Origin: Pseudomonas gingeri
GTDB lineage: Bacteria; Pseudomonadota; Gammaproteobacteria; Pseudomonadales; Pseudomonadaceae
Length of the DNA stretch: 64,000 nucleotides
Assembly (NCBI RefSeq): GCF_013386165.1
Contig: NZ_JACAOS010000022.1
Coordinates: 165,369 to 229,368 of the forward strand
Direction: 5' to 3'
Shown: positions 1 to 64,000 of the stretch, in pieces
How positions within the stretch are numbered: the first letter of the stretch is position 1
Layout: each line of letters starts with the position of its first letter
Program-made: the position numbers and the translations under genes
Notes under the pieces: model-generated
Told to the model about the DNA's origin: nothing
The model's input: only the letters and a program-made list of their open reading frames with translations
The model's database searches: none

Positions 1-12
1 CGCTGAGGATCA

Positions 13-783
13 TCAGGGCTTGATGCCGCGATGCAGGGCGACGATGCCCGAGGTCATGTTGTGGTAGGTCACGCGGTCGAAACCGGCGTCCACCATCATC
101 GACTTCAGGGTTTCCTGATTCGGGTGCATGCGGATCGATTCGGCCAGGTAGCGATAGCTTTCCGAGTCATTGGTGATCAGCTTGCCGGCCAGGGGCATGA
201 AGGCGAACGAGTAGGCGTCGTAGATCTTCGACATCAGTGCGTTGGTCGGCTTGGAGAACTCCAGCACCAGCAGGCGACCGCCGGGTTTGAGGACCCGGAG
301 CATGGAGCGCAGGGCGTCTTCCTTGTGGGTCACGTTGCGCAGGCCGAAGGCGATGGTCACGCAGTCGAAATGGTTGTCCGGGAACGGCAGTTTTTCCGCG
401 TCGGCCTGGACGAACTCGACGTTGCCGGCCACGCCCAGGTCGAGCAGGCGATCACGGCCGACCTTGAGCATGGAGGCGTTGATGTCCGCCAGCACCACCT
501 GACCGGTAGGGCCGACCAGGTGCGAGAACTTGCGCGCCAGGTCGCCGGTGCCGCCGGCGATATCCAGCACCCGGTTGCCCGTGCGCACGCCGGACAGTTC
601 GATGGTGAAGCGCTTCCAGAGGCGATGCATGCCAGCGGACAGCACGTCGTTCATCAGGTCGTACTTGGCGGCCACGGAGTGGAACACCTCGGCGACCTTT
701 TCCGCCTTTTGGCTTTCCGGTACGTTCTTGAAGCCGAAGTGCGTGGTGGGTTCGGCATCGCTGCCTTTGCGCTGATCAGTCAT
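13..783 (-). CDS. ubiE: Ubiquinone/menaquinone biosynthesis C-methyltransferase UbiE
   Basis: SAM-dependent C-methyltransferase that methylates the benzoquinol ring during ubiquinone synthesis; cytosolic or membrane-associated. The protein has 256 aa, the normal family length. The SAM-binding glycine motif [11 protein letters not shown] lies near residue 73 and a later motif [12 protein letters not shown] is typical of UbiE. The reading frame stays open well upstream, but I chose the ATG giving MTDQRKGSD because the upstream part is unlike the family and runs through the divergent promoter region. It is divergent from the PHA-granule gene at 937. High confidence. Confidence 0.95.
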
Positions 784-936
784 GTCGCTGTCACCAGAAG
801 AGAATGCGGGCATTCTAATCCCGGTGGCCGGCTTTGTCTTGGCAAGGGTGCATGTAAGATAGGCAACCGCCGGGACGTTTTGACGCAGCAGGGTCAGGAT
901 GCTCCGGGCAAGTCCCGATAGAGCAGGAGTCATTCG

Positions 937-1212
937 ATGGCCCGTATTAGTGTTGAACGCGCCCATGGCCTGGGCAAGGCCGGTGCACGCGAGAAGGCCG
1001 ACCAGGTGGCGCAGAAGTTGGCCGGGCAATATGGCCTGGAGCCGCAATGGTCCGGCGATACCCTGAACCTCAAGCGTTCCGGGGTCAAAGGCGCGGTGCA
1101 TGTGAGCGAAGCAACGATCCGCATCGATGTCGAGCTGGGGCTGCTGATGTCGGCCATGAGCGGCACCATCAAGGCCGAGATCGAAAAGGCCCTGGACAAG
1201 GTGCTGGTCTGA
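937..1212 (+). CDS. Polyhydroxyalkanoic acid system (granule-associated) small protein
   Basis: A 91-aa basic protein starting [13 protein letters not shown], with no signal peptide or membrane segment. It resembles the small family (PHA_gran_rgn type) found beside phaI/phaF in pseudomonads. Its biochemical role is unknown to me; granule association is inferred from the family name and from its position directly upstream of the phasin genes. It is divergent from ubiE, and a GC-rich palindrome follows its stop codon. Confidence 0.85.
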
Positions 1213-1222
1213 TAGGCATTCC

Positions 1223-1242
1223 TGTGGGGGCCGGCCCCCACA
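1223..1242. terminator. GC-rich 20-bp palindrome after the granule protein gene
   Basis: A perfect inverted repeat (tgtgggggcc and its complement) starts 10 bases after the stop codon. It can form a strong hairpin, followed only by aaaag, so there is no proper U-tract. It may attenuate or stabilise the transcript rather than act as a classic terminator. Confidence 0.45.
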
Positions 1243-1357
1243 AAAGACCCTGCCATCGCATGGGTTAGGGTGCCCATTCTAATTTTTGTCATTACTTTGT
1301 GCACAAGCCCCCATTTCGGTGGGCAGATCCTCCAACCCTTCACGTGTGAGGTGCACC

Positions 1358-1780
1358 ATGGCCAAAGTAAGTCTGAAGAAAAAATCCGACGGTCAGCCAA
1401 CCGCCCTGGCTGAGGTGAAAGTGTATGCCCGCAAGATCTGGCTGGCGGGTCTGGGCGCTTATGCCAAGGTCGGCCGCGAAGGCAGCGAGTACTTCAAGGA
1501 ACTCGTGGAAGCCGGTCAAGACGTTGAAAAAGAAGGCAAAAAACTGATTGGCGTGCAGCGTGATGCGGCCAACAGCCAGATCGATAACGTGAAGAGCGAA
1601 GTCACCAGCCTCAAGGGCAAGGTGGAAGTGCAACTGGACAAGGTCGAGAAGGCCTTCGACAACCGTGTCGCCAGTGCCTTGAATCGCATCGGGATTCCGT
1701 CTAAACATGATGTGGAGACACTCTCTGCTAAGCTCGATGAGCTGACGGCATTGCTCGAACGTGTCGCGCGTAAACATTAA
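1358..1780 (+). CDS. phaI: Phasin PhaI (PHA granule-associated protein)
   Basis: Phasin that coats medium-chain PHA granules. The protein has 140 aa, is lysine-rich, and is mostly amphipathic helix. The phasin core VYARKIWLAGLGAYAKVG lies at about residues 22-39, followed by heptad-like coiled coil (VTSLKGKVEVQLDKVEKAF). I chose the ATG in gtgcaccATGgcc, since an upstream extension would cross the leader. phaF follows after 10 bases, so the two are co-transcribed. Transcription is probably controlled by PhaD (family knowledge). Confidence 0.95.
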   Translation: MAKVSLKKKSDGQPTALAEVKVYARKIWLAGLGAYAKVGREGSEYFKELVEAGQDVEKEGKKLIGVQRDAANSQIDNVKSEVTSLKGKVEVQLDKVEKAFDNRVASALNRIGIPSKHDVETLSAKLDELTALLERVARKH

Positions 1781-1790
1781 GGAGAACGGG

Positions 1791-2639
1791 ATGGCTGGCA
1801 AAAAGAATACCGAGAAAGAAAGCAGCTCGTGGATCGGGAAGGTTGAAGAGTATTCCCGCAAAATCTGGCTTGCTGGTTTAGGCGTGTACTCGAAGGCGAG
1901 CACTGACGGCGGCAAATACTTCGATACGCTGGTCAAGGATGGTGAGAAAGCCGAAAAGCTCACCAAGAGTGCTGTTGGTAAAACCGTTGATGCGGCCAAA
2001 GACACCGCCGGTTCGGCCAAGTCGCGTATCAGTGGCGTGAAAGATCGTGCCCTGGGCAAATGGGACGAGCTGGAAGGGGCTTTCGACAAGCGCCTGAACA
2101 GCGCCATTTCGCGCCTTGGTGTACCGAGCCGCAATGAAGTGAAAGCGCTGCACAGCAAGGTCGATACCCTGACCAAGCAGATCGAGAAGCTCACCGGTCA
2201 CTCGGTGCCTGCGGCCTCGACGAAAACGGCAGCGGCCAAGCCTGCGGCGAAAGCGGCAGCCAAGCCTTTGGTCAAAGCAGCGGCCAAGCCAGCAGCTAAA
2301 CCTGCTGCCAAGCCTGCGGCGAAAACCGCAGCGGCCAAACCGGCAGCGAAAGCGGTTGCCAAGCCAGCGGCAAAACCTGCCGCCAAGCCTGCCGCTAAAC
2401 CGGCAGCAGCGGCGAAGCCGGCTGTGAAACCAGCGGCCAAGCCTGTGGCAGCCAAGCCCGCCGCGAAACCAGCGGCCAAACCGGCCGTGGCGAAAAAGCC
2501 TGCTGCTGCGAAGCCGGCGCCTGTTGCGGCGGCCAAGCCTGCTGTAGCTCCGGTATCGGCAGCCAACTCTGCCGCTCCGGCACCGGCCACCGCCCCAACG
2601 GCGGCGCCAAGCGCACCGACACCTGCTTCTCAAGCCTGA
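1791..2639 (+). CDS. phaF: Phasin PhaF with histone H1-like tail
   Basis: PHA granule phasin and nucleoid-binding protein; in this family it helps distribute granules at cell division. The protein has 282 aa. The N-terminal half is a phasin domain closely related to PhaI (shared RKIWLAGLG motif near residue 25). From about residue 140 to the end it is almost entirely Ala/Lys/Pro, with many AAKP repeats resembling histone H1/AlgP. It starts at ATG 1791 behind GGAG. A rho-independent terminator follows. The repeat tail is likely to vary in length between strains. Confidence 0.95.
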   Translation: MAGKKNTEKESSSWIGKVEEYSRKIWLAGLGVYSKASTDGGKYFDTLVKDGEKAEKLTKSAVGKTVDAAKDTAGSAKSRISGVKDRALGKWDELEGAFDKRLNSAISRLGVPSRNEVKALHSKVDTLTKQIEKLTGHSVPAASTKTAAAKPAAKAAAKPLVKAAAKPAAKPAAKPAAKTAAAKPAAKAVAKPAAKPAAKPAAKPAAAAKPAVKPAAKPVAAKPAAKPAAKPAVAKKPAAAKPAPVAAAKPAVAPVSAANSAAPAPATAPTAAPSAPTPASQA

Positions 2640-2654
2640 GTCGTTGTTCGCATG

Positions 2655-2689
2655 AAAACGCCCGGCCTGTGAAGGTCGGGCGTTTTTTT
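2655..2689 (+). terminator. Rho-independent terminator of phaIF
   Basis: A stem of about 14 bp (aaaacgcccggcct with a tga-type loop and its complement, one G-U pair) runs into a T tract, 16 bases after the phaF stop. Confidence 0.85.
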
Positions 2690-2705
2690 ATGGGTGGTGC
2701 TGTGA

Positions 2706-2864
2706 GGTGGGACTGGCTTGCCGGCGATGGCGTTCGCGAAGGCGGTGCAGGGCTTTAGGGCCCCATCGCGAGCAAGCTTGCTCCTACAGGGGGGAGCGGT
2801 GTTTCAACGCAGAAGGCTCGGCGTCCCGCGATTCCCATGTAGGAGCGAGCTTGCTCGAGATAGC
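2706..2864. repeat. REP element pair between phaF and phaD
   Basis: Two inverted copies of the Pseudomonas REP core lie here: gcgagcaagcttgctcctac at about 2768-2787 and the opposite-facing tgtaggagcgagcttgctcg at 2838-2857. The left part (gcttgccggcgatggcg) belongs to the second REP subfamily. The block sits between the 3' ends of phaF and phaD, which converge. Confidence 0.8.
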
Positions 2865-2888
2865 GCCCGTAAGGGCGCTGCCGGAGCC

Positions 2889-3509
2889 TCAGTCGTGATC
2901 CTCCAGGTATTGCAACGCCATCTGCTCCGTCACCACCCGCGCTGGGCCCAGCAGGTGCGGGGCCACCAGCATCATGATCTGGTACACCACCAGTCGCACT
3001 TCACCTTCGCGCCCGAGAATCCGCTGGTAATCCAGGGAAAACAGCAATGTCAGGGTGATCTGTTCCACCAGTTGCCCCAGCGCCTGGGTTTCGCTCAGCA
3101 GCAAACCTTGCGCCTTCAGGCGCGCCAGCAGCGACGCCAGGGTCCGCTTGAGCGCATTGAGCAGGTTGCGGATGCCCTTGGCCAACTTGGGCAGGCGCCC
3201 GGACAGATTGGACAGGTCCTGGAACAGAAAGCGGTAGTGGGCCAGCCGCTCGACAATCAGGTGTAGAAAGAACCAATAGTCCTCGGGCGCCAGCCGGGCA
3301 TCGGCCGGTGGGTCGAGCAAGGGCGCCAACTCGCCCTGGAAGCGCTCGAACAAACCGAGGATCAATGGCTCCTTGCCATGGAAGTGATAGTAGAGGTTGC
3401 CCGGGCTGATCCCGATTTCATTGGCCACCTCCATGGTCGAAACGTTGGGCTCACCTTTCTGGTTGAACAGTTGCAGGGCGCATTCAAGGATCCGGTCGCG
3501 GGTTTTCAT
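2889..3509 (-). CDS. phaD: TetR-family regulator PhaD
   Basis: Transcriptional regulator of the pha cluster; in Pseudomonas it activates the phaI and phaC1 promoters in response to PHA-derived metabolites. The protein has 206 aa. An N-terminal TetR helix-turn-helix (about residues 5-50, with VSTMEVANEIGISPGNLYYHF) is followed by a helical ligand-binding region. It is the last gene of the phaC1-phaZ-phaC2-phaD series, 63 bases after phaC2. Confidence 0.94.
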   Translation of the reverse strand: MKTRDRILECALQLFNQKGEPNVSTMEVANEIGISPGNLYYHFHGKEPLILGLFERFQGELAPLLDPPADARLAPEDYWFFLHLIVERLAHYRFLFQDLSNLSGRLPKLAKGIRNLLNALKRTLASLLARLKAQGLLLSETQALGQLVEQITLTLLFSLDYQRILGREGEVRLVVYQIMMLVAPHLLGPARVVTEQMALQYLEDHD

Positions 3510-3572
3510 CCAGTCTTCTTAGGTCGTTCCGACCGTTCGCCACGGCTGTCCGGCAGTCGTGGCCGGTATCTG

Positions 3573-5255
3573 TCAGCGGACTCGCACATAGGTGCCGGGT
3601 GCCGCCTCCATGGGGGGGTAATTGGCGTTGCCGAGGGGCATCTGGGTTTCACGCTGAGCCCCCGAGCGCTCCTGGATCCAGCTCAGCCATTGGGTCCACC
3701 AACTGCCTTCAACCTGTTTGCCGTCGTAGTACCAGGCCCGTGGATCACTGCTCAGCCGGGGGTTGTTGACGTAGTTGGCCTTGGGGTTGCTCGGCGGGTT
3801 GAGGATGCTCTGGATATGCCCGCTGTTGGACAGCACGAAGCGGCGATCGCCGCCCAGCAGCAAGGTCGAGCGGTAGACCGCGTCCCAGGGCGTGATGTGG
3901 TCGTTGATGCCGCCGACGCTGAAGCTGTCGACCGTGACTTTCTGCAGGTCGATGGGGGTGCCGCAGACCTCCAGGCCGCCCGGATGGCTCAGCGGGTTGT
4001 GCTTGAAGAAATCCAGCAGGTCGCCGTGGAAGGCCGCGGGCAGGCGGGTGTTGTCGTTGTTCCAGTAGAGGATGTCGAACGCCGGCGGTTCCTTGCCCAG
4101 CAGGTAGTTGTTGACCCAGTAGTTCCAGATCAGGTCGTTGGGCCGCATCCAGGCGAAGACCTTCGCCAGGTCGCGGCCGTCGAGCACACCTTGCTGGTAG
4201 GAGCGGCGCTTGGCCGCTTCCAGTGTCTGCTCGTCGGCGAACAGGGTCGCCGGGCTGTCCAGCTGGCTGTCGAGCAGGCTGACCAGATAGCTGGCGCTGG
4301 ACACCCGACGCAGTTGCCGCTTGGCCAGCAGGTGACCTTGCAGGGCGGCGATGGTCAGGCCGCCGGCGCAGGCGCCCATCAGGTTGACCTCGCGGCTGGC
4401 GGTGATCGCCCGGCAGACGTTCAGGGCTTCCTCCAGTGCCTCGACATAGCTGGACAGGCCCCATTCGCGATGACGCACATCCGGGTTGCGCCAACTGACG
4501 ATAAACACCTGCAAGCCATTTTTCAGGGCGTACTGGACGAAGCTGTTGGACGGGCTCAGGTCGAAAATGTAGTACTTGTTGATCTGCGGCGGCACGATCA
4601 GCAGTGGCCTGGCGTACTGTTTTTCGCTCATCGGCTTGTACTGGATCAACTCCAGTTGCTCATTGCGAAACACCACCGCGCCGGGGGTGGTGGCTACGGT
4701 CTTGCCGACTTCGAACGAGTGCTTGGTGACCTGGCTGGGCAGTCCGTTGTTGTGCAGCAGGTCGTTCACCAAGTGGCTGATGCCGCGCACGATACTGTTG
4801 CCGCCGGAGTTGAACACTTCCTTGACCGCCAGCGGATTGAGCAGGGTATTGGACGGCGCCATGGCATCGTTGAGCAGAGAGAAGACAAAGTGCGCACGGG
4901 CGCGGTCGTCGTTGCTCATGTGGCTCTCGTCGATCCAGTGTTTCACCTGTTTCTGCCAGGCCAGATAGGCTTGCAGGCTGCGGCGGTAGAACGGGTTGAG
5001 ACTCCAGGCCGGGTCGGCGAAGCGCGGGTCATGGGGGTTGGGTTTGTGCAGCGTATCGCCGAGCAGTACCTTGCCCAGTTGTCCGCCCAGGGCCAGGGCG
5101 TGCCGGGCGGTGTGCAGCGGGTTGCGCAGGCCATGGGCGGCTACGCTGCGCAGGGTGGAAAACAGATCCCGGCCGCGCAGGCCGGTAATCGCACTCTGTG
5201 CGTTGATGAACGCGGCGGGTGCGGGCATCGAGCCCGTCGCTGGTTTGTCTCGCAT
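3573..5255 (-). CDS. phaC2: Class II PHA synthase PhaC2
   Basis: Polymerises (R)-3-hydroxyacyl-CoA of medium chain length at the granule surface. The 560-aa protein has an N-terminal domain and an alpha/beta hydrolase catalytic domain. The lipase-like box GACAGG carries the nucleophilic Cys near residue 296, and the conserved HITPWD and SGHIQSILNPP motifs supply the Asp/His region. It is a paralogue of phaC1 with long stretches of near-identical DNA. It starts at ATG 5255 with AAGGAG upstream; phaZ ends 130 bases before it. Confidence 0.96.
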   Translation of the reverse strand: MRDKPATGSMPAPAAFINAQSAITGLRGRDLFSTLRSVAAHGLRNPLHTARHALALGGQLGKVLLGDTLHKPNPHDPRFADPAWSLNPFYRRSLQAYLAWQKQVKHWIDESHMSNDDRARAHFVFSLLNDAMAPSNTLLNPLAVKEVFNSGGNSIVRGISHLVNDLLHNNGLPSQVTKHSFEVGKTVATTPGAVVFRNEQLELIQYKPMSEKQYARPLLIVPPQINKYYIFDLSPSNSFVQYALKNGLQVFIVSWRNPDVRHREWGLSSYVEALEEALNVCRAITASREVNLMGACAGGLTIAALQGHLLAKRQLRRVSSASYLVSLLDSQLDSPATLFADEQTLEAAKRRSYQQGVLDGRDLAKVFAWMRPNDLIWNYWVNNYLLGKEPPAFDILYWNNDNTRLPAAFHGDLLDFFKHNPLSHPGGLEVCGTPIDLQKVTVDSFSVGGINDHITPWDAVYRSTLLLGGDRRFVLSNSGHIQSILNPPSNPKANYVNNPRLSSDPRAWYYDGKQVEGSWWTQWLSWIQERSGAQRETQMPLGNANYPPMEAAPGTYVRVR

Positions 5256-5385
5256 GAGTCAACACTCCTTCGTCATCAAGCTATCAACCAACACAGGAAA
5301 CCGCGACGGACAGCTCTGTCGGTCACGGATCTGGTGCGCGACACGGACGTCCTGCCCGCATGCGCTTACTGCCGGGGAACGACTC

Positions 5386-6243
5386 CTAGGTGTTCTTGAA
5401 GGGCGCCGGTTGCGGGTGCATCACCGCCCGCAGGCGTTCTTCCTCGAGGAACTTCATGATGATCGGCGCCACGGCCTCGGCCCGGGTGATCAGGAATAAA
5501 TGGCCGTCGTCGATTATGTGTAGCTGGGCATTGGGAATTCGCCAAGCCAGCAGACGCATATTGATCAGCGGAATCAGCGGATCGTCGTCGCCGGCCAGTA
5601 CCAGGGTCGGCTGGTGGATCTTGTGCAGCCAGTGGATGCTGGTCCAGCCCAGCCCCGCGAACAGTTGCCAGTAGTAGCCCAGCTTGCCGGCCGAACGGAC
5701 CTTGGCGGCATGTTCGGCTGCCAGGTGCGGATCGCGGCGGAAGGCGCCGCCGTAGATGGTCGGGGCAATGCGGATAACGTGGGAAGGCTGGATATAACGC
5801 CGTGGACTGGCCATGTTCCACAACACCTTGGGTTTGCCCGGAACCATGACGGCACCGGCGGCGGTGGCGGCGAGAATCAGCTTCTTGCAGCGCTCCGGGT
5901 AGTCATGGGCGAACTGCTGCGCCAGGGCGCCACCCCAGGACACGCCCACCACGTTGACCTGGCCGTAATCCAGGTAATCGAGCATGCGCGCGGTGAGCTT
6001 GGCCAGGCCCGGAAAACGATAGGGTCGGTTGGGGGTCGACGAGCCGCCGACACCGGGGACGTCGAAGGCGATGACTTCCAGGTCCGGGTCCAGGGCCTGG
6101 ACGAACGGAAACACCAGCTCCAGGTTGGCGCCGATGCCGTTGAAGACCAGCAAAGGCGTCAGATGAGGCTTGCCGGGGCGAACCGCGGTGCGGATGGTCT
6201 GGCCATCCAGATCGATGGTTCGGAAGATAAACGGTTGCGGCAT
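5386..6243 (-). CDS. phaZ: Intracellular medium-chain PHA depolymerase
   Basis: Serine hydrolase that mobilises stored PHA from granules. The 285-aa length is typical of the family. It has an alpha/beta hydrolase fold with nucleophile box GVSWGG near residue 102, the acid motif GDDDPLIP and the terminal DDGHLF histidine. Its place between the two synthase genes allows joint control of synthesis and degradation. A REP pair separates it from phaC1 upstream. Confidence 0.96.
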   Translation of the reverse strand: MPQPFIFRTIDLDGQTIRTAVRPGKPHLTPLLVFNGIGANLELVFPFVQALDPDLEVIAFDVPGVGGSSTPNRPYRFPGLAKLTARMLDYLDYGQVNVVGVSWGGALAQQFAHDYPERCKKLILAATAAGAVMVPGKPKVLWNMASPRRYIQPSHVIRIAPTIYGGAFRRDPHLAAEHAAKVRSAGKLGYYWQLFAGLGWTSIHWLHKIHQPTLVLAGDDDPLIPLINMRLLAWRIPNAQLHIIDDGHLFLITRAEAVAPIIMKFLEEERLRAVMHPQPAPFKNT

Positions 6244-6330
6244 GCTCGAAGCCCTGTGGTTGAACCTGTTTGCCTGATCTAACGCTATCCCTGTTGGTTC
6301 AGGGGGAAAAACTGAACGTGGTCATTGTGG

Positions 6331-6412
6331 GCGTCGGCTTGCCGGCGATGGCGCCCGTATGAACGCTGCAAGGTTCAAGGGCCCCATCGCCGACAAGCCG
6401 GCTCCTACAGGT
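6331..6412. repeat. REP pair inside the pha operon (phaC1-phaZ gap)
   Basis: Two facing REP copies of the GCCGGC subfamily: gtcggcttgccggcgatgg on the left, and catcgccgacaagccggctcc on the right ending with ctcctacag. They fill the untranslated gap between the phaC1 stop and the phaZ start and can fold into a stem-loop within the polycistronic mRNA. Confidence 0.8.
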
Positions 6413-6432
6413 GTTGCGGTGTTCTTGAAACC

Positions 6433-8112
6433 CTAGCGCTCGTGCACGTAAGTGCCCGGTGCCGCCTCGCCCGCCGGGTAGGCCTTGCTGCCCAGGCTGG
6501 TCGGCGATTTTTTCAGTTTGCCCGAACGCTCGGCCTGCCACACCTGCCAGTGCAGCCACCACGAATCGGTGTGTTTGGTGGAGTTTTCCTGCCAGTCGTC
6601 GGCCTTGGCCGGCATCTCGCTGCTGGTCATATAGCGCGACTTCGGATTGCCTGGCGGGTTCAGGATGCTCTGGATATGGCCGCTGCTGGACAACACGAAC
6701 TCGACCTTGCCGCCGAACAGTTGCGCCGACTTGTAGCAGGACTTCCAGGGCGTGATGTGATCGTTGGTGCCGGCCAGGGCAAAGATGTCGGCGTCGACTT
6801 TCTTCAGGTCGATGGCGGTGCCGCACACTTCCAGGGCGTCGGGACGCACCAGCGGGTTGTTCTTGAACATCTCGATCAGATCGCCGTGGAAGGCGGCCGG
6901 CAGGCGCGTGGTGTCGTTGTTCCAGAAGAGGATATCGAACACCGGCGGTTCGTTGCCCAGCAGGTAGTTGTTGACCCAGTAGTTCCAGATCAGGTCGTTG
7001 GGGCGCATCCAGGCGAAGACCTTGGCCATGTCGCTGCCTTCCAGTACGCCGGCCTGGTAGGAGTGGCGCTTGGCGGCCTCGAGGGTCTGTTCGTCGACGA
7101 ACAACGCGACCTGGGTGTCGAGGGTGGTGTCGAGCACGCTGACCAGCAGGGTCAGGGCATTGACCTTCTTCTCGCCGAGGGCGGCGTAATGGCCGAGCAG
7201 GGCGGTGCAGGTGATGCCGCCGGAGCAGGCCCCGAGCATGTTCACGTCCTTGCTGCCGGTGATGGCGGTGACCACGTCGACGGCTTCCTTGAGGGCGTCG
7301 ATATAGGTCGACAGGCCCCACTCGCGCTGCGCCTTGGTCGGGTTGCGCCAACTGACGATAAAGGTCTGCACGTGGCTGCGCAGGCAGAAGCGCGCCAGGC
7401 TCTTGTCCGGGCTCAGGTCGAACACATAGAACTTGTTGATCTGTGGGGGTACCACCAGCAACGGCCGCTCATGCACCTGTTCGGTGATGGGGCTGTACTG
7501 GATCAGTTCCAGTACGTCGTTGCGAAACACTACGGCACCTTCCGTGGTCCCCAGGCTCTTGCCGACCTCGAAGGCGCCCATGTTCACCTGGCTCGGCATG
7601 CCACCGTTGTGCACCAGGTCCTTGGCCAGGTTCGAGAGGCCGTCGAGCAGGCTCTTGCCACCGGTTTCGAAGAAGCGCTTGACCGCGGCCGGGTTGGCCG
7701 CGGTGTTGGTCGGGGCCATGGCCTCGGTCATCAGGTTGATGACGAAGTGGCCGCGACTGATGTCCTGTGGCGACAGCGAACTCTCGTCGATCCAGGAATG
7801 GAGCTCCTTGCGCCAGGCCAGGTAGGTTTGCAGATACCGCCGGTACAACGGATTCTGGCTCCAGGCCGGGTCGTTGAAGCGACGGTCATCGCTTTCCGGC
7901 TGCAGGCCGGACTTGCCCAGCAGCACGTTCTTGAGTTCGACGCCGAAATGGGCGACATGCTTGACGCTGTGGATGGGTTGTTTGATGGCTTGGGTCAATA
8001 CCATTCGTGCAGAAGTAAGAAGATCCTTTCTACGCAAGCCGACGACGGGGTTCAGGCCCAGGGTGTTTTCCGAGGCTTGCCGCTGCAGGTCATCGTTGTT
8101 CTTGTTACTCAT
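6433..8112 (-). CDS. phaC1: Class II PHA synthase PhaC1
   Basis: Main medium-chain-length PHA synthase. The 559-aa protein carries the catalytic Cys in GACSGG near residue 296, with Asp in NDHITPW and His in SSGHIQSILNPPGN. It is the first gene of the phaC1-Z-C2-D cluster, preceded by a 241-base non-coding region with two sigma-54-like sites. Two synthases flanking a depolymerase is the standard Pseudomonas arrangement. Confidence 0.97.
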   Translation of the reverse strand: MSNKNNDDLQRQASENTLGLNPVVGLRRKDLLTSARMVLTQAIKQPIHSVKHVAHFGVELKNVLLGKSGLQPESDDRRFNDPAWSQNPLYRRYLQTYLAWRKELHSWIDESSLSPQDISRGHFVINLMTEAMAPTNTAANPAAVKRFFETGGKSLLDGLSNLAKDLVHNGGMPSQVNMGAFEVGKSLGTTEGAVVFRNDVLELIQYSPITEQVHERPLLVVPPQINKFYVFDLSPDKSLARFCLRSHVQTFIVSWRNPTKAQREWGLSTYIDALKEAVDVVTAITGSKDVNMLGACSGGITCTALLGHYAALGEKKVNALTLLVSVLDTTLDTQVALFVDEQTLEAAKRHSYQAGVLEGSDMAKVFAWMRPNDLIWNYWVNNYLLGNEPPVFDILFWNNDTTRLPAAFHGDLIEMFKNNPLVRPDALEVCGTAIDLKKVDADIFALAGTNDHITPWKSCYKSAQLFGGKVEFVLSSSGHIQSILNPPGNPKSRYMTSSEMPAKADDWQENSTKHTDSWWLHWQVWQAERSGKLKKSPTSLGSKAYPAGEAAPGTYVHER

Positions 8113-8160
8113 CTACGACGCTCCATTGTCCTGAGACGAGTACCGGGTACAGCTGTGCAA

Positions 8161-8181
8161 ATGGCACAGCGAATGCCAAGT
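8161..8181 (-). promoter_or_regulatory. Candidate sigma-54-type promoter, proximal, for phaC1
   Basis: On the minus strand TTGGCATTCGCTGTGCC has GG and GC exactly 10 bases apart, the sigma-54 spacing. The -12 box (GTGCC) fits poorly. A transcript would begin about 40 bases upstream of the phaC1 ATG. A sigma-54-like sequence upstream of phaC1 has been described in P. aeruginosa. Confidence 0.35.
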
Positions 8182-8218
8182 ACTACTGCTCGGGTGACCG
8201 TTGATTGCGCATCGTTAA

Positions 8219-8238
8219 ATGCACGGAACTTGCCAGTT
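8219..8238 (-). promoter_or_regulatory. Candidate sigma-54-type promoter, distal, for phaC1
   Basis: On the minus strand CTGGCAAGTTCCGTGCAT has the -24 CTGGCA and -12 GTGCAT elements with 10 bases between GG and GC. It matches the consensus better than the proximal site. Confidence 0.4.
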
Positions 8239-8353
8239 CCATTGGTTACCCGAGTTTGATTTTTTTCGCAAGCGGGCCAATCGTTAGCCACGCCGTGGGG
8301 GATTGAATCAGATGTGATTAGAAAATGCCCCCCAAAACGACCAGAGGTCCGGG

Positions 8354-8731
8354 CTAGAGCATCAGCTTGACGACGGACTCGGAGGGGTCGCGGGATTTTC
8401 CGGCCGCTTTGAGTTCGACAAGATAATCGGCCCACAAGTCATCCTGGCGACGTGCCAGCTCGTAGAGATAGTCCCAGGTGAACAGTCCGCTGTCATGACC
8501 GTCGTCGAAGGTCAGTTTCAGTGCGTATTGGCCGGCGGGTTCGAGCTGGCTCAAGCCGACGTTGAGTTTGCCGAACTGGAGGATGGGTTTGCCGTGGCCC
8601 TGGACCTCGGCGGAGGGCGAGTGCACCCGCAGGAACTCGGCGGGCAGGTGATATTCCTCGCCCGGACCGTATTTGAGGGTCAGGGTTTTCGAGGCTTTGT
8701 GCAGGTTGATGGAAACAGGAAGTCTAGTCAT
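8354..8731 (-). CDS. DUF971 (gamma-butyrobetaine hydroxylase N-terminal-like) protein
   Basis: A 125-aa protein with the DUF971/GBBH-like N-terminal fold: the motif YELARRQDDLWADYL near the C terminus and the DGHDSGLFTWDYL signature are characteristic. In pseudomonads it lies between hslU and phaC1, as here. The function is unknown; related domains occur in Fe-S/Mrp-type and hydroxylase contexts. It is separated from hslU by the heptamer repeat block. Confidence 0.85.
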   Translation of the reverse strand: MTRLPVSINLHKASKTLTLKYGPGEEYHLPAEFLRVHSPSAEVQGHGKPILQFGKLNVGLSQLEPAGQYALKLTFDDGHDSGLFTWDYLYELARRQDDLWADYLVELKAAGKSRDPSESVVKLML

Positions 8732-8744
8732 GGGAGGAGTATAA

Positions 8745-8800
8745 GCTTCGAGCTACAAGCTACAAGCTACAAGCTACAAGCTACAAGCTACAAGCTACAA
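8745..8800. repeat. Tandem heptamer repeat (7 perfect copies of gctacaa)
   Basis: Positions 8752-8800 are seven uninterrupted copies of gctacaa, preceded by a variant unit gcttcga at 8745-8751. The tract lies in the gap between hslU and the DUF971 gene and faces a right arm at 8814-8845 that contains complementary heptamers. A perfect 49-bp array is prone to slippage. Confidence 0.9.
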
Positions 8801-8813
8801 GCCAGTGAACATC

Positions 8814-8845
8814 AGCTTGCAGCTCGAAGCTGGCAGCTCGCCGCT
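8814..8845. repeat. Right arm of the heptamer-built inverted repeat
   Basis: Read on the minus strand this arm consists of units gcggcga, gctgcca, gcttcga and gctgcaa, starting directly at the hslU stop codon. It pairs with the units at 8745-8760. The same design occurs after ponA at 17976-18045. Confidence 0.7.
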
Positions 8846-10183
8846 TTAAAGAATATACCGCGACAGGTCTTCGTTCTTCGCCAATTCGCCGAGGTGGCTG
8901 TTGACGTATTCGGCGTCGATGCGGATCGGCTCATCGTTGTGGGCGCTGGCCAGATCACCGGCGCTGAACGAGACTTCCTCCAGCAGGCGCTCCAGCAGCG
9001 TGTGCAGGCGACGGGCACCGATATTCTCGGTCTTCTCGTTGACCTGCCAGGCGATTTCCGCCAGGCGCTTGATGCCGTCCGGCAGGAACTCGATGGTCAG
9101 GCCTTCGGTCTTCAGCAACTCGCGGTATTGCTCGGTCAGCGAGGCGTGCGGTTCGCTGAGGATACGCTCGAAGTCTTCCGGGCTCAGGGCCTTGAGTTCG
9201 ACGCGGATCGGCAGGCGGCCTTGCAGCTCGGGTACCAGGTCGCTCGGCTTGCTCAGGTGGAACGCACCGGAGGCGATGAACAGGATGTGGTCGGTCTTGA
9301 CCATGCCCAGCTTGGTGTTCACCGTGCAGCCTTCGATCAGCGGCAGCAGGTCGCGCTGTACGCCTTCACGGGAGACATCGGCGCCGCCGACGTTGCCGCG
9401 CTTGGCGACCTTGTCGATTTCGTCGATGAACACGATACCGTGCTGCTCGACGGCTTCCAGGGCCTTGGCCTTCAATTCCTCGTCGTTGACCAGGCGCCCG
9501 GCTTCTTCGTCACGGACCAGCTTGAGCGCGTCCTTGACCTTGAGCTTGCGGCTCTTGCGCTTGCCCTTGCCCATGTTGGCGAAGAGGTTCTGCAACTGGT
9601 TGGTCATCTCTTCCATGCCCGGCGGCGTGGCGATCTCGACGCCGTACGACTCGGCCACTTCGATTTCGATCTCCTTGTCATCCAGCTGGCCTTCGCGCAG
9701 GCGCTTGCGGAACAGCTGGCGGGTGTTGGAGTCCTGGGCTGGGGCCGAGTCTTCGTTGAAACCCATGCGGGCCGGTGGCAACAGGGCGTCGAGGATGCGT
9801 TCTTCGGCGGCGTCTTCGGCGCGATGGCGGACCTTGACCAGTTCCTGCTCGCGCAGCAGCTTGATCGCGGCGTCGGCGAGGTCACGGATGATCGATTCGA
9901 CGTCACGGCCGACATAGCCGACTTCGGTGAACTTGGTCGCTTCGACCTTGATGAACGGGGCGTTGGCCAGTTTGGCCAGGCGCCGGGCGATTTCGGTCTT
10001 GCCGACGCCGGTCGGGCCGATCATCAGGATGTTCTTGGGCGTCACTTCAACACGCAGCTCCTCGGGGAGCTGCATCCGCCGCCAGCGGTTGCGCAAGGCA
10101 ATGGCGACGGCGCGTTTGGCATCGTCCTGACCAATGATATGGCGATTGAGTTCGTGGACGATTTCGCGGGGGGTCATGGACAT
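8846..10183 (-). CDS. hslU: ATP-dependent protease ATPase subunit HslU
   Basis: AAA+ unfoldase (ClpY) that feeds substrates into the HslV peptidase; cytoplasmic. The 445-aa protein has Walker [15 protein letters not shown] near residues 57-70 and Walker B FIDEIDKV near residue 250, with the insertion I-domain between them. It starts at ATG 10183 (MSMTPREIV), 44 bases after hslV, forming the hslVU operon. Confidence 0.97.
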
Positions 10184-10227
10184 AATATGTGGGTCCTCAA
10201 GCGGGAACGAGCAGCCGGATGGGCTGG

Positions 10228-10758
10228 TTATTCCGCGAGGTCCTGCTCCTCGATGGTGACGTTGTGATTGGTGAAGACGCAGATGTCGGCGGCGATACCC
10301 AGTGCGGTTTCGACGATTTCACGGGCCGACAGGTCGGTTTTCTTCAGCATCGCGCTGGCTGCGGCCTGTGCATAGCCGCCACCGGAGCCCATGGCGATCA
10401 GGCCGTTTTCCGGTTCGACGACGTCGCCATTGCCGGTAATGATCAGTGAAGCATCTTTGTTGGCGACCGCCAGCATGGCTTCCAGGCGGCTCAGGGAGCG
10501 GTCGGTGCGCCACTCCTTGGCCAGTTCGACAGCGGCGCGGACCAGATGACCTTGATGTTTTTCAAGTTGGCCTTCGAAGCGTTCGAACAGGGTGAAGGCG
10601 TCGGCGGTGGCACCGGCGAAACCGGCGAGAACTTCACCGTGGTAGAGGCGCCGGACTTTTTTCGCGTTGCCCTTCATGACGGTGTTGCCGAGGGAAACCT
10701 GGCCGTCGCCGCCCATGACGACTTTGCCGTGGCGACGAACTGAAACGATGGTGGTCAA
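10228..10758 (-). CDS. hslV: ATP-dependent protease subunit HslV
   Basis: Threonine peptidase (ClpQ) of the HslVU complex. The protein has 176 aa. The start is a TTG codon preceded by GGAG, giving (M)[11 protein letters not shown], so that Thr2 becomes the N-terminal catalytic residue after Met removal. A longer frame starting [11 protein letters not shown] is open but would bury the catalytic Thr, so I rejected it. [14 protein letters not shown] and the [11 protein letters not shown] motif are typical of the family. Confidence 0.95.
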
Positions 10759-10913
10759 GGGAGAATCTCCACGCAGCGGGGCGAAAATGCCTGATGGAAA
10801 CTCATATGGGGGTGGTGGTGGGATTTTCAACCGTGGGCGGGACTAGAGGATGAGCGGCGTAGGAAATGCTGTGTTTGATCTTATGCCGCAGGCTTCAAGG
10901 CTGCACTTAACCT

Positions 10914-11047
10914 TTGTGGCGAGCGGGCTTGCCCGCGTTCGGCTGCGAAGCAGTCGGAAAACCGCACACCTCGCTGTGTCAGGCACAACGAATTCTCTGG
11001 TTTTAGGGGCGCTTCGCACCCCAGCGGGGGCAAGCCCCCTCGCCACA
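10914..11047. repeat. REP pair between hslV and the SPOR gene
   Basis: Two facing GC-rich repeats, ttgtggcgagcgggcttgcc on the left and ggggcaagccccctcgccac on the right, are separated by about 90 bases. This is a third REP sequence variant. It lies upstream of hslV and after the stop of the FtsN-like gene. Confidence 0.75.
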
Positions 11048-11060
11048 AATTTCAGTGTGT

Positions 11061-11771
11061 TCAGCGGTTCTGCCGTTGCTGCAACAACAGGTTGTTGAAG
11101 CCGCTGCCGGCCAGTTGTTTCTGGGCCTTGGTCAATTGTTCGCGGTTGCTGAACGGTCCGACCAATACCCGATACCAGGTCTCGTCCTTCACGGTTCCGG
11201 ACTCCACCGCCACCGCCTGGCCGAGCAGGATGATCTGCGCCCGCACCTTGTCCGCATCGGCTTCCTTGCGGAATGAGCCGGCCTGCAGGAAGAACTGCGT
11301 CACCGCCGCCGGCTTTGTCACCGCCACGGGAGGTGGCGGTGGCGGGGTAATCCCGGACAACGCGGCCTGGGCCCGGGCCGTGTCGATCTTTGCCGCTTCG
11401 GCCGGGGTCACCGGCGTGGTCGGCGTCGGCACGGTCTGCGGCGTCGGCAGGGTTTTTTCCGGCACGGCTTCGGGCGGCACGATGACTTCCGATTCCGGCA
11501 GCAAGGTGTAGAAGTCGTACTTGGGCTTCACCGGCTGGGTCGGGCTCGGTGGGGTCTTGTTGGCTTCGGCGATCTTGCTCGCCTTCAGCTGTTCCTGCTT
11601 GACCCGTTTGACGTCATCGCCCCTGCCCGGCTCCAGCTTCATCAGGAAGACGATAAAGGCGCCCACGCTGAGGCCGATGGCCAGCCACAACCAGCCCGGG
11701 ATCGGCTTTTTCGCAGGAGCTTGGTAACGGCTGGCGCCACGTTTGGGTGCAGGGGTTTTCTTGGCAGCCAA
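11061..11771 (-). CDS. SPOR domain (FtsN-like) cell-division protein
   Basis: A 236-aa bitopic inner-membrane protein. A short basic cytoplasmic N terminus (KKTPAPKRG) is followed by one membrane helix at about residues 25-44, a Pro-rich periplasmic linker, and a C-terminal SPOR domain (about 158-234, from FFLQAGSFRKEADA) that binds denuded peptidoglycan glycans at septa. The start is TTG one base after the argS stop, so it is translationally coupled to argS. This gene position holds the ftsN-like gene in many gammaproteobacteria, but orthology to FtsN is inferred. Confidence 0.85.
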   Translation of the reverse strand: MAAKKTPAPKRGASRYQAPAKKPIPGWLWLAIGLSVGAFIVFLMKLEPGRGDDVKRVKQEQLKASKIAEANKTPPSPTQPVKPKYDFYTLLPESEVIVPPEAVPEKTLPTPQTVPTPTTPVTPAEAAKIDTARAQAALSGITPPPPPPVAVTKPAAVTQFFLQAGSFRKEADADKVRAQIILLGQAVAVESGTVKDETWYRVLVGPFSNREQLTKAQKQLAGSGFNNLLLQQRQNR

Positions 11772-11772
11772 C

Positions 11773-13632
<1,860 letters not shown>

Positions 13633-13639
13633 CTATTCG

Positions 13640-13722
13640 ATCGCTATCGCCGGCAAGCCGGCTCCTACAGAGGTTGTGGATAACTCACGGCCTCCTGTAG
13701 GAGCCGGCTTGCTGGCGATGAC
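13640..13722. repeat. REP pair between argS and priA
   Basis: Facing copies of the GCCGGC subfamily: cgccggcaagccggctcctac (13648-13668) and its inverse tgtaggagccggcttgctgg (13696-13715). They lie between the priA stop and the argS start. Confidence 0.8.
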
Positions 13723-13732
13723 GTCCGTTGGC

Positions 13733-15952
13733 TCAATACAAATCCACCGGATCGACATCCAGCGACCAGCGCACCTGCCGCCCGCTGGGCATTTGCTCCA
13801 GCACCAGCAACCAACTGCTCAGCAATCGGTGCAGCGAAGCCCGGCCATTGGCCTGCAACAACAACTGCGCCCGGTAACGTCCGGCCCGGCGTTCCATGGG
13901 TGCCGGCACCGGCCCCAGCAACTCGATGCCGCCCAGGTTCATTTCAGCCAGCAAACGCTCGGCCTCGCTACAGGCCTCATCAAGGAAACCCTCGGCCTGC
14001 CCTGGCTTGTGGGCTTCGGCCCGGAGCAGCGCCAAGTGCGCAAAGGGCGGCAAACCCGCGGCCCGGCGCTCACTCAGGGCCTGCTCGGCAAAGGCGAAAT
14101 AGCCCTGCTCGGTCAGTTGAATCAGCAGCGGATGATCTGCCAGATGGGTCTGGATAATCACCTTGCCCGGTTCCTCCGCCCGGCCGGCCCGGCCCGCCAC
14201 CTGGACGATCAACTGGGCCATGCGTTCGCTGGCGCGGAAGTCGCCGGAGAACAGGCCGCCGTCGGCATCGAGGATCGACACCAGGGTCACTCGGGGAAAG
14301 TGATGGCCTTTTGCGAGCATCTGCGTGCCCACCAGGATGCACGGCTGGCCTTTCTGGATGGTCGCGAACAGCTGGTTCATCGCGTCCTTGCGCGAGGTGC
14401 TGTCACGGTCGACCCGCAGCACCGGGTAATCGGGAAAGAGGATGCCCAGGCGCTCCTCGGCGCGCTCGGTCCCGGCCCCTACCGGGCGCAGGTCGACCTT
14501 GCCGCACTGCGGGCAATTGCGCGGCACGCGTTCGACGTAGCCGCAGTGATGGCAGCGCAGTTCGCCGGAGCGCTGGTGCACGGTCATCCGTGCATCGCAG
14601 CGCGAGCATTCGGACATCCAGCCGCAGTCGTGGCACAGCAGCGTTGGCGCAAAGCCGCGCCGGTTGAGGAACACCAGCACCTGCTGGCCGGCAGCGAGGG
14701 TCTGGCCGATGGCCTGCTGCATGGGGCCGGAAATGCCGCTGTCCAGTGGACGGCTTTTAACGTCCAGGCGCAGGAAGCGCGGTTGCTTGGCACCGCCCGC
14801 GCGCTCGTTCAGGCGCAGCAGGCCATAACGCCCGGTGTAGGCGTTGTGCAGGCTTTCCAGGGACGGCGTGGCCGAACCCAGCACAATCGGGATGTTTTCC
14901 TGGCGGGCGCGTACCAGCGCCAGGTCGCGGGCGTGATAACGCAGGCCTTCCTGCTGTTTATAGGAGCCGTCGTGTTCTTCATCGATGATGATCAGCCCGG
15001 GGTTTTTCATCGGGGTGAACAGCGCCGAACGTGTACCGATAATGATGTCGGCTTCGCCGTCGCGGGCCGCGAGCCAGGCGTCCAGGCGTTCGCGGTCGTT
15101 CACCGCCGAGTGCAGCAGGGCGATGCGGGCATTGAACCGCTGCTCGAAGCGCGCCAGGGTCTGTGGCCCCAGGTTGATTTCCGGGATCAGCACCAGCGCC
15201 TGCTTGCCGGCTTCCAGGGTTTCACGGATCAGTTGCAGATAGACTTCGGTCTTGCCGCTGCCGGTCACGCCGGCCAGCAAGAATGCGTGAAAACTGTCGA
15301 GCCCGGCGCGGATCGCTTCGCAGGCGGCGCGTTGTTCGCTGTTGAGCGGCAGTTCCGGTTGCGCCAGCCAGTGTTCGTGGCGTTCGCCGGGGGCGTGGCG
15401 GCGAACCTCGACCTGCACCAGATCCTTGGCCAGCAACAGGTCGAGGCTGTCCTTGCTCAGCATCAGTTTGCTCAACAGTTGATGGGCTACGCCGTGGGGA
15501 TGCTGGGCCAGGGTCGCCAGGGCTTCACGTTGTCGCGGGGCCCGGGCAATGCGCGGATCGTCGAGGCGCGCGCCGGGGACCATCGACCAGAAGCGTTCCT
15601 GGCGGGCCTCGGCCGGTTCACCTTGGCGCAGCAGTACCGGCAGTGCCCAGCTCAGGGTGTCGCCGAGGCTGTGCTGATAATACTGGGCGGTCCACAGGCA
15701 CAGCTTGAACAGCGCCGGCGGCAGCGGCGTCGTGGCGTCGAGCAGGGCCGTGGCGCGCCTGAGCTTGTCCGCCGGGACTTCGCTGTGTTCGGCGACCTCC
15801 ACCAGGATGCCGATCATTTCCCGGCGGCCGAACGGCACCCGCAGGCGCATGCCAGGCTGCAGCGCGGCGCGCGGCACGCCTTCCGGTGCCCGATAATCGA
15901 ACAGGCGACGCAATGGCGAAGGCAGGGCAAGGCGCAGGATGGCGTCGGGCAC
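13733..15952 (-). CDS. priA: Primosomal protein N' (replication restart helicase PriA)
   Basis: Superfamily 2 DNA helicase that reloads the replisome at stalled forks. The 739-aa length fits the family. It has an N-terminal DNA-binding domain, Walker A GVTGSGKTEVY near residue 218, Walker B DEEH with SYKQQEG, and a zinc-binding cluster with CHDCGWMSECSRC and CHHCGY/CPQCG. It is divergent from rpmE. Confidence 0.96.
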   Translation of the reverse strand: MPDAILRLALPSPLRRLFDYRAPEGVPRAALQPGMRLRVPFGRREMIGILVEVAEHSEVPADKLRRATALLDATTPLPPALFKLCLWTAQYYQHSLGDTLSWALPVLLRQGEPAEARQERFWSMVPGARLDDPRIARAPRQREALATLAQHPHGVAHQLLSKLMLSKDSLDLLLAKDLVQVEVRRHAPGERHEHWLAQPELPLNSEQRAACEAIRAGLDSFHAFLLAGVTGSGKTEVYLQLIRETLEAGKQALVLIPEINLGPQTLARFEQRFNARIALLHSAVNDRERLDAWLAARDGEADIIIGTRSALFTPMKNPGLIIIDEEHDGSYKQQEGLRYHARDLALVRARQENIPIVLGSATPSLESLHNAYTGRYGLLRLNERAGGAKQPRFLRLDVKSRPLDSGISGPMQQAIGQTLAAGQQVLVFLNRRGFAPTLLCHDCGWMSECSRCDARMTVHQRSGELRCHHCGYVERVPRNCPQCGKVDLRPVGAGTERAEERLGILFPDYPVLRVDRDSTSRKDAMNQLFATIQKGQPCILVGTQMLAKGHHFPRVTLVSILDADGGLFSGDFRASERMAQLIVQVAGRAGRAEEPGKVIIQTHLADHPLLIQLTEQGYFAFAEQALSERRAAGLPPFAHLALLRAEAHKPGQAEGFLDEACSEAERLLAEMNLGGIELLGPVPAPMERRAGRYRAQLLLQANGRASLHRLLSSWLLVLEQMPSGRQVRWSLDVDPVDLY

Positions 15953-16041
15953 GCGGTTTTCTCGGGTCAGGCTTTATGGAGGGCGCGAGCCTAGCAGACG
16001 GCCCGGGCAGTGTCTTCCCGACAGAGGGGCCTGCTGGCCGC

Positions 16042-16069
16042 TTGCGTCATGGCAAAGCTCTGGTATGAT
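16042..16069 (+). promoter_or_regulatory. Sigma-70 promoter of rpmE
   Basis: TTGCGT (16042-16047) and TATGAT (16064-16069) are 16 bases apart, about 70 bases upstream of the rpmE start codon. Confidence 0.65.
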
Positions 16070-16139
16070 CGCCGGCTAAATTACGTGCGGTGTTCAACAA
16101 TAGTGTTGAGCGGCGGCACGCCAGCCCGAGGAAGTACCC

Positions 16140-16358
16140 ATGAAAGCCGATATCCATCCAGTATACGTAGACATCGACGTTACCTGCAGCTGCGGTAACA
16201 AGTTCGTGACCCGTTCGACTCACGGCAAAGCACTGCCAATCGACGTGTGCAACGAATGCCACCCGTTCTACACCGGTAAGCAGAAGACCCTGGACACCGG
16301 CGGCCGCGTACAGAAGTTCGCCGACCGTTTCGGCATGTTCGGCGCCAAAAAGGCCTGA
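16140..16358 (+). CDS. rpmE: Ribosomal protein bL31
   Basis: Large-subunit ribosomal protein, 72 aa. It is the zinc-binding (C+) form: Cys16 and Cys18 in CSCGNKF and Cys37 and Cys40 in CNECH. It begins at ATG 16140 ([10 protein letters not shown]) and is followed by a strong terminator, so it is probably monocistronic. In many bacteria a C-minus paralogue replaces this form under zinc limitation; none is seen here. Confidence 0.97.
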
Positions 16359-16405
16359 GACTGATCGCTCCGGGAAAACAGGCCTCAGGCTTTTCCCGGC
16401 CGATG

Positions 16406-16436
16406 AAAAAGGCGTCCCTCGTGGACGCCTTTTTTT
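16406..16436 (+). terminator. Rho-independent terminator of rpmE
   Basis: aaaaaggcgtcc, loop ctcg, then the complement and a T run. A second overlapping pairing (ccgggaaaa with ttttcccgg) lies just upstream at about 16371-16400. Confidence 0.9.
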
Positions 16437-16650
16437 ATGGGCGGCATTTGTATCGATGGCTGTCGCATAAAAAATTGTAGACATTTTTACGATCGATTGT
16501 GAACAGTTGTCGCCTTGTATTCCGCGGCTCTTGGGCCAAAGTCGTAGGGACAGGCGCTTGACACCTGTGACTGGTCAGTCTTGTGAGGACTTGGCGACAC
16601 GCGTATCCTCGGCGGTCCGTCAGTCCCACAGTAAAAAGCGGAATGCCCAC

Positions 16651-17919
16651 ATGTCAGATTTGAAAACTGCCGCTCTCGAATATCATGCCAATCCTCGTCC
16701 AGGGAAGCTGAGCGTCGAGCTCACCAAAGCCACCGCCACTGCCCGTGACCTGTCGCTGGCCTACAGCCCTGGCGTCGCTGAGCCAGTACGCGAAATCGCC
16801 CGCGATCCTGAGCTGGCCTACAAGTACACTGGCAAGGGCAACCTGGTTGCAGTCATTTCCGATGGCACCGCGATTCTCGGCCTGGGTAACCTCGGCCCAT
16901 TGGCCTCCAAGCCAGTGATGGAAGGCAAGGGCGTGCTGTTCAAGCGCTTTGCCGGTATCGACGTGTTCGACATCGAAGTTGATTCGGAAAGCCCGCAAGC
17001 CTTCATCGACACCGTCAAGCGTATCTCCATCACCTTCGGTGGCATCAACCTGGAAGACATCAAGGCACCTGAGTGCTTTGAGATCGAACGTGCTCTGATC
17101 GAGCAGTGCGATATTCCGGTGTTCCACGATGACCAGCACGGCACCGCGATCGTTACCGCGGCCGGCATGATCAATGCCCTGGAAATCGCCGGCAAGACCC
17201 TGCCGGAAGCCAAGATTGTCTGCCTGGGCGCCGGCGCCGCCGCTATCTCCTGCATGAAATTGCTGGTGAGCATGGGCGCCAAGATCGAGAACATCTTCAT
17301 GGTTGACCGTACTGGCGTGATCCACGCTGGCCGTGACGACCTGAACCAGTACAAAGCGGTGTTCGCCCACGCTACCGAGAAGCGCACCCTGTCTGACGCC
17401 CTGAAGGGCGCTGACGTGTTCGTCGGTCTGTCCGGCCCGAACCTGCTGGATGCAGAAGGCCTGCTGTCGATGGCGGCTAACCCGATCGTGTTCGCTTGCT
17501 CGAACCCGGATCCGGAAATCTCGCCAGAGCTGGCTCACGCCACTCGTAGCGACGTGATCATGGCCACCGGTCGTTCGGACTACCCGAACCAGGTCAACAA
17601 CGTCCTCGGCTTCCCCTTCATCTTCCGTGGTGCCCTGGACGTTCGCGCCAAGCGCATCAACGAAGAGATGAAAGTGGCTGCCGCCAACGCCCTGCGCGAA
17701 CTGGCCAAGCTGCCGGTGCCTCAGGAAGTGTGCGACGCCTACGGCGGTATCAAGCTGGAATTCGGTCGTGAGTACATCATTCCGAAGCCAATGGATGCCC
17801 GTCTGATCACCCTGATCTCCGATGCTGTGGCCAAGGCTGCAATCGAGACTGGTGTGGCGACCCTGCCGTATCCGAAGAACTACCCGCTGAAAAGCGTGGA
17901 TGATGTGTTCAACGGCTAA
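16651..17919 (+). CDS. maeB: NAD(P)-dependent malic enzyme
   Basis: Oxidative decarboxylation of malate to pyruvate, supplying NAD(P)H and pyruvate. The 422-aa protein corresponds to the catalytic part only; the phosphotransacetylase-like domain of the long MaeB form is absent. It has the malic-enzyme N domain (SLAYSPGVAEPVREI), metal-site region EDIKAPECFEIE with FHDDQHGTA, and the Rossmann motif CLGAGAAAIS. I chose ATG 16651 (MSDLKTAALEYH) because family members begin there. A bidirectional terminator separates it from ponA. Confidence 0.93.
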   Translation: MSDLKTAALEYHANPRPGKLSVELTKATATARDLSLAYSPGVAEPVREIARDPELAYKYTGKGNLVAVISDGTAILGLGNLGPLASKPVMEGKGVLFKRFAGIDVFDIEVDSESPQAFIDTVKRISITFGGINLEDIKAPECFEIERALIEQCDIPVFHDDQHGTAIVTAAGMINALEIAGKTLPEAKIVCLGAGAAAISCMKLLVSMGAKIENIFMVDRTGVIHAGRDDLNQYKAVFAHATEKRTLSDALKGADVFVGLSGPNLLDAEGLLSMAANPIVFACSNPDPEISPELAHATRSDVIMATGRSDYPNQVNNVLGFPFIFRGALDVRAKRINEEMKVAAANALRELAKLPVPQEVCDAYGGIKLEFGREYIIPKPMDARLITLISDAVAKAAIETGVATLPYPKNYPLKSVDDVFNG

Positions 17920-17928
17920 AAGCAGTCG

Positions 17929-17970
17929 CCCATAAAAAACCCGGCCTTATCAGCCGGGTTTTTTTATGGG
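17929..17970. terminator. Bidirectional terminator between maeB and ponA
   Basis: A symmetric stem (ccataaaaaacccggc, loop cttatca, and its complement) has an A tract on one side and a T tract on the other, suited to both converging transcripts. Confidence 0.9.
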
Positions 17971-17975
17971 CTCAA

Positions 17976-18045
17976 AGCGGCAAGCTTTGAGCTGCAAGTG
18001 AAAAGCGCATTGCGTCGCTTTTGATTTCTCTTGCAGCTTGCCGCT
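17976..18045. repeat. Heptamer-type inverted repeat after ponA
   Basis: The left arm at 17976-17998 reads in units gcggcaa, gctttga, gctgcaa; the right arm at 18030-18045 is its complement with one 7-base unit missing. It begins six bases after the ponA stop on the minus strand. The unit form matches the repeat after hslU. Confidence 0.7.
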
Positions 18046-18051
18046 GCCCCT

Positions 18052-20487
18052 CTAAAACAGATCGATTGGCGCCGCCTCGTCCGCCGGCAGCGGGCTGCCT
18101 GGGGCGCTGCCGCCATTGCCGATCTCGTTGACCGACGGTGGCGTGTCTTCGCTCTTGAACAGCTCGAAGTAGGCATTCGGCGTGCCCGGTGTGGCCGCGC
18201 GACCGCTGATCGGGTCCACCCGCAGGCTGAGGATGCCTTCCGGCTCCGCCTGGGTGTGGGGCGGTTTGCCCTTGAGGGCGGCGCCCATGTAGTCCATCCA
18301 GATCGGCAGCGCCACGGTGCCGCCGAACTCGCGACGACCCAGGCTCTCGGGCTGGTCGAAGCCGGTCCAGACGGTGGTGATGTAGTCGGCGTTGTAACCG
18401 GTGAACCAGGCATCCTTGGAGTCGTTGGTGGTACCGGTCTTGCCCGCCAGGTCGCTACGACCCAGTGCCAGGGCGCGACGCCCGGTACCGAGTTTGATCA
18501 CGTCCTCGAGCATGCTGTTGAGGATGTAGGTGGTACGTCCGTCAACGATCCGCTCGGCCACCGCCGGCGCCTGGGCAGCCGGTGCAGGAGCTTCGCCGGT
18601 ACTGTTGACGGTGAACGATGGCTGGCTCGGTGCCGCGATGCCGCTGCTGGCCGTCGCGCCCGCCGGCACGCTCGGTGGATTGGCGACGAACAGGGTTTCA
18701 CCGTTGCGGCTTTCGATCTTGTCGATCAGGTACGGGGTGATCTTGTAGCCGCCGTTGGCGAAGGTGCTCCAGCCGGTGGCAATTTCCATCGGTGTGAGGG
18801 TCGCGGTACCCAGGGCCAGGGACAGGTTGCGCGGCAGGTCCTGCTTGTTGAAACCGAACCGGGTGATGTAGTCGATGGTCTTGTCGACGCCCAGGCTTTG
18901 CAGCAGGCGAATCGAAACCAGGTTACGCGACTTGTACAGCGCCTCGCGCAAGCGGATCGGGCCGAGGAAGGTGTTGGTGTCGTTTTTCGGACGCCAGACC
19001 TTGTCCAGGTATTCGTCGACGAACACGATCGGCGCGTCGTTCACCAGGCTCGCCGGGGTATAGCCGTTGTCCAGCGCGGAGCTGTAGATGAACGGCTTGA
19101 AGCTCGAACCCGGTTGGCGCTTGGCCTGGGTGGCGCGGTTGTAGTTGCTCTGCTCGAAGGCGAAACCACCGACCAGCGCACGGATCGCGCCGTTTTGCGG
19201 GTCAAGCGAGACCAGCGCGCCCTGGGCCACCGGTACCTGGCTGAACTTCAGGCTGTTGTCGGCCTGGCGCTGGACGCGGATCAGGTCGCCGACCTGGGAG
19301 ACGTCGGATGGCTGCTTGGGTGCGGCACCGAGGCTGTTGGTGTTGAGGTACGGACGCGCCCATTTCATGCTGTCCCAGTTGACGATTTCCGGGCCGTTGC
19401 GGGTCAGTACGTGCAGGCTGGTCTTGTCGACCTGGGTGACGATGGCCGGGTCCAGGCCGCTGATGGTGCGCTGCTTGCCCAGTTCGGCAATCCAGGCGTC
19501 ACGGGTTTTGCCCGGTAGGCGCGATTCCGGTCCACGGTAGCCGTGGCGCTGGTCGTAGGCGATCAGGCCTTCTTCAATCGAGTGGTTGGCCAGTTCCTGC
19601 AGGTTGCTCGGCACGGTGGTGGTGACGCGGAAACCTTCGGTGTAGGCTTCGCTCCCATAACGACCGACCATTTCCGCACGGGCCATTTCGGCGATGTACG
19701 GCGCGTTCACTTCCGGCGTCGGCACGTGATAGCTGGCGTTGATCGGCTCGACGATGGCGGCCTGGTAGGCGGCTTCATCGATCTTGCCCAATTTGTACAT
19801 GCGGCCCAGGATCCAGTCGCGGCGCTCTTTGGCGCGTACCGGGTTGGCCAGCGGGTTGAAACGGGACGGGGCCTTCGGCAGGCCGGCAATCATTGCCATC
19901 TGGGCCAGGGTGATGTCACGGATCGACTTGCCGTAATAAACCTGTGATGCCGCCTCGATACCGTAGGCGCGGTTACCCAGGTAGATCTTGTTCACGTACA
20001 GCTCGAGGATCTCATCCTTGGTCAGCTGGCGCTCGATTTGCAGGGCCAGAAGAATTTCGTTGGTCTTGCGCGAGAAGCTACGCTCGCTGGACAGGAAGAA
20101 GTTCTTCGCCACCTGCATGGTGATGGTACTGCCGCCGGACTGGATATGGCCGCTTTTGACCAACTGGGTCGCGGCACGCATCAGGCTGCTGGGATCGACG
20201 CCATAGTGGTTGGCGAAGTTGTCGTCCTCGGCGCTCAGCAGGGCGTTGATGAAGTTCGGCGGAATATCCGCGAACTTCAGCGGCGAACGGCGCATCTCGC
20301 CGAATTCGGCGATCAGCTTGCCATCGCTGGTGTAGACCCTGAGCGGAATCTGCAATTGAATGCTGCGCAAAGTCTCGACGGACGGCAGGCCCGGACTAAG
20401 ATAAAGAAAAGCGCCGCTCAGGACGAGCAGCAGCCCGCAGAACACGGCGACGAAAGACCACCCGAAAAACTTCAGCAGACGAATCAA
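18052..20487 (-). CDS. ponA: Penicillin-binding protein 1A (bifunctional transglycosylase/transpeptidase)
   Basis: Class A PBP that polymerises and cross-links peptidoglycan. The 811-aa protein has an N-terminal membrane anchor (about residues 8-30), a GT51 glycosyltransferase domain with SAEDDNFANHYGVD (catalytic Glu) and GGSTITMQVAKN, an OB-like insert, and a transpeptidase domain with the active Ser in GSSFKPF, the SRN triad and KTGTTNDSKD. It is divergent from pilM, as usual in Pseudomonas. Confidence 0.96.
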   Translation of the reverse strand: MIRLLKFFGWSFVAVFCGLLLVLSGAFLYLSPGLPSVETLRSIQLQIPLRVYTSDGKLIAEFGEMRRSPLKFADIPPNFINALLSAEDDNFANHYGVDPSSLMRAATQLVKSGHIQSGGSTITMQVAKNFFLSSERSFSRKTNEILLALQIERQLTKDEILELYVNKIYLGNRAYGIEAASQVYYGKSIRDITLAQMAMIAGLPKAPSRFNPLANPVRAKERRDWILGRMYKLGKIDEAAYQAAIVEPINASYHVPTPEVNAPYIAEMARAEMVGRYGSEAYTEGFRVTTTVPSNLQELANHSIEEGLIAYDQRHGYRGPESRLPGKTRDAWIAELGKQRTISGLDPAIVTQVDKTSLHVLTRNGPEIVNWDSMKWARPYLNTNSLGAAPKQPSDVSQVGDLIRVQRQADNSLKFSQVPVAQGALVSLDPQNGAIRALVGGFAFEQSNYNRATQAKRQPGSSFKPFIYSSALDNGYTPASLVNDAPIVFVDEYLDKVWRPKNDTNTFLGPIRLREALYKSRNLVSIRLLQSLGVDKTIDYITRFGFNKQDLPRNLSLALGTATLTPMEIATGWSTFANGGYKITPYLIDKIESRNGETLFVANPPSVPAGATASSGIAAPSQPSFTVNSTGEAPAPAAQAPAVAERIVDGRTTYILNSMLEDVIKLGTGRRALALGRSDLAGKTGTTNDSKDAWFTGYNADYITTVWTGFDQPESLGRREFGGTVALPIWMDYMGAALKGKPPHTQAEPEGILSLRVDPISGRAATPGTPNAYFELFKSEDTPPSVNEIGNGGSAPGSPLPADEAAPIDLF

Positions 20488-20609
20488 GGCTTGTGGATTT
20501 CCAGATAAAAGAATGGGTTAGGCGTCAGGCTAAATTCGCAGCAAGCGCAGGTTCTACGGTTCGGAAAAAAACGCTGGGCATTATAAGCATTTTTGGGCGT
20601 GAGCGTCAT

Positions 20610-20637
20610 TTGCGCTTATGTCAAGACTGCTATTAAA
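20610..20637 (+). promoter_or_regulatory. Candidate promoter of pilMNOPQ
   Basis: TTGCGC (20610-20615) is followed after 15 bases by TATTAA (20631-20636), with an upstream TGC that would make an extended -10. It lies 54 bases before the pilM GTG start. Confidence 0.4.
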
Positions 20638-20663
20638 TGCCCATCATCATAAAGGGTCCGTAA

Positions 20664-21754
<1,091 letters not shown>

Positions 21755-21755
<1 letters not shown>

Positions 21756-22321
21756 TGGCGCGGATCAACCTTCTGCCCTGGCGCGAGCAACTGCGCGAAG
21801 AGCGACGCAAACGTTTCCTCACCGCCCTGGTCGGCGTGCTGGTGGCGGCGGTCGGCGTGGTATTGCTGACGGACCAGTACTTCAGCGGCGCCGTCGACCG
21901 CCAGGTCGCGCGTAATGCCTACATGAACAAGGAAATTGCCCAGCTCGACGGCCGGATCAAGCAGATCAGCGAACTCAAGGCGCGTCGCCAGCAACTGATC
22001 GAGCGCATGAAGATCATCCAGGACCTGCAGGGCAACCGGACCATCAGCGGACGGATCTTCGATCAACTGGTGCGGACCCTGCCGGACGGCGTGTATTTCA
22101 CCGAAGTGAAGATGACTGATAAAACCATTGCGATCACCGGCGCGGCCGAGTCCAACAACCGGGTTTCGGACCTGATGCGTAATCTCGATGCTTCCGATTG
22201 GCTCACGGCGCCGGTTTTGACCGAGGTCAAGGCGACCACCGCCGGTGCGGTGGACCAGGCCAACACCTTCCAGTTGAGCGTGCGCCAGACCCAGCCGAAG
22301 TCCGAGGGGGCAGCCAAATGA
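21755..22321 (+). CDS. pilN: Type IV pilus assembly protein PilN
   Basis: Bitopic inner-membrane protein of the pilus alignment subcomplex. The 188-aa protein starts with the conserved cytoplasmic INLLPWRE peptide that docks into PilM, then a membrane helix at about residues 22-44, then a periplasmic coiled coil and a ferredoxin-like domain. Overlap with pilO is 4 bases. Confidence 0.96.
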
Positions 22322-22947
22322 ATGTCTCCGTCTGGATGGAAAACCTGCGCAAGATCGACCTCGCTGAGCTCGACTTGCAGAACATCGGCTCCTGGCCCGT
22401 GGTGGTCAAGGTCGTCAGCGGCATACTGACCGCGATCCTGGTACTGGCCCTGGGTTACAACTTCTACATCAAGGACCTGACCGATCAACTGGACACGCAG
22501 CGCCTGACGGAAGTGACCCTCAAGGAGCAGTTCGCCACCAAGGCCCACCTGGCCGCCAACCTGGAAGCCTATACCCGGCAGATGGAGGAGATGGAAACCT
22601 CCTTCGGCACCTTGCTCAAGCAACTGCCGAGCGACACAGAGGTGCCGGGACTGCTGGAGGACATCACGCGCACCGGGTTGGGCAGTGGGCTGGAGTTCGA
22701 GGAAATCAAGCTGTTGCCGGAAGTCACCCAGCAGTTCTATATCGAGTTGCCGATTCAGATCACCGTGACCGGCGCCTATCATGACCTGGCCACCTTCGTC
22801 AGCGGCGTGGCGGCCCTGCCACGGATCGTCACCCTGCATGATTTCGAGATCAAACCGGTCGCGGCGTCACCGGCCGGCGGCAACAAGTTGCGCATGAGCA
22901 TCCTGGCCAAGACCTATCGCTACAACGACAAGGGGCTGCAGAAATGA
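22318..22947 (+). CDS. pilO: Type IV pilus assembly protein PilO
   Basis: Partner of PilN; the two form a periplasmic heterodimer that contacts PilP. The 209-aa protein has a cytoplasmic start MNVSVWMENLRKIDL, a membrane helix at about residues 24-48, a coiled coil, then a ferredoxin-like domain. I chose ATG 22318, which overlaps the pilN stop by 4 bases, rather than an earlier in-frame codon inside pilN. Confidence 0.96.
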   Translation: MNVSVWMENLRKIDLAELDLQNIGSWPVVVKVVSGILTAILVLALGYNFYIKDLTDQLDTQRLTEVTLKEQFATKAHLAANLEAYTRQMEEMETSFGTLLKQLPSDTEVPGLLEDITRTGLGSGLEFEEIKLLPEVTQQFYIELPIQITVTGAYHDLATFVSGVAALPRIVTLHDFEIKPVAASPAGGNKLRMSILAKTYRYNDKGLQK

Positions 22948-23471
22948 GCCGCTTGCAAACGATCTGTATGGCCTTGCTGGCGCTGATGCTGGCCGGCTGC
23001 GGCAACAGCAACGACTTCAGCGACCTGGACGCGTACATGAAAGAAGTGCGTGCGCGCCCGGCGGGCAGTATCGAGCCGACGCCGAAATTTCGCGCCTTCG
23101 AAATGTTCACCTACAGTGCCGCGGCGTTGCGCAGCCCGTTCCAGCCGCCGATGAAAATCGACCTGGTCAACCGCCAGAAAGGTTCCCACGAGGTCAAGCC
23201 TGATCCGAATCGGACCAAGCAATTTCTCGAGGGCTTCAACATCGAGCAATTCGAGATGGTCGGTACCCTCTCCAATGCCAGCGGCACCTTTGCCCTGGTG
23301 CGTGGGGCCGGTGGTGTCCATCGATTGAAAGTAGGCGATTACCTGGGACGCAATGATGGCCGTATCGTGGCTATCACCGACTCCCAGGTTGAGGTGATCG
23401 AGATCGTTCCGGATGGCGAAGGCGCCTGGCTGGAACGACCGCGCTCCATCCCTTTGAAAGAGCACTCATAG
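22944..23471 (+). CDS. pilP: Type IV pilus lipoprotein PilP
   Basis: Inner-membrane lipoprotein that bridges PilNO to the secretin PilQ. The 175-aa protein has a lipoprotein signal peptide with lipobox LAGC (Cys19), an unstructured segment, and a C-terminal beta domain (about residues 85-165; FNIEQFEMVGTLS, KVGDYLGRNDGRI). It overlaps pilO by 4 bases. Confidence 0.95.
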   Translation: MSRLQTICMALLALMLAGCGNSNDFSDLDAYMKEVRARPAGSIEPTPKFRAFEMFTYSAAALRSPFQPPMKIDLVNRQKGSHEVKPDPNRTKQFLEGFNIEQFEMVGTLSNASGTFALVRGAGGVHRLKVGDYLGRNDGRIVAITDSQVEVIEIVPDGEGAWLERPRSIPLKEHS

Positions 23472-23482
23472 TGGAATTCGAC

Positions 23483-25558
23483 ATGAACAGGATTATTTCA
23501 TCCCTCGGCATTTCGCTATGGATAGCGCTGGTGTCGCCGATGGTGCTGGCGTCCAACCTGAAAACCCTGGATGTGGCGTCATTGCCCGGAGACCGGGTAG
23601 AGCTGAAGCTGGGCTTCGACGGCCCTCCCGCCGTGCCCCACGGCTATACCACCGACCAGCCGGCGCGGATCGCCCTGGACCTGACCGGTGTCACCAGCCA
23701 GTTGCTCAAGAAGACCCAGGATCTGGGCGTGGGCAACGCCCGCAGCGTGACCGTGGTCGAGGCCAAGGATCGCACGCGGCTGATCATCAACCTGACCAAG
23801 CTCGCGCCTTACAGCACGCGTATCGAAGGCAGCAACCTGTTCGTGGTGGTAGGGCAGGGTGGCAGCTCGGTCGCTCCGGTCCAGGCCCGTGCAGCAAGGC
23901 CTGCTGCTGCGGTGACGTCGCCGGCGCGGACGGCTACCAAGTCCTATGGGGCGGTGGGTAGGGCCATCCGCAATGTCGACTTCCAGCGCGGCGAGCAGGG
24001 TGAAGGCAATGTGGTCATCGAGCTGTCCGATCCGACCATGAGCCCGGATATCCAGGAACGTGGCGGCAAGATCAGCGTGGATTTCGCCAAGACCCAACTG
24101 CCCGACCCCCTGCGGGTGCGCCTGGACGTGAAGGATTTCGCCACGCCGGTGCAGTTCGTCAACGCCAGCGTCGTCGCCGACAAGGCCAATATCTCCATCG
24201 AGCCCAGCGGTGCCTTCGATTACTCGACCTATCAGACCGACAACAAGCTGACCATCAGCGTGCGCCCGCTCACTGTCGACGACCTGCAGCGGCGTAATGC
24301 CGAGCGCTTCGTCTACAGCGGCGAAAAACTCTCGCTGAACTTCCAGGACATCGACGTGCGTTCGGTGCTGCAACTGATCGCCGACTTCACCAATCTCAAC
24401 CTGGTGGCCAGTGACACGGTGCAGGGCGGGATCACCTTGCGCCTGCAGAATGTGCCGTGGGACCAGGCGCTGGACCTGGTGTTGAAAACCAAGGGCCTGG
24501 ACAAGCGCAAGATCGGTAACGTACTGCTGGTGGCCCCGGCGGACGAGATTGCTGCCCGCGAGCGTCAGGAACTGGAGTCGCAGAAGCAGATTGCCGAACT
24601 GGCGCCTTTGCGCCGCGAGCTGTTGCAGGTCAACTACGCCAAAGCGGCGGATATCGCCAAATTGTTCCAGTCGGTGACCAGTGCCGAGTCCAAGGCCGAC
24701 GAGCGTGGCTCGATCACCGTGGATGACCGCACCAACAACATCATCGCCTACCAGACCCAGGACCGCCTCGACGAACTGCGACGCATCGTCGCCCAGTTGG
24801 ACATTCCGGTGCGCCAGGTAATGATCGAGGCGCGGATCGTCGAAGCCACCGTCGGTTACGACAAGCAGCTCGGCGCCCGTTGGGGTGGCAAGATCAGCGG
24901 TGGCAACTGGAATACCACGGGCGGCTCGCCGACCCTCACCAGCCTCACCGGGCAGAGCGCCAGCACACCGTTCGTCGACCTCGGGGCGACCACCGCCACC
25001 TCCGGGATCGGCATCGGCTTCGTGACCAACAACACGACCCTGGACCTGGAACTCAGTGCCATGGAGAAAACCGGCAACGGTGAAGTGGTTTCCCAGCCCA
25101 AGGTGGTCACCTCCGACAAGGAAACCGCCAAGATCCTCAAGGGCACCGAGATTCCGTACCAGGAATCCAGCTCCAGTGGCGCGACCTCGGTGTCCTTCAA
25201 GGAGGCTTCGCTGTCCCTGGAAGTGACCCCGCAGATCACCCCGGACAACCGGATCATCATGGAAGTGAAAGTGACCAAGGATGAGCCGGACTACCAGAAC
25301 GTGCTGAACAACGTTCCACCGATCAAGAAAAACCAGGTCAACGCCAAGGTTCTGGTCAATGACGGTGAAACCGTGGTGATCGGTGGTGTGTTCTCCAATA
25401 CCCAGAGCAAAACCGAAGAGAAGGTGCCATTTCTCGGCGATGTGCCGTATGTTGGCCGCCTCTTCCGTCGAGACATTGTCTCGGAAGCAAAATCCGAACT
25501 GCTGGTATTCCTGACTCCGCGTATCATGAATAACCAGGCGATTGCTGTGAGTCGTTGA
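23483..25558 (+). CDS. pilQ: Type IV pilus outer-membrane secretin PilQ
   Basis: Forms the outer-membrane channel for the pilus. About 691 aa: a signal peptide ending near VLA, two AMIN domains that bind peptidoglycan (about residues 25-230), secretin N domains, and the C-terminal secretin beta-barrel with [16 protein letters not shown] chose ATG 23483 (MNRIISSLG); a GTG four codons earlier, overlapping the pilP stop, is an alternative. aroK follows after 4 bases. Confidence 0.95.
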
Positions 25559-25562
25559 TTCT

Positions 25563-26081
25563 GTGCGAAATTTGATTCTTGTAGGGCCTATGGGGGCTGG
25601 AAAAAGCACCATAGGCCGTTTGCTGGCCAAAGAGCTGCGCCTGCCTTTCAAAGATTCCGACAAGGAAATTGAACTGCGTACCGGTGCGAATATTCCGTGG
25701 ATCTTCGACAAGGAAGGCGAGCCGGGCTTTCGCGACCGCGAACAGGCGATGATTGCCGAGCTGTGCGCGTCTGACGGTGTGGTGTTGGCCACCGGCGGCG
25801 GCGCGGTCATGCGCGGCGAAAACCGCCAGGCCCTGCACGCCGGGGGGCGGGTGGTCTACCTGCACGCCTCGGTGGAGCAGCAGGTCGGGCGCACCGCGCG
25901 TGATCGCAACCGGCCTTTGCTGCGCACCGCCGACCCGGCCAAGACCCTGCGTGACCTGCTGGCGATCCGTGATCCGCTGTATCGGGAAATCGCCGATCTT
26001 GTGATTGAAACCGACGAACGACCTCCGCGCATGGTGGTGCTGGACATTCTTGAACGCTTGCAGCAGCTGCCTCCCCGTTAA
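25563..26081 (+). CDS. aroK: Shikimate kinase AroK
   Basis: Phosphorylates shikimate in aromatic amino-acid synthesis. The 172-aa protein starts at GTG. The P-loop [15 protein letters not shown] is at residues 8-22, the shikimate-binding DSDKEIE follows, and the GGGAVMR motif lies near residue 80. Its coupling to pilQ and aroB is conserved in pseudomonads. Confidence 0.96.
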
Positions 26082-26230
26082 AGCGCGGGAGGAAATGCGC
26101 TATCCTCGGCAATCGCCATGCTCGGTGTCGGTCATGGCTTAGAGCCATCGGGCCGCGTCCATACCAGGCGCCGCCGACAATCGTTAATCCTGAGACTGGA
26201 CGCCCGCGTCCATCTTCACTGTGGGGACAC

Positions 26231-27331
26231 ATGCAGACACTTAAGGTCGATCTTGGCGAGCGTAGCTACCCGATTCACATTGGCGAAGGGCTGCTGGATC
26301 AGCCCGGGCTGCTGACGCCGCACATTGCCGGTCGGCAGGTTGCCATTATCTCCAATGAAACCGTCGCGCCCCTCTACCTTGAGCGCCTGACCCGCAGTCT
26401 GTCGGCCTACTCCGTGGTGTCGGTGGTGTTGCCTGACGGCGAGGCCTTCAAAACCTGGGAAACCCTGCAACTGATCTTCGACGGCCTGCTGACGGCTCGC
26501 CACGACCGTCGCACCACGGTGATCGCCCTCGGCGGCGGGGTGATCGGCGACATGGCCGGCTTCGCTGCGGCCTGCTACCAGCGCGGCGTGGATTTTATCC
26601 AGGTGCCGACCACCTTGTTGTCCCAGGTCGATTCGTCGGTGGGCGGCAAGACCGGCATCAACCATCCGCTGGGCAAGAACATGGTCGGCGCCTTCTATCA
26701 GCCCAATGTGGTGCTGATCGATACCGCCACCCTGAACACCCTGCCGCCGCGCGAGCTGTCGGCGGGCCTGGCGGAAGTGATCAAGTACGGTCTGATCTGT
26801 GACGAACCCTTCCTGACCTGGCTGGAAGAGCACATGGACGCGTTGCGCGCCCTCGACCAGAGCGCCCTGACGGCCGCCATCGAACGCTCCTGCGCGGCCA
26901 AGGCGGCGGTGGTCGGTGCCGATGAACGCGAGTCCGGCGTGCGTGCCACGCTCAACCTCGGGCACACCTTCGGCCATGCCATCGAAACCCACATGGGCTA
27001 TGGTGTCTGGCTGCACGGTGAAGCCGTGGCGGCGGGTACCGTGATGGCCCTGGAAATGTCCACGCGTCTGGGCTGGATCAGTGCCCAGGAGCGTGATCGC
27101 GGTATTCGTCTGTTCCAGCGTGCCGGTTTGCCGGTCATTCCGCCTGAGGAAATGACCGAAGCCGATTTTCTCGAACACATGGCAATTGACAAGAAAGTGA
27201 TCGACGGTCGCCTGCGCCTGGTGCTGTTGCGCCGAATGGGCGAAGCCGTGGTAACCGACGATTATCCGAAAGAAGTTCTACAGGCCACGCTGGGGGCGGA
27301 CTACCGCACTCTGGCTCAGCTTAAAGGTTGA
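26231..27331 (+). CDS. aroB: 3-Dehydroquinate synthase AroB
   Basis: Second step of the shikimate pathway, converting DAHP to 3-dehydroquinate with NAD and a divalent metal. The 366-aa length is typical. It has the NAD-binding [19 protein letters not shown] and the [13 protein letters not shown] motif; metal ligands Glu/His lie in the GHTFGHAIE region. A 149-base gap follows aroK. Confidence 0.96.
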
Positions 27332-27341
27332 TAGGATTCCG

Positions 27342-28937
27342 ATGACCAGTTTGCATGCCGACGAGGCTTTCCTCGGCCATTACCAGTTAAGTCACGACCC
27401 TTTCGCTCCCCGGGTGCCTGGCTTCAAGTTCTTCCCCGCCCAGCGCAAGCCTGTGCTCGGGCAATTGCATCACCTGGCCCGGTACAGCCAACTGCTGCTG
27501 GTGGTCACCGGTCCGGAGGGCAGCGGCAAGACGCTGCTGCGCCAGGCCTTGGTGGCCAGCACCAACAAGCAGTCGGTGCAGAGCGTGGTGGTTTCCGCGC
27601 GTGGTGCCGGCGATGCGGGGGGTGTGCTGCGGCAGATCGCCCAGGCGTTGAATGTCGCCCAGGCCGAGATCCGCGAGATCCTCAACCAGGTGGTGCAACT
27701 GGCGCTGACCGGCCAGGAGGTCTACCTGCTGGTGGACGATGCCGAGTCGCTCGACGAGTCCGCCATCGAGGCCCTGCTGGCCCTGGCGGCCGGCGCACCG
27801 GAAGGCCGCCCGCATGTCTTCATGTTTGGTGAATCGTCGCTGATCGCGGCGCTGGAGCAGCACGGGGCGGAGGAAGAACGCTTCCACGTGATCGAATTGC
27901 AGCCCTACACCGAAGAAGAAACACGTGAATACCTGGCCCAGCGTCTTGATGGCGCGGGTCAGGGAATCGAACTTTTTTCCGCTGAGCAGATCACTGAGAT
28001 TCACGAAAGCGCCGAAGGTTGGCCTGGCAACATCAACCAGGTCGCCCGTGACGCCATGATCGAAGCGATGATCGCCAGCCGCTCCGCGGTAAAGCGTCCA
28101 AGTATGGGGTTCAAGATGCCTAAGAAGCAGGTATTGGCGTTGTCCGCCGTGGTAGTGGTTGCCGTGGCGGCCGCCTGGATGATTCCGGGTCGCAACAAGG
28201 CGCCGGCAACTGCCGGTACAACCGCCAGCGAGCAGGCGCAACTGCCGCTGGGGCAAGCGCCCAAGCCGAACGCCTCGGGTAACCCGACGGTGGAGTTCGC
28301 CGGTAATTCGCAGCCGATGCCGCTACCGCTGGTCGGCCAGTCGCAGCCGGTGATGCGCGGTCCGCTGGCCGAGGCCGCGGGTGGCAGCATGGAAGGCGAT
28401 GATGGCATCGCCCCACCGGTTGATGGTGGTCCGGCCAAGCCGCCGACCGTCACCACCATTGCACCGCCTGTCGGCGTGCCGGCGGGCCCGACGCCGACGC
28501 CGGTGGTCAAGCCGGTGCCGGCTCAGGTCGCCACTGCCAAACCGGCCCAGACCCCGGTTCCGGTACCAAAACCGGTCGCCAGGGCGCCGGAGAAGGCCGT
28601 TGAGAGGGCTGCCGAGAAACCTGTCGTGGTCGCCAAGGCTGCCGCGACTGGCCATAGCTGGTACGCCGGTCAGTCGTCGAGCAACTATGTGGTACAAATC
28701 CTGGGCACGAGCTCGGAAACCACGGCACAAAATTTCGTCAAGGAACAGGGCGGCGAATACCGTTATTTCAAGAAAGTCCTTAACGGCAAGCCGCTTTACG
28801 TGATCACCTACGGTAGTTTCTCCAGCCGCGATGCGGCCGTCAGCGCCATCAAGGCCTTGCCAGCGAAGGTTCAGGCTGGTAAACCTTGGCCTCGTACTGT
28901 CGCCAGCGTCCAACAGGACCTGGCCACAACTCGCTGA
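27342..28937 (+). CDS. damX: DamX-like AAA ATPase/SPOR domain membrane protein
   Basis: A 531-aa inner-membrane protein thought to act at the division septum. It has an N-terminal AAA/ExeA-like ATPase domain (about residues 12-260; P-loop GPEGSGKT near residue 48, Walker B LLVDDAE), one membrane helix at about 265-285, a long Ala/Pro-rich linker, and a C-terminal SPOR domain (about 448-528, SSNYVVQILGTSSETT). The aroK-aroB-damX order supports the name. The ATPase domain makes it larger than a minimal SPOR protein. Confidence 0.88.
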   Translation: MTSLHADEAFLGHYQLSHDPFAPRVPGFKFFPAQRKPVLGQLHHLARYSQLLLVVTGPEGSGKTLLRQALVASTNKQSVQSVVVSARGAGDAGGVLRQIAQALNVAQAEIREILNQVVQLALTGQEVYLLVDDAESLDESAIEALLALAAGAPEGRPHVFMFGESSLIAALEQHGAEEERFHVIELQPYTEEETREYLAQRLDGAGQGIELFSAEQITEIHESAEGWPGNINQVARDAMIEAMIASRSAVKRPSMGFKMPKKQVLALSAVVVVAVAAAWMIPGRNKAPATAGTTASEQAQLPLGQAPKPNASGNPTVEFAGNSQPMPLPLVGQSQPVMRGPLAEAAGGSMEGDDGIAPPVDGGPAKPPTVTTIAPPVGVPAGPTPTPVVKPVPAQVATAKPAQTPVPVPKPVARAPEKAVERAAEKPVVVAKAAATGHSWYAGQSSSNYVVQILGTSSETTAQNFVKEQGGEYRYFKKVLNGKPLYVITYGSFSSRDAAVSAIKALPAKVQAGKPWPRTVASVQQDLATTR

Positions 28938-28943
28938 AGAATC

Positions 28944-28964
28944 GGCGGCCTTATCCAGGCCGCC
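28944..28964 (+). terminator. Hairpin after damX
   Basis: A GC-rich stem ggcggcc, loop ttatcca, ggccgcc follows the damX stop by 6 bases, with only ttccc after it; a possible weak terminator. Confidence 0.5.
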
Positions 28965-29286
28965 TTCCCAGCACCTCAAAATTTCCGCAAGCGCATGCTG
29001 CTTTCAAAGCCGCGTGCCTTGTGGTGTCTGCGTCACAGTGGTTTTGAGTCGTCACGGTCAAAATTTAAAAATGTTTTGACTAGCACGAGATATCGCTTTA
29101 AACCTTTCATAAATGCGACATGAATTTTCAACGATTCGTCGTTAAATTTGTGGGCGTGTATGTCCGTGTGTACAATGACCTCCCTTTTGCCCCTGCAAAG
29201 CTGGCGTACGTTCGGCGCGGATGGTAAATGGTTGAATTGAAAAGAAATTTGTCTCTATAAAGAGGCAGCCTGGTGAGAAAGTGTCT
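28965..29286. other. Non-coding region upstream of gltB
   Basis: About 320 bases without a credible gene. It is AT-rich compared with its flanks (tttaaaaatgttttgac and ttaaatttg runs). It holds the likely gltB promoter and a long leader of about 100 bases. Confidence 0.6.
29148..29176 (+). promoter_or_regulatory. Candidate sigma-70 promoter of gltBD
   Basis: TTGTGG (29148-29153) and TACAAT (29171-29176) are separated by 17 bases. The -10 matches 5 of 6 consensus bases and the -35 matches 3 of 6. Confidence 0.5.
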
Positions 29287-35187
<5,901 letters not shown>

Positions 35188-35230
35188 TCCTGGGGCCGGT
35201 CATTCTCACACAATGGCCGACCCCGGCCCC

Positions 35231-35317
35231 TGTAGGAGCGAGCTTGCTCGCGATCCGCCGGCAGGTGGATTTTGCGGCGCCTGGAAGGGCGCGATCGCGA
35301 GCAAGCTCGCTCCTACA
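35231..35317. repeat. REP pair after gltD
   Basis: A facing pair of the GAGCAAGC subfamily: tgtaggagcgagcttgctcg (35231-35250) and cgagcaagctcgctcctaca (35298-35317). It sits between gltD and the hairpin upstream of hemE. Confidence 0.85.
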
Positions 35318-35355
35318 AGTGTGGGTTATGCCCGCGACAAATTGACCCGATAGAT

Positions 35356-35383
35356 AAAAGGCACGGCTCTTGCCGTGCCTTTT
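35356..35383 (+). terminator. Rho-independent terminator of gltBD
   Basis: aaaaggcacggc, loop tctt, gccgtgcctttt. It lies 168 bases after the gltD stop, beyond the REP pair and 48 bases before hemE. Confidence 0.75.
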
Positions 35384-35430
35384 GCGTCGCGCTCTGAGAA
35401 AATGCCCGCACTTTTTTTCCGGATGCCGAC

Positions 35431-36498
35431 ATGACTGCCCTGAAGAACGACCGTTTCCTTCGCGCCCTGCTCAAGCAACCCGTGGACGTCACCCCTGTGT
35501 GGATGATGCGCCAGGCCGGTCGCTACCTGCCGGAATACCGCGCCAGTCGCGCCAAGGCCGGCGACTTCATGAGCCTGTGCATGAACCCGTCGTTCGCTTG
35601 CGAGGTCACGATGCAGCCTCTGGACCGCTACCCGGGCCTGGACGCGGCGATCCTGTTCTCCGACATCCTGACCATCCCCGATGCCATGGGCCAGGGCCTG
35701 TACTTCGAAACCGGCGAAGGCCCGCGCTTTCGCAAAGTCGTCAGCACCCTGGCCGATATCGAGGCCCTGCCGATCCCCGATCCGCAGAAGGACCTGGGCT
35801 ATGTCATGGACGCGGTCAGCACCATTCGTCGCGAGCTCAACGGTCGCGTGCCGCTGATCGGCTTCTCCGGCAGCCCCTGGACCCTGGCCACTTATATGGT
35901 CGAAGGCGGTTCGTCGAAAGACTTCCGCAAGACCAAGGCCATGCTCTACGACAACCCCCAGGCCATGCACCTGTTGCTGGATAAACTGGCGCAGTCGGTC
36001 ACCTCCTACCTCAATGGCCAGATCCTTGCCGGGGCCCAGGCCGTGCAGATTTTCGACACATGGGGCGGTAACCTGTCGGCGGCGGCCTACCAGGAGTTTT
36101 CCCTGGCCTATATGCGCAAGATCGTCAGCGGCCTGATCCGCGAACACGAAGGGCGCAAGGTACCGGTGATCCTGTTCACCAAGAACGGCGGCCTGTGGCT
36201 GGAAAGCATTGCCGACGCCGGGGCCGATGCCCTGGGCCTGGACTGGACCTGCGACCTGGGCGAGGCCCGTCGTCGGGTCGGCCACCAGGTGGCCTTGCAG
36301 GGCAACATGGACCCGACCGTGCTGTACGCCAAGCCCGAAGCCATCCGTACTGAAGTGGCGCGGATTCTCGCCAGCTATGGCGAAGGTTCCGGCCATGTGT
36401 TCAACCTCGGCCACGGCATCACGCCGGAAGTCGATCCGGAACACGCCGGTGCGTTTATCAATGCCGTGCACGAGTTCTCCGCGCAGTACCATCGCTGA
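35431..36498 (+). CDS. hemE: Uroporphyrinogen decarboxylase
   Basis: Decarboxylates uroporphyrinogen III to coproporphyrinogen III in haem synthesis. The 355-aa protein has the N-terminal signature [16 protein letters not shown] (residues about 24-39) and the second signature [17 protein letters not shown]. It is flanked by hairpins on both sides, so it is probably monocistronic. Confidence 0.97.
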
Positions 36499-36520
36499 TT
36501 GTTACCCTGCCTCTTCAATG

Positions 36521-36543
36521 ACCCCGCCTCGGCGGGGTTTTTG
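36521..36543 (+). terminator. Rho-independent terminator of hemE
   Basis: accccgcc, loop tc, ggcggggt then a run of Ts, 22 bases after the hemE stop. Confidence 0.9.
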
Positions 36544-37021
36544 CGTTTAGCCCTTTGCGGCTTTTCCTTTCCTGATGCGACTGGCTCATGTGTCGCCATA
36601 TATTCGGAGGGCCGCCGGAGGATCTGAGCGGGTTATCAAAGTGCCATGCCGTCTTTCTCCCTGAAGATGTCGGAGTATTCTTTTTCTGAACGTTAATGCG
36701 GAGACATTTGCTTGATGTCTTTGTGGTTTGTTGTGTTTGGTTACAAAGTCCTAGGCAAAGTTCGAGCACTTGTATGAATAAGTGAAGTCCAGAGCTGTCG
36801 CGCACCCTCATAAGACCTTTCCTACATATAAAAAAATACAAGTTCGTACAATGCGTACCTTGAAAATCAATTGATGAAGTAGGGAACTTTCGCGGTTGAT
36901 CTTTGCAGTCAGGACGGCGGCGTGGATCGATTTGAGCACTGATGAAAGTAAAAAAGGGTGCGTTCATCTTGGAGGGATGTCTGGCAACCCAATAAACAGG
37001 ATAAGTCTGGAGTTGAATCGA
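36544..37021. other. Long AT-rich non-coding leader upstream of the LPMO gene
   Basis: About 480 bases in which I find no convincing gene on either strand. It is visibly AT-richer than the surroundings (catataaaaaaatac, atcaattgatgaag). A TACAAT hexamer at 36847-36852 is a possible -10, but I see no matching -35. It probably holds the regulated promoter and a long 5' leader. Confidence 0.55.
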
Positions 37022-38479
37022 ATGAAAAGAAAGATGTCGGCACTTGGCAAGGCGTCGGGGTGTGTCTCTTCCCTGGCGGTGATCGCGACCCTGGTCGCCT
37101 CGCAGCATGTCGCCGCGCACGGTTACCTGAATGATCCGCCGTCCCGGGCTTTTGCTTGCCAGAAAGGCTTGAACAATGACTGCGGTCAGGCGCAATACGA
37201 GCCGCAAAGCGTCGGTGAAACCGCCAAGGGCTTCCCGGCGACCGGCGTGGCGGATGGCAAGATCGCCAGTGGTGCGATCGCGTTGTTCGCGCCAATGGAT
37301 ATCCAGTCGGCGAGCCGCTGGTACAAGACTGAAATCACCGACCGTGCGATCAACTTTGACTGGTACTACAGGGCCACTCATCCGGCGAGCAAGTATGAGT
37401 ACTTCATCACCAGGAACGGCTGGAACCCCAACCAGCCCTTGGCACGCGCTTCGTTCGACCTGACGCCGTTCTGCTCCGTGGACGCGGGCGGCCGGCTGCC
37501 CACCGACCAACCCCAGGGCAGTGACGGGCCTGCCCGTGAGAAACACCCCTGCGAGATACCCGCCGACAAGAGCGGGTATCACGTGATCCTCGGGATGTGG
37601 ACCGTGGCTGATACCGGCGGGGCGTTCCACAACGTGGTCGACGTGAATATCGTGGCTGAGGAACAGGCGCCGGACGGTTGGAAAACCGTCGGCAACATCA
37701 CGCCGACCCAGTCCCTGCTGGCCGCTGACAAGGTCAAGGCCCGGGCCTTGACCGGCGAGGGTGAAAGTGCCGAGTACAGCGCTGAAATCACCATCGTCGA
37801 CAGCGAGGACGGCAAGCCGGAGAACTGGGCGTTCAAGCTGGCCGAGCAAATCAACCGGAGCCAGACACTGGTCCGAGCCGGTGTCCGTGGTGAAAACGGT
37901 GCCATCGAGCCGATCAAGGGCGTTAACCAGCTGTTCGCCAAGGCTGAAAGCGGTGTGAATCGCTATGAGCTCGATGTGCAGATGCAGGACGACGCCGATG
38001 CGAGTATGAGCATTTCCACTATTGGCACTGATTTGGAACTCAAGGAAGGACGCTTGGCGATGCCTTTCCCGGTGCTCACGAACCGGAAAATGAACCTCGA
38101 GGCCACGGTCTTCGATGCGGCCAACAAGCCGGTAGGCGTCATGACGCAGTTGGTTGAGGCTGGTAGCACCTGGCTGAACGTGGACGTGCGCAGTGAGCCG
38201 GGTACCCATGAACTCAAGCTGGTGGGCGTGACTGAAGACGGTCGCAGCACTCGCCAGGACCTGGTGTCCGTAGAGCTTGGCGGCGAGGGTGGCAGTCAGG
38301 ATTACGACTTCGCCTATCCGGAAGGCATCGAAGGTTATCAGTCCGGGACCAAGGTCCTGTCCAACGGTAACGTCTACGAGTGTCTGCCATTCCCCGCAGG
38401 CGCCTGGTGCAAGATCAACAGTCACCACTATATCCCGGGTGTCGGCCCAAGCTGGCAAGACGCCTGGACCGTCAAGTAA
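37022..38479 (+). CDS. gbpA: Secreted lytic polysaccharide monooxygenase, GbpA-type (AA10)
   Basis: Copper enzyme that oxidatively cleaves chitin; also an N-acetylglucosamine-binding adhesin in this family. The 485-aa protein has a signal peptide (1-32) ending VAA, cut before His33, the N-terminal copper-brace histidine (HGYLNDPPSR). The second brace His is His120 (ATHPASKYEY) and the axial Phe is Phe202 (GGAFHNVVDV). GbpA middle domains (about 210-420) follow, then a C-terminal chitin-binding module (about 440-485; YECLPFPAGAWCKI). I took ATG 37022; an earlier in-frame ATG at 36976 would spoil the signal peptide. The T2SS operon downstream is its likely export route. Confidence 0.93.
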   Translation: MKRKMSALGKASGCVSSLAVIATLVASQHVAAHGYLNDPPSRAFACQKGLNNDCGQAQYEPQSVGETAKGFPATGVADGKIASGAIALFAPMDIQSASRWYKTEITDRAINFDWYYRATHPASKYEYFITRNGWNPNQPLARASFDLTPFCSVDAGGRLPTDQPQGSDGPAREKHPCEIPADKSGYHVILGMWTVADTGGAFHNVVDVNIVAEEQAPDGWKTVGNITPTQSLLAADKVKARALTGEGESAEYSAEITIVDSEDGKPENWAFKLAEQINRSQTLVRAGVRGENGAIEPIKGVNQLFAKAESGVNRYELDVQMQDDADASMSISTIGTDLELKEGRLAMPFPVLTNRKMNLEATVFDAANKPVGVMTQLVEAGSTWLNVDVRSEPGTHELKLVGVTEDGRSTRQDLVSVELGGEGGSQDYDFAYPEGIEGYQSGTKVLSNGNVYECLPFPAGAWCKINSHHYIPGVGPSWQDAWTVK

Positions 38480-38497
38480 TCCCTCAAGGTTGAGCGC

Positions 38498-38518
38498 CGG
38501 GCTGCTGGGCAGCCCGGT
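38498..38518 (+). terminator. Hairpin after the LPMO gene
   Basis: A ccgggctg stem with a ctggg-type loop and its complement lies 19 bases after the stop. The following bases (tgtattcggttta) are only moderately T-rich, so some readthrough into the b561 gene is possible. Confidence 0.45.
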
Positions 38519-38570
38519 GTATTCGGTTTATTGGCGATGTTGTTGTCGGCTGGTTTTTGGGTGAACACCA

Positions 38571-39065
38571 TTGTTTTACTCTAGAGCACAAATTTTTCTT
38601 CATTGGCTGTCCGCCGCCATTATTTTATGGGCGTTGGTCAGCGGTTTTTATGTGGCTTTCTTGAGCACTTCGCTGGCGCTTAAACAAGTCGTAGGTTCTT
38701 TTAATGTGTCTGTCACGGCGCTGTTTATTCCGTTTTTTGTTGTCAGGATTTTTCTTTCTTTTTCTCCGAGAGAACAGACGGCCAGAACGCTCGCACAATG
38801 GACGGCTTTTTGGGTTCATAAAGTTATTTATCTGGTGACCGGCATCGTGTTGGCAACGGGCGTCATGATGATGGACCGGGCCATCAATCTATTCGACCTG
38901 CTCTTGATACCCGCACCGATTGATAGTGCTGGCCTCATCGCTGTTTTTAAAAAACTCCATGATGTTTCCTGCGTTGTTCTGGCCGTCCTGGTGGTTTTGC
39001 ATATTGGCGCGGTTATTCGTCATGAAGTCTCCGGTCATCGAATACTCAGGCGGATGCTGTGGTAA
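38571..39065 (+). CDS. Cytochrome b561 family membrane protein
   Basis: A 164-aa protein with four predicted membrane helices (about residues 8-30, 45-65, 82-102, 132-150), matching the prokaryotic cytochrome b561 family. Such proteins carry haem b and move electrons across the inner membrane, often from quinol. Likely haem ligands are His11 (LHWLSA), His83, His130 and His144; the His usually seen at the start of helix 2 is replaced (VGSFNV). An in-frame stop at 38562 forces a TTG start at 38571. The gene is AT-rich compared with its neighbours and overlaps the possible upstream GTG of gspC. Electron supply to the LPMO is inference. Confidence 0.8.
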   Translation: MFYSRAQIFLHWLSAAIILWALVSGFYVAFLSTSLALKQVVGSFNVSVTALFIPFFVVRIFLSFSPREQTARTLAQWTAFWVHKVIYLVTGIVLATGVMMMDRAINLFDLLLIPAPIDSAGLIAVFKKLHDVSCVVLAVLVVLHIGAVIRHEVSGHRILRRMLW

Positions 39066-39079
39066 CGCTCAGGGGGCGA

Positions 39080-39586
39080 ATGGGCTTTCTGAGCCTTGCG
39101 TTATGTGCGCTGCCGCTGGGTTATGCGGCGCTGTCGTTGTGGGGCGAGCGGATCTTCCGTCAGGCATTGCCGACGTTACCCACGGTGCAAGCCAACAGCC
39201 GATCCGTGCCTGCCGAACGTGCGCCGCTCAATCATGCCGCCGTCGCCACGGTGATGGGGCTGGTCGCCCAGGAATCCCTGGCTCGCAGTGCTGAACCCTT
39301 GAAGCTGCAGGCCAGCTTTGTCTCCAGCGCCGGCGATTCCCGAGCCCTGCTGGCGGGGGCCAGTGGTCAGCGCATCTACCGGGTGGGCGAAAGCCTGCCG
39401 GGTGGCAGCGTCCTGCGGCGGATCGAGAGCGGTCGGGTGGTGCTCTGGCGCAATGGCCGCGAGGAGCTGTTGTCGCTGGAGCCCCCCGGCCGCCCCATCT
39501 TGCAGGCGTTCAAGGAGCCCGTCGCCGGCGCCCCAGTGTCTTCCCTTTATCTGCGGCCGACGGCCACACCGCGTCAGAGTGAGTAA
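39080..39586 (+). CDS. gspC: Type II secretion inner-membrane protein GspC
   Basis: Links the inner-membrane platform to the secretin and helps select substrates. About 168 aa: a membrane helix at residues 2-22, then a periplasmic HR domain (about 75-145; LKLQASFVSSAGDSRALLAG). There is no recognisable C-terminal PDZ or coiled coil, only a short tail. I chose ATG 39080 behind AGGGGG; a GTG at 39059 overlapping the b561 gene is an alternative. gspD begins immediately after its stop. Confidence 0.85.
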   Translation: MGFLSLALCALPLGYAALSLWGERIFRQALPTLPTVQANSRSVPAERAPLNHAAVATVMGLVAQESLARSAEPLKLQASFVSSAGDSRALLAGASGQRIYRVGESLPGGSVLRRIESGRVVLWRNGREELLSLEPPGRPILQAFKEPVAGAPVSSLYLRPTATPRQSE

Positions 39587-41497
39587 ATGAACCCATCCTT
39601 CGAATCCGGTCGGCGCTGCCTGAAACTCTTGGGTCTGATCGTCGGCCTGATGCTGGCGTCGGGCGTGCGGGCCAATGAACCGCAATGGCAACTGGCGATG
39701 AACGATGCCGAGTTGCGTGATGTGGTGCGGGAAATGTCCTCGATTCTCGGCACCACCGTGGTGCTCGACCCGCGGGTGCAGGGGCGGATCACCGTCCTCT
39801 CCGAGCAGGCCCTGGATCGTGAAGGGGTCCGCCGGTTGTTCTATTCGGTACTCGACGCGCATAACTTCACGGTGATCGACGAAGGCGACCGCATTCTGAT
39901 CGCCCCCGTGGCCGATGCCCGCACCCGCGCCAGCAGCGCCGACAGCGCCAGTGCCCAGACGGGTCAGTTCGTCACCGAAGTGGTGGCGCTCGGTAGCAGC
40001 GTCGCGGCGGATATTGCCGGGCTGGTGCGGCCACTGGTCTCGGTCAACGGCTATGTCGGACCATCGGCGTCGGCCAATGCCCTGGTCATCACCGACAGCG
40101 CGGCGAATGTCCGACGGATCGCGAAGATCGTCCGGCAGCTGGACCTGGGGCAGAAGAATGCCCATGACGTCATCCAGTTGCGTCATGGACTGGCCAATGA
40201 GCTGGCGCGGATGCTGGAGCAATCCCTGGGGAGGCAAGGCGCCGAAGCGGGGAGTCAGGTCATTGCCGATTCGCGCAACAACCGCCTGGTGCTTATCGGC
40301 ACCCAGGACGTACGCAAGCGCCTGGGCGATCTGGCCCGCTCCCTCGATACCCCGACGGCGGCCATGGCCGACAATGCCCGGGTGATCCGCCTGCGCTACA
40401 GCGATGCCAAGCAGTTGGCCGAAGTGCTGGATGCCATGGGCCAGGGGCTCGGCCAGGAAGCGGGGGCTGCCACCAGCCGGGATGCGGTTTCCAGCAAGGC
40501 CGTGGTCAAGGCCGATGAAAGCCAGAACGCCCTGGTGCTGATCGCCGAACCGAGCCAGGTCCGTACCATGGAAAACATTGTTCGCCAGCTCGACCAGCCG
40601 CGTTCGCAGGTGTTGATCCATGCGGCGATTGTCGAGATTTCCGGGGATATCAACGAGGCCCTGGGTGTGCAGTGGGGCGCCAACACCGGGAGTGCCCAGG
40701 GCGGGGTGAGCTTTGCCGGAACCAATATCACCCTGCCGAATTTCAATGGCAGCGAGACCAAGCTGCCCGATGGTGCCGTGTTGCGCATCGGCAACGATCG
40801 CTTCGGCATGCTGGTGTCGGCCCTGGCGAGCAATAGCCATAACAACGTGTTGTCCACGCCCAGCCTGTTGACCCTGGACAACCAGGAGGCCGAGATTCTG
40901 GTGGGGCAGAACGTGCCATTCCAGAGCGGCTCCTACCAGACCTCCGGTACGGGTACCGACCGGCCCTTCAACACGGTCACGCGCCATGATATCGGGATCA
41001 AGCTGAAGATCCGTCCGCATATCAACGAAGGGTCGACCCTGCGCCTGCAGGTCGAGCAGGAAAACTCCGAACTCGCCCCGAATACGCTGACGCCCACTGA
41101 CATGATCACCAACAAGCGCACCCTGAAAAGCACCATCCTGGCTGACGACGGCGAGATCATCGTTATCGGTGGGCTGATCAAGGACAGTGTGAGTGTCCAG
41201 CAAAGCGGTGTGCCGCTGCTGCGGGATATCCCGTACCTGGGGGCCTTGTTCCGCTGGAACAGCGAGAAACATGTAAAAACCAATCTGATGGTGTTTCTGC
41301 GGCCGACCATCGTCCGCTCCAAGGAGGATATCGCCGAGGTCAGCGAGCATCGCTACAACGGCCTGCGCAAGCTCAGCCAGCCCGCCGCCGGGAAGAGCAA
41401 CTCGCTGTTGCTGCCGCGTGAGGCCCGGCAGTTGTTCGACGGCGACGATGACGAGCCGCCGATCGACCTGCGCCGACAGAAGGTCGGGGCGCCATGA
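39587..41497 (+). CDS. gspD: Type II secretion outer-membrane secretin GspD
   Basis: The outer-membrane exit channel. The 636-aa protein has a signal peptide ending VRA (about residue 29), N0-N3 domains (for example WQLAMNDAELRDVVREMS), and a secretin domain with VPLLRDIPYLGALF near residue 540. The signal sequence has no lipobox, so it is not a self-piloting lipoprotein secretin, and no pilotin gene is present in the operon. Confidence 0.95.
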   Translation: MNPSFESGRRCLKLLGLIVGLMLASGVRANEPQWQLAMNDAELRDVVREMSSILGTTVVLDPRVQGRITVLSEQALDREGVRRLFYSVLDAHNFTVIDEGDRILIAPVADARTRASSADSASAQTGQFVTEVVALGSSVAADIAGLVRPLVSVNGYVGPSASANALVITDSAANVRRIAKIVRQLDLGQKNAHDVIQLRHGLANELARMLEQSLGRQGAEAGSQVIADSRNNRLVLIGTQDVRKRLGDLARSLDTPTAAMADNARVIRLRYSDAKQLAEVLDAMGQGLGQEAGAATSRDAVSSKAVVKADESQNALVLIAEPSQVRTMENIVRQLDQPRSQVLIHAAIVEISGDINEALGVQWGANTGSAQGGVSFAGTNITLPNFNGSETKLPDGAVLRIGNDRFGMLVSALASNSHNNVLSTPSLLTLDNQEAEILVGQNVPFQSGSYQTSGTGTDRPFNTVTRHDIGIKLKIRPHINEGSTLRLQVEQENSELAPNTLTPTDMITNKRTLKSTILADDGEIIVIGGLIKDSVSVQQSGVPLLRDIPYLGALFRWNSEKHVKTNLMVFLRPTIVRSKEDIAEVSEHRYNGLRKLSQPAAGKSNSLLLPREARQLFDGDDDEPPIDLRRQKVGAP

Positions 41498-42960
41498 CAA
41501 CGCCACGCTTGCCGTTCGGCTTTGCCCGTCGCTACGGGATCTTGCTGGAACAGCAGGGCGAGGCGGCGTGCCTGGCGATCCGCGCTGATACGCCGTTGGC
41601 CGCCGTGTCCGAGGCCCGTCGCCTGATCCCTGGTCGGTTGCCGTTGCAGGTACTCGATGAGTCGCTGTTCGCCGCGCGCCTCGCCGCCGCCTACAGCGAC
41701 GGGCAGAGTGCCGCCGAGCAGGTTGCGCAAGGCCTGGACGACGAGCTGGACCTGATGAGCGTGGCCGACCAGTTGCCGCAGACCGCCGACCTGCTGGAGC
41801 AGGAGGGCGATGCACCGATCATCCGCCTGATCAATGCCCTGCTCAGTGAAGCCGTGCGCGAGAAAGCCTCTGATGTGCACCTGGAAACCTTCGAGCACAC
41901 GCTGTCGGTGCGCATGCGGGTGGACGGCCAGTTACGTGAAGTGCTCAAGCCCAGGCGTGAACTGGCCAACCTGCTGGTGTCGCGGATCAAGGTCATGGCC
42001 CGGCTGGACATCGCCGAGAAGCGCGTGCCCCAGGACGGTCGGATCGCCTTGCGGCTGGCCGGGCATGAGGTGGATGTGCGGGTTTCGACCTTGCCTTCGG
42101 CCCATGGCGAACGGGTGGTCCTGCGCCTGCTGGACAAGCAGGCCGGACGTCTCGACCTGCAACGCCTGGGCATGCCGGCGCCGACCCTGGAGCGTTTCCA
42201 GCAGATTCTCGGCAAACCCCACGGCATCTTCCTGGTCACCGGCCCGACCGGTTCGGGCAAGACCACCAGCCTCTATGCGGCGCTGAGCAGCCTCAACGAC
42301 CAGACGCGCAATATCCTCACCGTCGAAGACCCCATCGAGTATCACCTGCCGGGCATCGGCCAGACGCCGGTCAATCCCAAGGTAGAGATGACCTTCGCCC
42401 GGGGTTTGCGGGCGATCCTGCGCCAGGACCCGGACGTGGTCATGGTCGGCGAGATCCGTGACCGCGAAACCGCCGAGATCGCCGTGCAGGCTTCGTTGAC
42501 CGGGCACCTGGTGCTGTCGACCCTGCACACCAACAGCGCGGTGGGCGCGGTCACGCGGTTGCTCGACATGGGCGTGGATGCCTATCTGCTGGCGTCGTCC
42601 CTAGTCGGGGTGCTGGCCCAGCGCCTGGTACGTACCCTGTGCCGAGCGTGCAGGAGCGGCTATGTGGCGGATGCGGCGGCCTGCCAGCGCCTGGGTGTCG
42701 AGGCGAGCAACCCGCCCAGGCTCTTCAGGGCCAACGGTTGTGAACACTGCCAGCAAGGCTATCGCGGGCGTATCGGGCTCTACGAACTGATCGGCATTAC
42801 CCCGGCCCTGGCAGTACTTATCCACAACGGCGCCAGTGAACCGGAGCTGATCCGTGAAGCTCGCAAGGCATCGCGCAGCCTGTTCCAGGATGGCCTGCGG
42901 CTGGTCCTCGAAGGCCACACCAGCCTCGACGAACTGCTGCGCGTCACCCAGGAGGACTGA
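41494..42960 (+). CDS. gspE: Type II secretion ATPase GspE
   Basis: Cytoplasmic hexameric ATPase that powers pseudopilus assembly. The 488-aa protein has an N-terminal domain for GspL binding, Walker A GPTGSGKTTSLYA near residues 249-261, an Asp box (EDPIEYHLPGIGQTPVN), Walker B, and the zinc tetracysteine motif CRAC...CEHC. It overlaps gspD by 4 bases. Confidence 0.96.
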   Translation: MTTPRLPFGFARRYGILLEQQGEAACLAIRADTPLAAVSEARRLIPGRLPLQVLDESLFAARLAAAYSDGQSAAEQVAQGLDDELDLMSVADQLPQTADLLEQEGDAPIIRLINALLSEAVREKASDVHLETFEHTLSVRMRVDGQLREVLKPRRELANLLVSRIKVMARLDIAEKRVPQDGRIALRLAGHEVDVRVSTLPSAHGERVVLRLLDKQAGRLDLQRLGMPAPTLERFQQILGKPHGIFLVTGPTGSGKTTSLYAALSSLNDQTRNILTVEDPIEYHLPGIGQTPVNPKVEMTFARGLRAILRQDPDVVMVGEIRDRETAEIAVQASLTGHLVLSTLHTNSAVGAVTRLLDMGVDAYLLASSLVGVLAQRLVRTLCRACRSGYVADAAACQRLGVEASNPPRLFRANGCEHCQQGYRGRIGLYELIGITPALAVLIHNGASEPELIREARKASRSLFQDGLRLVLEGHTSLDELLRVTQED

Positions 42961-42962
42961 GG

Positions 42963-44174
42963 ATGCCGACGTTCGATTATCAGGCCCAGGATGCCAACGG
43001 TCGCCGCTGTCGCGGTCAGCAGGAGGCCGACAGCCCGCGCCACGCGCGCCAGTTGCTGCGTGAGCGCGGCCTGTTGCCCACGCAGTTGAACAGCGCTCGC
43101 GGCCAGGCGGTGACCGGCAACGGCAGTCAGCGCTCGGCCGGCTTGAAGGCCGGTGAACTGGCCTTGCTGACGCTGCAACTCTCGACCCTGATCCAGGCCG
43201 GCTTGCCGCTGGAAGAGGCGTTGCGGGCGGTGGCCGCGCAGAGTGAAAAGCGCCGGGTCAGCAACCTGCTGGCGGCGCTGCGCAGCCGGGTCATGGAAGG
43301 TTATGACCTGGCCTCGGCACTCGGAGGTTTTCCCAAGGCGTTTCCGGACATGTACCGCGCGAGCATCGCCGCTGGCGAACGCGCCGGGCACCTGGGCGCG
43401 GTGCTCGAACAGCTGGCCGAATACACCGAGGCCCGTCAGCAGGCCCGGCAGAAGATCCAGATGGCGCTGGTCTATCCGATGATCTTGCTGTTTGCCTCGC
43501 TGGCCATCGTCGCCGGCTTGCTCGGTTATGTGGTGCCGGATGTGGTGAAGGTCTTTATCAACAATGGTCAGGCCCTGCCCCTGCTGACTAAGGGCCTGAT
43601 CGCCCTGAGCAGCGGCCTGCAGCGTTACGGCGGGTTGTTGCTGATTGGATTGGCGGGGCTGGCTCTCCTGGTGCGCTGGGCTCTGGCTCGTCCCGCGGTG
43701 CGCTGGCGCTGGCATGCCTGGTTGCTGCGCGCGCCGCTGATCGGCGGTGTCCTCAAGGCCATGGAGGCGTCCCGTTTCGCCAGCACCCTGGCGTTGCTCG
43801 GCAAGAGCGCCGTGCCCCTGGTGGACGCCCTGGAAATCGCCGCGGCGGTGATCGGCAACCTGCCGATTCGCGCCCGTATGGGTGAGGTCGCGCGCTCGGT
43901 GCGCGAGGGCGGCACCCTGACCCGTGGCCTGGAGCGCGGCGGTGATATCCCGCCGCTGATGTTGCACATGATCGCCAGTGGCGAACGCGCTGGCGAACTC
44001 GACCGCATGCTCGCCCGCGCCGCCGAGCAGCAGGAGAAAACCCTCGCGGCCTGTATCGCCCTGGTGGTGAGCCTGTTCGAGCCGGCGATGCTGGTGCTCA
44101 TGGGCGCCATCGTGCTGTTGATCGTCATGGCGATTCTGTTGCCGATTCTTAGCCTCAACCAACTGGTGAACTGA
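42963..44174 (+). CDS. gspF: Type II secretion inner-membrane protein GspF
   Basis: Polytopic platform protein. The 403-aa length is as usual, with two T2SSF domains (about residues 70-190 and 270-395) and three membrane helices, the last being IVLLIVMAILLPIL. The N-terminal soluble motif MPTFDYQAQDANGR is typical. It starts 2 bases after gspE. Confidence 0.96.
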   Translation: MPTFDYQAQDANGRRCRGQQEADSPRHARQLLRERGLLPTQLNSARGQAVTGNGSQRSAGLKAGELALLTLQLSTLIQAGLPLEEALRAVAAQSEKRRVSNLLAALRSRVMEGYDLASALGGFPKAFPDMYRASIAAGERAGHLGAVLEQLAEYTEARQQARQKIQMALVYPMILLFASLAIVAGLLGYVVPDVVKVFINNGQALPLLTKGLIALSSGLQRYGGLLLIGLAGLALLVRWALARPAVRWRWHAWLLRAPLIGGVLKAMEASRFASTLALLGKSAVPLVDALEIAAAVIGNLPIRARMGEVARSVREGGTLTRGLERGGDIPPLMLHMIASGERAGELDRMLARAAEQQEKTLAACIALVVSLFEPAMLVLMGAIVLLIVMAILLPILSLNQLVN

Positions 44175-44178
44175 TCTT

Positions 44179-44619
44179 ATGAAAACCTTTGGAATGCAGC
44201 GACAACGCGGTTTCACCCTGATCGAGATCATGGTCGTGGTGGTGATTATCGGTGTGCTCGGGGCGATGGTCCTGCCGCAGTTCATGAGCCGCCCGGACCA
44301 GGCCAAGGTCACGGCGGCCCATGCCGATATCAAGGCCATCGGCACCGCGCTGGAAATGTACCGGCTCGACAACTTCCAGTATCCCTCGACCCAGCAGGGG
44401 CTGGAGGCGTTGGTCAAACGCCCGCTGGGCGTGCCTGAACCGAGGAACTGGAACCCCCAGGGTTATTTGAAAAAACTGCCGGTCGATCCCTGGGGCACGG
44501 CTTACCAATACCTGAGCCCGGGCACCCGGACCAAGGGCTACGACCTGTATTCCTTTGGCTCCGACGGCGTGTCCGGCGGCGAAGAGTTTGCCGCCGATAT
44601 CGGCAACTGGAGCGATTGA
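44179..44619 (+). CDS. gspG: Major pseudopilin GspG
   Basis: Main subunit of the T2SS pseudopilus. The 146-aa protein has a prepilin leader MKTFGMQRQRG cut before FTLIEIMVVVVIIGVL (Glu5 present), then a C-terminal calcium-binding globular region ending GGEEFAADIGNWSD. It needs a prepilin peptidase, which is not encoded in this window. Confidence 0.97.
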   Translation: MKTFGMQRQRGFTLIEIMVVVVIIGVLGAMVLPQFMSRPDQAKVTAAHADIKAIGTALEMYRLDNFQYPSTQQGLEALVKRPLGVPEPRNWNPQGYLKKLPVDPWGTAYQYLSPGTRTKGYDLYSFGSDGVSGGEEFAADIGNWSD

Positions 44620-44622
44620 CCG

Positions 44623-45093
44623 ATGCCCGGACATTCCCGTGGTTTCACCCTGCTGGAGTTGCTGGTGTCCATGGTGGTGATCGGCGTGCTGGCTGGAATG
44701 ATCGCCGTTGGCATGAACCCCAGCCCGGTGCGTCAGGCGCGCCAGGAGGCCGGTGCGCTGGTGCACCTGCTGCAACATCTGCGTGAATACGCGGTGCTCA
44801 ACAGTCAGGAGTATGGCTTGCGAATCGGTGCCGAGGGTTATCAGGTGATGGTCTTCGAACGACCCGACTGGCGTCCGGCGGGGGCGGCCTATCGGTTGCC
44901 CGACGGCCTGTATTTTCGTCTTGAGCTTGAGGGCCGTCCGCTGAAGTTGGGCGACCGGGTGAACCAGCCGCAACTGCTGGTGCTGAGCAGCGATGAAATG
45001 AGCGCCTTCACCCTGCATTACGAATCCGCGCAGCGGCGCTGGTTGAGTGTGTCCGGTGACGGCCTCGGTGATCCGGCCATCGATGAAAGCTGA
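44623..45093 (+). CDS. gspH: Minor pseudopilin GspH
   Basis: A 156-aa minor pseudopilin with leader MPGHSRG and class III cleavage before FTLLELLVSMVVIGVL (Glu5 present). It starts 3 bases after gspG, and gspI overlaps its 3' end by 11 bases. Confidence 0.93.
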   Translation: MPGHSRGFTLLELLVSMVVIGVLAGMIAVGMNPSPVRQARQEAGALVHLLQHLREYAVLNSQEYGLRIGAEGYQVMVFERPDWRPAGAAYRLPDGLYFRLELEGRPLKLGDRVNQPQLLVLSSDEMSAFTLHYESAQRRWLSVSGDGLGDPAIDES

Positions 45094-45448
45094 GTCGGGG
45101 TTTACCTTGCTGGAGGTGATGGTCGCCCTGGCAATCTTTGCCCTGTTGTCCGCGACCGTGCTGTCCGCCAGCCAGTTCGTGGTGCAGCAGAGCGGCACTT
45201 TGCAGGAGCGGTTGTTCGCGACCTGGCTGGCGGACAATCAGTTGAATGAACTGCGCTTGAAGGCCCCTCCGGCCAAGGGCCGGCAGCAGCAACGCGTGGG
45301 TTTCGACCAGCGTGAGTGGCGCCTGGAGCAAGTGGTCACGCAGGCCTCCGACCCGCGTCTGCTCAAGGTCGAGATCGCCGTGCGGCTGGACAGTGGTGGG
45401 CCAGTGCTGCATAGCGCCAGCGCCTGGGTACGGACCCCGGATGAATAG
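45083..45448 (+). CDS. gspI: Minor pseudopilin GspI
   Basis: A 121-aa minor pseudopilin with leader MKAESG, then FTLLEVMVALAIFALL. It belongs to the tip complex with GspJ and GspK. I chose ATG 45083, because an earlier in-frame start would place extra residues before the very short prepilin leader. Confidence 0.93.
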   Translation: MKAESGFTLLEVMVALAIFALLSATVLSASQFVVQQSGTLQERLFATWLADNQLNELRLKAPPAKGRQQQRVGFDQREWRLEQVVTQASDPRLLKVEIAVRLDSGGPVLHSASAWVRTPDE

Positions 45449-45998
45449 ACAGGGCGGATTTACCCTGGTCGAACTGGTCATCGCCCTGGCGATTTTCAGC
45501 CTGATCGGCCTGGCCAGTTATCGGCTGTACGAAGGGGTGCTGCTGACCCAGGCGCGGGTCAGCGCGCATGAGCAGGGCTTGCGCCGCCTGCAACGGGCGA
45601 TGGCGCTGCTGGAGCGCGATGTCATGCAGGCGACGATCCCGAAAGAGGGCGTGGCCGTGACACTGAACGCGGGGCAGTTGAACCTGCAACGCGGCAATGC
45701 GCGCAACCCCTTGGATGAGCCTCGCAGCGAGCGCCAGGAGCTTGCCTATCGCCTGGAGGACGGCGTGTTGTGGCGTTACCAGCGCCACCTGGATCTGCCC
45801 GAGACGCACAAGCAGTTGGTACTCAAGGATGTCCGTGCCTTGCAGTGGCGATTGTATGTGGACAAGGTCGGTTGGCGCAGTGATGGCGCGTCTACGCCGG
45901 GCCGTAGCGCCGTGCATCCACGGGCGCTGGAAATCACCCTGTCGGTTGATCGCTTCGAGCAGATCCGCCGTGTGGTCCTGTTGCCGGAGGGCCTATGA
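45441..45998 (+). CDS. gspJ: Minor pseudopilin GspJ
   Basis: A 185-aa minor pseudopilin with leader MNRQGG and hydrophobic FTLVELVIALAIFSLI. It overlaps gspI by 8 bases and gspK by 4 bases. The frame is open farther upstream, but the prepilin motif fixes the start. Confidence 0.94.
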   Translation: MNRQGGFTLVELVIALAIFSLIGLASYRLYEGVLLTQARVSAHEQGLRRLQRAMALLERDVMQATIPKEGVAVTLNAGQLNLQRGNARNPLDEPRSERQELAYRLEDGVLWRYQRHLDLPETHKQLVLKDVRALQWRLYVDKVGWRSDGASTPGRSAVHPRALEITLSVDRFEQIRRVVLLPEGL

Positions 45999-46855
45999 GC
46001 CGAACCGGTCAACGCGGCGTGGCCTTGATCAGCGTGCTGCTGATCATGACCCTGGCCCTGTTCGTGGTCGGTGGTCTGTTGCGTAGTCATACACGGGCCG
46101 TGCAGAGCGGCGCGCAGCATATTCATCAGGTGCAATTGCGCCAGTGGGCAATCGCCGGGGAGAGCTGGGCACAAGCGTTGTTGCTGCCGCCTGATCCGCA
46201 TGAGGTGAAGACGATCAATCTTTCCCAGCCCTGGGCGCATCCGTCGCTGCCGTTCGAGCTGCCGGGCGTCGAGGTGCGGATCGAGATCGAAGACCTGGCC
46301 GGGCGGTTCAACCTGACCCGCCTGCTGCTGCCCGGCAAGGCTGATGAAATCAGCCTGGAGCGCTGGGCTCGGTTGCTGGCGGCGCTGGAGATCCCTGCAT
46401 TCGACCTGGCGCCGCTACGGGGCACCGAGGTCAGCGACAGCAGCCAGTTGCGCCTGTTGCCTGGCGTCGACCAGAGTATTTTGCAGCGCCTGCAACCCTT
46501 CGTCGCGTTGCTGCCGGCCGATGCGACGCTGAACGTCAATACCGCGTCGGCCACGCTGCTGGCGACGCTGGAGGGCATGACCGTCGCCAGTGCCCGGGAC
46601 TTTGTTGCCCAGCGCCCGCAGGAAGGTTATGTCGACGCCCATGAGTTTACCCGTGCACCGGGCCTGGATGGGTTGGGTATTGCCAGCCATGGCCTGGGCG
46701 TCGACAGCCGCTGGTTCCGGGTCACGGTCGAGGCCAGTGCGGGCACGGCGCGACTGCGGCTGGTCAGCGATCTTGAGCGGCCTCGCGACAGCCGTCGCCT
46801 GCGTGTCCTGCAACGCCGCTTCCTGGCTCCGATTCAAGGTGAATCTCCGTTATGA
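45995..46855 (+). CDS. gspK: Minor pseudopilin GspK
   Basis: The large tip pseudopilin, 286 aa. Its leader MSRTGQRG is followed by VALISVLLIMTLALFVV, which lacks the Glu5 found in the other pseudopilins, as is normal for GspK. A long globular domain includes the helix-hairpin-helix-like LNVNTASATLLATLEGM segment. Confidence 0.94.
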   Translation: MSRTGQRGVALISVLLIMTLALFVVGGLLRSHTRAVQSGAQHIHQVQLRQWAIAGESWAQALLLPPDPHEVKTINLSQPWAHPSLPFELPGVEVRIEIEDLAGRFNLTRLLLPGKADEISLERWARLLAALEIPAFDLAPLRGTEVSDSSQLRLLPGVDQSILQRLQPFVALLPADATLNVNTASATLLATLEGMTVASARDFVAQRPQEGYVDAHEFTRAPGLDGLGIASHGLGVDSRWFRVTVEASAGTARLRLVSDLERPRDSRRLRVLQRRFLAPIQGESPL

Positions 46856-47955
46856 GCAATTGGCTTTATCTCACTGCCGAAGGCCTGGCCGCCTGCGACG
46901 CTACCTGGCCGGTTGGTTATTGGCAGGTGGGAGGCGAGTACCGCCGTATCACCCTGGCTGAGGCGGCGACGTTCCTGGCGGGGCAATCGGTGCGGGTGAT
47001 CCTGCCCATGGAAATCTGCAGCCACTTGCGCAGCGAGCCCTGGCCCGGTCGACGCAAACCCACGGTCCAGGCGCTGGCCTATGCCGTTGAAGATCGATTG
47101 GCCGAGGAGCTGGATGGACTGCATATCGCGGTCGGTGTGGCGTCCAAGGAATCGCGTTACCCGTTGCTGGCGATCAACAAGCAGCGCTTCAAGGCGATCC
47201 TGGCGTTGTTGCAGGGCTCGGGGTTGCAGGTGGTCAGCGTCAAGGTGGACGCCGATTTGTTACCGGATCATCAGGCTTATGGCGTCTGGTGGGCCGGACG
47301 CTGGTTGCTGGGTGGGGCCATCGAGGCCCGGCTCGCGCTGTCGCCCGAGGATCTTGAAGTGCTGCGGCCGAGATTGCCGGAGGCGCTGTGTTGGATGGAC
47401 GCCGATCGACAGGGTGATATAGCCGCGTTGCTGATGGCCGGTCATCCGGGCGCGCTGGACTTGCTGCAAGGTGAGTTTCGTCAGGTGCGAGCGCGTTGGC
47501 CGTGGGGAGCGCTGGTGGTGTCGGCGCTGGCGCTATTCGCGCTGTCCTGGGGTTTTACCCTGGCGCGTGCCCACTACCTGGAAAGTGCTGCACAGCAGTT
47601 GTACGAGCAGAGTGTGCAACGCTTCCAGAGCCTGTATCCCGAGCAGACTCGTATTGTCGACCTCTCGGCCCAGCTCAAGGCGTTGCAGGGCCGGAGCGAG
47701 CAATCGGACAGCCAGATGGGCCGTCTGCTGCAACTGATCGAGCAAGTGGTTGGTGGCAGCAGGGTTGAAGTACAGCGTATCGAATACCGGGCCGGCACGG
47801 GCTGGACGCTGCTGCTGACGGCCGGCAGCTTCAGCGAGCTTGAGGGTTTGCGCGAGCGCGGCCATGGCAGCGGTTTACCGATCAGGCTGGGCAGCGCCAG
47901 CAAGGATCGCGAGCGGGTGCAGGCCGTGTTGGTATTGGAGGAGAAAAACGGATGA
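46852..47955 (+). CDS. gspL: Type II secretion protein GspL
   Basis: Bitopic protein that recruits GspE. The 367-aa protein has a cytoplasmic actin-like domain (about residues 1-215), a membrane helix at about 222-240 (LVVSALALFALSW), and a periplasmic ferredoxin-like domain. It overlaps gspK and gspM by 4 bases each. Confidence 0.92.
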   Translation: MSNWLYLTAEGLAACDATWPVGYWQVGGEYRRITLAEAATFLAGQSVRVILPMEICSHLRSEPWPGRRKPTVQALAYAVEDRLAEELDGLHIAVGVASKESRYPLLAINKQRFKAILALLQGSGLQVVSVKVDADLLPDHQAYGVWWAGRWLLGGAIEARLALSPEDLEVLRPRLPEALCWMDADRQGDIAALLMAGHPGALDLLQGEFRQVRARWPWGALVVSALALFALSWGFTLARAHYLESAAQQLYEQSVQRFQSLYPEQTRIVDLSAQLKALQGRSEQSDSQMGRLLQLIEQVVGGSRVEVQRIEYRAGTGWTLLLTAGSFSELEGLRERGHGSGLPIRLGSASKDRERVQAVLVLEEKNG

Positions 47956-48416
47956 TCAGGTCACTGGCATTACCGACAATGCTCACGCAAAGGTGGCAGG
48001 GCCTGGGTCTTCGGGATCGGCGAATGCTGATCGGGCTGGCTGTTTTCCTGCTGGTGGTGACCTTGTTCAGCGCTGTGTGGCAACCGGCACAACAGCGCCT
48101 GGAGCGGGGCGAGCGCTTGTACCAACAACGCCTGCTGCTGGCGGCTGAAGTCCAGCGTGCGCAGCCTGTGCGTCAGCGCTCCAGCCCATCGCGATCCTTG
48201 TCGACCCGTCTGAGTGAAACGGTGATCGCGGCGGGTTTGGAATTGCAGCAATTGGATCAGGACGGCCAGTCGCTGCGGGTCACGCTGGCTGGCAATGCAT
48301 TGGCCTTGCTGCAGTGGTTGGATCAGACCGAGCAAGCGGGCGCGGTGTTGCAGTCTTTGAGTCTGGAGAAGCGCGACAACGGGTTGATGGCGCAGGTTGC
48401 GTGGCGGGCTGACTAA
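47952..48416 (+). CDS. gspM: Type II secretion protein GspM
   Basis: Small bitopic platform protein, 154 aa. A membrane helix at about residues 25-45 (RRMLIGLAVFLLVVTLFSAV) follows a short cytoplasmic tail, then coiled coil and a small periplasmic domain. It is the last gene of the gspC-M operon; gspN and gspO are not present. Confidence 0.9.
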   Translation: MIRSLALPTMLTQRWQGLGLRDRRMLIGLAVFLLVVTLFSAVWQPAQQRLERGERLYQQRLLLAAEVQRAQPVRQRSSPSRSLSTRLSETVIAAGLELQQLDQDGQSLRVTLAGNALALLQWLDQTEQAGAVLQSLSLEKRDNGLMAQVAWRAD

Positions 48417-48423
48417 GGTCGCA

Positions 48424-48453
48424 AGGGGCTTTCTCCTGACGGTTCGAGCCCCT
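48424..48453. terminator. Weak hairpin between gspM and the MFS gene
   Basis: The aggggct and agcccct arms (48424-48430 and 48447-48453) can pair. Neither strand has a real T tract, so termination is doubtful. Confidence 0.3.
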
Positions 48454-48480
48454 ATGCCCTGGCTGGCACCCACCTTCTGA

Positions 48481-49758
48481 TCAGACTGTTACATTGCCTG
48501 GCAATGCCTGCAACCGCGCCAGCTTCAGCGCCACCAGCAAGGCCACCACCAGCAGCCCGCCGATAAACAGGCCGACGCCATTCCAGCCCGCATAGTGCCA
48601 AGCCATGCCGCCCAGGGTCCCGGCCACGCTGGAACCGGCGTAGTAGCAGAACAGATAGAGCGACGAGGCCTGCCCCTTGGCTTTCAGCGCACGCCGGCCG
48701 ATCCAGCTGCTGGCCACCGAGTGGGCGCCGAAGAAGCCGAAGGTGAACAGCAGGATGCCCGACACCACCACCGGCAGCGGCGTCACCAGGGTCAAGGCGA
48801 TGCCCACCAGCATCATCAGGATCATGCCCCAGAGCACTTTGCGTCGGCCGAGTTTGTCGGCCAGGGCACCGATTTTCGCCGAGCTGTAGATACCCGACAG
48901 GTAGACGATGGACAGCAGGCCGACGAACGCCTGGCTCATGCCGTAGGGTTCGGCCAGCAGGCGGTAGCCGATGTAGTTGAACAGGGTGACGAAGCCGCCC
49001 ATCAACAGGAAACCCTCGAGGAACAGCCACGGCAGACCGGCATCGCGAAAGTGCACGGTAAAGCCGTCGATCAGGCTGCGGGTATTGAATTGGCTGGCGC
49101 GGAAGTTGCGCGACGGTGGCAGGATTTTCCAGAACACCGTCGCCGCGATCAGCGCCAGGATGCCGATCACCAGCATCGCCATGTGCCAGCTGACGAAGTC
49201 GATCAGCACGCCGGTGATCAGCCGTCCGCTCATCCCGCCGATGGCGTTGCCGCCGATATACAGGCCCATCGCCAGACCGATGTGCTTGGGATGAATTTCC
49301 TCGCTCAGGTAGGTCATGCCGACTGCCGCCAGGCCGCTGAGGGAGAGGCCCACCAGGGCCCGCATCACCAGCACGCCCTGCCAGCTGGGCATCATCGCGC
49401 CGAGGATAGTGAACAGCGCCGCACCAAACAACGCCACCACCATCACCGGCTTGCGCCCGAGGCTGTCGGAGATCGGGCCGGTGATCAGCAGGCCGATGGC
49501 GAGCATCGCGGTGGCCACCGAGAGGATCAGGCTGCTCTGGGCGGCGTTGATCCCGTATTCCTTGGACAGCACCGGCATCATCGGTTGTACGCAGTACAAC
49601 AGGGCAAAGGTCGCAAAGCCGCCGGAGAACAGCGCCAGCACCGTACGCATAAACGCCGGGGTGCCTTTTTCGATATAGGTGTCGTTGAGTTGGGCGACCA
49701 CATCGTCCAGCGCAGTGGGGGGAATTTCGTGGGCGAGGGGAGCGACAGCAGTTTTCAC
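48481..49758 (-). CDS. MFS transporter (YnfM-like drug/efflux type)
   Basis: About 425 aa with 12 predicted membrane helices; a hydrophilic extension of about 45 residues precedes helix 1. The inter-helix motif GPISDSLGRKPVMV between helices 2 and 3 is typical of MFS drug/proton antiporters. I chose GTG 49758, which has a GAGG five bases upstream, over the longer frame opening with TTG at 49827. It is divergent from the LysR gene at 49876, which probably regulates it. The substrate is unknown. Confidence 0.85.
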   Translation of the reverse strand: MKTAVAPLAHEIPPTALDDVVAQLNDTYIEKGTPAFMRTVLALFSGGFATFALLYCVQPMMPVLSKEYGINAAQSSLILSVATAMLAIGLLITGPISDSLGRKPVMVVALFGAALFTILGAMMPSWQGVLVMRALVGLSLSGLAAVGMTYLSEEIHPKHIGLAMGLYIGGNAIGGMSGRLITGVLIDFVSWHMAMLVIGILALIAATVFWKILPPSRNFRASQFNTRSLIDGFTVHFRDAGLPWLFLEGFLLMGGFVTLFNYIGYRLLAEPYGMSQAFVGLLSIVYLSGIYSSAKIGALADKLGRRKVLWGMILMMLVGIALTLVTPLPVVVSGILLFTFGFFGAHSVASSWIGRRALKAKGQASSLYLFCYYAGSSVAGTLGGMAWHYAGWNGVGLFIGGLLVVALLVALKLARLQALPGNVTV

Positions 49759-49875
49759 GGGGACCTCGGGGGGAGCAACCGGTCGGGCAGTGGAAAAAGC
49801 ATATAGCTGGCTAACGATTCTTTCCAATATATTATTCGACCTGTTTGATAGGTTTTACGACTTGATGAGGTGTTC

Positions 49876-50775
49876 ATGGAATTGCGGCATTTGCGCTACT
49901 TCATCGCGGTGGCCGAAGAACTGCATTTTGGCCGTGCGGCCGAGGTGCTGGGGATTTCCCAGCCGCCGTTGAGCCAGCAGATCCAGGCGCTGGAGCAGGA
50001 GTTGGGGGCGCGCTTGTTCGACCGTACCAATCGTCGGGTCGAGTTGAGCGAGGCGGGGCGTTTGTTCCTGGAAGAGGCGCGGTTGGTGCTGGCCCAGGTG
50101 GACAAGGCGGCGGATGTGGCGCGGCGGGCGCAGTTGGGGGAGTTGGGGGAATTGAAGATCGGTTTTACCTCGTCGGCGCCGTTCAACTCGACGATTCCCC
50201 AGGCGATTTTCGCTTTTCGCCAGGCGTTCCCGGCGGTGCACCTGAACCTGCGGGAGATGAGCAGCAAGACGGTTGCCGATGGTTTGATGGATGAGTCCAT
50301 CGAGGTGGGTTTGATGCGGCCTTTGGCGCTACCGGAGGCCTTGAGTGTCGTGGAATTGATGCATGAGCCGTTGGTGGCGGTGCTCAGTGCCAAGCATCCG
50401 TTGGCCAGTGGCAGCGAGGAGGGGATGTATTTGTCCGAGTTGGCGCTGGAGCCTTTTGTGTTTTTCCCGCGCAGTTACGGCAGTGGTTTGTATGCGCAGT
50501 TGCTGACCTTGGCGCGGCAGGCCGGGTTCAGCCCGCACTTTGCCCAGGAGGCAGGCGAGGCGATGACCATTATCGGTCTGGTGGCGGCGGGGTTGGGGGT
50601 GTCGGTGTTGCCGGCGTCCTACCAGAGGATCCGGATCGAGGGGGTGGTTTATCGACCGTTGCTGGACCCGGACGCCGTGTCGGCAGTGTGGCTGGTGCAG
50701 AGGAAGGACCAGAAGTCGCCGATGGCCAAGGCGTTTATCGAGTTGCTGACACGTCTGACGAAGGATCGAGTTTGA
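49876..50775 (+). CDS. LysR-family regulator (next to the MFS gene)
   Basis: A 299-aa LysR regulator: N-terminal winged helix (residues about 1-60; ELRHLRYFIAVAEELHFGRA) and a C-terminal type 2 periplasmic-binding-like effector domain. It starts at ATG behind GAGG. Divergence from the MFS gene across a 117-base AT-rich gap suggests it controls the transporter. The inducer is not deducible. Confidence 0.92.
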   Translation: MELRHLRYFIAVAEELHFGRAAEVLGISQPPLSQQIQALEQELGARLFDRTNRRVELSEAGRLFLEEARLVLAQVDKAADVARRAQLGELGELKIGFTSSAPFNSTIPQAIFAFRQAFPAVHLNLREMSSKTVADGLMDESIEVGLMRPLALPEALSVVELMHEPLVAVLSAKHPLASGSEEGMYLSELALEPFVFFPRSYGSGLYAQLLTLARQAGFSPHFAQEAGEAMTIIGLVAAGLGVSVLPASYQRIRIEGVVYRPLLDPDAVSAVWLVQRKDQKSPMAKAFIELLTRLTKDRV

Positions 50776-50861
50776 TTCTGTTGAGCTCAAGAAGGATTTC
50801 TGACAGAGGGTGCTTATTCGACTGATCTACTTGGTGTAGCCTGTGGGCGACACTGGGCCGC

Positions 50862-51167
50862 ATGATTGAAATTATTCGAAGTGCGGTATTTTCCGATTGG
50901 CTCAGCGAGTTATCCGATAGCCGTGCGCGGGTTCGTGTGCAGGTTCGGATTGATCGTATGGCCGAAGGTAACTTTGGTGATGTGAAGTCAGTGGGTGATG
51001 GGCTGAGTGAGGCTCGAATCGACTATGGACCTGGTTATCGGCTGTATTTCACCTATCAAGGCCGGCATTTGGTGATCCTCCTTTGTGGCGGAGATAAAAG
51101 CAGTCAGCGCCGCGATATCAAGCAAGCTTCTCTGATTGCCAAGGCCTGGAAGGAACAAAAAGCATGA
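50862..51167 (+). CDS. RelE/HigB-type addiction-module toxin
   Basis: A 101-aa basic protein of the RelE/ParE-like killer family (phage Gp49-like branch). The motif ARIDYGPGYRLYFTYQG followed by LLCGGDKSSQRRDI is the family signature. These toxins act as ribosome-dependent mRNA interferases in well-studied cases; activity here is inferred. The downstream antitoxin gene overlaps by 4 bases. Confidence 0.88.
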   Translation: MIEIIRSAVFSDWLSELSDSRARVRVQVRIDRMAEGNFGDVKSVGDGLSEARIDYGPGYRLYFTYQGRHLVILLCGGDKSSQRRDIKQASLIAKAWKEQKA

Positions 51168-51451
51168 CCGAGCAATTTGCAAAATGGGATTCGGCCGAGT
51201 ACCTCAAGACTGAAGAGGACATGGCTAACTACCTCGATGCCTGCATGGAGGAGGCGGGTGATGATCCGGCGTTTATTGCCAAGGCGCTGGGTACTCTCGC
51301 CAGAGCACGTGGGATGACGCAAGTGGCCCGTGAGTCGGGTCTTTCCCGTGAAAGCCTTTATCGCGCGCTATCCGGCGAAGGAAACCCTGAGTTCGGGACC
51401 ATTCTGAAAGTGGTCAAGGCATTGGGCTTGAAGCTCCACGCATCGACTTGA
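51164..51451 (+). CDS. HigA-type antitoxin with HTH domain
   Basis: A 95-aa antitoxin. Its N-terminal part (about 1-45) is acidic and toxin-binding, and the C-terminal helix-turn-helix (TQVARESGLSRESLYRALSG) would bind the operon promoter. The toxin-before-antitoxin order is characteristic of the higBA-like class. The pair sits in the accessory region with a REP pair directly after it. Confidence 0.88.
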   Translation: MTEQFAKWDSAEYLKTEEDMANYLDACMEEAGDDPAFIAKALGTLARARGMTQVARESGLSRESLYRALSGEGNPEFGTILKVVKALGLKLHAST

Positions 51452-51880
51452 GAATATTGAGTCGCAGAACACTAAACCCTGAGCGACGCGGACACTTGTA
51501 GGAGCAAGCTTGCTCGCGATCGGCTGCGCAGCAGTCGTAAAACCTCAGAACGCGATTTTCCTGACACACCGAGTCAAGCCAATTGCGGCCGCTGCGCGCC
51601 CGATCGCGAGCAAGCTTGCTCCTACATGGGGATCGGCGGTGATGTGGAGAGGGTTGCGGTGCAGATTATCCAACTCGGCTTTCGCCATCTCCACCAGGTG
51701 TATGGCCGAGAACGCCAGCACCTACGCGTGTCAGTTAAAGGTGGCAGCTGTACGCGAGCCTGCAAGACCGGAACATCAGGCACACCGGCTGACCCGAAGG
51801 TCACCCACGCACAGCCACCATAAAACGCGGCCACTAAATCCAAGCTCCATTTTTATCATAGGGCGAGCAGTGGCTGACCG
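51452..51880. other. Intergenic region between the antitoxin and fumarase genes
   Basis: About 430 bases with no credible gene. The left part holds a REP pair; the remainder (51627-51880) lies at the 3' end of fumC and shows no clear feature to me. Confidence 0.6.
51497..51626. repeat. REP pair after the toxin-antitoxin operon
   Basis: Facing copies of the GAGCAAGC subfamily: tgtaggagcaagcttgctcg (51497-51516) and cgagcaagcttgctcctaca (51607-51626), separated by about 90 bases. Confidence 0.85.
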
Positions 51881-53266
51881 CTAAGGATGAGTCATCTCCA
51901 GAGGCACCACATACCGGTCGAAGTCCTCCATGGAAACCCAGCCCAGCGCCTCGGCCACCTCACGCAGCGACTTCCCTTCGTGATGGGCCGTCTTCGCGAT
52001 CACCGCCGCCTTGTCGTAGCCGATATGCCGATTGAGTGCGGTCACCAGCATCAGGTTTTTTTCGATGTTTTCGTTGATTTTCCCCAGGTTCGGTTCGATA
52101 CCGACGGCGCAGTTGTCATTGAAGGCCCGACACGCATCGGCCAGTAATGTGATGCTCTCCAGCACGTTGTGGACCATCACCGGCTTGTAGACATTGAGCT
52201 GAAAGTTGCCCTGGCTGCCGGCGAATGCCACGGTCGCATCGTTGCCGAAGACTTGAGTACACACCATCGTCAGCGCTTCGCACTGGGTCGGATTGACCTT
52301 GCCCGGCATGATGGACGAACCCGGTTCATTCTCCGGAATATCGATCTCGCCGATACCGCATCGAGGCCCACTCGCCAGCCAGCGCACATCATTGGCAATC
52401 TTGAGCAGGGCCATGGCCAGGGTGCGGATCGAAGCGGAGGTGTTCACCAGCGCATCATGGGCGGACAAGGAGAAGAATTTGTTGGCGGAGGCCTTGAACG
52501 GGTAACCGGTCAACTCGGCAATGACACCCGCACAGGTTTCACCAAACAACGGGTGGGCATTCAAGCCTGTCCCCACAGCGGTGCCGCCAATGGCCAGGTC
52601 GTAGAGGCCGGTCATCGTGTGCCTGATCGACGCCAGCGCATAATCGATCTGCTCGACCCAGCCCCCAATCTCTTGCCCGAGGGTGATCGGCGTAGCATCT
52701 TGCAGGTGGGTCCGCCCGACTTTCACCACCGTTGAATACTGCACGGCTTTGTCGGCCAGGGTATCGCGCAATCGTGAGACATCAGGCAGCAAGGTTTCGA
52801 AGATCTCACTGACCACGGCCATGTACATGGCGGTCGGAAAGGTATCGTTTGACGATTGCCCCCGATTGACGTGGTCATTGGGATGGACAGGCGTCTTGCT
52901 CCCCATGACGCCGCCTGCCATCTCGATGGCGCGGTTTGAAATGACTTCGTTGGCATTCATGTTGGACTGGGTCCCGGAGCCGGTCTGAAACACCACCAAT
53001 GGAAAGTGTGCATCCAACTGCCCGGCAATTACCTCGTCCGCCGCCGCGACAATCGGCAGGGCGATAGCCTCGGGCAACTCACCCAGCTTGAGATTGGCCA
53101 ACGCCGCCGATTTCTTCAGAAGCCCCATCGCCTTGATCATCGGCGTACCCCATTGGAAACGCGACCGGCCAATCGGGAAATTTAGAATGGAACGTTCGGT
53201 TTGGGCACCCCAATATTTATCGGAGGGCACCTCGATGGAACCCATTGAATCGGACTCGACACGCAT
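51881..53266 (-). CDS. fumC: Class II fumarate hydratase
   Basis: Oxygen-stable, iron-independent fumarase converting fumarate to malate. The 461-aa protein has conserved motifs [35 protein letters not shown] and the superfamily signature [11 protein letters not shown]. It follows the truncated ANL gene by 86 bases, so it may be transcribed with the MFS-ANL pair. Its genomic setting suggests a paralogue rather than the housekeeping copy. Confidence 0.93.
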
Positions 53267-53352
53267 GATTATTCACCTGTAGAAAGCCACTGACGGCGGA
53301 CCCCGGCACCATTGCCGGCATGGAAGTTTTTGCCTGAAGTTGAAGGTGGGCT

Positions 53353-54276
53353 TCAGGCGGCAGAAATGTCGTTTGCACTGGCCTTCAACCACAGGCGCAG
53401 TTCTGTCTTGAGCAGATCACCATAGCTGTTCCTGAACCGCCCATTGCGCAAGTCAGTCGAGCCTATGGGGATGTCCCCGTAGATGATGGTTTTGATCCCC
53501 TCGCCGCTGTAGCCCAGGCTGCGGGCCTGCTCGACCATGCTCGTGAACAGGGCGGGGGCGACGAACAATCTGATATTGCCGAACTGCCTCGCCAGCCCGA
53601 ACAACTCGTCGGGCTTGAAGTCGCGAGACGCTGGGACAACGTGGCGAGCGGCCCGGCGCACATGGCTCAGACTGTAGAGACCGGCGCAGTGAGAGATCGG
53701 CGCCGCATAGACCAACGCTTCATCAGCGTCGATCGGACAGCACTGCGACATGTCCGTCAAGTTGCCGTGGCTCAGCATCACCCCCTTGGAACGCCCGGTG
53801 GGGTCGACGGTATAGAACAGCCAAGCCAGGTCATCGGTATGACGCGGATAAGGGCTGTCCTGTTGGGAAGTGATCGACATGAGTGCCCCCATGTCCTCTC
53901 GATCCAGCTCTCGACAGGTCTGGGGCAGAGCTCCGGGCAAGAACACCTGGCCGCCATCGGTAAAAATCAGCCGGGCCTGTGTGTTATCGACGATCCAGCT
54001 GGCCTCGACGGGGTGCAGCTTGCAGTTGATCGGCACGACTACGGCACCCGCCCACCAGATGGCGTAGAGCAGCTCAAGGTATTCGCAACAGTTCTTCATG
54101 AACAGTGCGACCCGGTCACCCGGGGCAAGACCATACTCATTGATCAGAGTGGCGGCCCGGTGCCGCACCAGGGCGACCCAGGCACCGTAGTTGGCAACGG
54201 GCTGCTGTCCCTCGAACAGAGCCGGGCGTTTCGGATGACAAAGGCCGGCTGTATTCAGCCAGTTGGCTATATTCAC
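53353..54276 (-). pseudogene. Truncated acyl-CoA synthetase-like (ANL) gene
   Basis: A 307-aa product starting at GTG 54276 (NIANWLNTAGLCHPKR). The first 270 or so residues match the N-terminal domain of acyl-CoA synthetases (APGDRVALFMKNCCEYLELL, WWAGAVVVPINCKLHP). The P-loop motif is degenerate (YTVDPTGRSKG at 155-165 instead of YTSGTTGxPKG). The protein stops after GIKTIIYGDIPIGSTDL plus an unfamiliar tail, so the A5-A10 region and mobile C-terminal domain are missing. It is probably a decayed gene, though a non-enzymatic role is possible. It overlaps the upstream MFS gene by 4 bases. Confidence 0.7.
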
Positions 54277-55448
54277 GCTGGGCTCCTTGTATCGGAATTG
54301 AGAGGTCTCCATCCGATCAAGGCGATCAGCAGCGACAACAACTGGAAGCCGGTGATCATCGCCACGCAGCCCTGCCAGCCCCAACGAGTCCAGATCAGCG
54401 CAGGGGCGATGGCGCCGAAACTCCCCCCCAGGTAATAACCCGTCAGGTACAGCCCCACCGCCCCGGCCTTGTTGTCTCGGGCCGTTGTGGTGATGAAGGC
54501 ATTGGCGGACGCCTGGGCGAGGAATACCCCGGTCGAACTCAAGGCCAGGCCCAGCACGATCAGCCACAACGAAGGCAGCAGGGTCAGGATCGAGCCACAG
54601 ACACCTAACAGCACCGCGCCCATCAGCAATTCGGATTGCGGTCGCGATTTACTCAAGCGCCCCGCAATCGGGATAACCACCAGGGCCAGCAGGAACACCG
54701 TATAAATCGTCCCCAGTGCCCCCGCGCCCAGGCTGAATGGCGCCTGACCGAGGTACAGGCCGGCGTAGGTAAAAGTCGCCACTTGTGAGAACAGAACGCA
54801 AAAACCGACGCCATACGCGGCCAGCAAAGGCCTGCTGCACAGCTCGCGAAACGCGCTCAGACGAACAGGTGAGGTTTTCGGCGCGGCGATCGGATTGGCG
54901 GGCAACAGAAAGTAGATGGCGACACCGACACACAGACTCATCGCCGCCAGCAATGCAAAAGCCTCACGCCAGCCTGCGTACTCCGTCATGAGCCCCGACA
55001 CGAAGCGCCCGGCAAAACCGCCCAACACCGTACCCGCCACATACAGGCTGGTGATTTCGGTGACGGTGCCACCGCTCCAGCGATCACCGATGTAAGCCAC
55101 GCTCGTGGCGAATACCACAGGGATCAGCATGCCTTCGATAAAGCGCCAGACCAGCAGCTCGGCAAAGCTGTCGGCATTGGCGGCCAGCAGCGCCGGCACC
55201 GCCAATAGCAGCGCCGCGACGACAATCACCGAGTGTTGTTCGAAGCGATGGAGCAGGCGGCTGATAAAGGGCGCCGTCAGGGCGACCGCCAGGGTGGTCA
55301 CCGTGATGCTCCATCCGGCCTCTCGGGCGCTCACCTCAAAATCCAGCGCAAGCGCTGGCAGGATGCTCTGGGTTGAATAGAGGTTGAGAAAGGCCGCACA
55401 GCCGCACAGAAACAGAGCGACACTGGCACTATGCAAGCGCGAACTCAT
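54273..55448 (-). CDS. MFS transporter
   Basis: A 391-aa protein with 12 predicted membrane helices, starting at ATG 55448 behind GAGAGG. The N-terminal region (SSRLHSASVALFLCGCAAFL) is related to the other MFS protein in this window (helix 1 has a similar LFxxGxAxFxxLY pattern), but it lacks that protein's long hydrophilic extension. It is divergent from LysR 55544 and overlaps the ANL gene. The substrate is unknown; fumarase nearby hints at a carboxylate, but this is speculation. Confidence 0.87.
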   Translation of the reverse strand: MSSRLHSASVALFLCGCAAFLNLYSTQSILPALALDFEVSAREAGWSITVTTLAVALTAPFISRLLHRFEQHSVIVVAALLLAVPALLAANADSFAELLVWRFIEGMLIPVVFATSVAYIGDRWSGGTVTEITSLYVAGTVLGGFAGRFVSGLMTEYAGWREAFALLAAMSLCVGVAIYFLLPANPIAAPKTSPVRLSAFRELCSRPLLAAYGVGFCVLFSQVATFTYAGLYLGQAPFSLGAGALGTIYTVFLLALVVIPIAGRLSKSRPQSELLMGAVLLGVCGSILTLLPSLWLIVLGLALSSTGVFLAQASANAFITTTARDNKAGAVGLYLTGYYLGGSFGAIAPALIWTRWGWQGCVAMITGFQLLSLLIALIGWRPLNSDTRSPA

Positions 55449-55543
55449 AAGACCTCTCGTTTTATCCTCGAAGGTCTTTATAGAATGCGCAGCCGGCCAA
55501 ACACCAATACCAAATTCGGACGGATCAATACCCAGGGAACAGG

Positions 55544-56443
55544 ATGCTCGACCTACGCAAGTTACGTTATTTTTTGACGGTCGCCGAAGAACTGCACTTC
55601 GGCCGCGCAGCGTTGCGCCTGCACCTCGCCCAGCCACCTTTGACCCGACAGATTTCGGCCCTCGAGTCCGAACTGGGCTTTCGTCTGTTCGACCGCACCA
55701 GCCGTACGGTCACGCTGACTGCGCAAGGCCAGCACTTTCTGCCTTACGCGCGCGCCGTGCTGGAACAGGCCAATCTGACCGAGGTCATCGCCAGCAAGCT
55801 GGCCGCCGGATCGGCCGGTCAACTGACGCTGGGTTACGCCAGCTCGATTGCGCTGTCGGATCTCTTCAGCCAAACGATTCAAGCCTTTGCCCAGCGCTTC
55901 CCCGACGTTCACCTGACACTGGTGGAAAGTGCTTCCAGCAGTCTTTACTCGCAAGTGGTGGAGGGAAGCATCGATATCGGCATGAGCCGGTTGCTGCCCG
56001 ACAGCGGGCAAACCGAAGTGCAGGTTGTGTCCCATGGGAGAGAACCCCTGGTGGCCGCCCTTTGCAGCGATAACCCGCTGGCCGGCCTGGACGAAGTCAC
56101 CCTGACCCAGCTCAGCGCGCATCCACTGATTCTGTTTCCGGCCGACTATGGTTCCGGGCTCAATGACTCCATCGAACAACTGTACCGACGCAATGGCCTG
56201 TCCATGCGTCCGGGCCCGTGCGGGCGGCAGATCACCTCGATCATCGCCCTGGTGGCCGCGGGCCAAGGTGTCGCCCTGGTCCCCGAGTGCACCATGAGCC
56301 TGGCCAGGAAGGGGGTGACCTACCGACCGCTGGCAGACCCCGACGCCTACGCGCAGTTGCTGATCCTGACCCGAGCACAAGGTCGTACGCTGCTGGTCGA
56401 GGCATTCATGGCCGTGGTCGACGAGCTTTTGCAGGGCCGGTAG
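55544..56443 (+). CDS. LysR-family regulator (divergent from the second MFS gene)
   Basis: A 299-aa LysR protein with an N-terminal winged helix (LDLRKLRYFLTVAEELHFGRA) and a C-terminal effector domain. It closely resembles the LysR at 49876 in length and N-terminal sequence. The 95-base gap to the divergent MFS gene probably holds its operator. Confidence 0.92.
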   Translation: MLDLRKLRYFLTVAEELHFGRAALRLHLAQPPLTRQISALESELGFRLFDRTSRTVTLTAQGQHFLPYARAVLEQANLTEVIASKLAAGSAGQLTLGYASSIALSDLFSQTIQAFAQRFPDVHLTLVESASSSLYSQVVEGSIDIGMSRLLPDSGQTEVQVVSHGREPLVAALCSDNPLAGLDEVTLTQLSAHPLILFPADYGSGLNDSIEQLYRRNGLSMRPGPCGRQITSIIALVAAGQGVALVPECTMSLARKGVTYRPLADPDAYAQLLILTRAQGRTLLVEAFMAVVDELLQGR

Positions 56444-56535
56444 TCCCATGATTCACCAGCGATAGCGACGGTGGATGTCACCTCGCAATCGCTGGCAAGC
56501 CCGCTTGGGAAAGCGTATTCAGCTCGACCGGCAGC
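56444..56535. repeat. Degenerate REP-like remnant
   Basis: A short segment with partial inverted GC-rich repeats (accagcgatagcgac and gcaatcgctggcaagcc) resembling a decayed REP pair between the LysR gene and the last cluster gene. Confidence 0.45.
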
Positions 56536-56982
56536 TTACTGAACCTTGGCCAAATCACCCTTCAACGCCACACCACCGATAAACGCACCCGCATGGCACT
56601 CATAGGTGCTCGGGCTCTTGGTTTCGTTGCGCTTGTAGTAGCTGACGATATTGGTGACGGCATTCGCCCCGACCTTCTTCGCCGCATCGTTCAGGGTGAT
56701 CAGCGCCGACTGCAGGGCCCAGGCACAGGCCTCCTCGTCGCTCTTGTTGAAGGCATTGGTCTTCTTGTTGGTCACCGCATCCGGGCTGACCACGCTGACC
56801 TTGCCCTTGGGTGTATTGCCCGCCAGATAGAACTTCACGCTGCCATCAATCTTGCCGGTGCTCACCGCTTCAGCCACGACCTTGTCGAACGGCAGGTTCA
56901 ACAGGGTATCGCGGGCCTGGCTTAAGCCCGGCAGACTGCACAAGACCAGCGTGGCCGCCGCGGCCCAGAGGTTTGTTTTCAT
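56536..56982 (-). CDS. Conserved secreted protein at the end of the polyene cluster
   Basis: A 148-aa protein with a cleavable signal peptide (KTNLWAAAATLVLCSLPGLSQA) and a small domain with VGANAVTNIVSYY. Two Cys in the mature part (EEACAWAL and TYECHAG) may form a disulfide. Relatives are often mislabelled excinuclease subunit; I see no ATPase motif. It starts at ATG 56982 behind AAGGAG. The tight spacing (36 bases) after the lipoprotein gene suggests it belongs to the polyene operon. Function unknown. Confidence 0.75.
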   Translation of the reverse strand: MKTNLWAAAATLVLCSLPGLSQARDTLLNLPFDKVVAEAVSTGKIDGSVKFYLAGNTPKGKVSVVSPDAVTNKKTNAFNKSDEEACAWALQSALITLNDAAKKVGANAVTNIVSYYKRNETKSPSTYECHAGAFIGGVALKGDLAKVQ

Positions 56983-57018
56983 GCTCAACTCCTTGTGTGA
57001 TGCAGGGAAGAAACTCAG

Positions 57019-57462
57019 TTACCGGGAAAGCGGTTGCGCCTCGCCAACGCCGATGGCTTGCGCGGTGGGCTGGTCATGATGGGCGCGCAGCTCGGCCAGG
57101 ATGTCCTGGTCCAGAAAACGTACCCAGCGCAGGTAGTTCTTGTGGATCTTGCCGTCCTGGTAACCCATGCCGCTGCTGTCGCGGTAGACGATGGTGTAGG
57201 CGTTGGCGCTGTAGTTGATGTCGATCTCGACGTGGAATTTCTCACGCACAGTGATCTCGGCCTGGACCTGGCCCGGGTTGACGCGCTGCACGCTCCACGT
57301 GCGCTTGGTCAGGGCCGTGACAATCGCTTGTTTCACCTCTTCCTCGCTGGCCTGCACTTGCGGCGTGAGGGTGCGGCTCGGGTTGACGATGGGTTTGCTG
57401 GTACAGCCCGCGGTCAGCAGCAGGGCCAGGGTGACAAGTGCAACACGAAGCAGGGAAGACAT
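57019..57462 (-). CDS. Lipoprotein of unknown function in the polyene cluster
   Basis: A 147-aa lipoprotein with signal peptide and lipobox LTAGC (Cys20), followed by a globular domain of about 100 residues (SEEEVKQAIVTALTKRTW; WVRFLDQDILAEL). It lies 27 bases after the ketosynthase gene. I do not recognise a named family; outer-membrane location is inferred from the lipobox. Confidence 0.78.
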   Translation of the reverse strand: MSSLLRVALVTLALLLTAGCTSKPIVNPSRTLTPQVQASEEEVKQAIVTALTKRTWSVQRVNPGQVQAEITVREKFHVEIDINYSANAYTIVYRDSSGMGYQDGKIHKNYLRWVRFLDQDILAELRAHHDQPTAQAIGVGEAQPLSR

Positions 57463-57489
57463 TCCGTTTTCTCCAGGAGGGTTAAAAAA

Positions 57490-58716
57490 TCAGCGCCAAC
57501 GACGGAACACCAGGGAGGTGTTCACGCCGCCAAAGGCAAAGTTGTTGTTCATCACATACTCGTTGCTCATCTGCCGGAACTCGCCGCGCAGGTAATCCAG
57601 GTCGCCGCACTGCGGGTCGATCTGGTCGAGGTTCAAGGTCGGGACGTAGCTGTCACGGTTCATCATCTCGATGCTGAACCAGGCTTCCAGTGCACCGCAG
57701 GCACCCAGTGTGTGGCCGAAGAAGCTCTTCTGCGAACTGATGGGCATGCGCTTGCCGAACAGGCTGCTGGTGGCCAGGGTTTCGGCGATATCGCCCTGCT
57801 CGGTGGCAGTGCCGTGGCCGTTCACATAGCCGATGGCGTCCGCCGTTACGCCGGCATCTTCCAGGGCCAGCTCCATGGCCCGGCGCATGGTGCTCTGCTC
57901 CGGCCGGGTGGCGTGCTGGCCATCGGCGTTGCTGCCGAAACCAACGATTTCCGCATGAATAGGCGCGCCACGAGCGAGGGCATGCTCCAGCTCTTCGAGC
58001 ACCAGCATGCCACCGCCTTCACCGATCACCAGGCCGTCGCGGCCGCTGTCGTAGGGGCGCGGGCTGGTGTGCGGTGCATCGTTTTTCAGGCTGGTGGCGT
58101 AGAGCGCATCGAACACCATGGCTTCGGTCGGGCAGAGTTCCTCGGCGCCGCCCGCCAGCATCAACGGCAGGCGCCCGAACTTGATCGCCTCGTAGGCATA
58201 ACCGATGCCCTGGCTGCCGCTGGTGCAGGCGCTGGAGGTGGGGATCAGGCGTCCGGTCAGGCCGAAGAAAATGCTGATATTCGCCGCCGTGGTGTGGGGC
58301 ATCATGCGCACGTAGGAGTTGGCGTTGAGTCCCTCGGCCACGGAGTTGATCAACATCATGCCGAAGGCCTTGATCTCGTCGGTGCTGCCGGTGGACGAGC
58401 CGCAGGCCACGCCCATGCGTCCATCGCGGATGATGTCGTTGCCCAGCAGGCCGGCGTCAGCCAGGGCCATTTCCGCCGCGCCAACGGCAAAGCGCGAGAC
58501 CCGACCCATGCTGCGCAGCTGCTTGCGGGTCCAGTGCGACGGCACCGCATAGTCATCGATAGGCCCGGCCAGGCGCGTGTTCAGTTCAGTGAAACGCTCC
58601 CACTCGGCCATGTAGCGGATGCCGCTGCGGTTGGCGCGGAAGTTGGCTTCGATGCTGGCCCAGTCGCTGCCCAGGGAGGTGATACCGGCCATGCCGGTGA
58701 CGACGACGCGCTTCAT
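57490..58716 (-). CDS. Beta-ketoacyl-ACP synthase (FabF-like, aryl polyene cluster)
   Basis: Ketosynthase of the polyene chain-elongation machinery. 408 aa with active Cys in SSACTSGSQ, His in NGHGTATEQGD and His in FFGHTLGACGALE, so all three catalytic positions are present. I used ATG 58716 overlapping the ketoreductase stop. Gene order fits the ApeR-like ketosynthase of aryl polyene clusters. Confidence 0.9.
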   Translation of the reverse strand: MKRVVVTGMAGITSLGSDWASIEANFRANRSGIRYMAEWERFTELNTRLAGPIDDYAVPSHWTRKQLRSMGRVSRFAVGAAEMALADAGLLGNDIIRDGRMGVACGSSTGSTDEIKAFGMMLINSVAEGLNANSYVRMMPHTTAANISIFFGLTGRLIPTSSACTSGSQGIGYAYEAIKFGRLPLMLAGGAEELCPTEAMVFDALYATSLKNDAPHTSPRPYDSGRDGLVIGEGGGMLVLEELEHALARGAPIHAEIVGFGSNADGQHATRPEQSTMRRAMELALEDAGVTADAIGYVNGHGTATEQGDIAETLATSSLFGKRMPISSQKSFFGHTLGACGALEAWFSIEMMNRDSYVPTLNLDQIDPQCGDLDYLRGEFRQMSNEYVMNNNFAFGGVNTSLVFRRWR

Positions 58717-59444
58717 CAGCACAGGCCTCCGTTGACGGCCAGCACTTGCCGGGTGATATAGGAAGCTTCGCCGGACATCAGGAAATTCACCGCGCTGGCG
58801 ACCTCTTCCGGTGTGCCCATGCGTTGCGCCGGGATCATTTTCAGCAGTTCTTCCACCGGCACGTTTTCATCGAGCATGGCGGTGTCGATCAGGCCCGGGG
58901 CGACGCAGTTGACGGTGATCTTGCGTTTGCCCAGTTCGATGGCCAGGGCCTTGGCGGCACCGATCAGGCCGGCCTTCGAGGCGCTGTAGTTGACCTGCCC
59001 ACGGTTGCCGATCAGCCCGGACACCGAGGTGATGCAGACGATCCGCCCAGGAGCACGACGACGGATCATCGGCATCATCACCGGATGCAGGACGTTGTAG
59101 AAACCGTCGAGGTTGGTGCGCAGGACCAGGTCCCAGTCTTCTTCGGAGAGGGCCGGGAACGCGCCGTCACGGGTCAGTCCGGCGTTCAACACCACGCCGT
59201 AGTAGGCGCCATGTTCTTCGACATCGGCCTCAAGGCGGGTGCGGCAGGCTTCACGGTCGGACACGTCGAATTGCAGCACTCGGGCCTGTTGCCCCAGTGC
59301 CTGGATTTCGGCCTGCACGGACTCGGCGTCGGCGCGGCCGCTGCGGCAATGCAGCACCAGGTCAAAGCCGGCCCGGGCCAGGCGCAAGGCGATAGCACGG
59401 CCGATACCGCGGCTGGAGCCGGTGACCAGGATGGATTCAGTCAT
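58716..59444 (-). CDS. 3-Ketoacyl-ACP reductase (FabG-like SDR)
   Basis: NADPH-dependent ketoreductase. 242 aa; nucleotide motif TGSSRGIGRAIAL at residues 8-20, NAG motif VVLNAGLTRDG, catalytic Ser/Tyr/Lys in SVSGLIGNRGQVNYSASKAG. It corresponds to ApeQ by gene order and reduces each beta-keto intermediate of the polyene. Confidence 0.93.
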   Translation of the reverse strand: MTESILVTGSSRGIGRAIALRLARAGFDLVLHCRSGRADAESVQAEIQALGQQARVLQFDVSDREACRTRLEADVEEHGAYYGVVLNAGLTRDGAFPALSEEDWDLVLRTNLDGFYNVLHPVMMPMIRRRAPGRIVCITSVSGLIGNRGQVNYSASKAGLIGAAKALAIELGKRKITVNCVAPGLIDTAMLDENVPVEELLKMIPAQRMGTPEEVASAVNFLMSGEASYITRQVLAVNGGLC

Positions 59445-59901
59445 GACGCGACTCCTGTGATTCGGATAGATAAGCGGCGGCCTGGGGCGGACGGAACACG
59501 TTCAGGCGCGCGCTGGCATGGATGTCGGGACCGGTCAGGTGGCATTCGAACACACCCATGCCGTTGTCGTCCTCCAGCGAGCGCAAGGCGTGGATGCGCA
59601 ATTGGCTGCCGACGGGAAAGTGCTCGACGTTGCACTCGAACTTGCGGGTGCCGAGCAGGAAACCCAGCTCCACCGGTTTGCCCTCGCCACGGGCGCGGCA
59701 ACCGGCATAGGCGGCGACGCTCTGGGCCATCAGCTCGATCCCGAGCCAGGCCGGCAGGCTGCCGTCCTCGCGATTGAACAGGCCGTTCGGGCGTACGGTG
59801 AGGCAGGTGTGGATCTGTTCTTCATCGAAGGATAGGACCTGGTCGATCAGGATCATGTCCCCGGCATGGGGCAGCAATTCGGCGAGCGGCCAATCGATCA
59901 T
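59437..59901 (-). CDS. Hot-dog dehydratase (ApeP-like)
   Basis: Thioester dehydratase of the polyene pathway. 154 aa; hot-dog fold with the H of LLPHAGDMILIDQV near residue 12 and GIELMAQSVAAYAGC. I took ATG 59901 because the following ketosynthase stop overlaps it (ATGA). Corresponds to ApeP by gene order. Confidence 0.85.
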   Translation of the reverse strand: MIDWPLAELLPHAGDMILIDQVLSFDEEQIHTCLTVRPNGLFNREDGSLPAWLGIELMAQSVAAYAGCRARGEGKPVELGFLLGTRKFECNVEHFPVGSQLRIHALRSLEDDNGMGVFECHLTGPDIHASARLNVFRPPQAAAYLSESQESRHD

Positions 59902-61094
59902 GGGGCGTCTCCGATAATCAGGCTGACGTTGTTGCCGCCGAAGGCAAAGGAGTTGCTCATCAGGCGGCGCAGTGGATGGACAGCGAGGCGGTCGCCCGGC
60001 TTGACCCAGTTCAGGGGCGCCAGCGCCGGGTCGGCCTGGCCGTCCCAGAGGTGCGGTGGCAAGGCGGCGGATGGGTTGTCGGCACTCAGGCTCAACCAGC
60101 AGAACGCTGCCTCCAGTGCACCGGCGGCACCCAGGGTGTGGCCGGTCATGGGTTTGGTCGAGGAGCAGGGCAGGCTCGCCGGGAACAGTTTGGACACGGC
60201 CAGGCTTTCCATGGCGTCGTTGTGCTGGGTCGCGGTGCCGTGCAGGTTCAGGTAGCCGATATCGGACGGTTGCAGGCTGGCTTGCTTCAGCGCTTTGCGC
60301 ATGGCTTGCACGGCGCCCTGGCCGGTTGGGTCTGGGGCGGAAATATGGTGGGCGTCGCAACTGGCGCCGGCCCCCAGCAGGGCAATGGCAGGGCCATGGT
60401 CGGCCCGTCGGGTCATCAGGAACAGCACCGCCGCTTCGCCGATATTGATGCCGTTGCGGTTAACCGAAAACGGGTTGCAGCGCTGCGCCGACACGGCCTC
60501 CAGCGAGGTGAAGCCGCAGAGCGTCAGTTGGCACAGGCTGTCGACCCCGCCGCACAACACGGCGTCGCACAGCCCCAGATCAAGCAGGCGCCGGGCACTC
60601 ATCAGTGCCCGTGCGCTGGACGTGCAGGCGGTGGAGATCACGTAGGCCGGGCCGCGCAGTTGCAGCCAGTCGGCGAGGAAGGTCGCCGGGGCGCTCAGTT
60701 CCTGTTGCTGGTAGTCATAACCTTCGGGGAAGTGGCCCTCGCGCAGATAATTGGCGATGCCACGGCTGGCTTCGTCGATGCCCGAGGTGCTGGTGCCCAG
60801 GACGATACCGATCCGCTCGCGACCGTAGGTGTCGATGGCGCGCTGGATCGGCGCGGCAATTTGCTGTGTGGCTTCCATCAGCAGTTGATTGTTGCGACTG
60901 GCCTGGGTGCTCAACTCAGCAGGAATCGCCGACAAGTCGCCGAGCACGGCGGCCACCGGCAGGCTGCGCTCCGGCACCCAGCCGCTTTCCACGCGCATGC
61001 CCGAGCAGTCGCCGGCAAACAGGTTGCGGGCCACCGTCTGCTTGTCGCGACCCAGGGCGCAGATCACGCCGAGGGCGTTCAGGTAGGCGGTCAT
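59898..61094 (-). CDS. Beta-ketoacyl-ACP synthase (ApeO-like)
   Basis: Second ketosynthase of the cluster. 398 aa with active Cys in STACTSSARAL, His in NLHGTATQHND and His in PMTGHTLGAAGALEA. By gene order (KS-DH-KR-KS, the ApeO-P-Q-R order) it corresponds to ApeO, which works with a chain-length-factor partner elsewhere in the cluster. It overlaps the lipoprotein gene by 4 bases. Confidence 0.9.
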   Translation of the reverse strand: MTAYLNALGVICALGRDKQTVARNLFAGDCSGMRVESGWVPERSLPVAAVLGDLSAIPAELSTQASRNNQLLMEATQQIAAPIQRAIDTYGRERIGIVLGTSTSGIDEASRGIANYLREGHFPEGYDYQQQELSAPATFLADWLQLRGPAYVISTACTSSARALMSARRLLDLGLCDAVLCGGVDSLCQLTLCGFTSLEAVSAQRCNPFSVNRNGINIGEAAVLFLMTRRADHGPAIALLGAGASCDAHHISAPDPTGQGAVQAMRKALKQASLQPSDIGYLNLHGTATQHNDAMESLAVSKLFPASLPCSSTKPMTGHTLGAAGALEAAFCWLSLSADNPSAALPPHLWDGQADPALAPLNWVKPGDRLAVHPLRRLMSNSFAFGGNNVSLIIGDAP

Positions 61095-61573
61095 GGGGTG
61101 TTCTCGCTCAACGGACTGATGCGGTATTGCAGACTGTCCGGCAGGCTCAGGGTGAAGTCCAGCGGCTGGCGATAGCTGACTCGCCAGCGGGCATCGAGGG
61201 TGCGTTCCGTGGCCTGGTGTTGCGCCGTCGGGTAGTTGCCCGCCAGTTCGGTATCCGGGGTCAGGGCGAACAGCAACGCCGCGAACAATTCGCGGGCCTG
61301 GGGGTTGGGCGGCAACAGGCCGTCGGCCTGCCACTCACCGTCCGACAGGCGCTGGCGGGCCAGGGGAATGCCCAGCGGGTCCATCAGCGACCAGCGCAGA
61401 CTGTTCGCTTCGCGCTGGATCACCAACAGCCAGTCCTGGCGCTGTCCGGCCTGTTCGCGCTCGATATGCAATTGCAGCGGCAAGGCCAGGGTCGGCGTTT
61501 GCACGGGCAGCGGTGCGCGGCTGGCGCAGGCGCTCAGCAGCACAAGGCAGCCCAGCAACAGGGCACGGATCAT
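61091..61573 (-). CDS. DUF3261 outer-membrane lipoprotein
   Basis: A 160-aa lipoprotein with a short signal peptide and lipobox LSAC (Cys16). The remainder has a beta-rich pattern (DWLLVIQREANSLRWSLMD) typical of DUF3261, a family that accompanies aryl polyene clusters. It probably helps transfer or anchor the polyene lipid in the outer membrane; this is inference from context. Confidence 0.82.
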   Translation of the reverse strand: MIRALLLGCLVLLSACASRAPLPVQTPTLALPLQLHIEREQAGQRQDWLLVIQREANSLRWSLMDPLGIPLARQRLSDGEWQADGLLPPNPQARELFAALLFALTPDTELAGNYPTAQHQATERTLDARWRVSYRQPLDFTLSLPDSLQYRISPLSENTP

Positions 61574-62304
61574 TCGACAGGCCCGCCGAGGGGTTTGCGG
61601 GCGACCACGTTGACCAGGGTTTCCTCACGCTGGCCGATCGGCGGCGGGTTCTTCAGGCGCATGCGTTCCAGTAGCCCGAAGTCCTTGGACCGGCTCCACC
61701 ACAGGTACGGGTAGGAGACATTCTGCGGGGTGAATTCGAAACCCTGGTCGCTGAGCATGTCCAGGTACTGCGCCGCGCTTTTCTGCACATGCATCGGGTG
61801 GCGGAACAGCCAGCGGATCACCCAGGTGTCGATATAGGCTTCGGTGGACTCGGCGAACAGCAGATAGCCGCCCGGTTTCAGCACGCGATAGAACTCGGCC
61901 AGGGCGCGATCCTGCTGCACCAGATGGTGGAAGGTCTGGTGGCAGAAGAGGATATCGACGCTTTGCGAGGGCACGTCGAGGGTCGCGCAGTCACTGCCGA
62001 TCAACTCGACCTGCAGGCCGCGACGTTGCGCTTCTTCGCCGCTCAATTTCAGGCTCTGGGGATCGGCGTCGAGGCCGATCAGGCGCGACGGGGCGAAGAC
62101 CTGCTGCAGATACTGGAAGGACTTGCCCTGGCCGCAACCGGCATCGAGGATCACCGGGTTGGCCGGCAGGGCGTCGCTGAACAGACCGCGCAGATCGTTG
62201 ATTGCCACCCGCAGCACGTGGTGCTGCCAGGTGTGGCTGCGCAGGAACCAGAAACCGAAACGGGTTTCTTCGACGTAGGTGTCACTCAGGTAGGGGTTGC
62301 TCAT
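61570..62304 (-). CDS. Class I SAM-dependent methyltransferase
   Basis: A 244-aa methyltransferase with motif I VILDAGCGQGKSFQYL near residue 50 and the later LKPGGYLLFAEST. In polyene clusters such enzymes methylate the aryl head group; that role is inferred from the neighbours. It overlaps the flavoprotein gene by 4 bases. Confidence 0.88.
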   Translation of the reverse strand: MSNPYLSDTYVEETRFGFWFLRSHTWQHHVLRVAINDLRGLFSDALPANPVILDAGCGQGKSFQYLQQVFAPSRLIGLDADPQSLKLSGEEAQRRGLQVELIGSDCATLDVPSQSVDILFCHQTFHHLVQQDRALAEFYRVLKPGGYLLFAESTEAYIDTWVIRWLFRHPMHVQKSAAQYLDMLSDQGFEFTPQNVSYPYLWWSRSKDFGLLERMRLKNPPPIGQREETLVNVVARKPLGGPVE

Positions 62305-63548
62305 GCCGGGGTACTCGCACAGATTTCCGACAGCATCCGCAGACGGCGCCGAGGTTCGCTGACAAAGGGGTTGCGCTCGTCCCAGGCATAGCCGGCGAGG
62401 ATCGCACTGATCATGGCGCGGATTTCCGGCGAGCTGCCGGGATGAAAAATCACATCCTGGAAAGTCCCGGCGTACCAGCCTTCGACGTAGCAGCGGAAGG
62501 TGTCGACTCCGCGCTTGAGCGGTTCGGCGAACTGGGTCTGCCAGTCAACGCTTTCGCCTTGCAGTTGACGATGCAGCAGGCCGGCGGCCATGCTCGCCGA
62601 ACGCATGGCGATGGTCACGCCGGAGGAAAACACCGGGTCGAGGAATTCCGCCGCGTTGCCCAGCAGGGCGAAGCCCGGCCCGTGCAGGGTTTTGACGTTG
62701 GCCGAGTAGCCGCCAATGGTCCGTGCCGGGGTGTCCCACACGGCGTTTTCCATCACCGCTTGCAGGCTCGGAGTTTGTGCGACGAAGCCTTTGAGGCAGG
62801 CATCCAGGTCATCGGTGCGCCCGGCAAAGTGTTCGGCGGCGGCGACCACACCGATGGAGCAACGGCCATTGCTGAACGGGATGGTCCAGAACCAGATATC
62901 GCGCTTTTGCGGATGGGTGGTGATAAGGATCTTTTCCCGCTCGAAACCGGGGTGTTCGATACGGTCTTCGACGTGGGTGAAGACGGCTTGGCGCACCGGG
63001 AAATTCGAGGGTGCTTCGAGGTCGAGCAGGCGCGGCAGCACCCGGCCGTAGCCGCTGGCATCGAGGACGAAGCGGGCTTCGATCAGGTACTCGCTGCCGT
63101 CTTCGCGACGGGCCCGCAGTTGCGGTTGTGGAAGGTCGAAATCAACGCTGACCACGGCTTCGCCGTAGCGGATTTCCACGCCCTGCAGTTGTGCCTGATC
63201 CGCCAGCAGCTTGTCGAAATCGGCACGCTGGACCTGGAAGGTGGTCGGCTTGCCGTTGCTGAATGTCTTGCCGAAGTCGAAGGCGCTGTAGTGTTCGCCC
63301 CAGGCGAAGGCCGCGCCGTTCTTCAACTGGAACCCGGCGGCGTTGACGGCGTCGAGCATGCCGGCTTCTTCGACGAAATCCAGGCAGTGGGACAGCAGGC
63401 TTTCACCGATGGAAAAGCGCGGGAAGTGTTGGCGCTCGACAATCAGCACGTCGTGACCGTTGCGCTTGAGCAAGGCGGCAGCGATGGCGCCGGAAGGGCC
63501 GGCGCCAATCACCACGACTTCGCGACGCTCCATTTCAATCATTGGCAC
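62301..63548 (-). CDS. NAD(P)/FAD-dependent oxidoreductase (halogenase-like fold)
   Basis: A 415-aa flavoprotein with the FAD-binding Rossmann motif VVVIGAGPSGAIAAAL near residue 12 and the family pattern FPRFSIGESLLSHCLDF. This superfamily includes geranylgeranyl-reductase-like and flavin-dependent halogenase-like enzymes; the catalytic Lys/WxWxIP pattern of true halogenases is not clear (FWTIPFSNGRCSIG). I used GTG 63548, which has AAGGAG five bases upstream; ATG 63542 is an alternative. Confidence 0.86.
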   Translation of the reverse strand: MPMIEMERREVVVIGAGPSGAIAAALLKRNGHDVLIVERQHFPRFSIGESLLSHCLDFVEEAGMLDAVNAAGFQLKNGAAFAWGEHYSAFDFGKTFSNGKPTTFQVQRADFDKLLADQAQLQGVEIRYGEAVVSVDFDLPQPQLRARREDGSEYLIEARFVLDASGYGRVLPRLLDLEAPSNFPVRQAVFTHVEDRIEHPGFEREKILITTHPQKRDIWFWTIPFSNGRCSIGVVAAAEHFAGRTDDLDACLKGFVAQTPSLQAVMENAVWDTPARTIGGYSANVKTLHGPGFALLGNAAEFLDPVFSSGVTIAMRSASMAAGLLHRQLQGESVDWQTQFAEPLKRGVDTFRCYVEGWYAGTFQDVIFHPGSSPEIRAMISAILAGYAWDERNPFVSEPRRRLRMLSEICASTPA

Positions 63549-64000
63549 ACAGGCTCCTTGCGGGGTTCGACGGATTCATAGGGATAGGTTTGCTGTCGTC
63601 ACGCTTGGCGGCCGTGATCGGCTGGGCGTTCTGCGGCGCTGGTGTCTTGTCGCTCGGACGTGCGGCCCAAGGCGCGAGCAGGAAGCTGAAGGCCAGCCCC
63701 AGGCTGACCGCCAGGCCGAAATTGCTCACCGCTGGGGTACTGGAAATCGCCAGCAGGCCGAATGACAGCCAGGTGGTCAGCGCCGCCAGCAGGGTGCCCA
63801 ACAGACTGACGGCAGCCCCGCCGATCTGCTCGCGCATCAGGATCGCGTAGTCGACGCTGATGGCGGTCACCAGCAGCAGGCCGAACAGGCTGAACAGCGT
63901 CAACGGCTGACCGAGCCAGCCGAGGCTGGCCAGGCTGCAGAGGGCCGCCAGCAGTGGCAGTGCAACGATTCGCAGAGCGCCGCCGAGACCGAACGGCAGG
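63535..64000 (-). CDS. MMPL-family exporter, partial (5' end beyond window)
   Basis: The C-terminal part (about 155 aa visible) of a large RND/MMPL transporter: several membrane helices with LFSLFGLLLVTAISVDYAILM, then a short cytoplasmic tail. In aryl polyene clusters the MMPL protein exports the polyene lipid. The gene continues past the window edge. Its 3' end overlaps the start of the flavoprotein gene. Confidence 0.85.
   Translation of the reverse strand, partial: LPFGLGGALRIVALPLLAALCSLASLGWLGQPLTLFSLFGLLLVTAISVDYAILMREQIGGAAVSLLGTLLAALTTWLSFGLLAISSTPAVSNFGLAVSLGLAFSFLLAPWAARPSDKTPAPQNAQPITAAKRDDSKPIPMNPSNPARSLCAND

Follow-up and report, generated by a model that had tools for sequence, protein, structure and literature searches.

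A recurrent but inconstant cytochrome b561 gene in an LPMO–T2SS cluster of Pseudomonas

A GbpA-type AA10 LPMO and a T2SS form a conserved module in Pseudomonas, and a cytochrome b561 gene frequently, although not constantly, lies between them. By a small measure over even, we lean towards the reading that the locus is a cluster of the Yts1/Txc type whose LPMO is probably a dedicated substrate, while its b561 has a general redox job in the envelope, independent of LPMO and T2SS, and stayed in place because the cluster was inherited as a block. The T2SS would export the neighbouring chitin LPMO of the GbpA/ChiY/CbpE type; the b561, a putative quinone-linked four-helix inner-membrane cytochrome with the superoxide-oxidase (SOO) fold, would head the T2SS gene run, behind a hairpin belonging to the LPMO; it would connect the quinone pool, by electron exchange, with a small oxidant or reductant in the periplasm, for example superoxide, a task that should need neither this LPMO nor this T2SS. 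Because the b561 comes and goes independently, it is unlikely to be the LPMO's dedicated power supply. This reading builds on the observed gene content and synteny, on b561 being lost and retained independently, on its low dN/dS, and on the fold and invariant residues.

Layout of the locus and the LPMO–T2SS module

The window, a stretch of 64,000 nucleotides of Pseudomonas gingeri DNA in whose positions all coordinates are given, contains the following features:

35431..36498, + strand: hemE, which in Pseudomonas usually borders the locus upstream
37022..38479, + strand: GbpA-type AA10 LPMO, 485 aa (Pfam and NCBIfam profiles, inspection by eye)
38494..38520, + strand: terminator-like hairpin of 12 pairs, directly 3' of the LPMO stop (hairpin scan)
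38571..39065, + strand: cytochrome b561 (PF01292), 164 aa, TTG start (Pfam profile, 63.5 bits)
39059..39586, + strand: gspC (Pfam T2SSC; far under the NCBIfam GspC cut-offs)
39587..41497, + strand: gspD, secretin (Pfam and NCBIfam)
41494..42960, + strand: gspE, ATPase (Pfam and NCBIfam)
42963..44174, + strand: gspF (NCBIfam)
44179..44619, + strand: gspG, major pseudopilin (Pfam and NCBIfam)
44623..45093, + strand: gspH, minor pseudopilin (N-methylation motif and position only)
45047..45448, + strand: gspI (Pfam)
45441..45998, + strand: gspJ (NCBIfam)
45995..46855, + strand: gspK (NCBIfam)
46852..47955, + strand: gspL (Pfam and NCBIfam)
47952..48416, + strand: gspM (Pfam)
48481..49827, - strand: MFS transporter, the usual downstream border of the locus

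The gene content given in a preliminary description, an LPMO, a small cytochrome b561 and gspC–M, was borne out by the profiles: NCBIfam cut-offs were passed by gspD, E, F, G, J, K and L and Pfam cut-offs by gspC, I and M, and with gspH placed by motif and position the gspC–M set is contiguous and ends at 48416. Its spacing of about 0.6 kb also held, the distance from LPMO stop to gspC start being 579 nt. That the b561 gene runs into gspC is true of the first GTG of gspC (39059), which overlaps the b561 stop by 7 nt; the overlap itself is uncertain because a later in-frame gspC start is possible. The ORFs from hemE to the MFS gene include none that we recognised as gspN, gspO or gspS. Profile searches placed the sole prepilin-peptidase (PF06750) match of the genome on another contig and found a second GspL match elsewhere, so that the genome probably has a second T2SS; they also returned a second AA10 and six further PF01292 proteins. 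A LysR gene lies beyond the MFS gene, and no PclR-like or TtsSR-like regulator adjoins the cluster among its immediate neighbours.

The LPMO matched PF03067 (LPMO_10) with 137 bits (cut-off 23), GbpA_2 with 74 bits and NCBIfam GbpA with 471 bits, slightly under the cut-off of 481. With signal peptide and cleavage site judged by eye, the predicted mature protein starts at His, residue 33 (after HVAA, with HGYLND following), and has His at mature positions 1 and 88, a candidate pair for the LPMO brace; its C-terminus looks chitin-binding-like.

In a sample of 149 Pseudomonas genomes, a gspC on the same strand lies no more than 3 kb from 35 of the 37 full-length GbpA-type LPMOs, a count that takes one full-length match per genome (excluding second copies in G061 and G071, and carrying an LPMO remnant in G045 beside the 37) and uses 35 of the 44 rows of one search. 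The linkage is real, and LPMO and T2SS are a conserved module, which supports this part of the preliminary description. The adjoining T2SS probably secretes this LPMO as a dedicated substrate, by analogy with the reported Yts1-dependent secretion of ChiY (PMC3521999) and secretion of CbpE by Txc (PMC12369383).

Presence, absence and retention of the b561 gene

The b561 gene lies between LPMO and gspC in 24 of these 35 clusters and is absent from 11, so the adjacency proposed earlier proved frequent but not constant. On a tree of the LPMOs from the 30 of 35 LPMO–gspC loci with retrieved DNA, b561 presence changes eight times, at least seven of them forced by well-supported branches; this tree and the b561 tree below are both quick, and long branches were flagged in both. 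We therefore rejected the idea that the LPMO–T2SS module requires b561. Equally rejected was an accident of this one genome: the LPMO-b561-gspC order recurs widely in the genus sample, in a sample of 79 b561 loci and in a family sample. The association is indeed persistent, which runs counter to our preferred reading: beyond the 24/35 clusters, 61 of the 79 loci (taken from the best 80 of 159, selection being by likeness to the query) lie in or beside T2SS/LPMO clusters, as do 9 of 10 in the family sample, which extends to other genera. The 79-locus sample overlaps the genus sample and is therefore no independent count. The genus search used 43 of 73 listed b561 matches (at least 88 bits), and one further homologue search examined matches of at least 73 bits; assignment of locus L129 to class F is uncertain because it starts at a contig end.

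Eight genomes carry b561 alone at the hemE–MFS locus, without T2SS or intact LPMO there (class C), one of them with an LPMO remnant; such loci were found through b561, and losses that also removed b561 are uncounted. Class C makes up 7/79 loci of the second sample (from the best 80 of 159). In profile searches, PF03067 (AA10) was absent from six of the eight class C genomes, and seven of the eight had a GspL match elsewhere, five over cut-off. On the quick b561 tree, class C (13 rows) needs six changes, at least five forced; five members group with b561s positioned after gspM, an arrangement seen in five loci (79 from the best 80 of 159), and a single LPMO-to-gspM deletion can therefore explain those five.

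Between G051 and G086, both without PF03067, b561 dN/dS is 0.12 (dN 0.085, dS 0.705), and its median is 0.137 over the 10 pairs of five class C loci; three class A groups gave 0.18–0.22. Among the five class C species, the AA10 search covered two, represented by G004 and G040, and both carry an AA10 gene away from the locus. By these sequence comparisons, b561 copies in AA10-less genomes look to be under selection. Retention after LPMO loss means that b561 has another use, compatible with an LPMO use as well.

Is b561, then, a mere passenger, sitting at a preferred insertion point or inherited next to the cluster without being functionally linked to it? This alternative, already raised in print (PMC3521999), agrees with independent loss and retention in both directions and with copies that stand alone, both in Pseudomonas and on plasmids of Duffyella and Pantoea; against it, b561 accompanies T2SS or LPMO in several Gammaproteobacteria families, where a random neighbour would hardly have been kept so, and we consider it unlikely. 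The b561 distances track those of the LPMO (partial r 0.76) and of gspK (0.77) even with species distance taken into account (44/52 loci), which we explain by shared inheritance. Recent foreign origin, which the markedly low GC3 of b561 in the window (0.503 against 0.735–0.839 in neighbouring genes) might by itself suggest, was rejected: the median deficit relative to gspD is only 0.09 over 52 clusters, and the distances follow the cluster.

Quite unlikely, in our judgement, is a role for b561 in T2SS function or LPMO maturation, for example through the periplasmic redox state or copper reduction for loading of the active site. That b561 opens the run of T2SS genes would fit such a role, as would the finding that in three Enterobacterales it adjoins the T2SS instead of the LPMO and that it follows gspM in the five loci noted above, and a part in secretion was raised as a question for Yts1 (PMC3521999); but 11/35 clusters manage without b561, and it is retained where this T2SS is absent.

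The preliminary description had put b561 forward as a candidate electron source of the LPMO; in such a model, it would pass quinol electrons to the copper either before export, in the periplasm, or later via a shuttle. Adjacency in the 24 clusters, and in Endozoicomonas (L155), where the LPMO and b561 reading frames are 2 nt apart, speaks for this, and there is a precedent in a b561 genetically tied to the exported lipocalin BcnA (PMC9113575). The distribution argues otherwise: b561 is missing from 11/35 clusters with repeated change on the tree, lies on the far side of gspM in five loci, and persists with low dN/dS in AA10-less genomes, while unlinked copies share its invariant residues. The hairpin, too, separates LPMO from b561, and a strong hairpin follows the LPMO in 52/52 class A clusters against 9/156 mononucleotide shuffles (all lengths scanned), compared with 11/52 after b561 and 0/52 after gspF. 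Moreover, a b561 is expected in the inner membrane, whereas a T2SS substrate acts outside the outer membrane. The exported redox proteins reportedly discussed around bacterial LPMOs, Cbp2D and Cbp2E of Cellvibrio japonicus, are said to be neither b561 proteins nor linked to a T2SS cluster. The source could also lie elsewhere: CbpD of P. aeruginosa is stimulated by pyocyanin together with ascorbate and may obtain its copper from azurin (PMC7902821). A word search of the literature found no LPMO–b561 link, its sole match being a dust-mite transcriptome, and one further word search returned only PMC3521999. We regard direct donation as very unlikely.

Fold and heme ligands of the b561 protein

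The b561 scores more than twice the PF01292 cut-off (63.5 against 30.1 bits), and its AF2 model (pLDDT 89.6) has a four-helix SOO fold, with 5oc0 as best PDB match (TM 0.81, 22% identity). Equivalents of SOO H13, H87, H137, H151 and H158 are kept in 79/79 loci (from the best 80 of 159), whereas the second-helix His, SOO H45, is replaced by Asn in all 79 and in 41/41 rows of an alignment that omits two of the 43 genus places (G071, and G085, whose match is in two pieces). Profile comparison gave the same register, with N-x13-R in 79/79 and H-x13-R in 0/79 (79 from the best 80 of 159); pairwise and four-row alignments shift the Asn by one helix turn, and either register is without a conserved His. 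Of the genome's six further PF01292 proteins, four have His at position 45, one (the C23 copy) has Asn and one has neither. Unlinked b561 copies have the same conserved residues, Asn included, also where no LPMO is nearby.

In SOO, H151 is a heme 1 ligand and H87 and H158 lie at the quinone site (PMC11869295). We infer that H13 is the other heme 1 ligand and, from elimination and topology, that H45 and H137 bind heme 2; H45 is then probably a ligand of the periplasm-side heme. The b561 thus has the heme 1 and quinone-site His of SOO and only H137 of the heme 2 pair, and SOO-like chemistry cannot be assumed because the His45 ligand is missing. As judged from the alignments, the Asn in place of H45 is the interesting feature of this subfamily.

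Without the second-helix His, the periplasm-side heme could plausibly have a free coordination site, and SOO has a superoxide:quinone activity that is reversible (PMC11869295); both, with the fold, would suit a b561 that handles LPMO-linked superoxide or peroxide, clearing the superoxide of uncoupled LPMO during export or making peroxide co-substrate. With the same Asn in copies that have no LPMO nearby and AA10-less genomes keeping the gene, this is highly improbable. A bolder conjecture, which we count as a long shot, makes the Asn45 b561s a distinct biochemical class with a bis-His heme 1 at the quinone site and a one-His periplasm-side heme whose sixth place is open or weakly held: quinol there might reduce O2 to superoxide or peroxide, or peroxide might be reduced. 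The LPMO cluster would then come with its own membrane-bound supply, or drain, of co-substrate, and LPMO-less strains would use the same protein for other oxidative chemistry of the envelope.

Relation to known systems

The survey bears on the electron and peroxide supply of bacterial LPMOs. Related Pseudomonas with the LPMO–T2SS pair and b561, with the pair alone and with b561 alone form a natural experiment, and the donor idea can therefore be tested by strain comparison before mutants are made; the H45 position points to one missing heme ligand that spectroscopy can check. Numbers are now attached to a b561–T2SS linkage that was noted in 2012, also for P. aeruginosa and P. putida, with its role left as a question (PMC3521999).

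Yersinia Yts1 is alike in that a T2SS adjoins a GbpA-like chitin-binding protein (ChiY) and a cytochrome b gene; there, however, chiY is at the 3' end, whereas here the LPMO precedes b561 and gspC and the T2SS has no PclR-like gene next to it, and the cited part of the Yts1 account does not treat ChiY as an LPMO (PMC3521999). The Txc system of P. paraeruginosa PA7 is similar in that its T2SS genes, PSPA7_1407-1417, have a chitin-binding substrate encoded close by, PSPA7_1419, with a single locus number in between. Txc, however, belongs to a genomic island that also carries the TtsSR two-component system (PMC12369383, PMC8623646), whereas the window cluster is flanked by hemE and an MFS gene and adjoins no two-component gene. 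E. coli SOO/CybB (5oc0) shares the four-helix fold, heme 1 and quinone-site His, and differs in having H45 and in its low identity in the structural match. In LcoA–BcnA, a b561 gene is likewise repeatedly linked to an exported-protein gene, although the partner is a lipocalin, the phenotype is lipid peroxidation and the cited part of that account mentions neither LPMO nor T2SS (PMC9113575). We place the locus with Yts1 and Txc as a further cluster of that kind, carrying a b561 of the Asn45 subfamily.

Gene layout and predicted transcription of the cluster

The cluster sits in a 7.65-Mb Pseudomonas genome, where ordinary chromosomal genes running up to gltBD and hemE (gene names by eye) precede it. 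The gene content claimed by the preliminary description, an LPMO, a cytochrome b561 and gspC to gspM, was confirmed:

hemE, upstream of the LPMO gene, with a terminator-like hairpin in between
37022-38479, + strand: GbpA-type AA10 LPMO, the first cluster gene after the hemE hairpin
38494-38520: terminator-like hairpin of 12 pairs, between LPMO and b561
38571-39065, + strand: cytochrome b561, 164 aa, after the 12-pair hairpin and before gspC
To 48416, + strand: gspC to gspM, downstream of b561
After gspM: convergent MFS gene, then a LysR gene, then a small addiction-module pair
50862-51451: that pair, Gp49-like (DUF891) with an HI1420-type antidote, an ordinary addiction module

The only prepilin peptidase match genome-wide is on a contig other than the window's. 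Also off the window contig, the sole GH18 match of the source genome adjoins a second, small AA10 LPMO (G000:C7:84400-85861; loci L002, L220).

A strong hairpin (<= -17.5 kcal/mol) lies 3' of the LPMO stop at all 52 LPMO-b561-gspC loci, against 9/156 shuffles, 11/52 positions after b561 and 0/52 after gspF; many of the LPMO hairpins carry a weak T tail (0-6 T in 8). We infer that most LPMO transcripts likely end at this hairpin, with b561 part of the T2SS unit. In composition, b561 has a GC3 of 0.503 (window 38571-39065), compared with values from 0.735 to 0.839 in the other measured genes of the window, and its GC3 falls below that of gspD in 47/52 clusters.

The LPMO-T2SS pair and its b561

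Among 149 Pseudomonas genomes, 37 held a full-length GbpA-type match; 35 of these had a same-strand gspC of the window type no more than 3 kb away, and an LPMO accompanied all 35 strong gspC matches. LPMO and T2SS are a pair belonging together, and the side-by-side module recurs (35/37) beyond what the earlier reader could know.

The preliminary description had also proposed surveying the b561 adjacency, which proved common but not constant: b561 lies between LPMO and gspC in 24/35 clusters, whereas in the other 11 the LPMO and gspC matches are 96-284 nt apart, and b561 of this clade was not found in those 11 genomes (no match >35 bits). One of them, G002, has a 34-residue b561 piece (50% identity) on a different contig. 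On a quick LPMO tree taking in 30 of the 35 loci, b561 presence required 8 changes, at least 7 forced by well-supported branches, and was no more clustered than shuffled labels (204/500 as low). b561 is a usual but optional part of the LPMO-gspC cluster.

In a second set, made up of 79 b561 loci chosen by likeness to the query, 52 had the order LPMO-b561-gspC, 5 had b561 downstream of gspM, 7 had hemE-b561-MFS without LPMO or T2SS, 3 had b561-regulator-T2SS (Yersinia, Pantoea, Serratia), 1 had LPMO-b561 with the T2SS on the opposite strand (Endozoicomonas) and 11 had b561 elsewhere. A family-wide sample of 148 genomes gave 11 strong b561 matches in 10 genomes; flank comparison at 10 loci showed LPMO-b561-gspC-gspD in 9, the window counted in.

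Several loci vary in detail. Gamma proteobacterium L18 (L194) carries two b561 genes in a single cluster, one before gspC and one after gspM. The Endozoicomonas locus (L155 7885-10495) has a PagL-type lipid A deacylase gene upstream of the LPMO and 2 nt from the LPMO frame end to the longest b561 reading frame. In Yersinia massiliensis, a protein with a RhoGAP-domain match lies upstream of the b561-T2SS cluster (L128 7138-8172), and the AA10 near the T2SS (G149:C2:742594-743291) is in two separate matched pieces in different frames.

b561 loci without the LPMO and T2SS

In 8 genus genomes b561 stands between hemE and an MFS gene with the window-type T2SS absent; because b561 served to find these loci, complete losses escape the count. 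The LPMO was not found at this locus in 7 of the 8, and in the eighth, G045, it is a 99-aa remnant, its signal-peptide end fused to its chitin-binding end. That locus (L111) has the open remnant (ORF 7226-7525, reverse orientation) beside an intact b561 (9489-9941), the window-type T2SS again absent. PF03067 was without match in 6 of the 8 genomes; G004 and G040 have an unlinked match (frame 509-524 aa). Because 7/8 keep a GspL match elsewhere (over cut-off in 5), the lost T2SS is the window type, not every T2SS.

The median b561 dN/dS at these stand-alone loci was 0.137 (10 pairs from five loci, two of them from the G004 and G040 species with unlinked PF03067), no higher than the 0.18-0.22 of LPMO clusters; the G051-G086 pair, in which neither genome has a PF03067 match, gave 0.12. 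On the b561 tree the stand-alone class required 6 changes, at least 5 forced; five members group with after-gspM b561s, so one LPMO-to-gspM deletion can explain those five, while G045 and G144 (the latter on a long branch) fall among ordinary clusters. Together, retention without LPMO and T2SS, low dN/dS and the tree indicate that b561 seems useful without the LPMO and T2SS of this cluster type.

Stand-alone b561 genes with an FNVSLTT/LNVSLTT motif also occur on large plasmids of Duffyella gerundensis and Pantoea agglomerans (L217, L218), with no T2SS or LPMO annotated within 15-kb and 8-kb flanks in incomplete plasmid gene tables. An unlinked copy in G085 (L110, 8126-8600) matches in two pieces and is possibly decaying.

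The b561 protein and its possible role

The window b561 is a PF01292 protein whose AlphaFold model (pLDDT 89.6) has E. coli superoxide oxidase CybB (SOO; 5oc0) as closest structural match (TM 0.81). SOO H13, H87, H137, H151 and H158 are conserved in 79/79 relatives, and the H45 position is Asn in all 79. This register, with which profile comparison agrees, rests on an invariant Arg that stands 14 residues further on (N-x13-R in 79/79, H-x13-R in 0/79, H-x13-R in SOO and three His paralogues tested); two weaker alignments, one pairwise and one four-row, shift the Asn by one turn, and a conserved His is absent in either register. Among six other PF01292 proteins of the genome the position is His in 4, Asn in the unlinked C23 paralogue and neither in 1. 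In SOO, H151 is a named heme 1 ligand and H87 and H158 have a quinone-site role (PMC11869295); by elimination and topology, H45 and H137 would hold the periplasmic-side heme 2. With the quinone-site His kept and H45 replaced by Asn, the sequences indicate that b561, whether linked or unlinked, preserves the quinone half of SOO and has a changed periplasmic half.

Most likely, this would be an LPMO export cluster carrying an envelope redox protein with its own separate use. A looser tie, in which b561 acts in copper loading or in superoxide/peroxide balance during export, may also apply, and would explain the cluster's tendency to keep b561 across several families. The donor role first suggested, b561 passing quinol electrons to the LPMO, is not supported, since a protein of the inner membrane could not easily pass electrons directly to an enzyme beyond the outer one and the history of b561 does not track that of the LPMO.

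The linkage as such was already known: a 2012 review pointed out that b561, T2SS and ChiY are linked in Yersinia, P. aeruginosa and P. putida, and posed the question of whether this linkage is functional (PMC3521999). Neither the counts nor the two-way independence nor the Asn45 class turned up in the available portions of the open-licence literature found by searches directed at topics other than a missing heme ligand in b561. Counterparts of the window's LPMO and T2SS pairing are Yts1/ChiY of Yersinia (PMC3521999) and Txc/CbpE of P. paraeruginosa (PMC12369383), as far as the available parts of these sources describe them.
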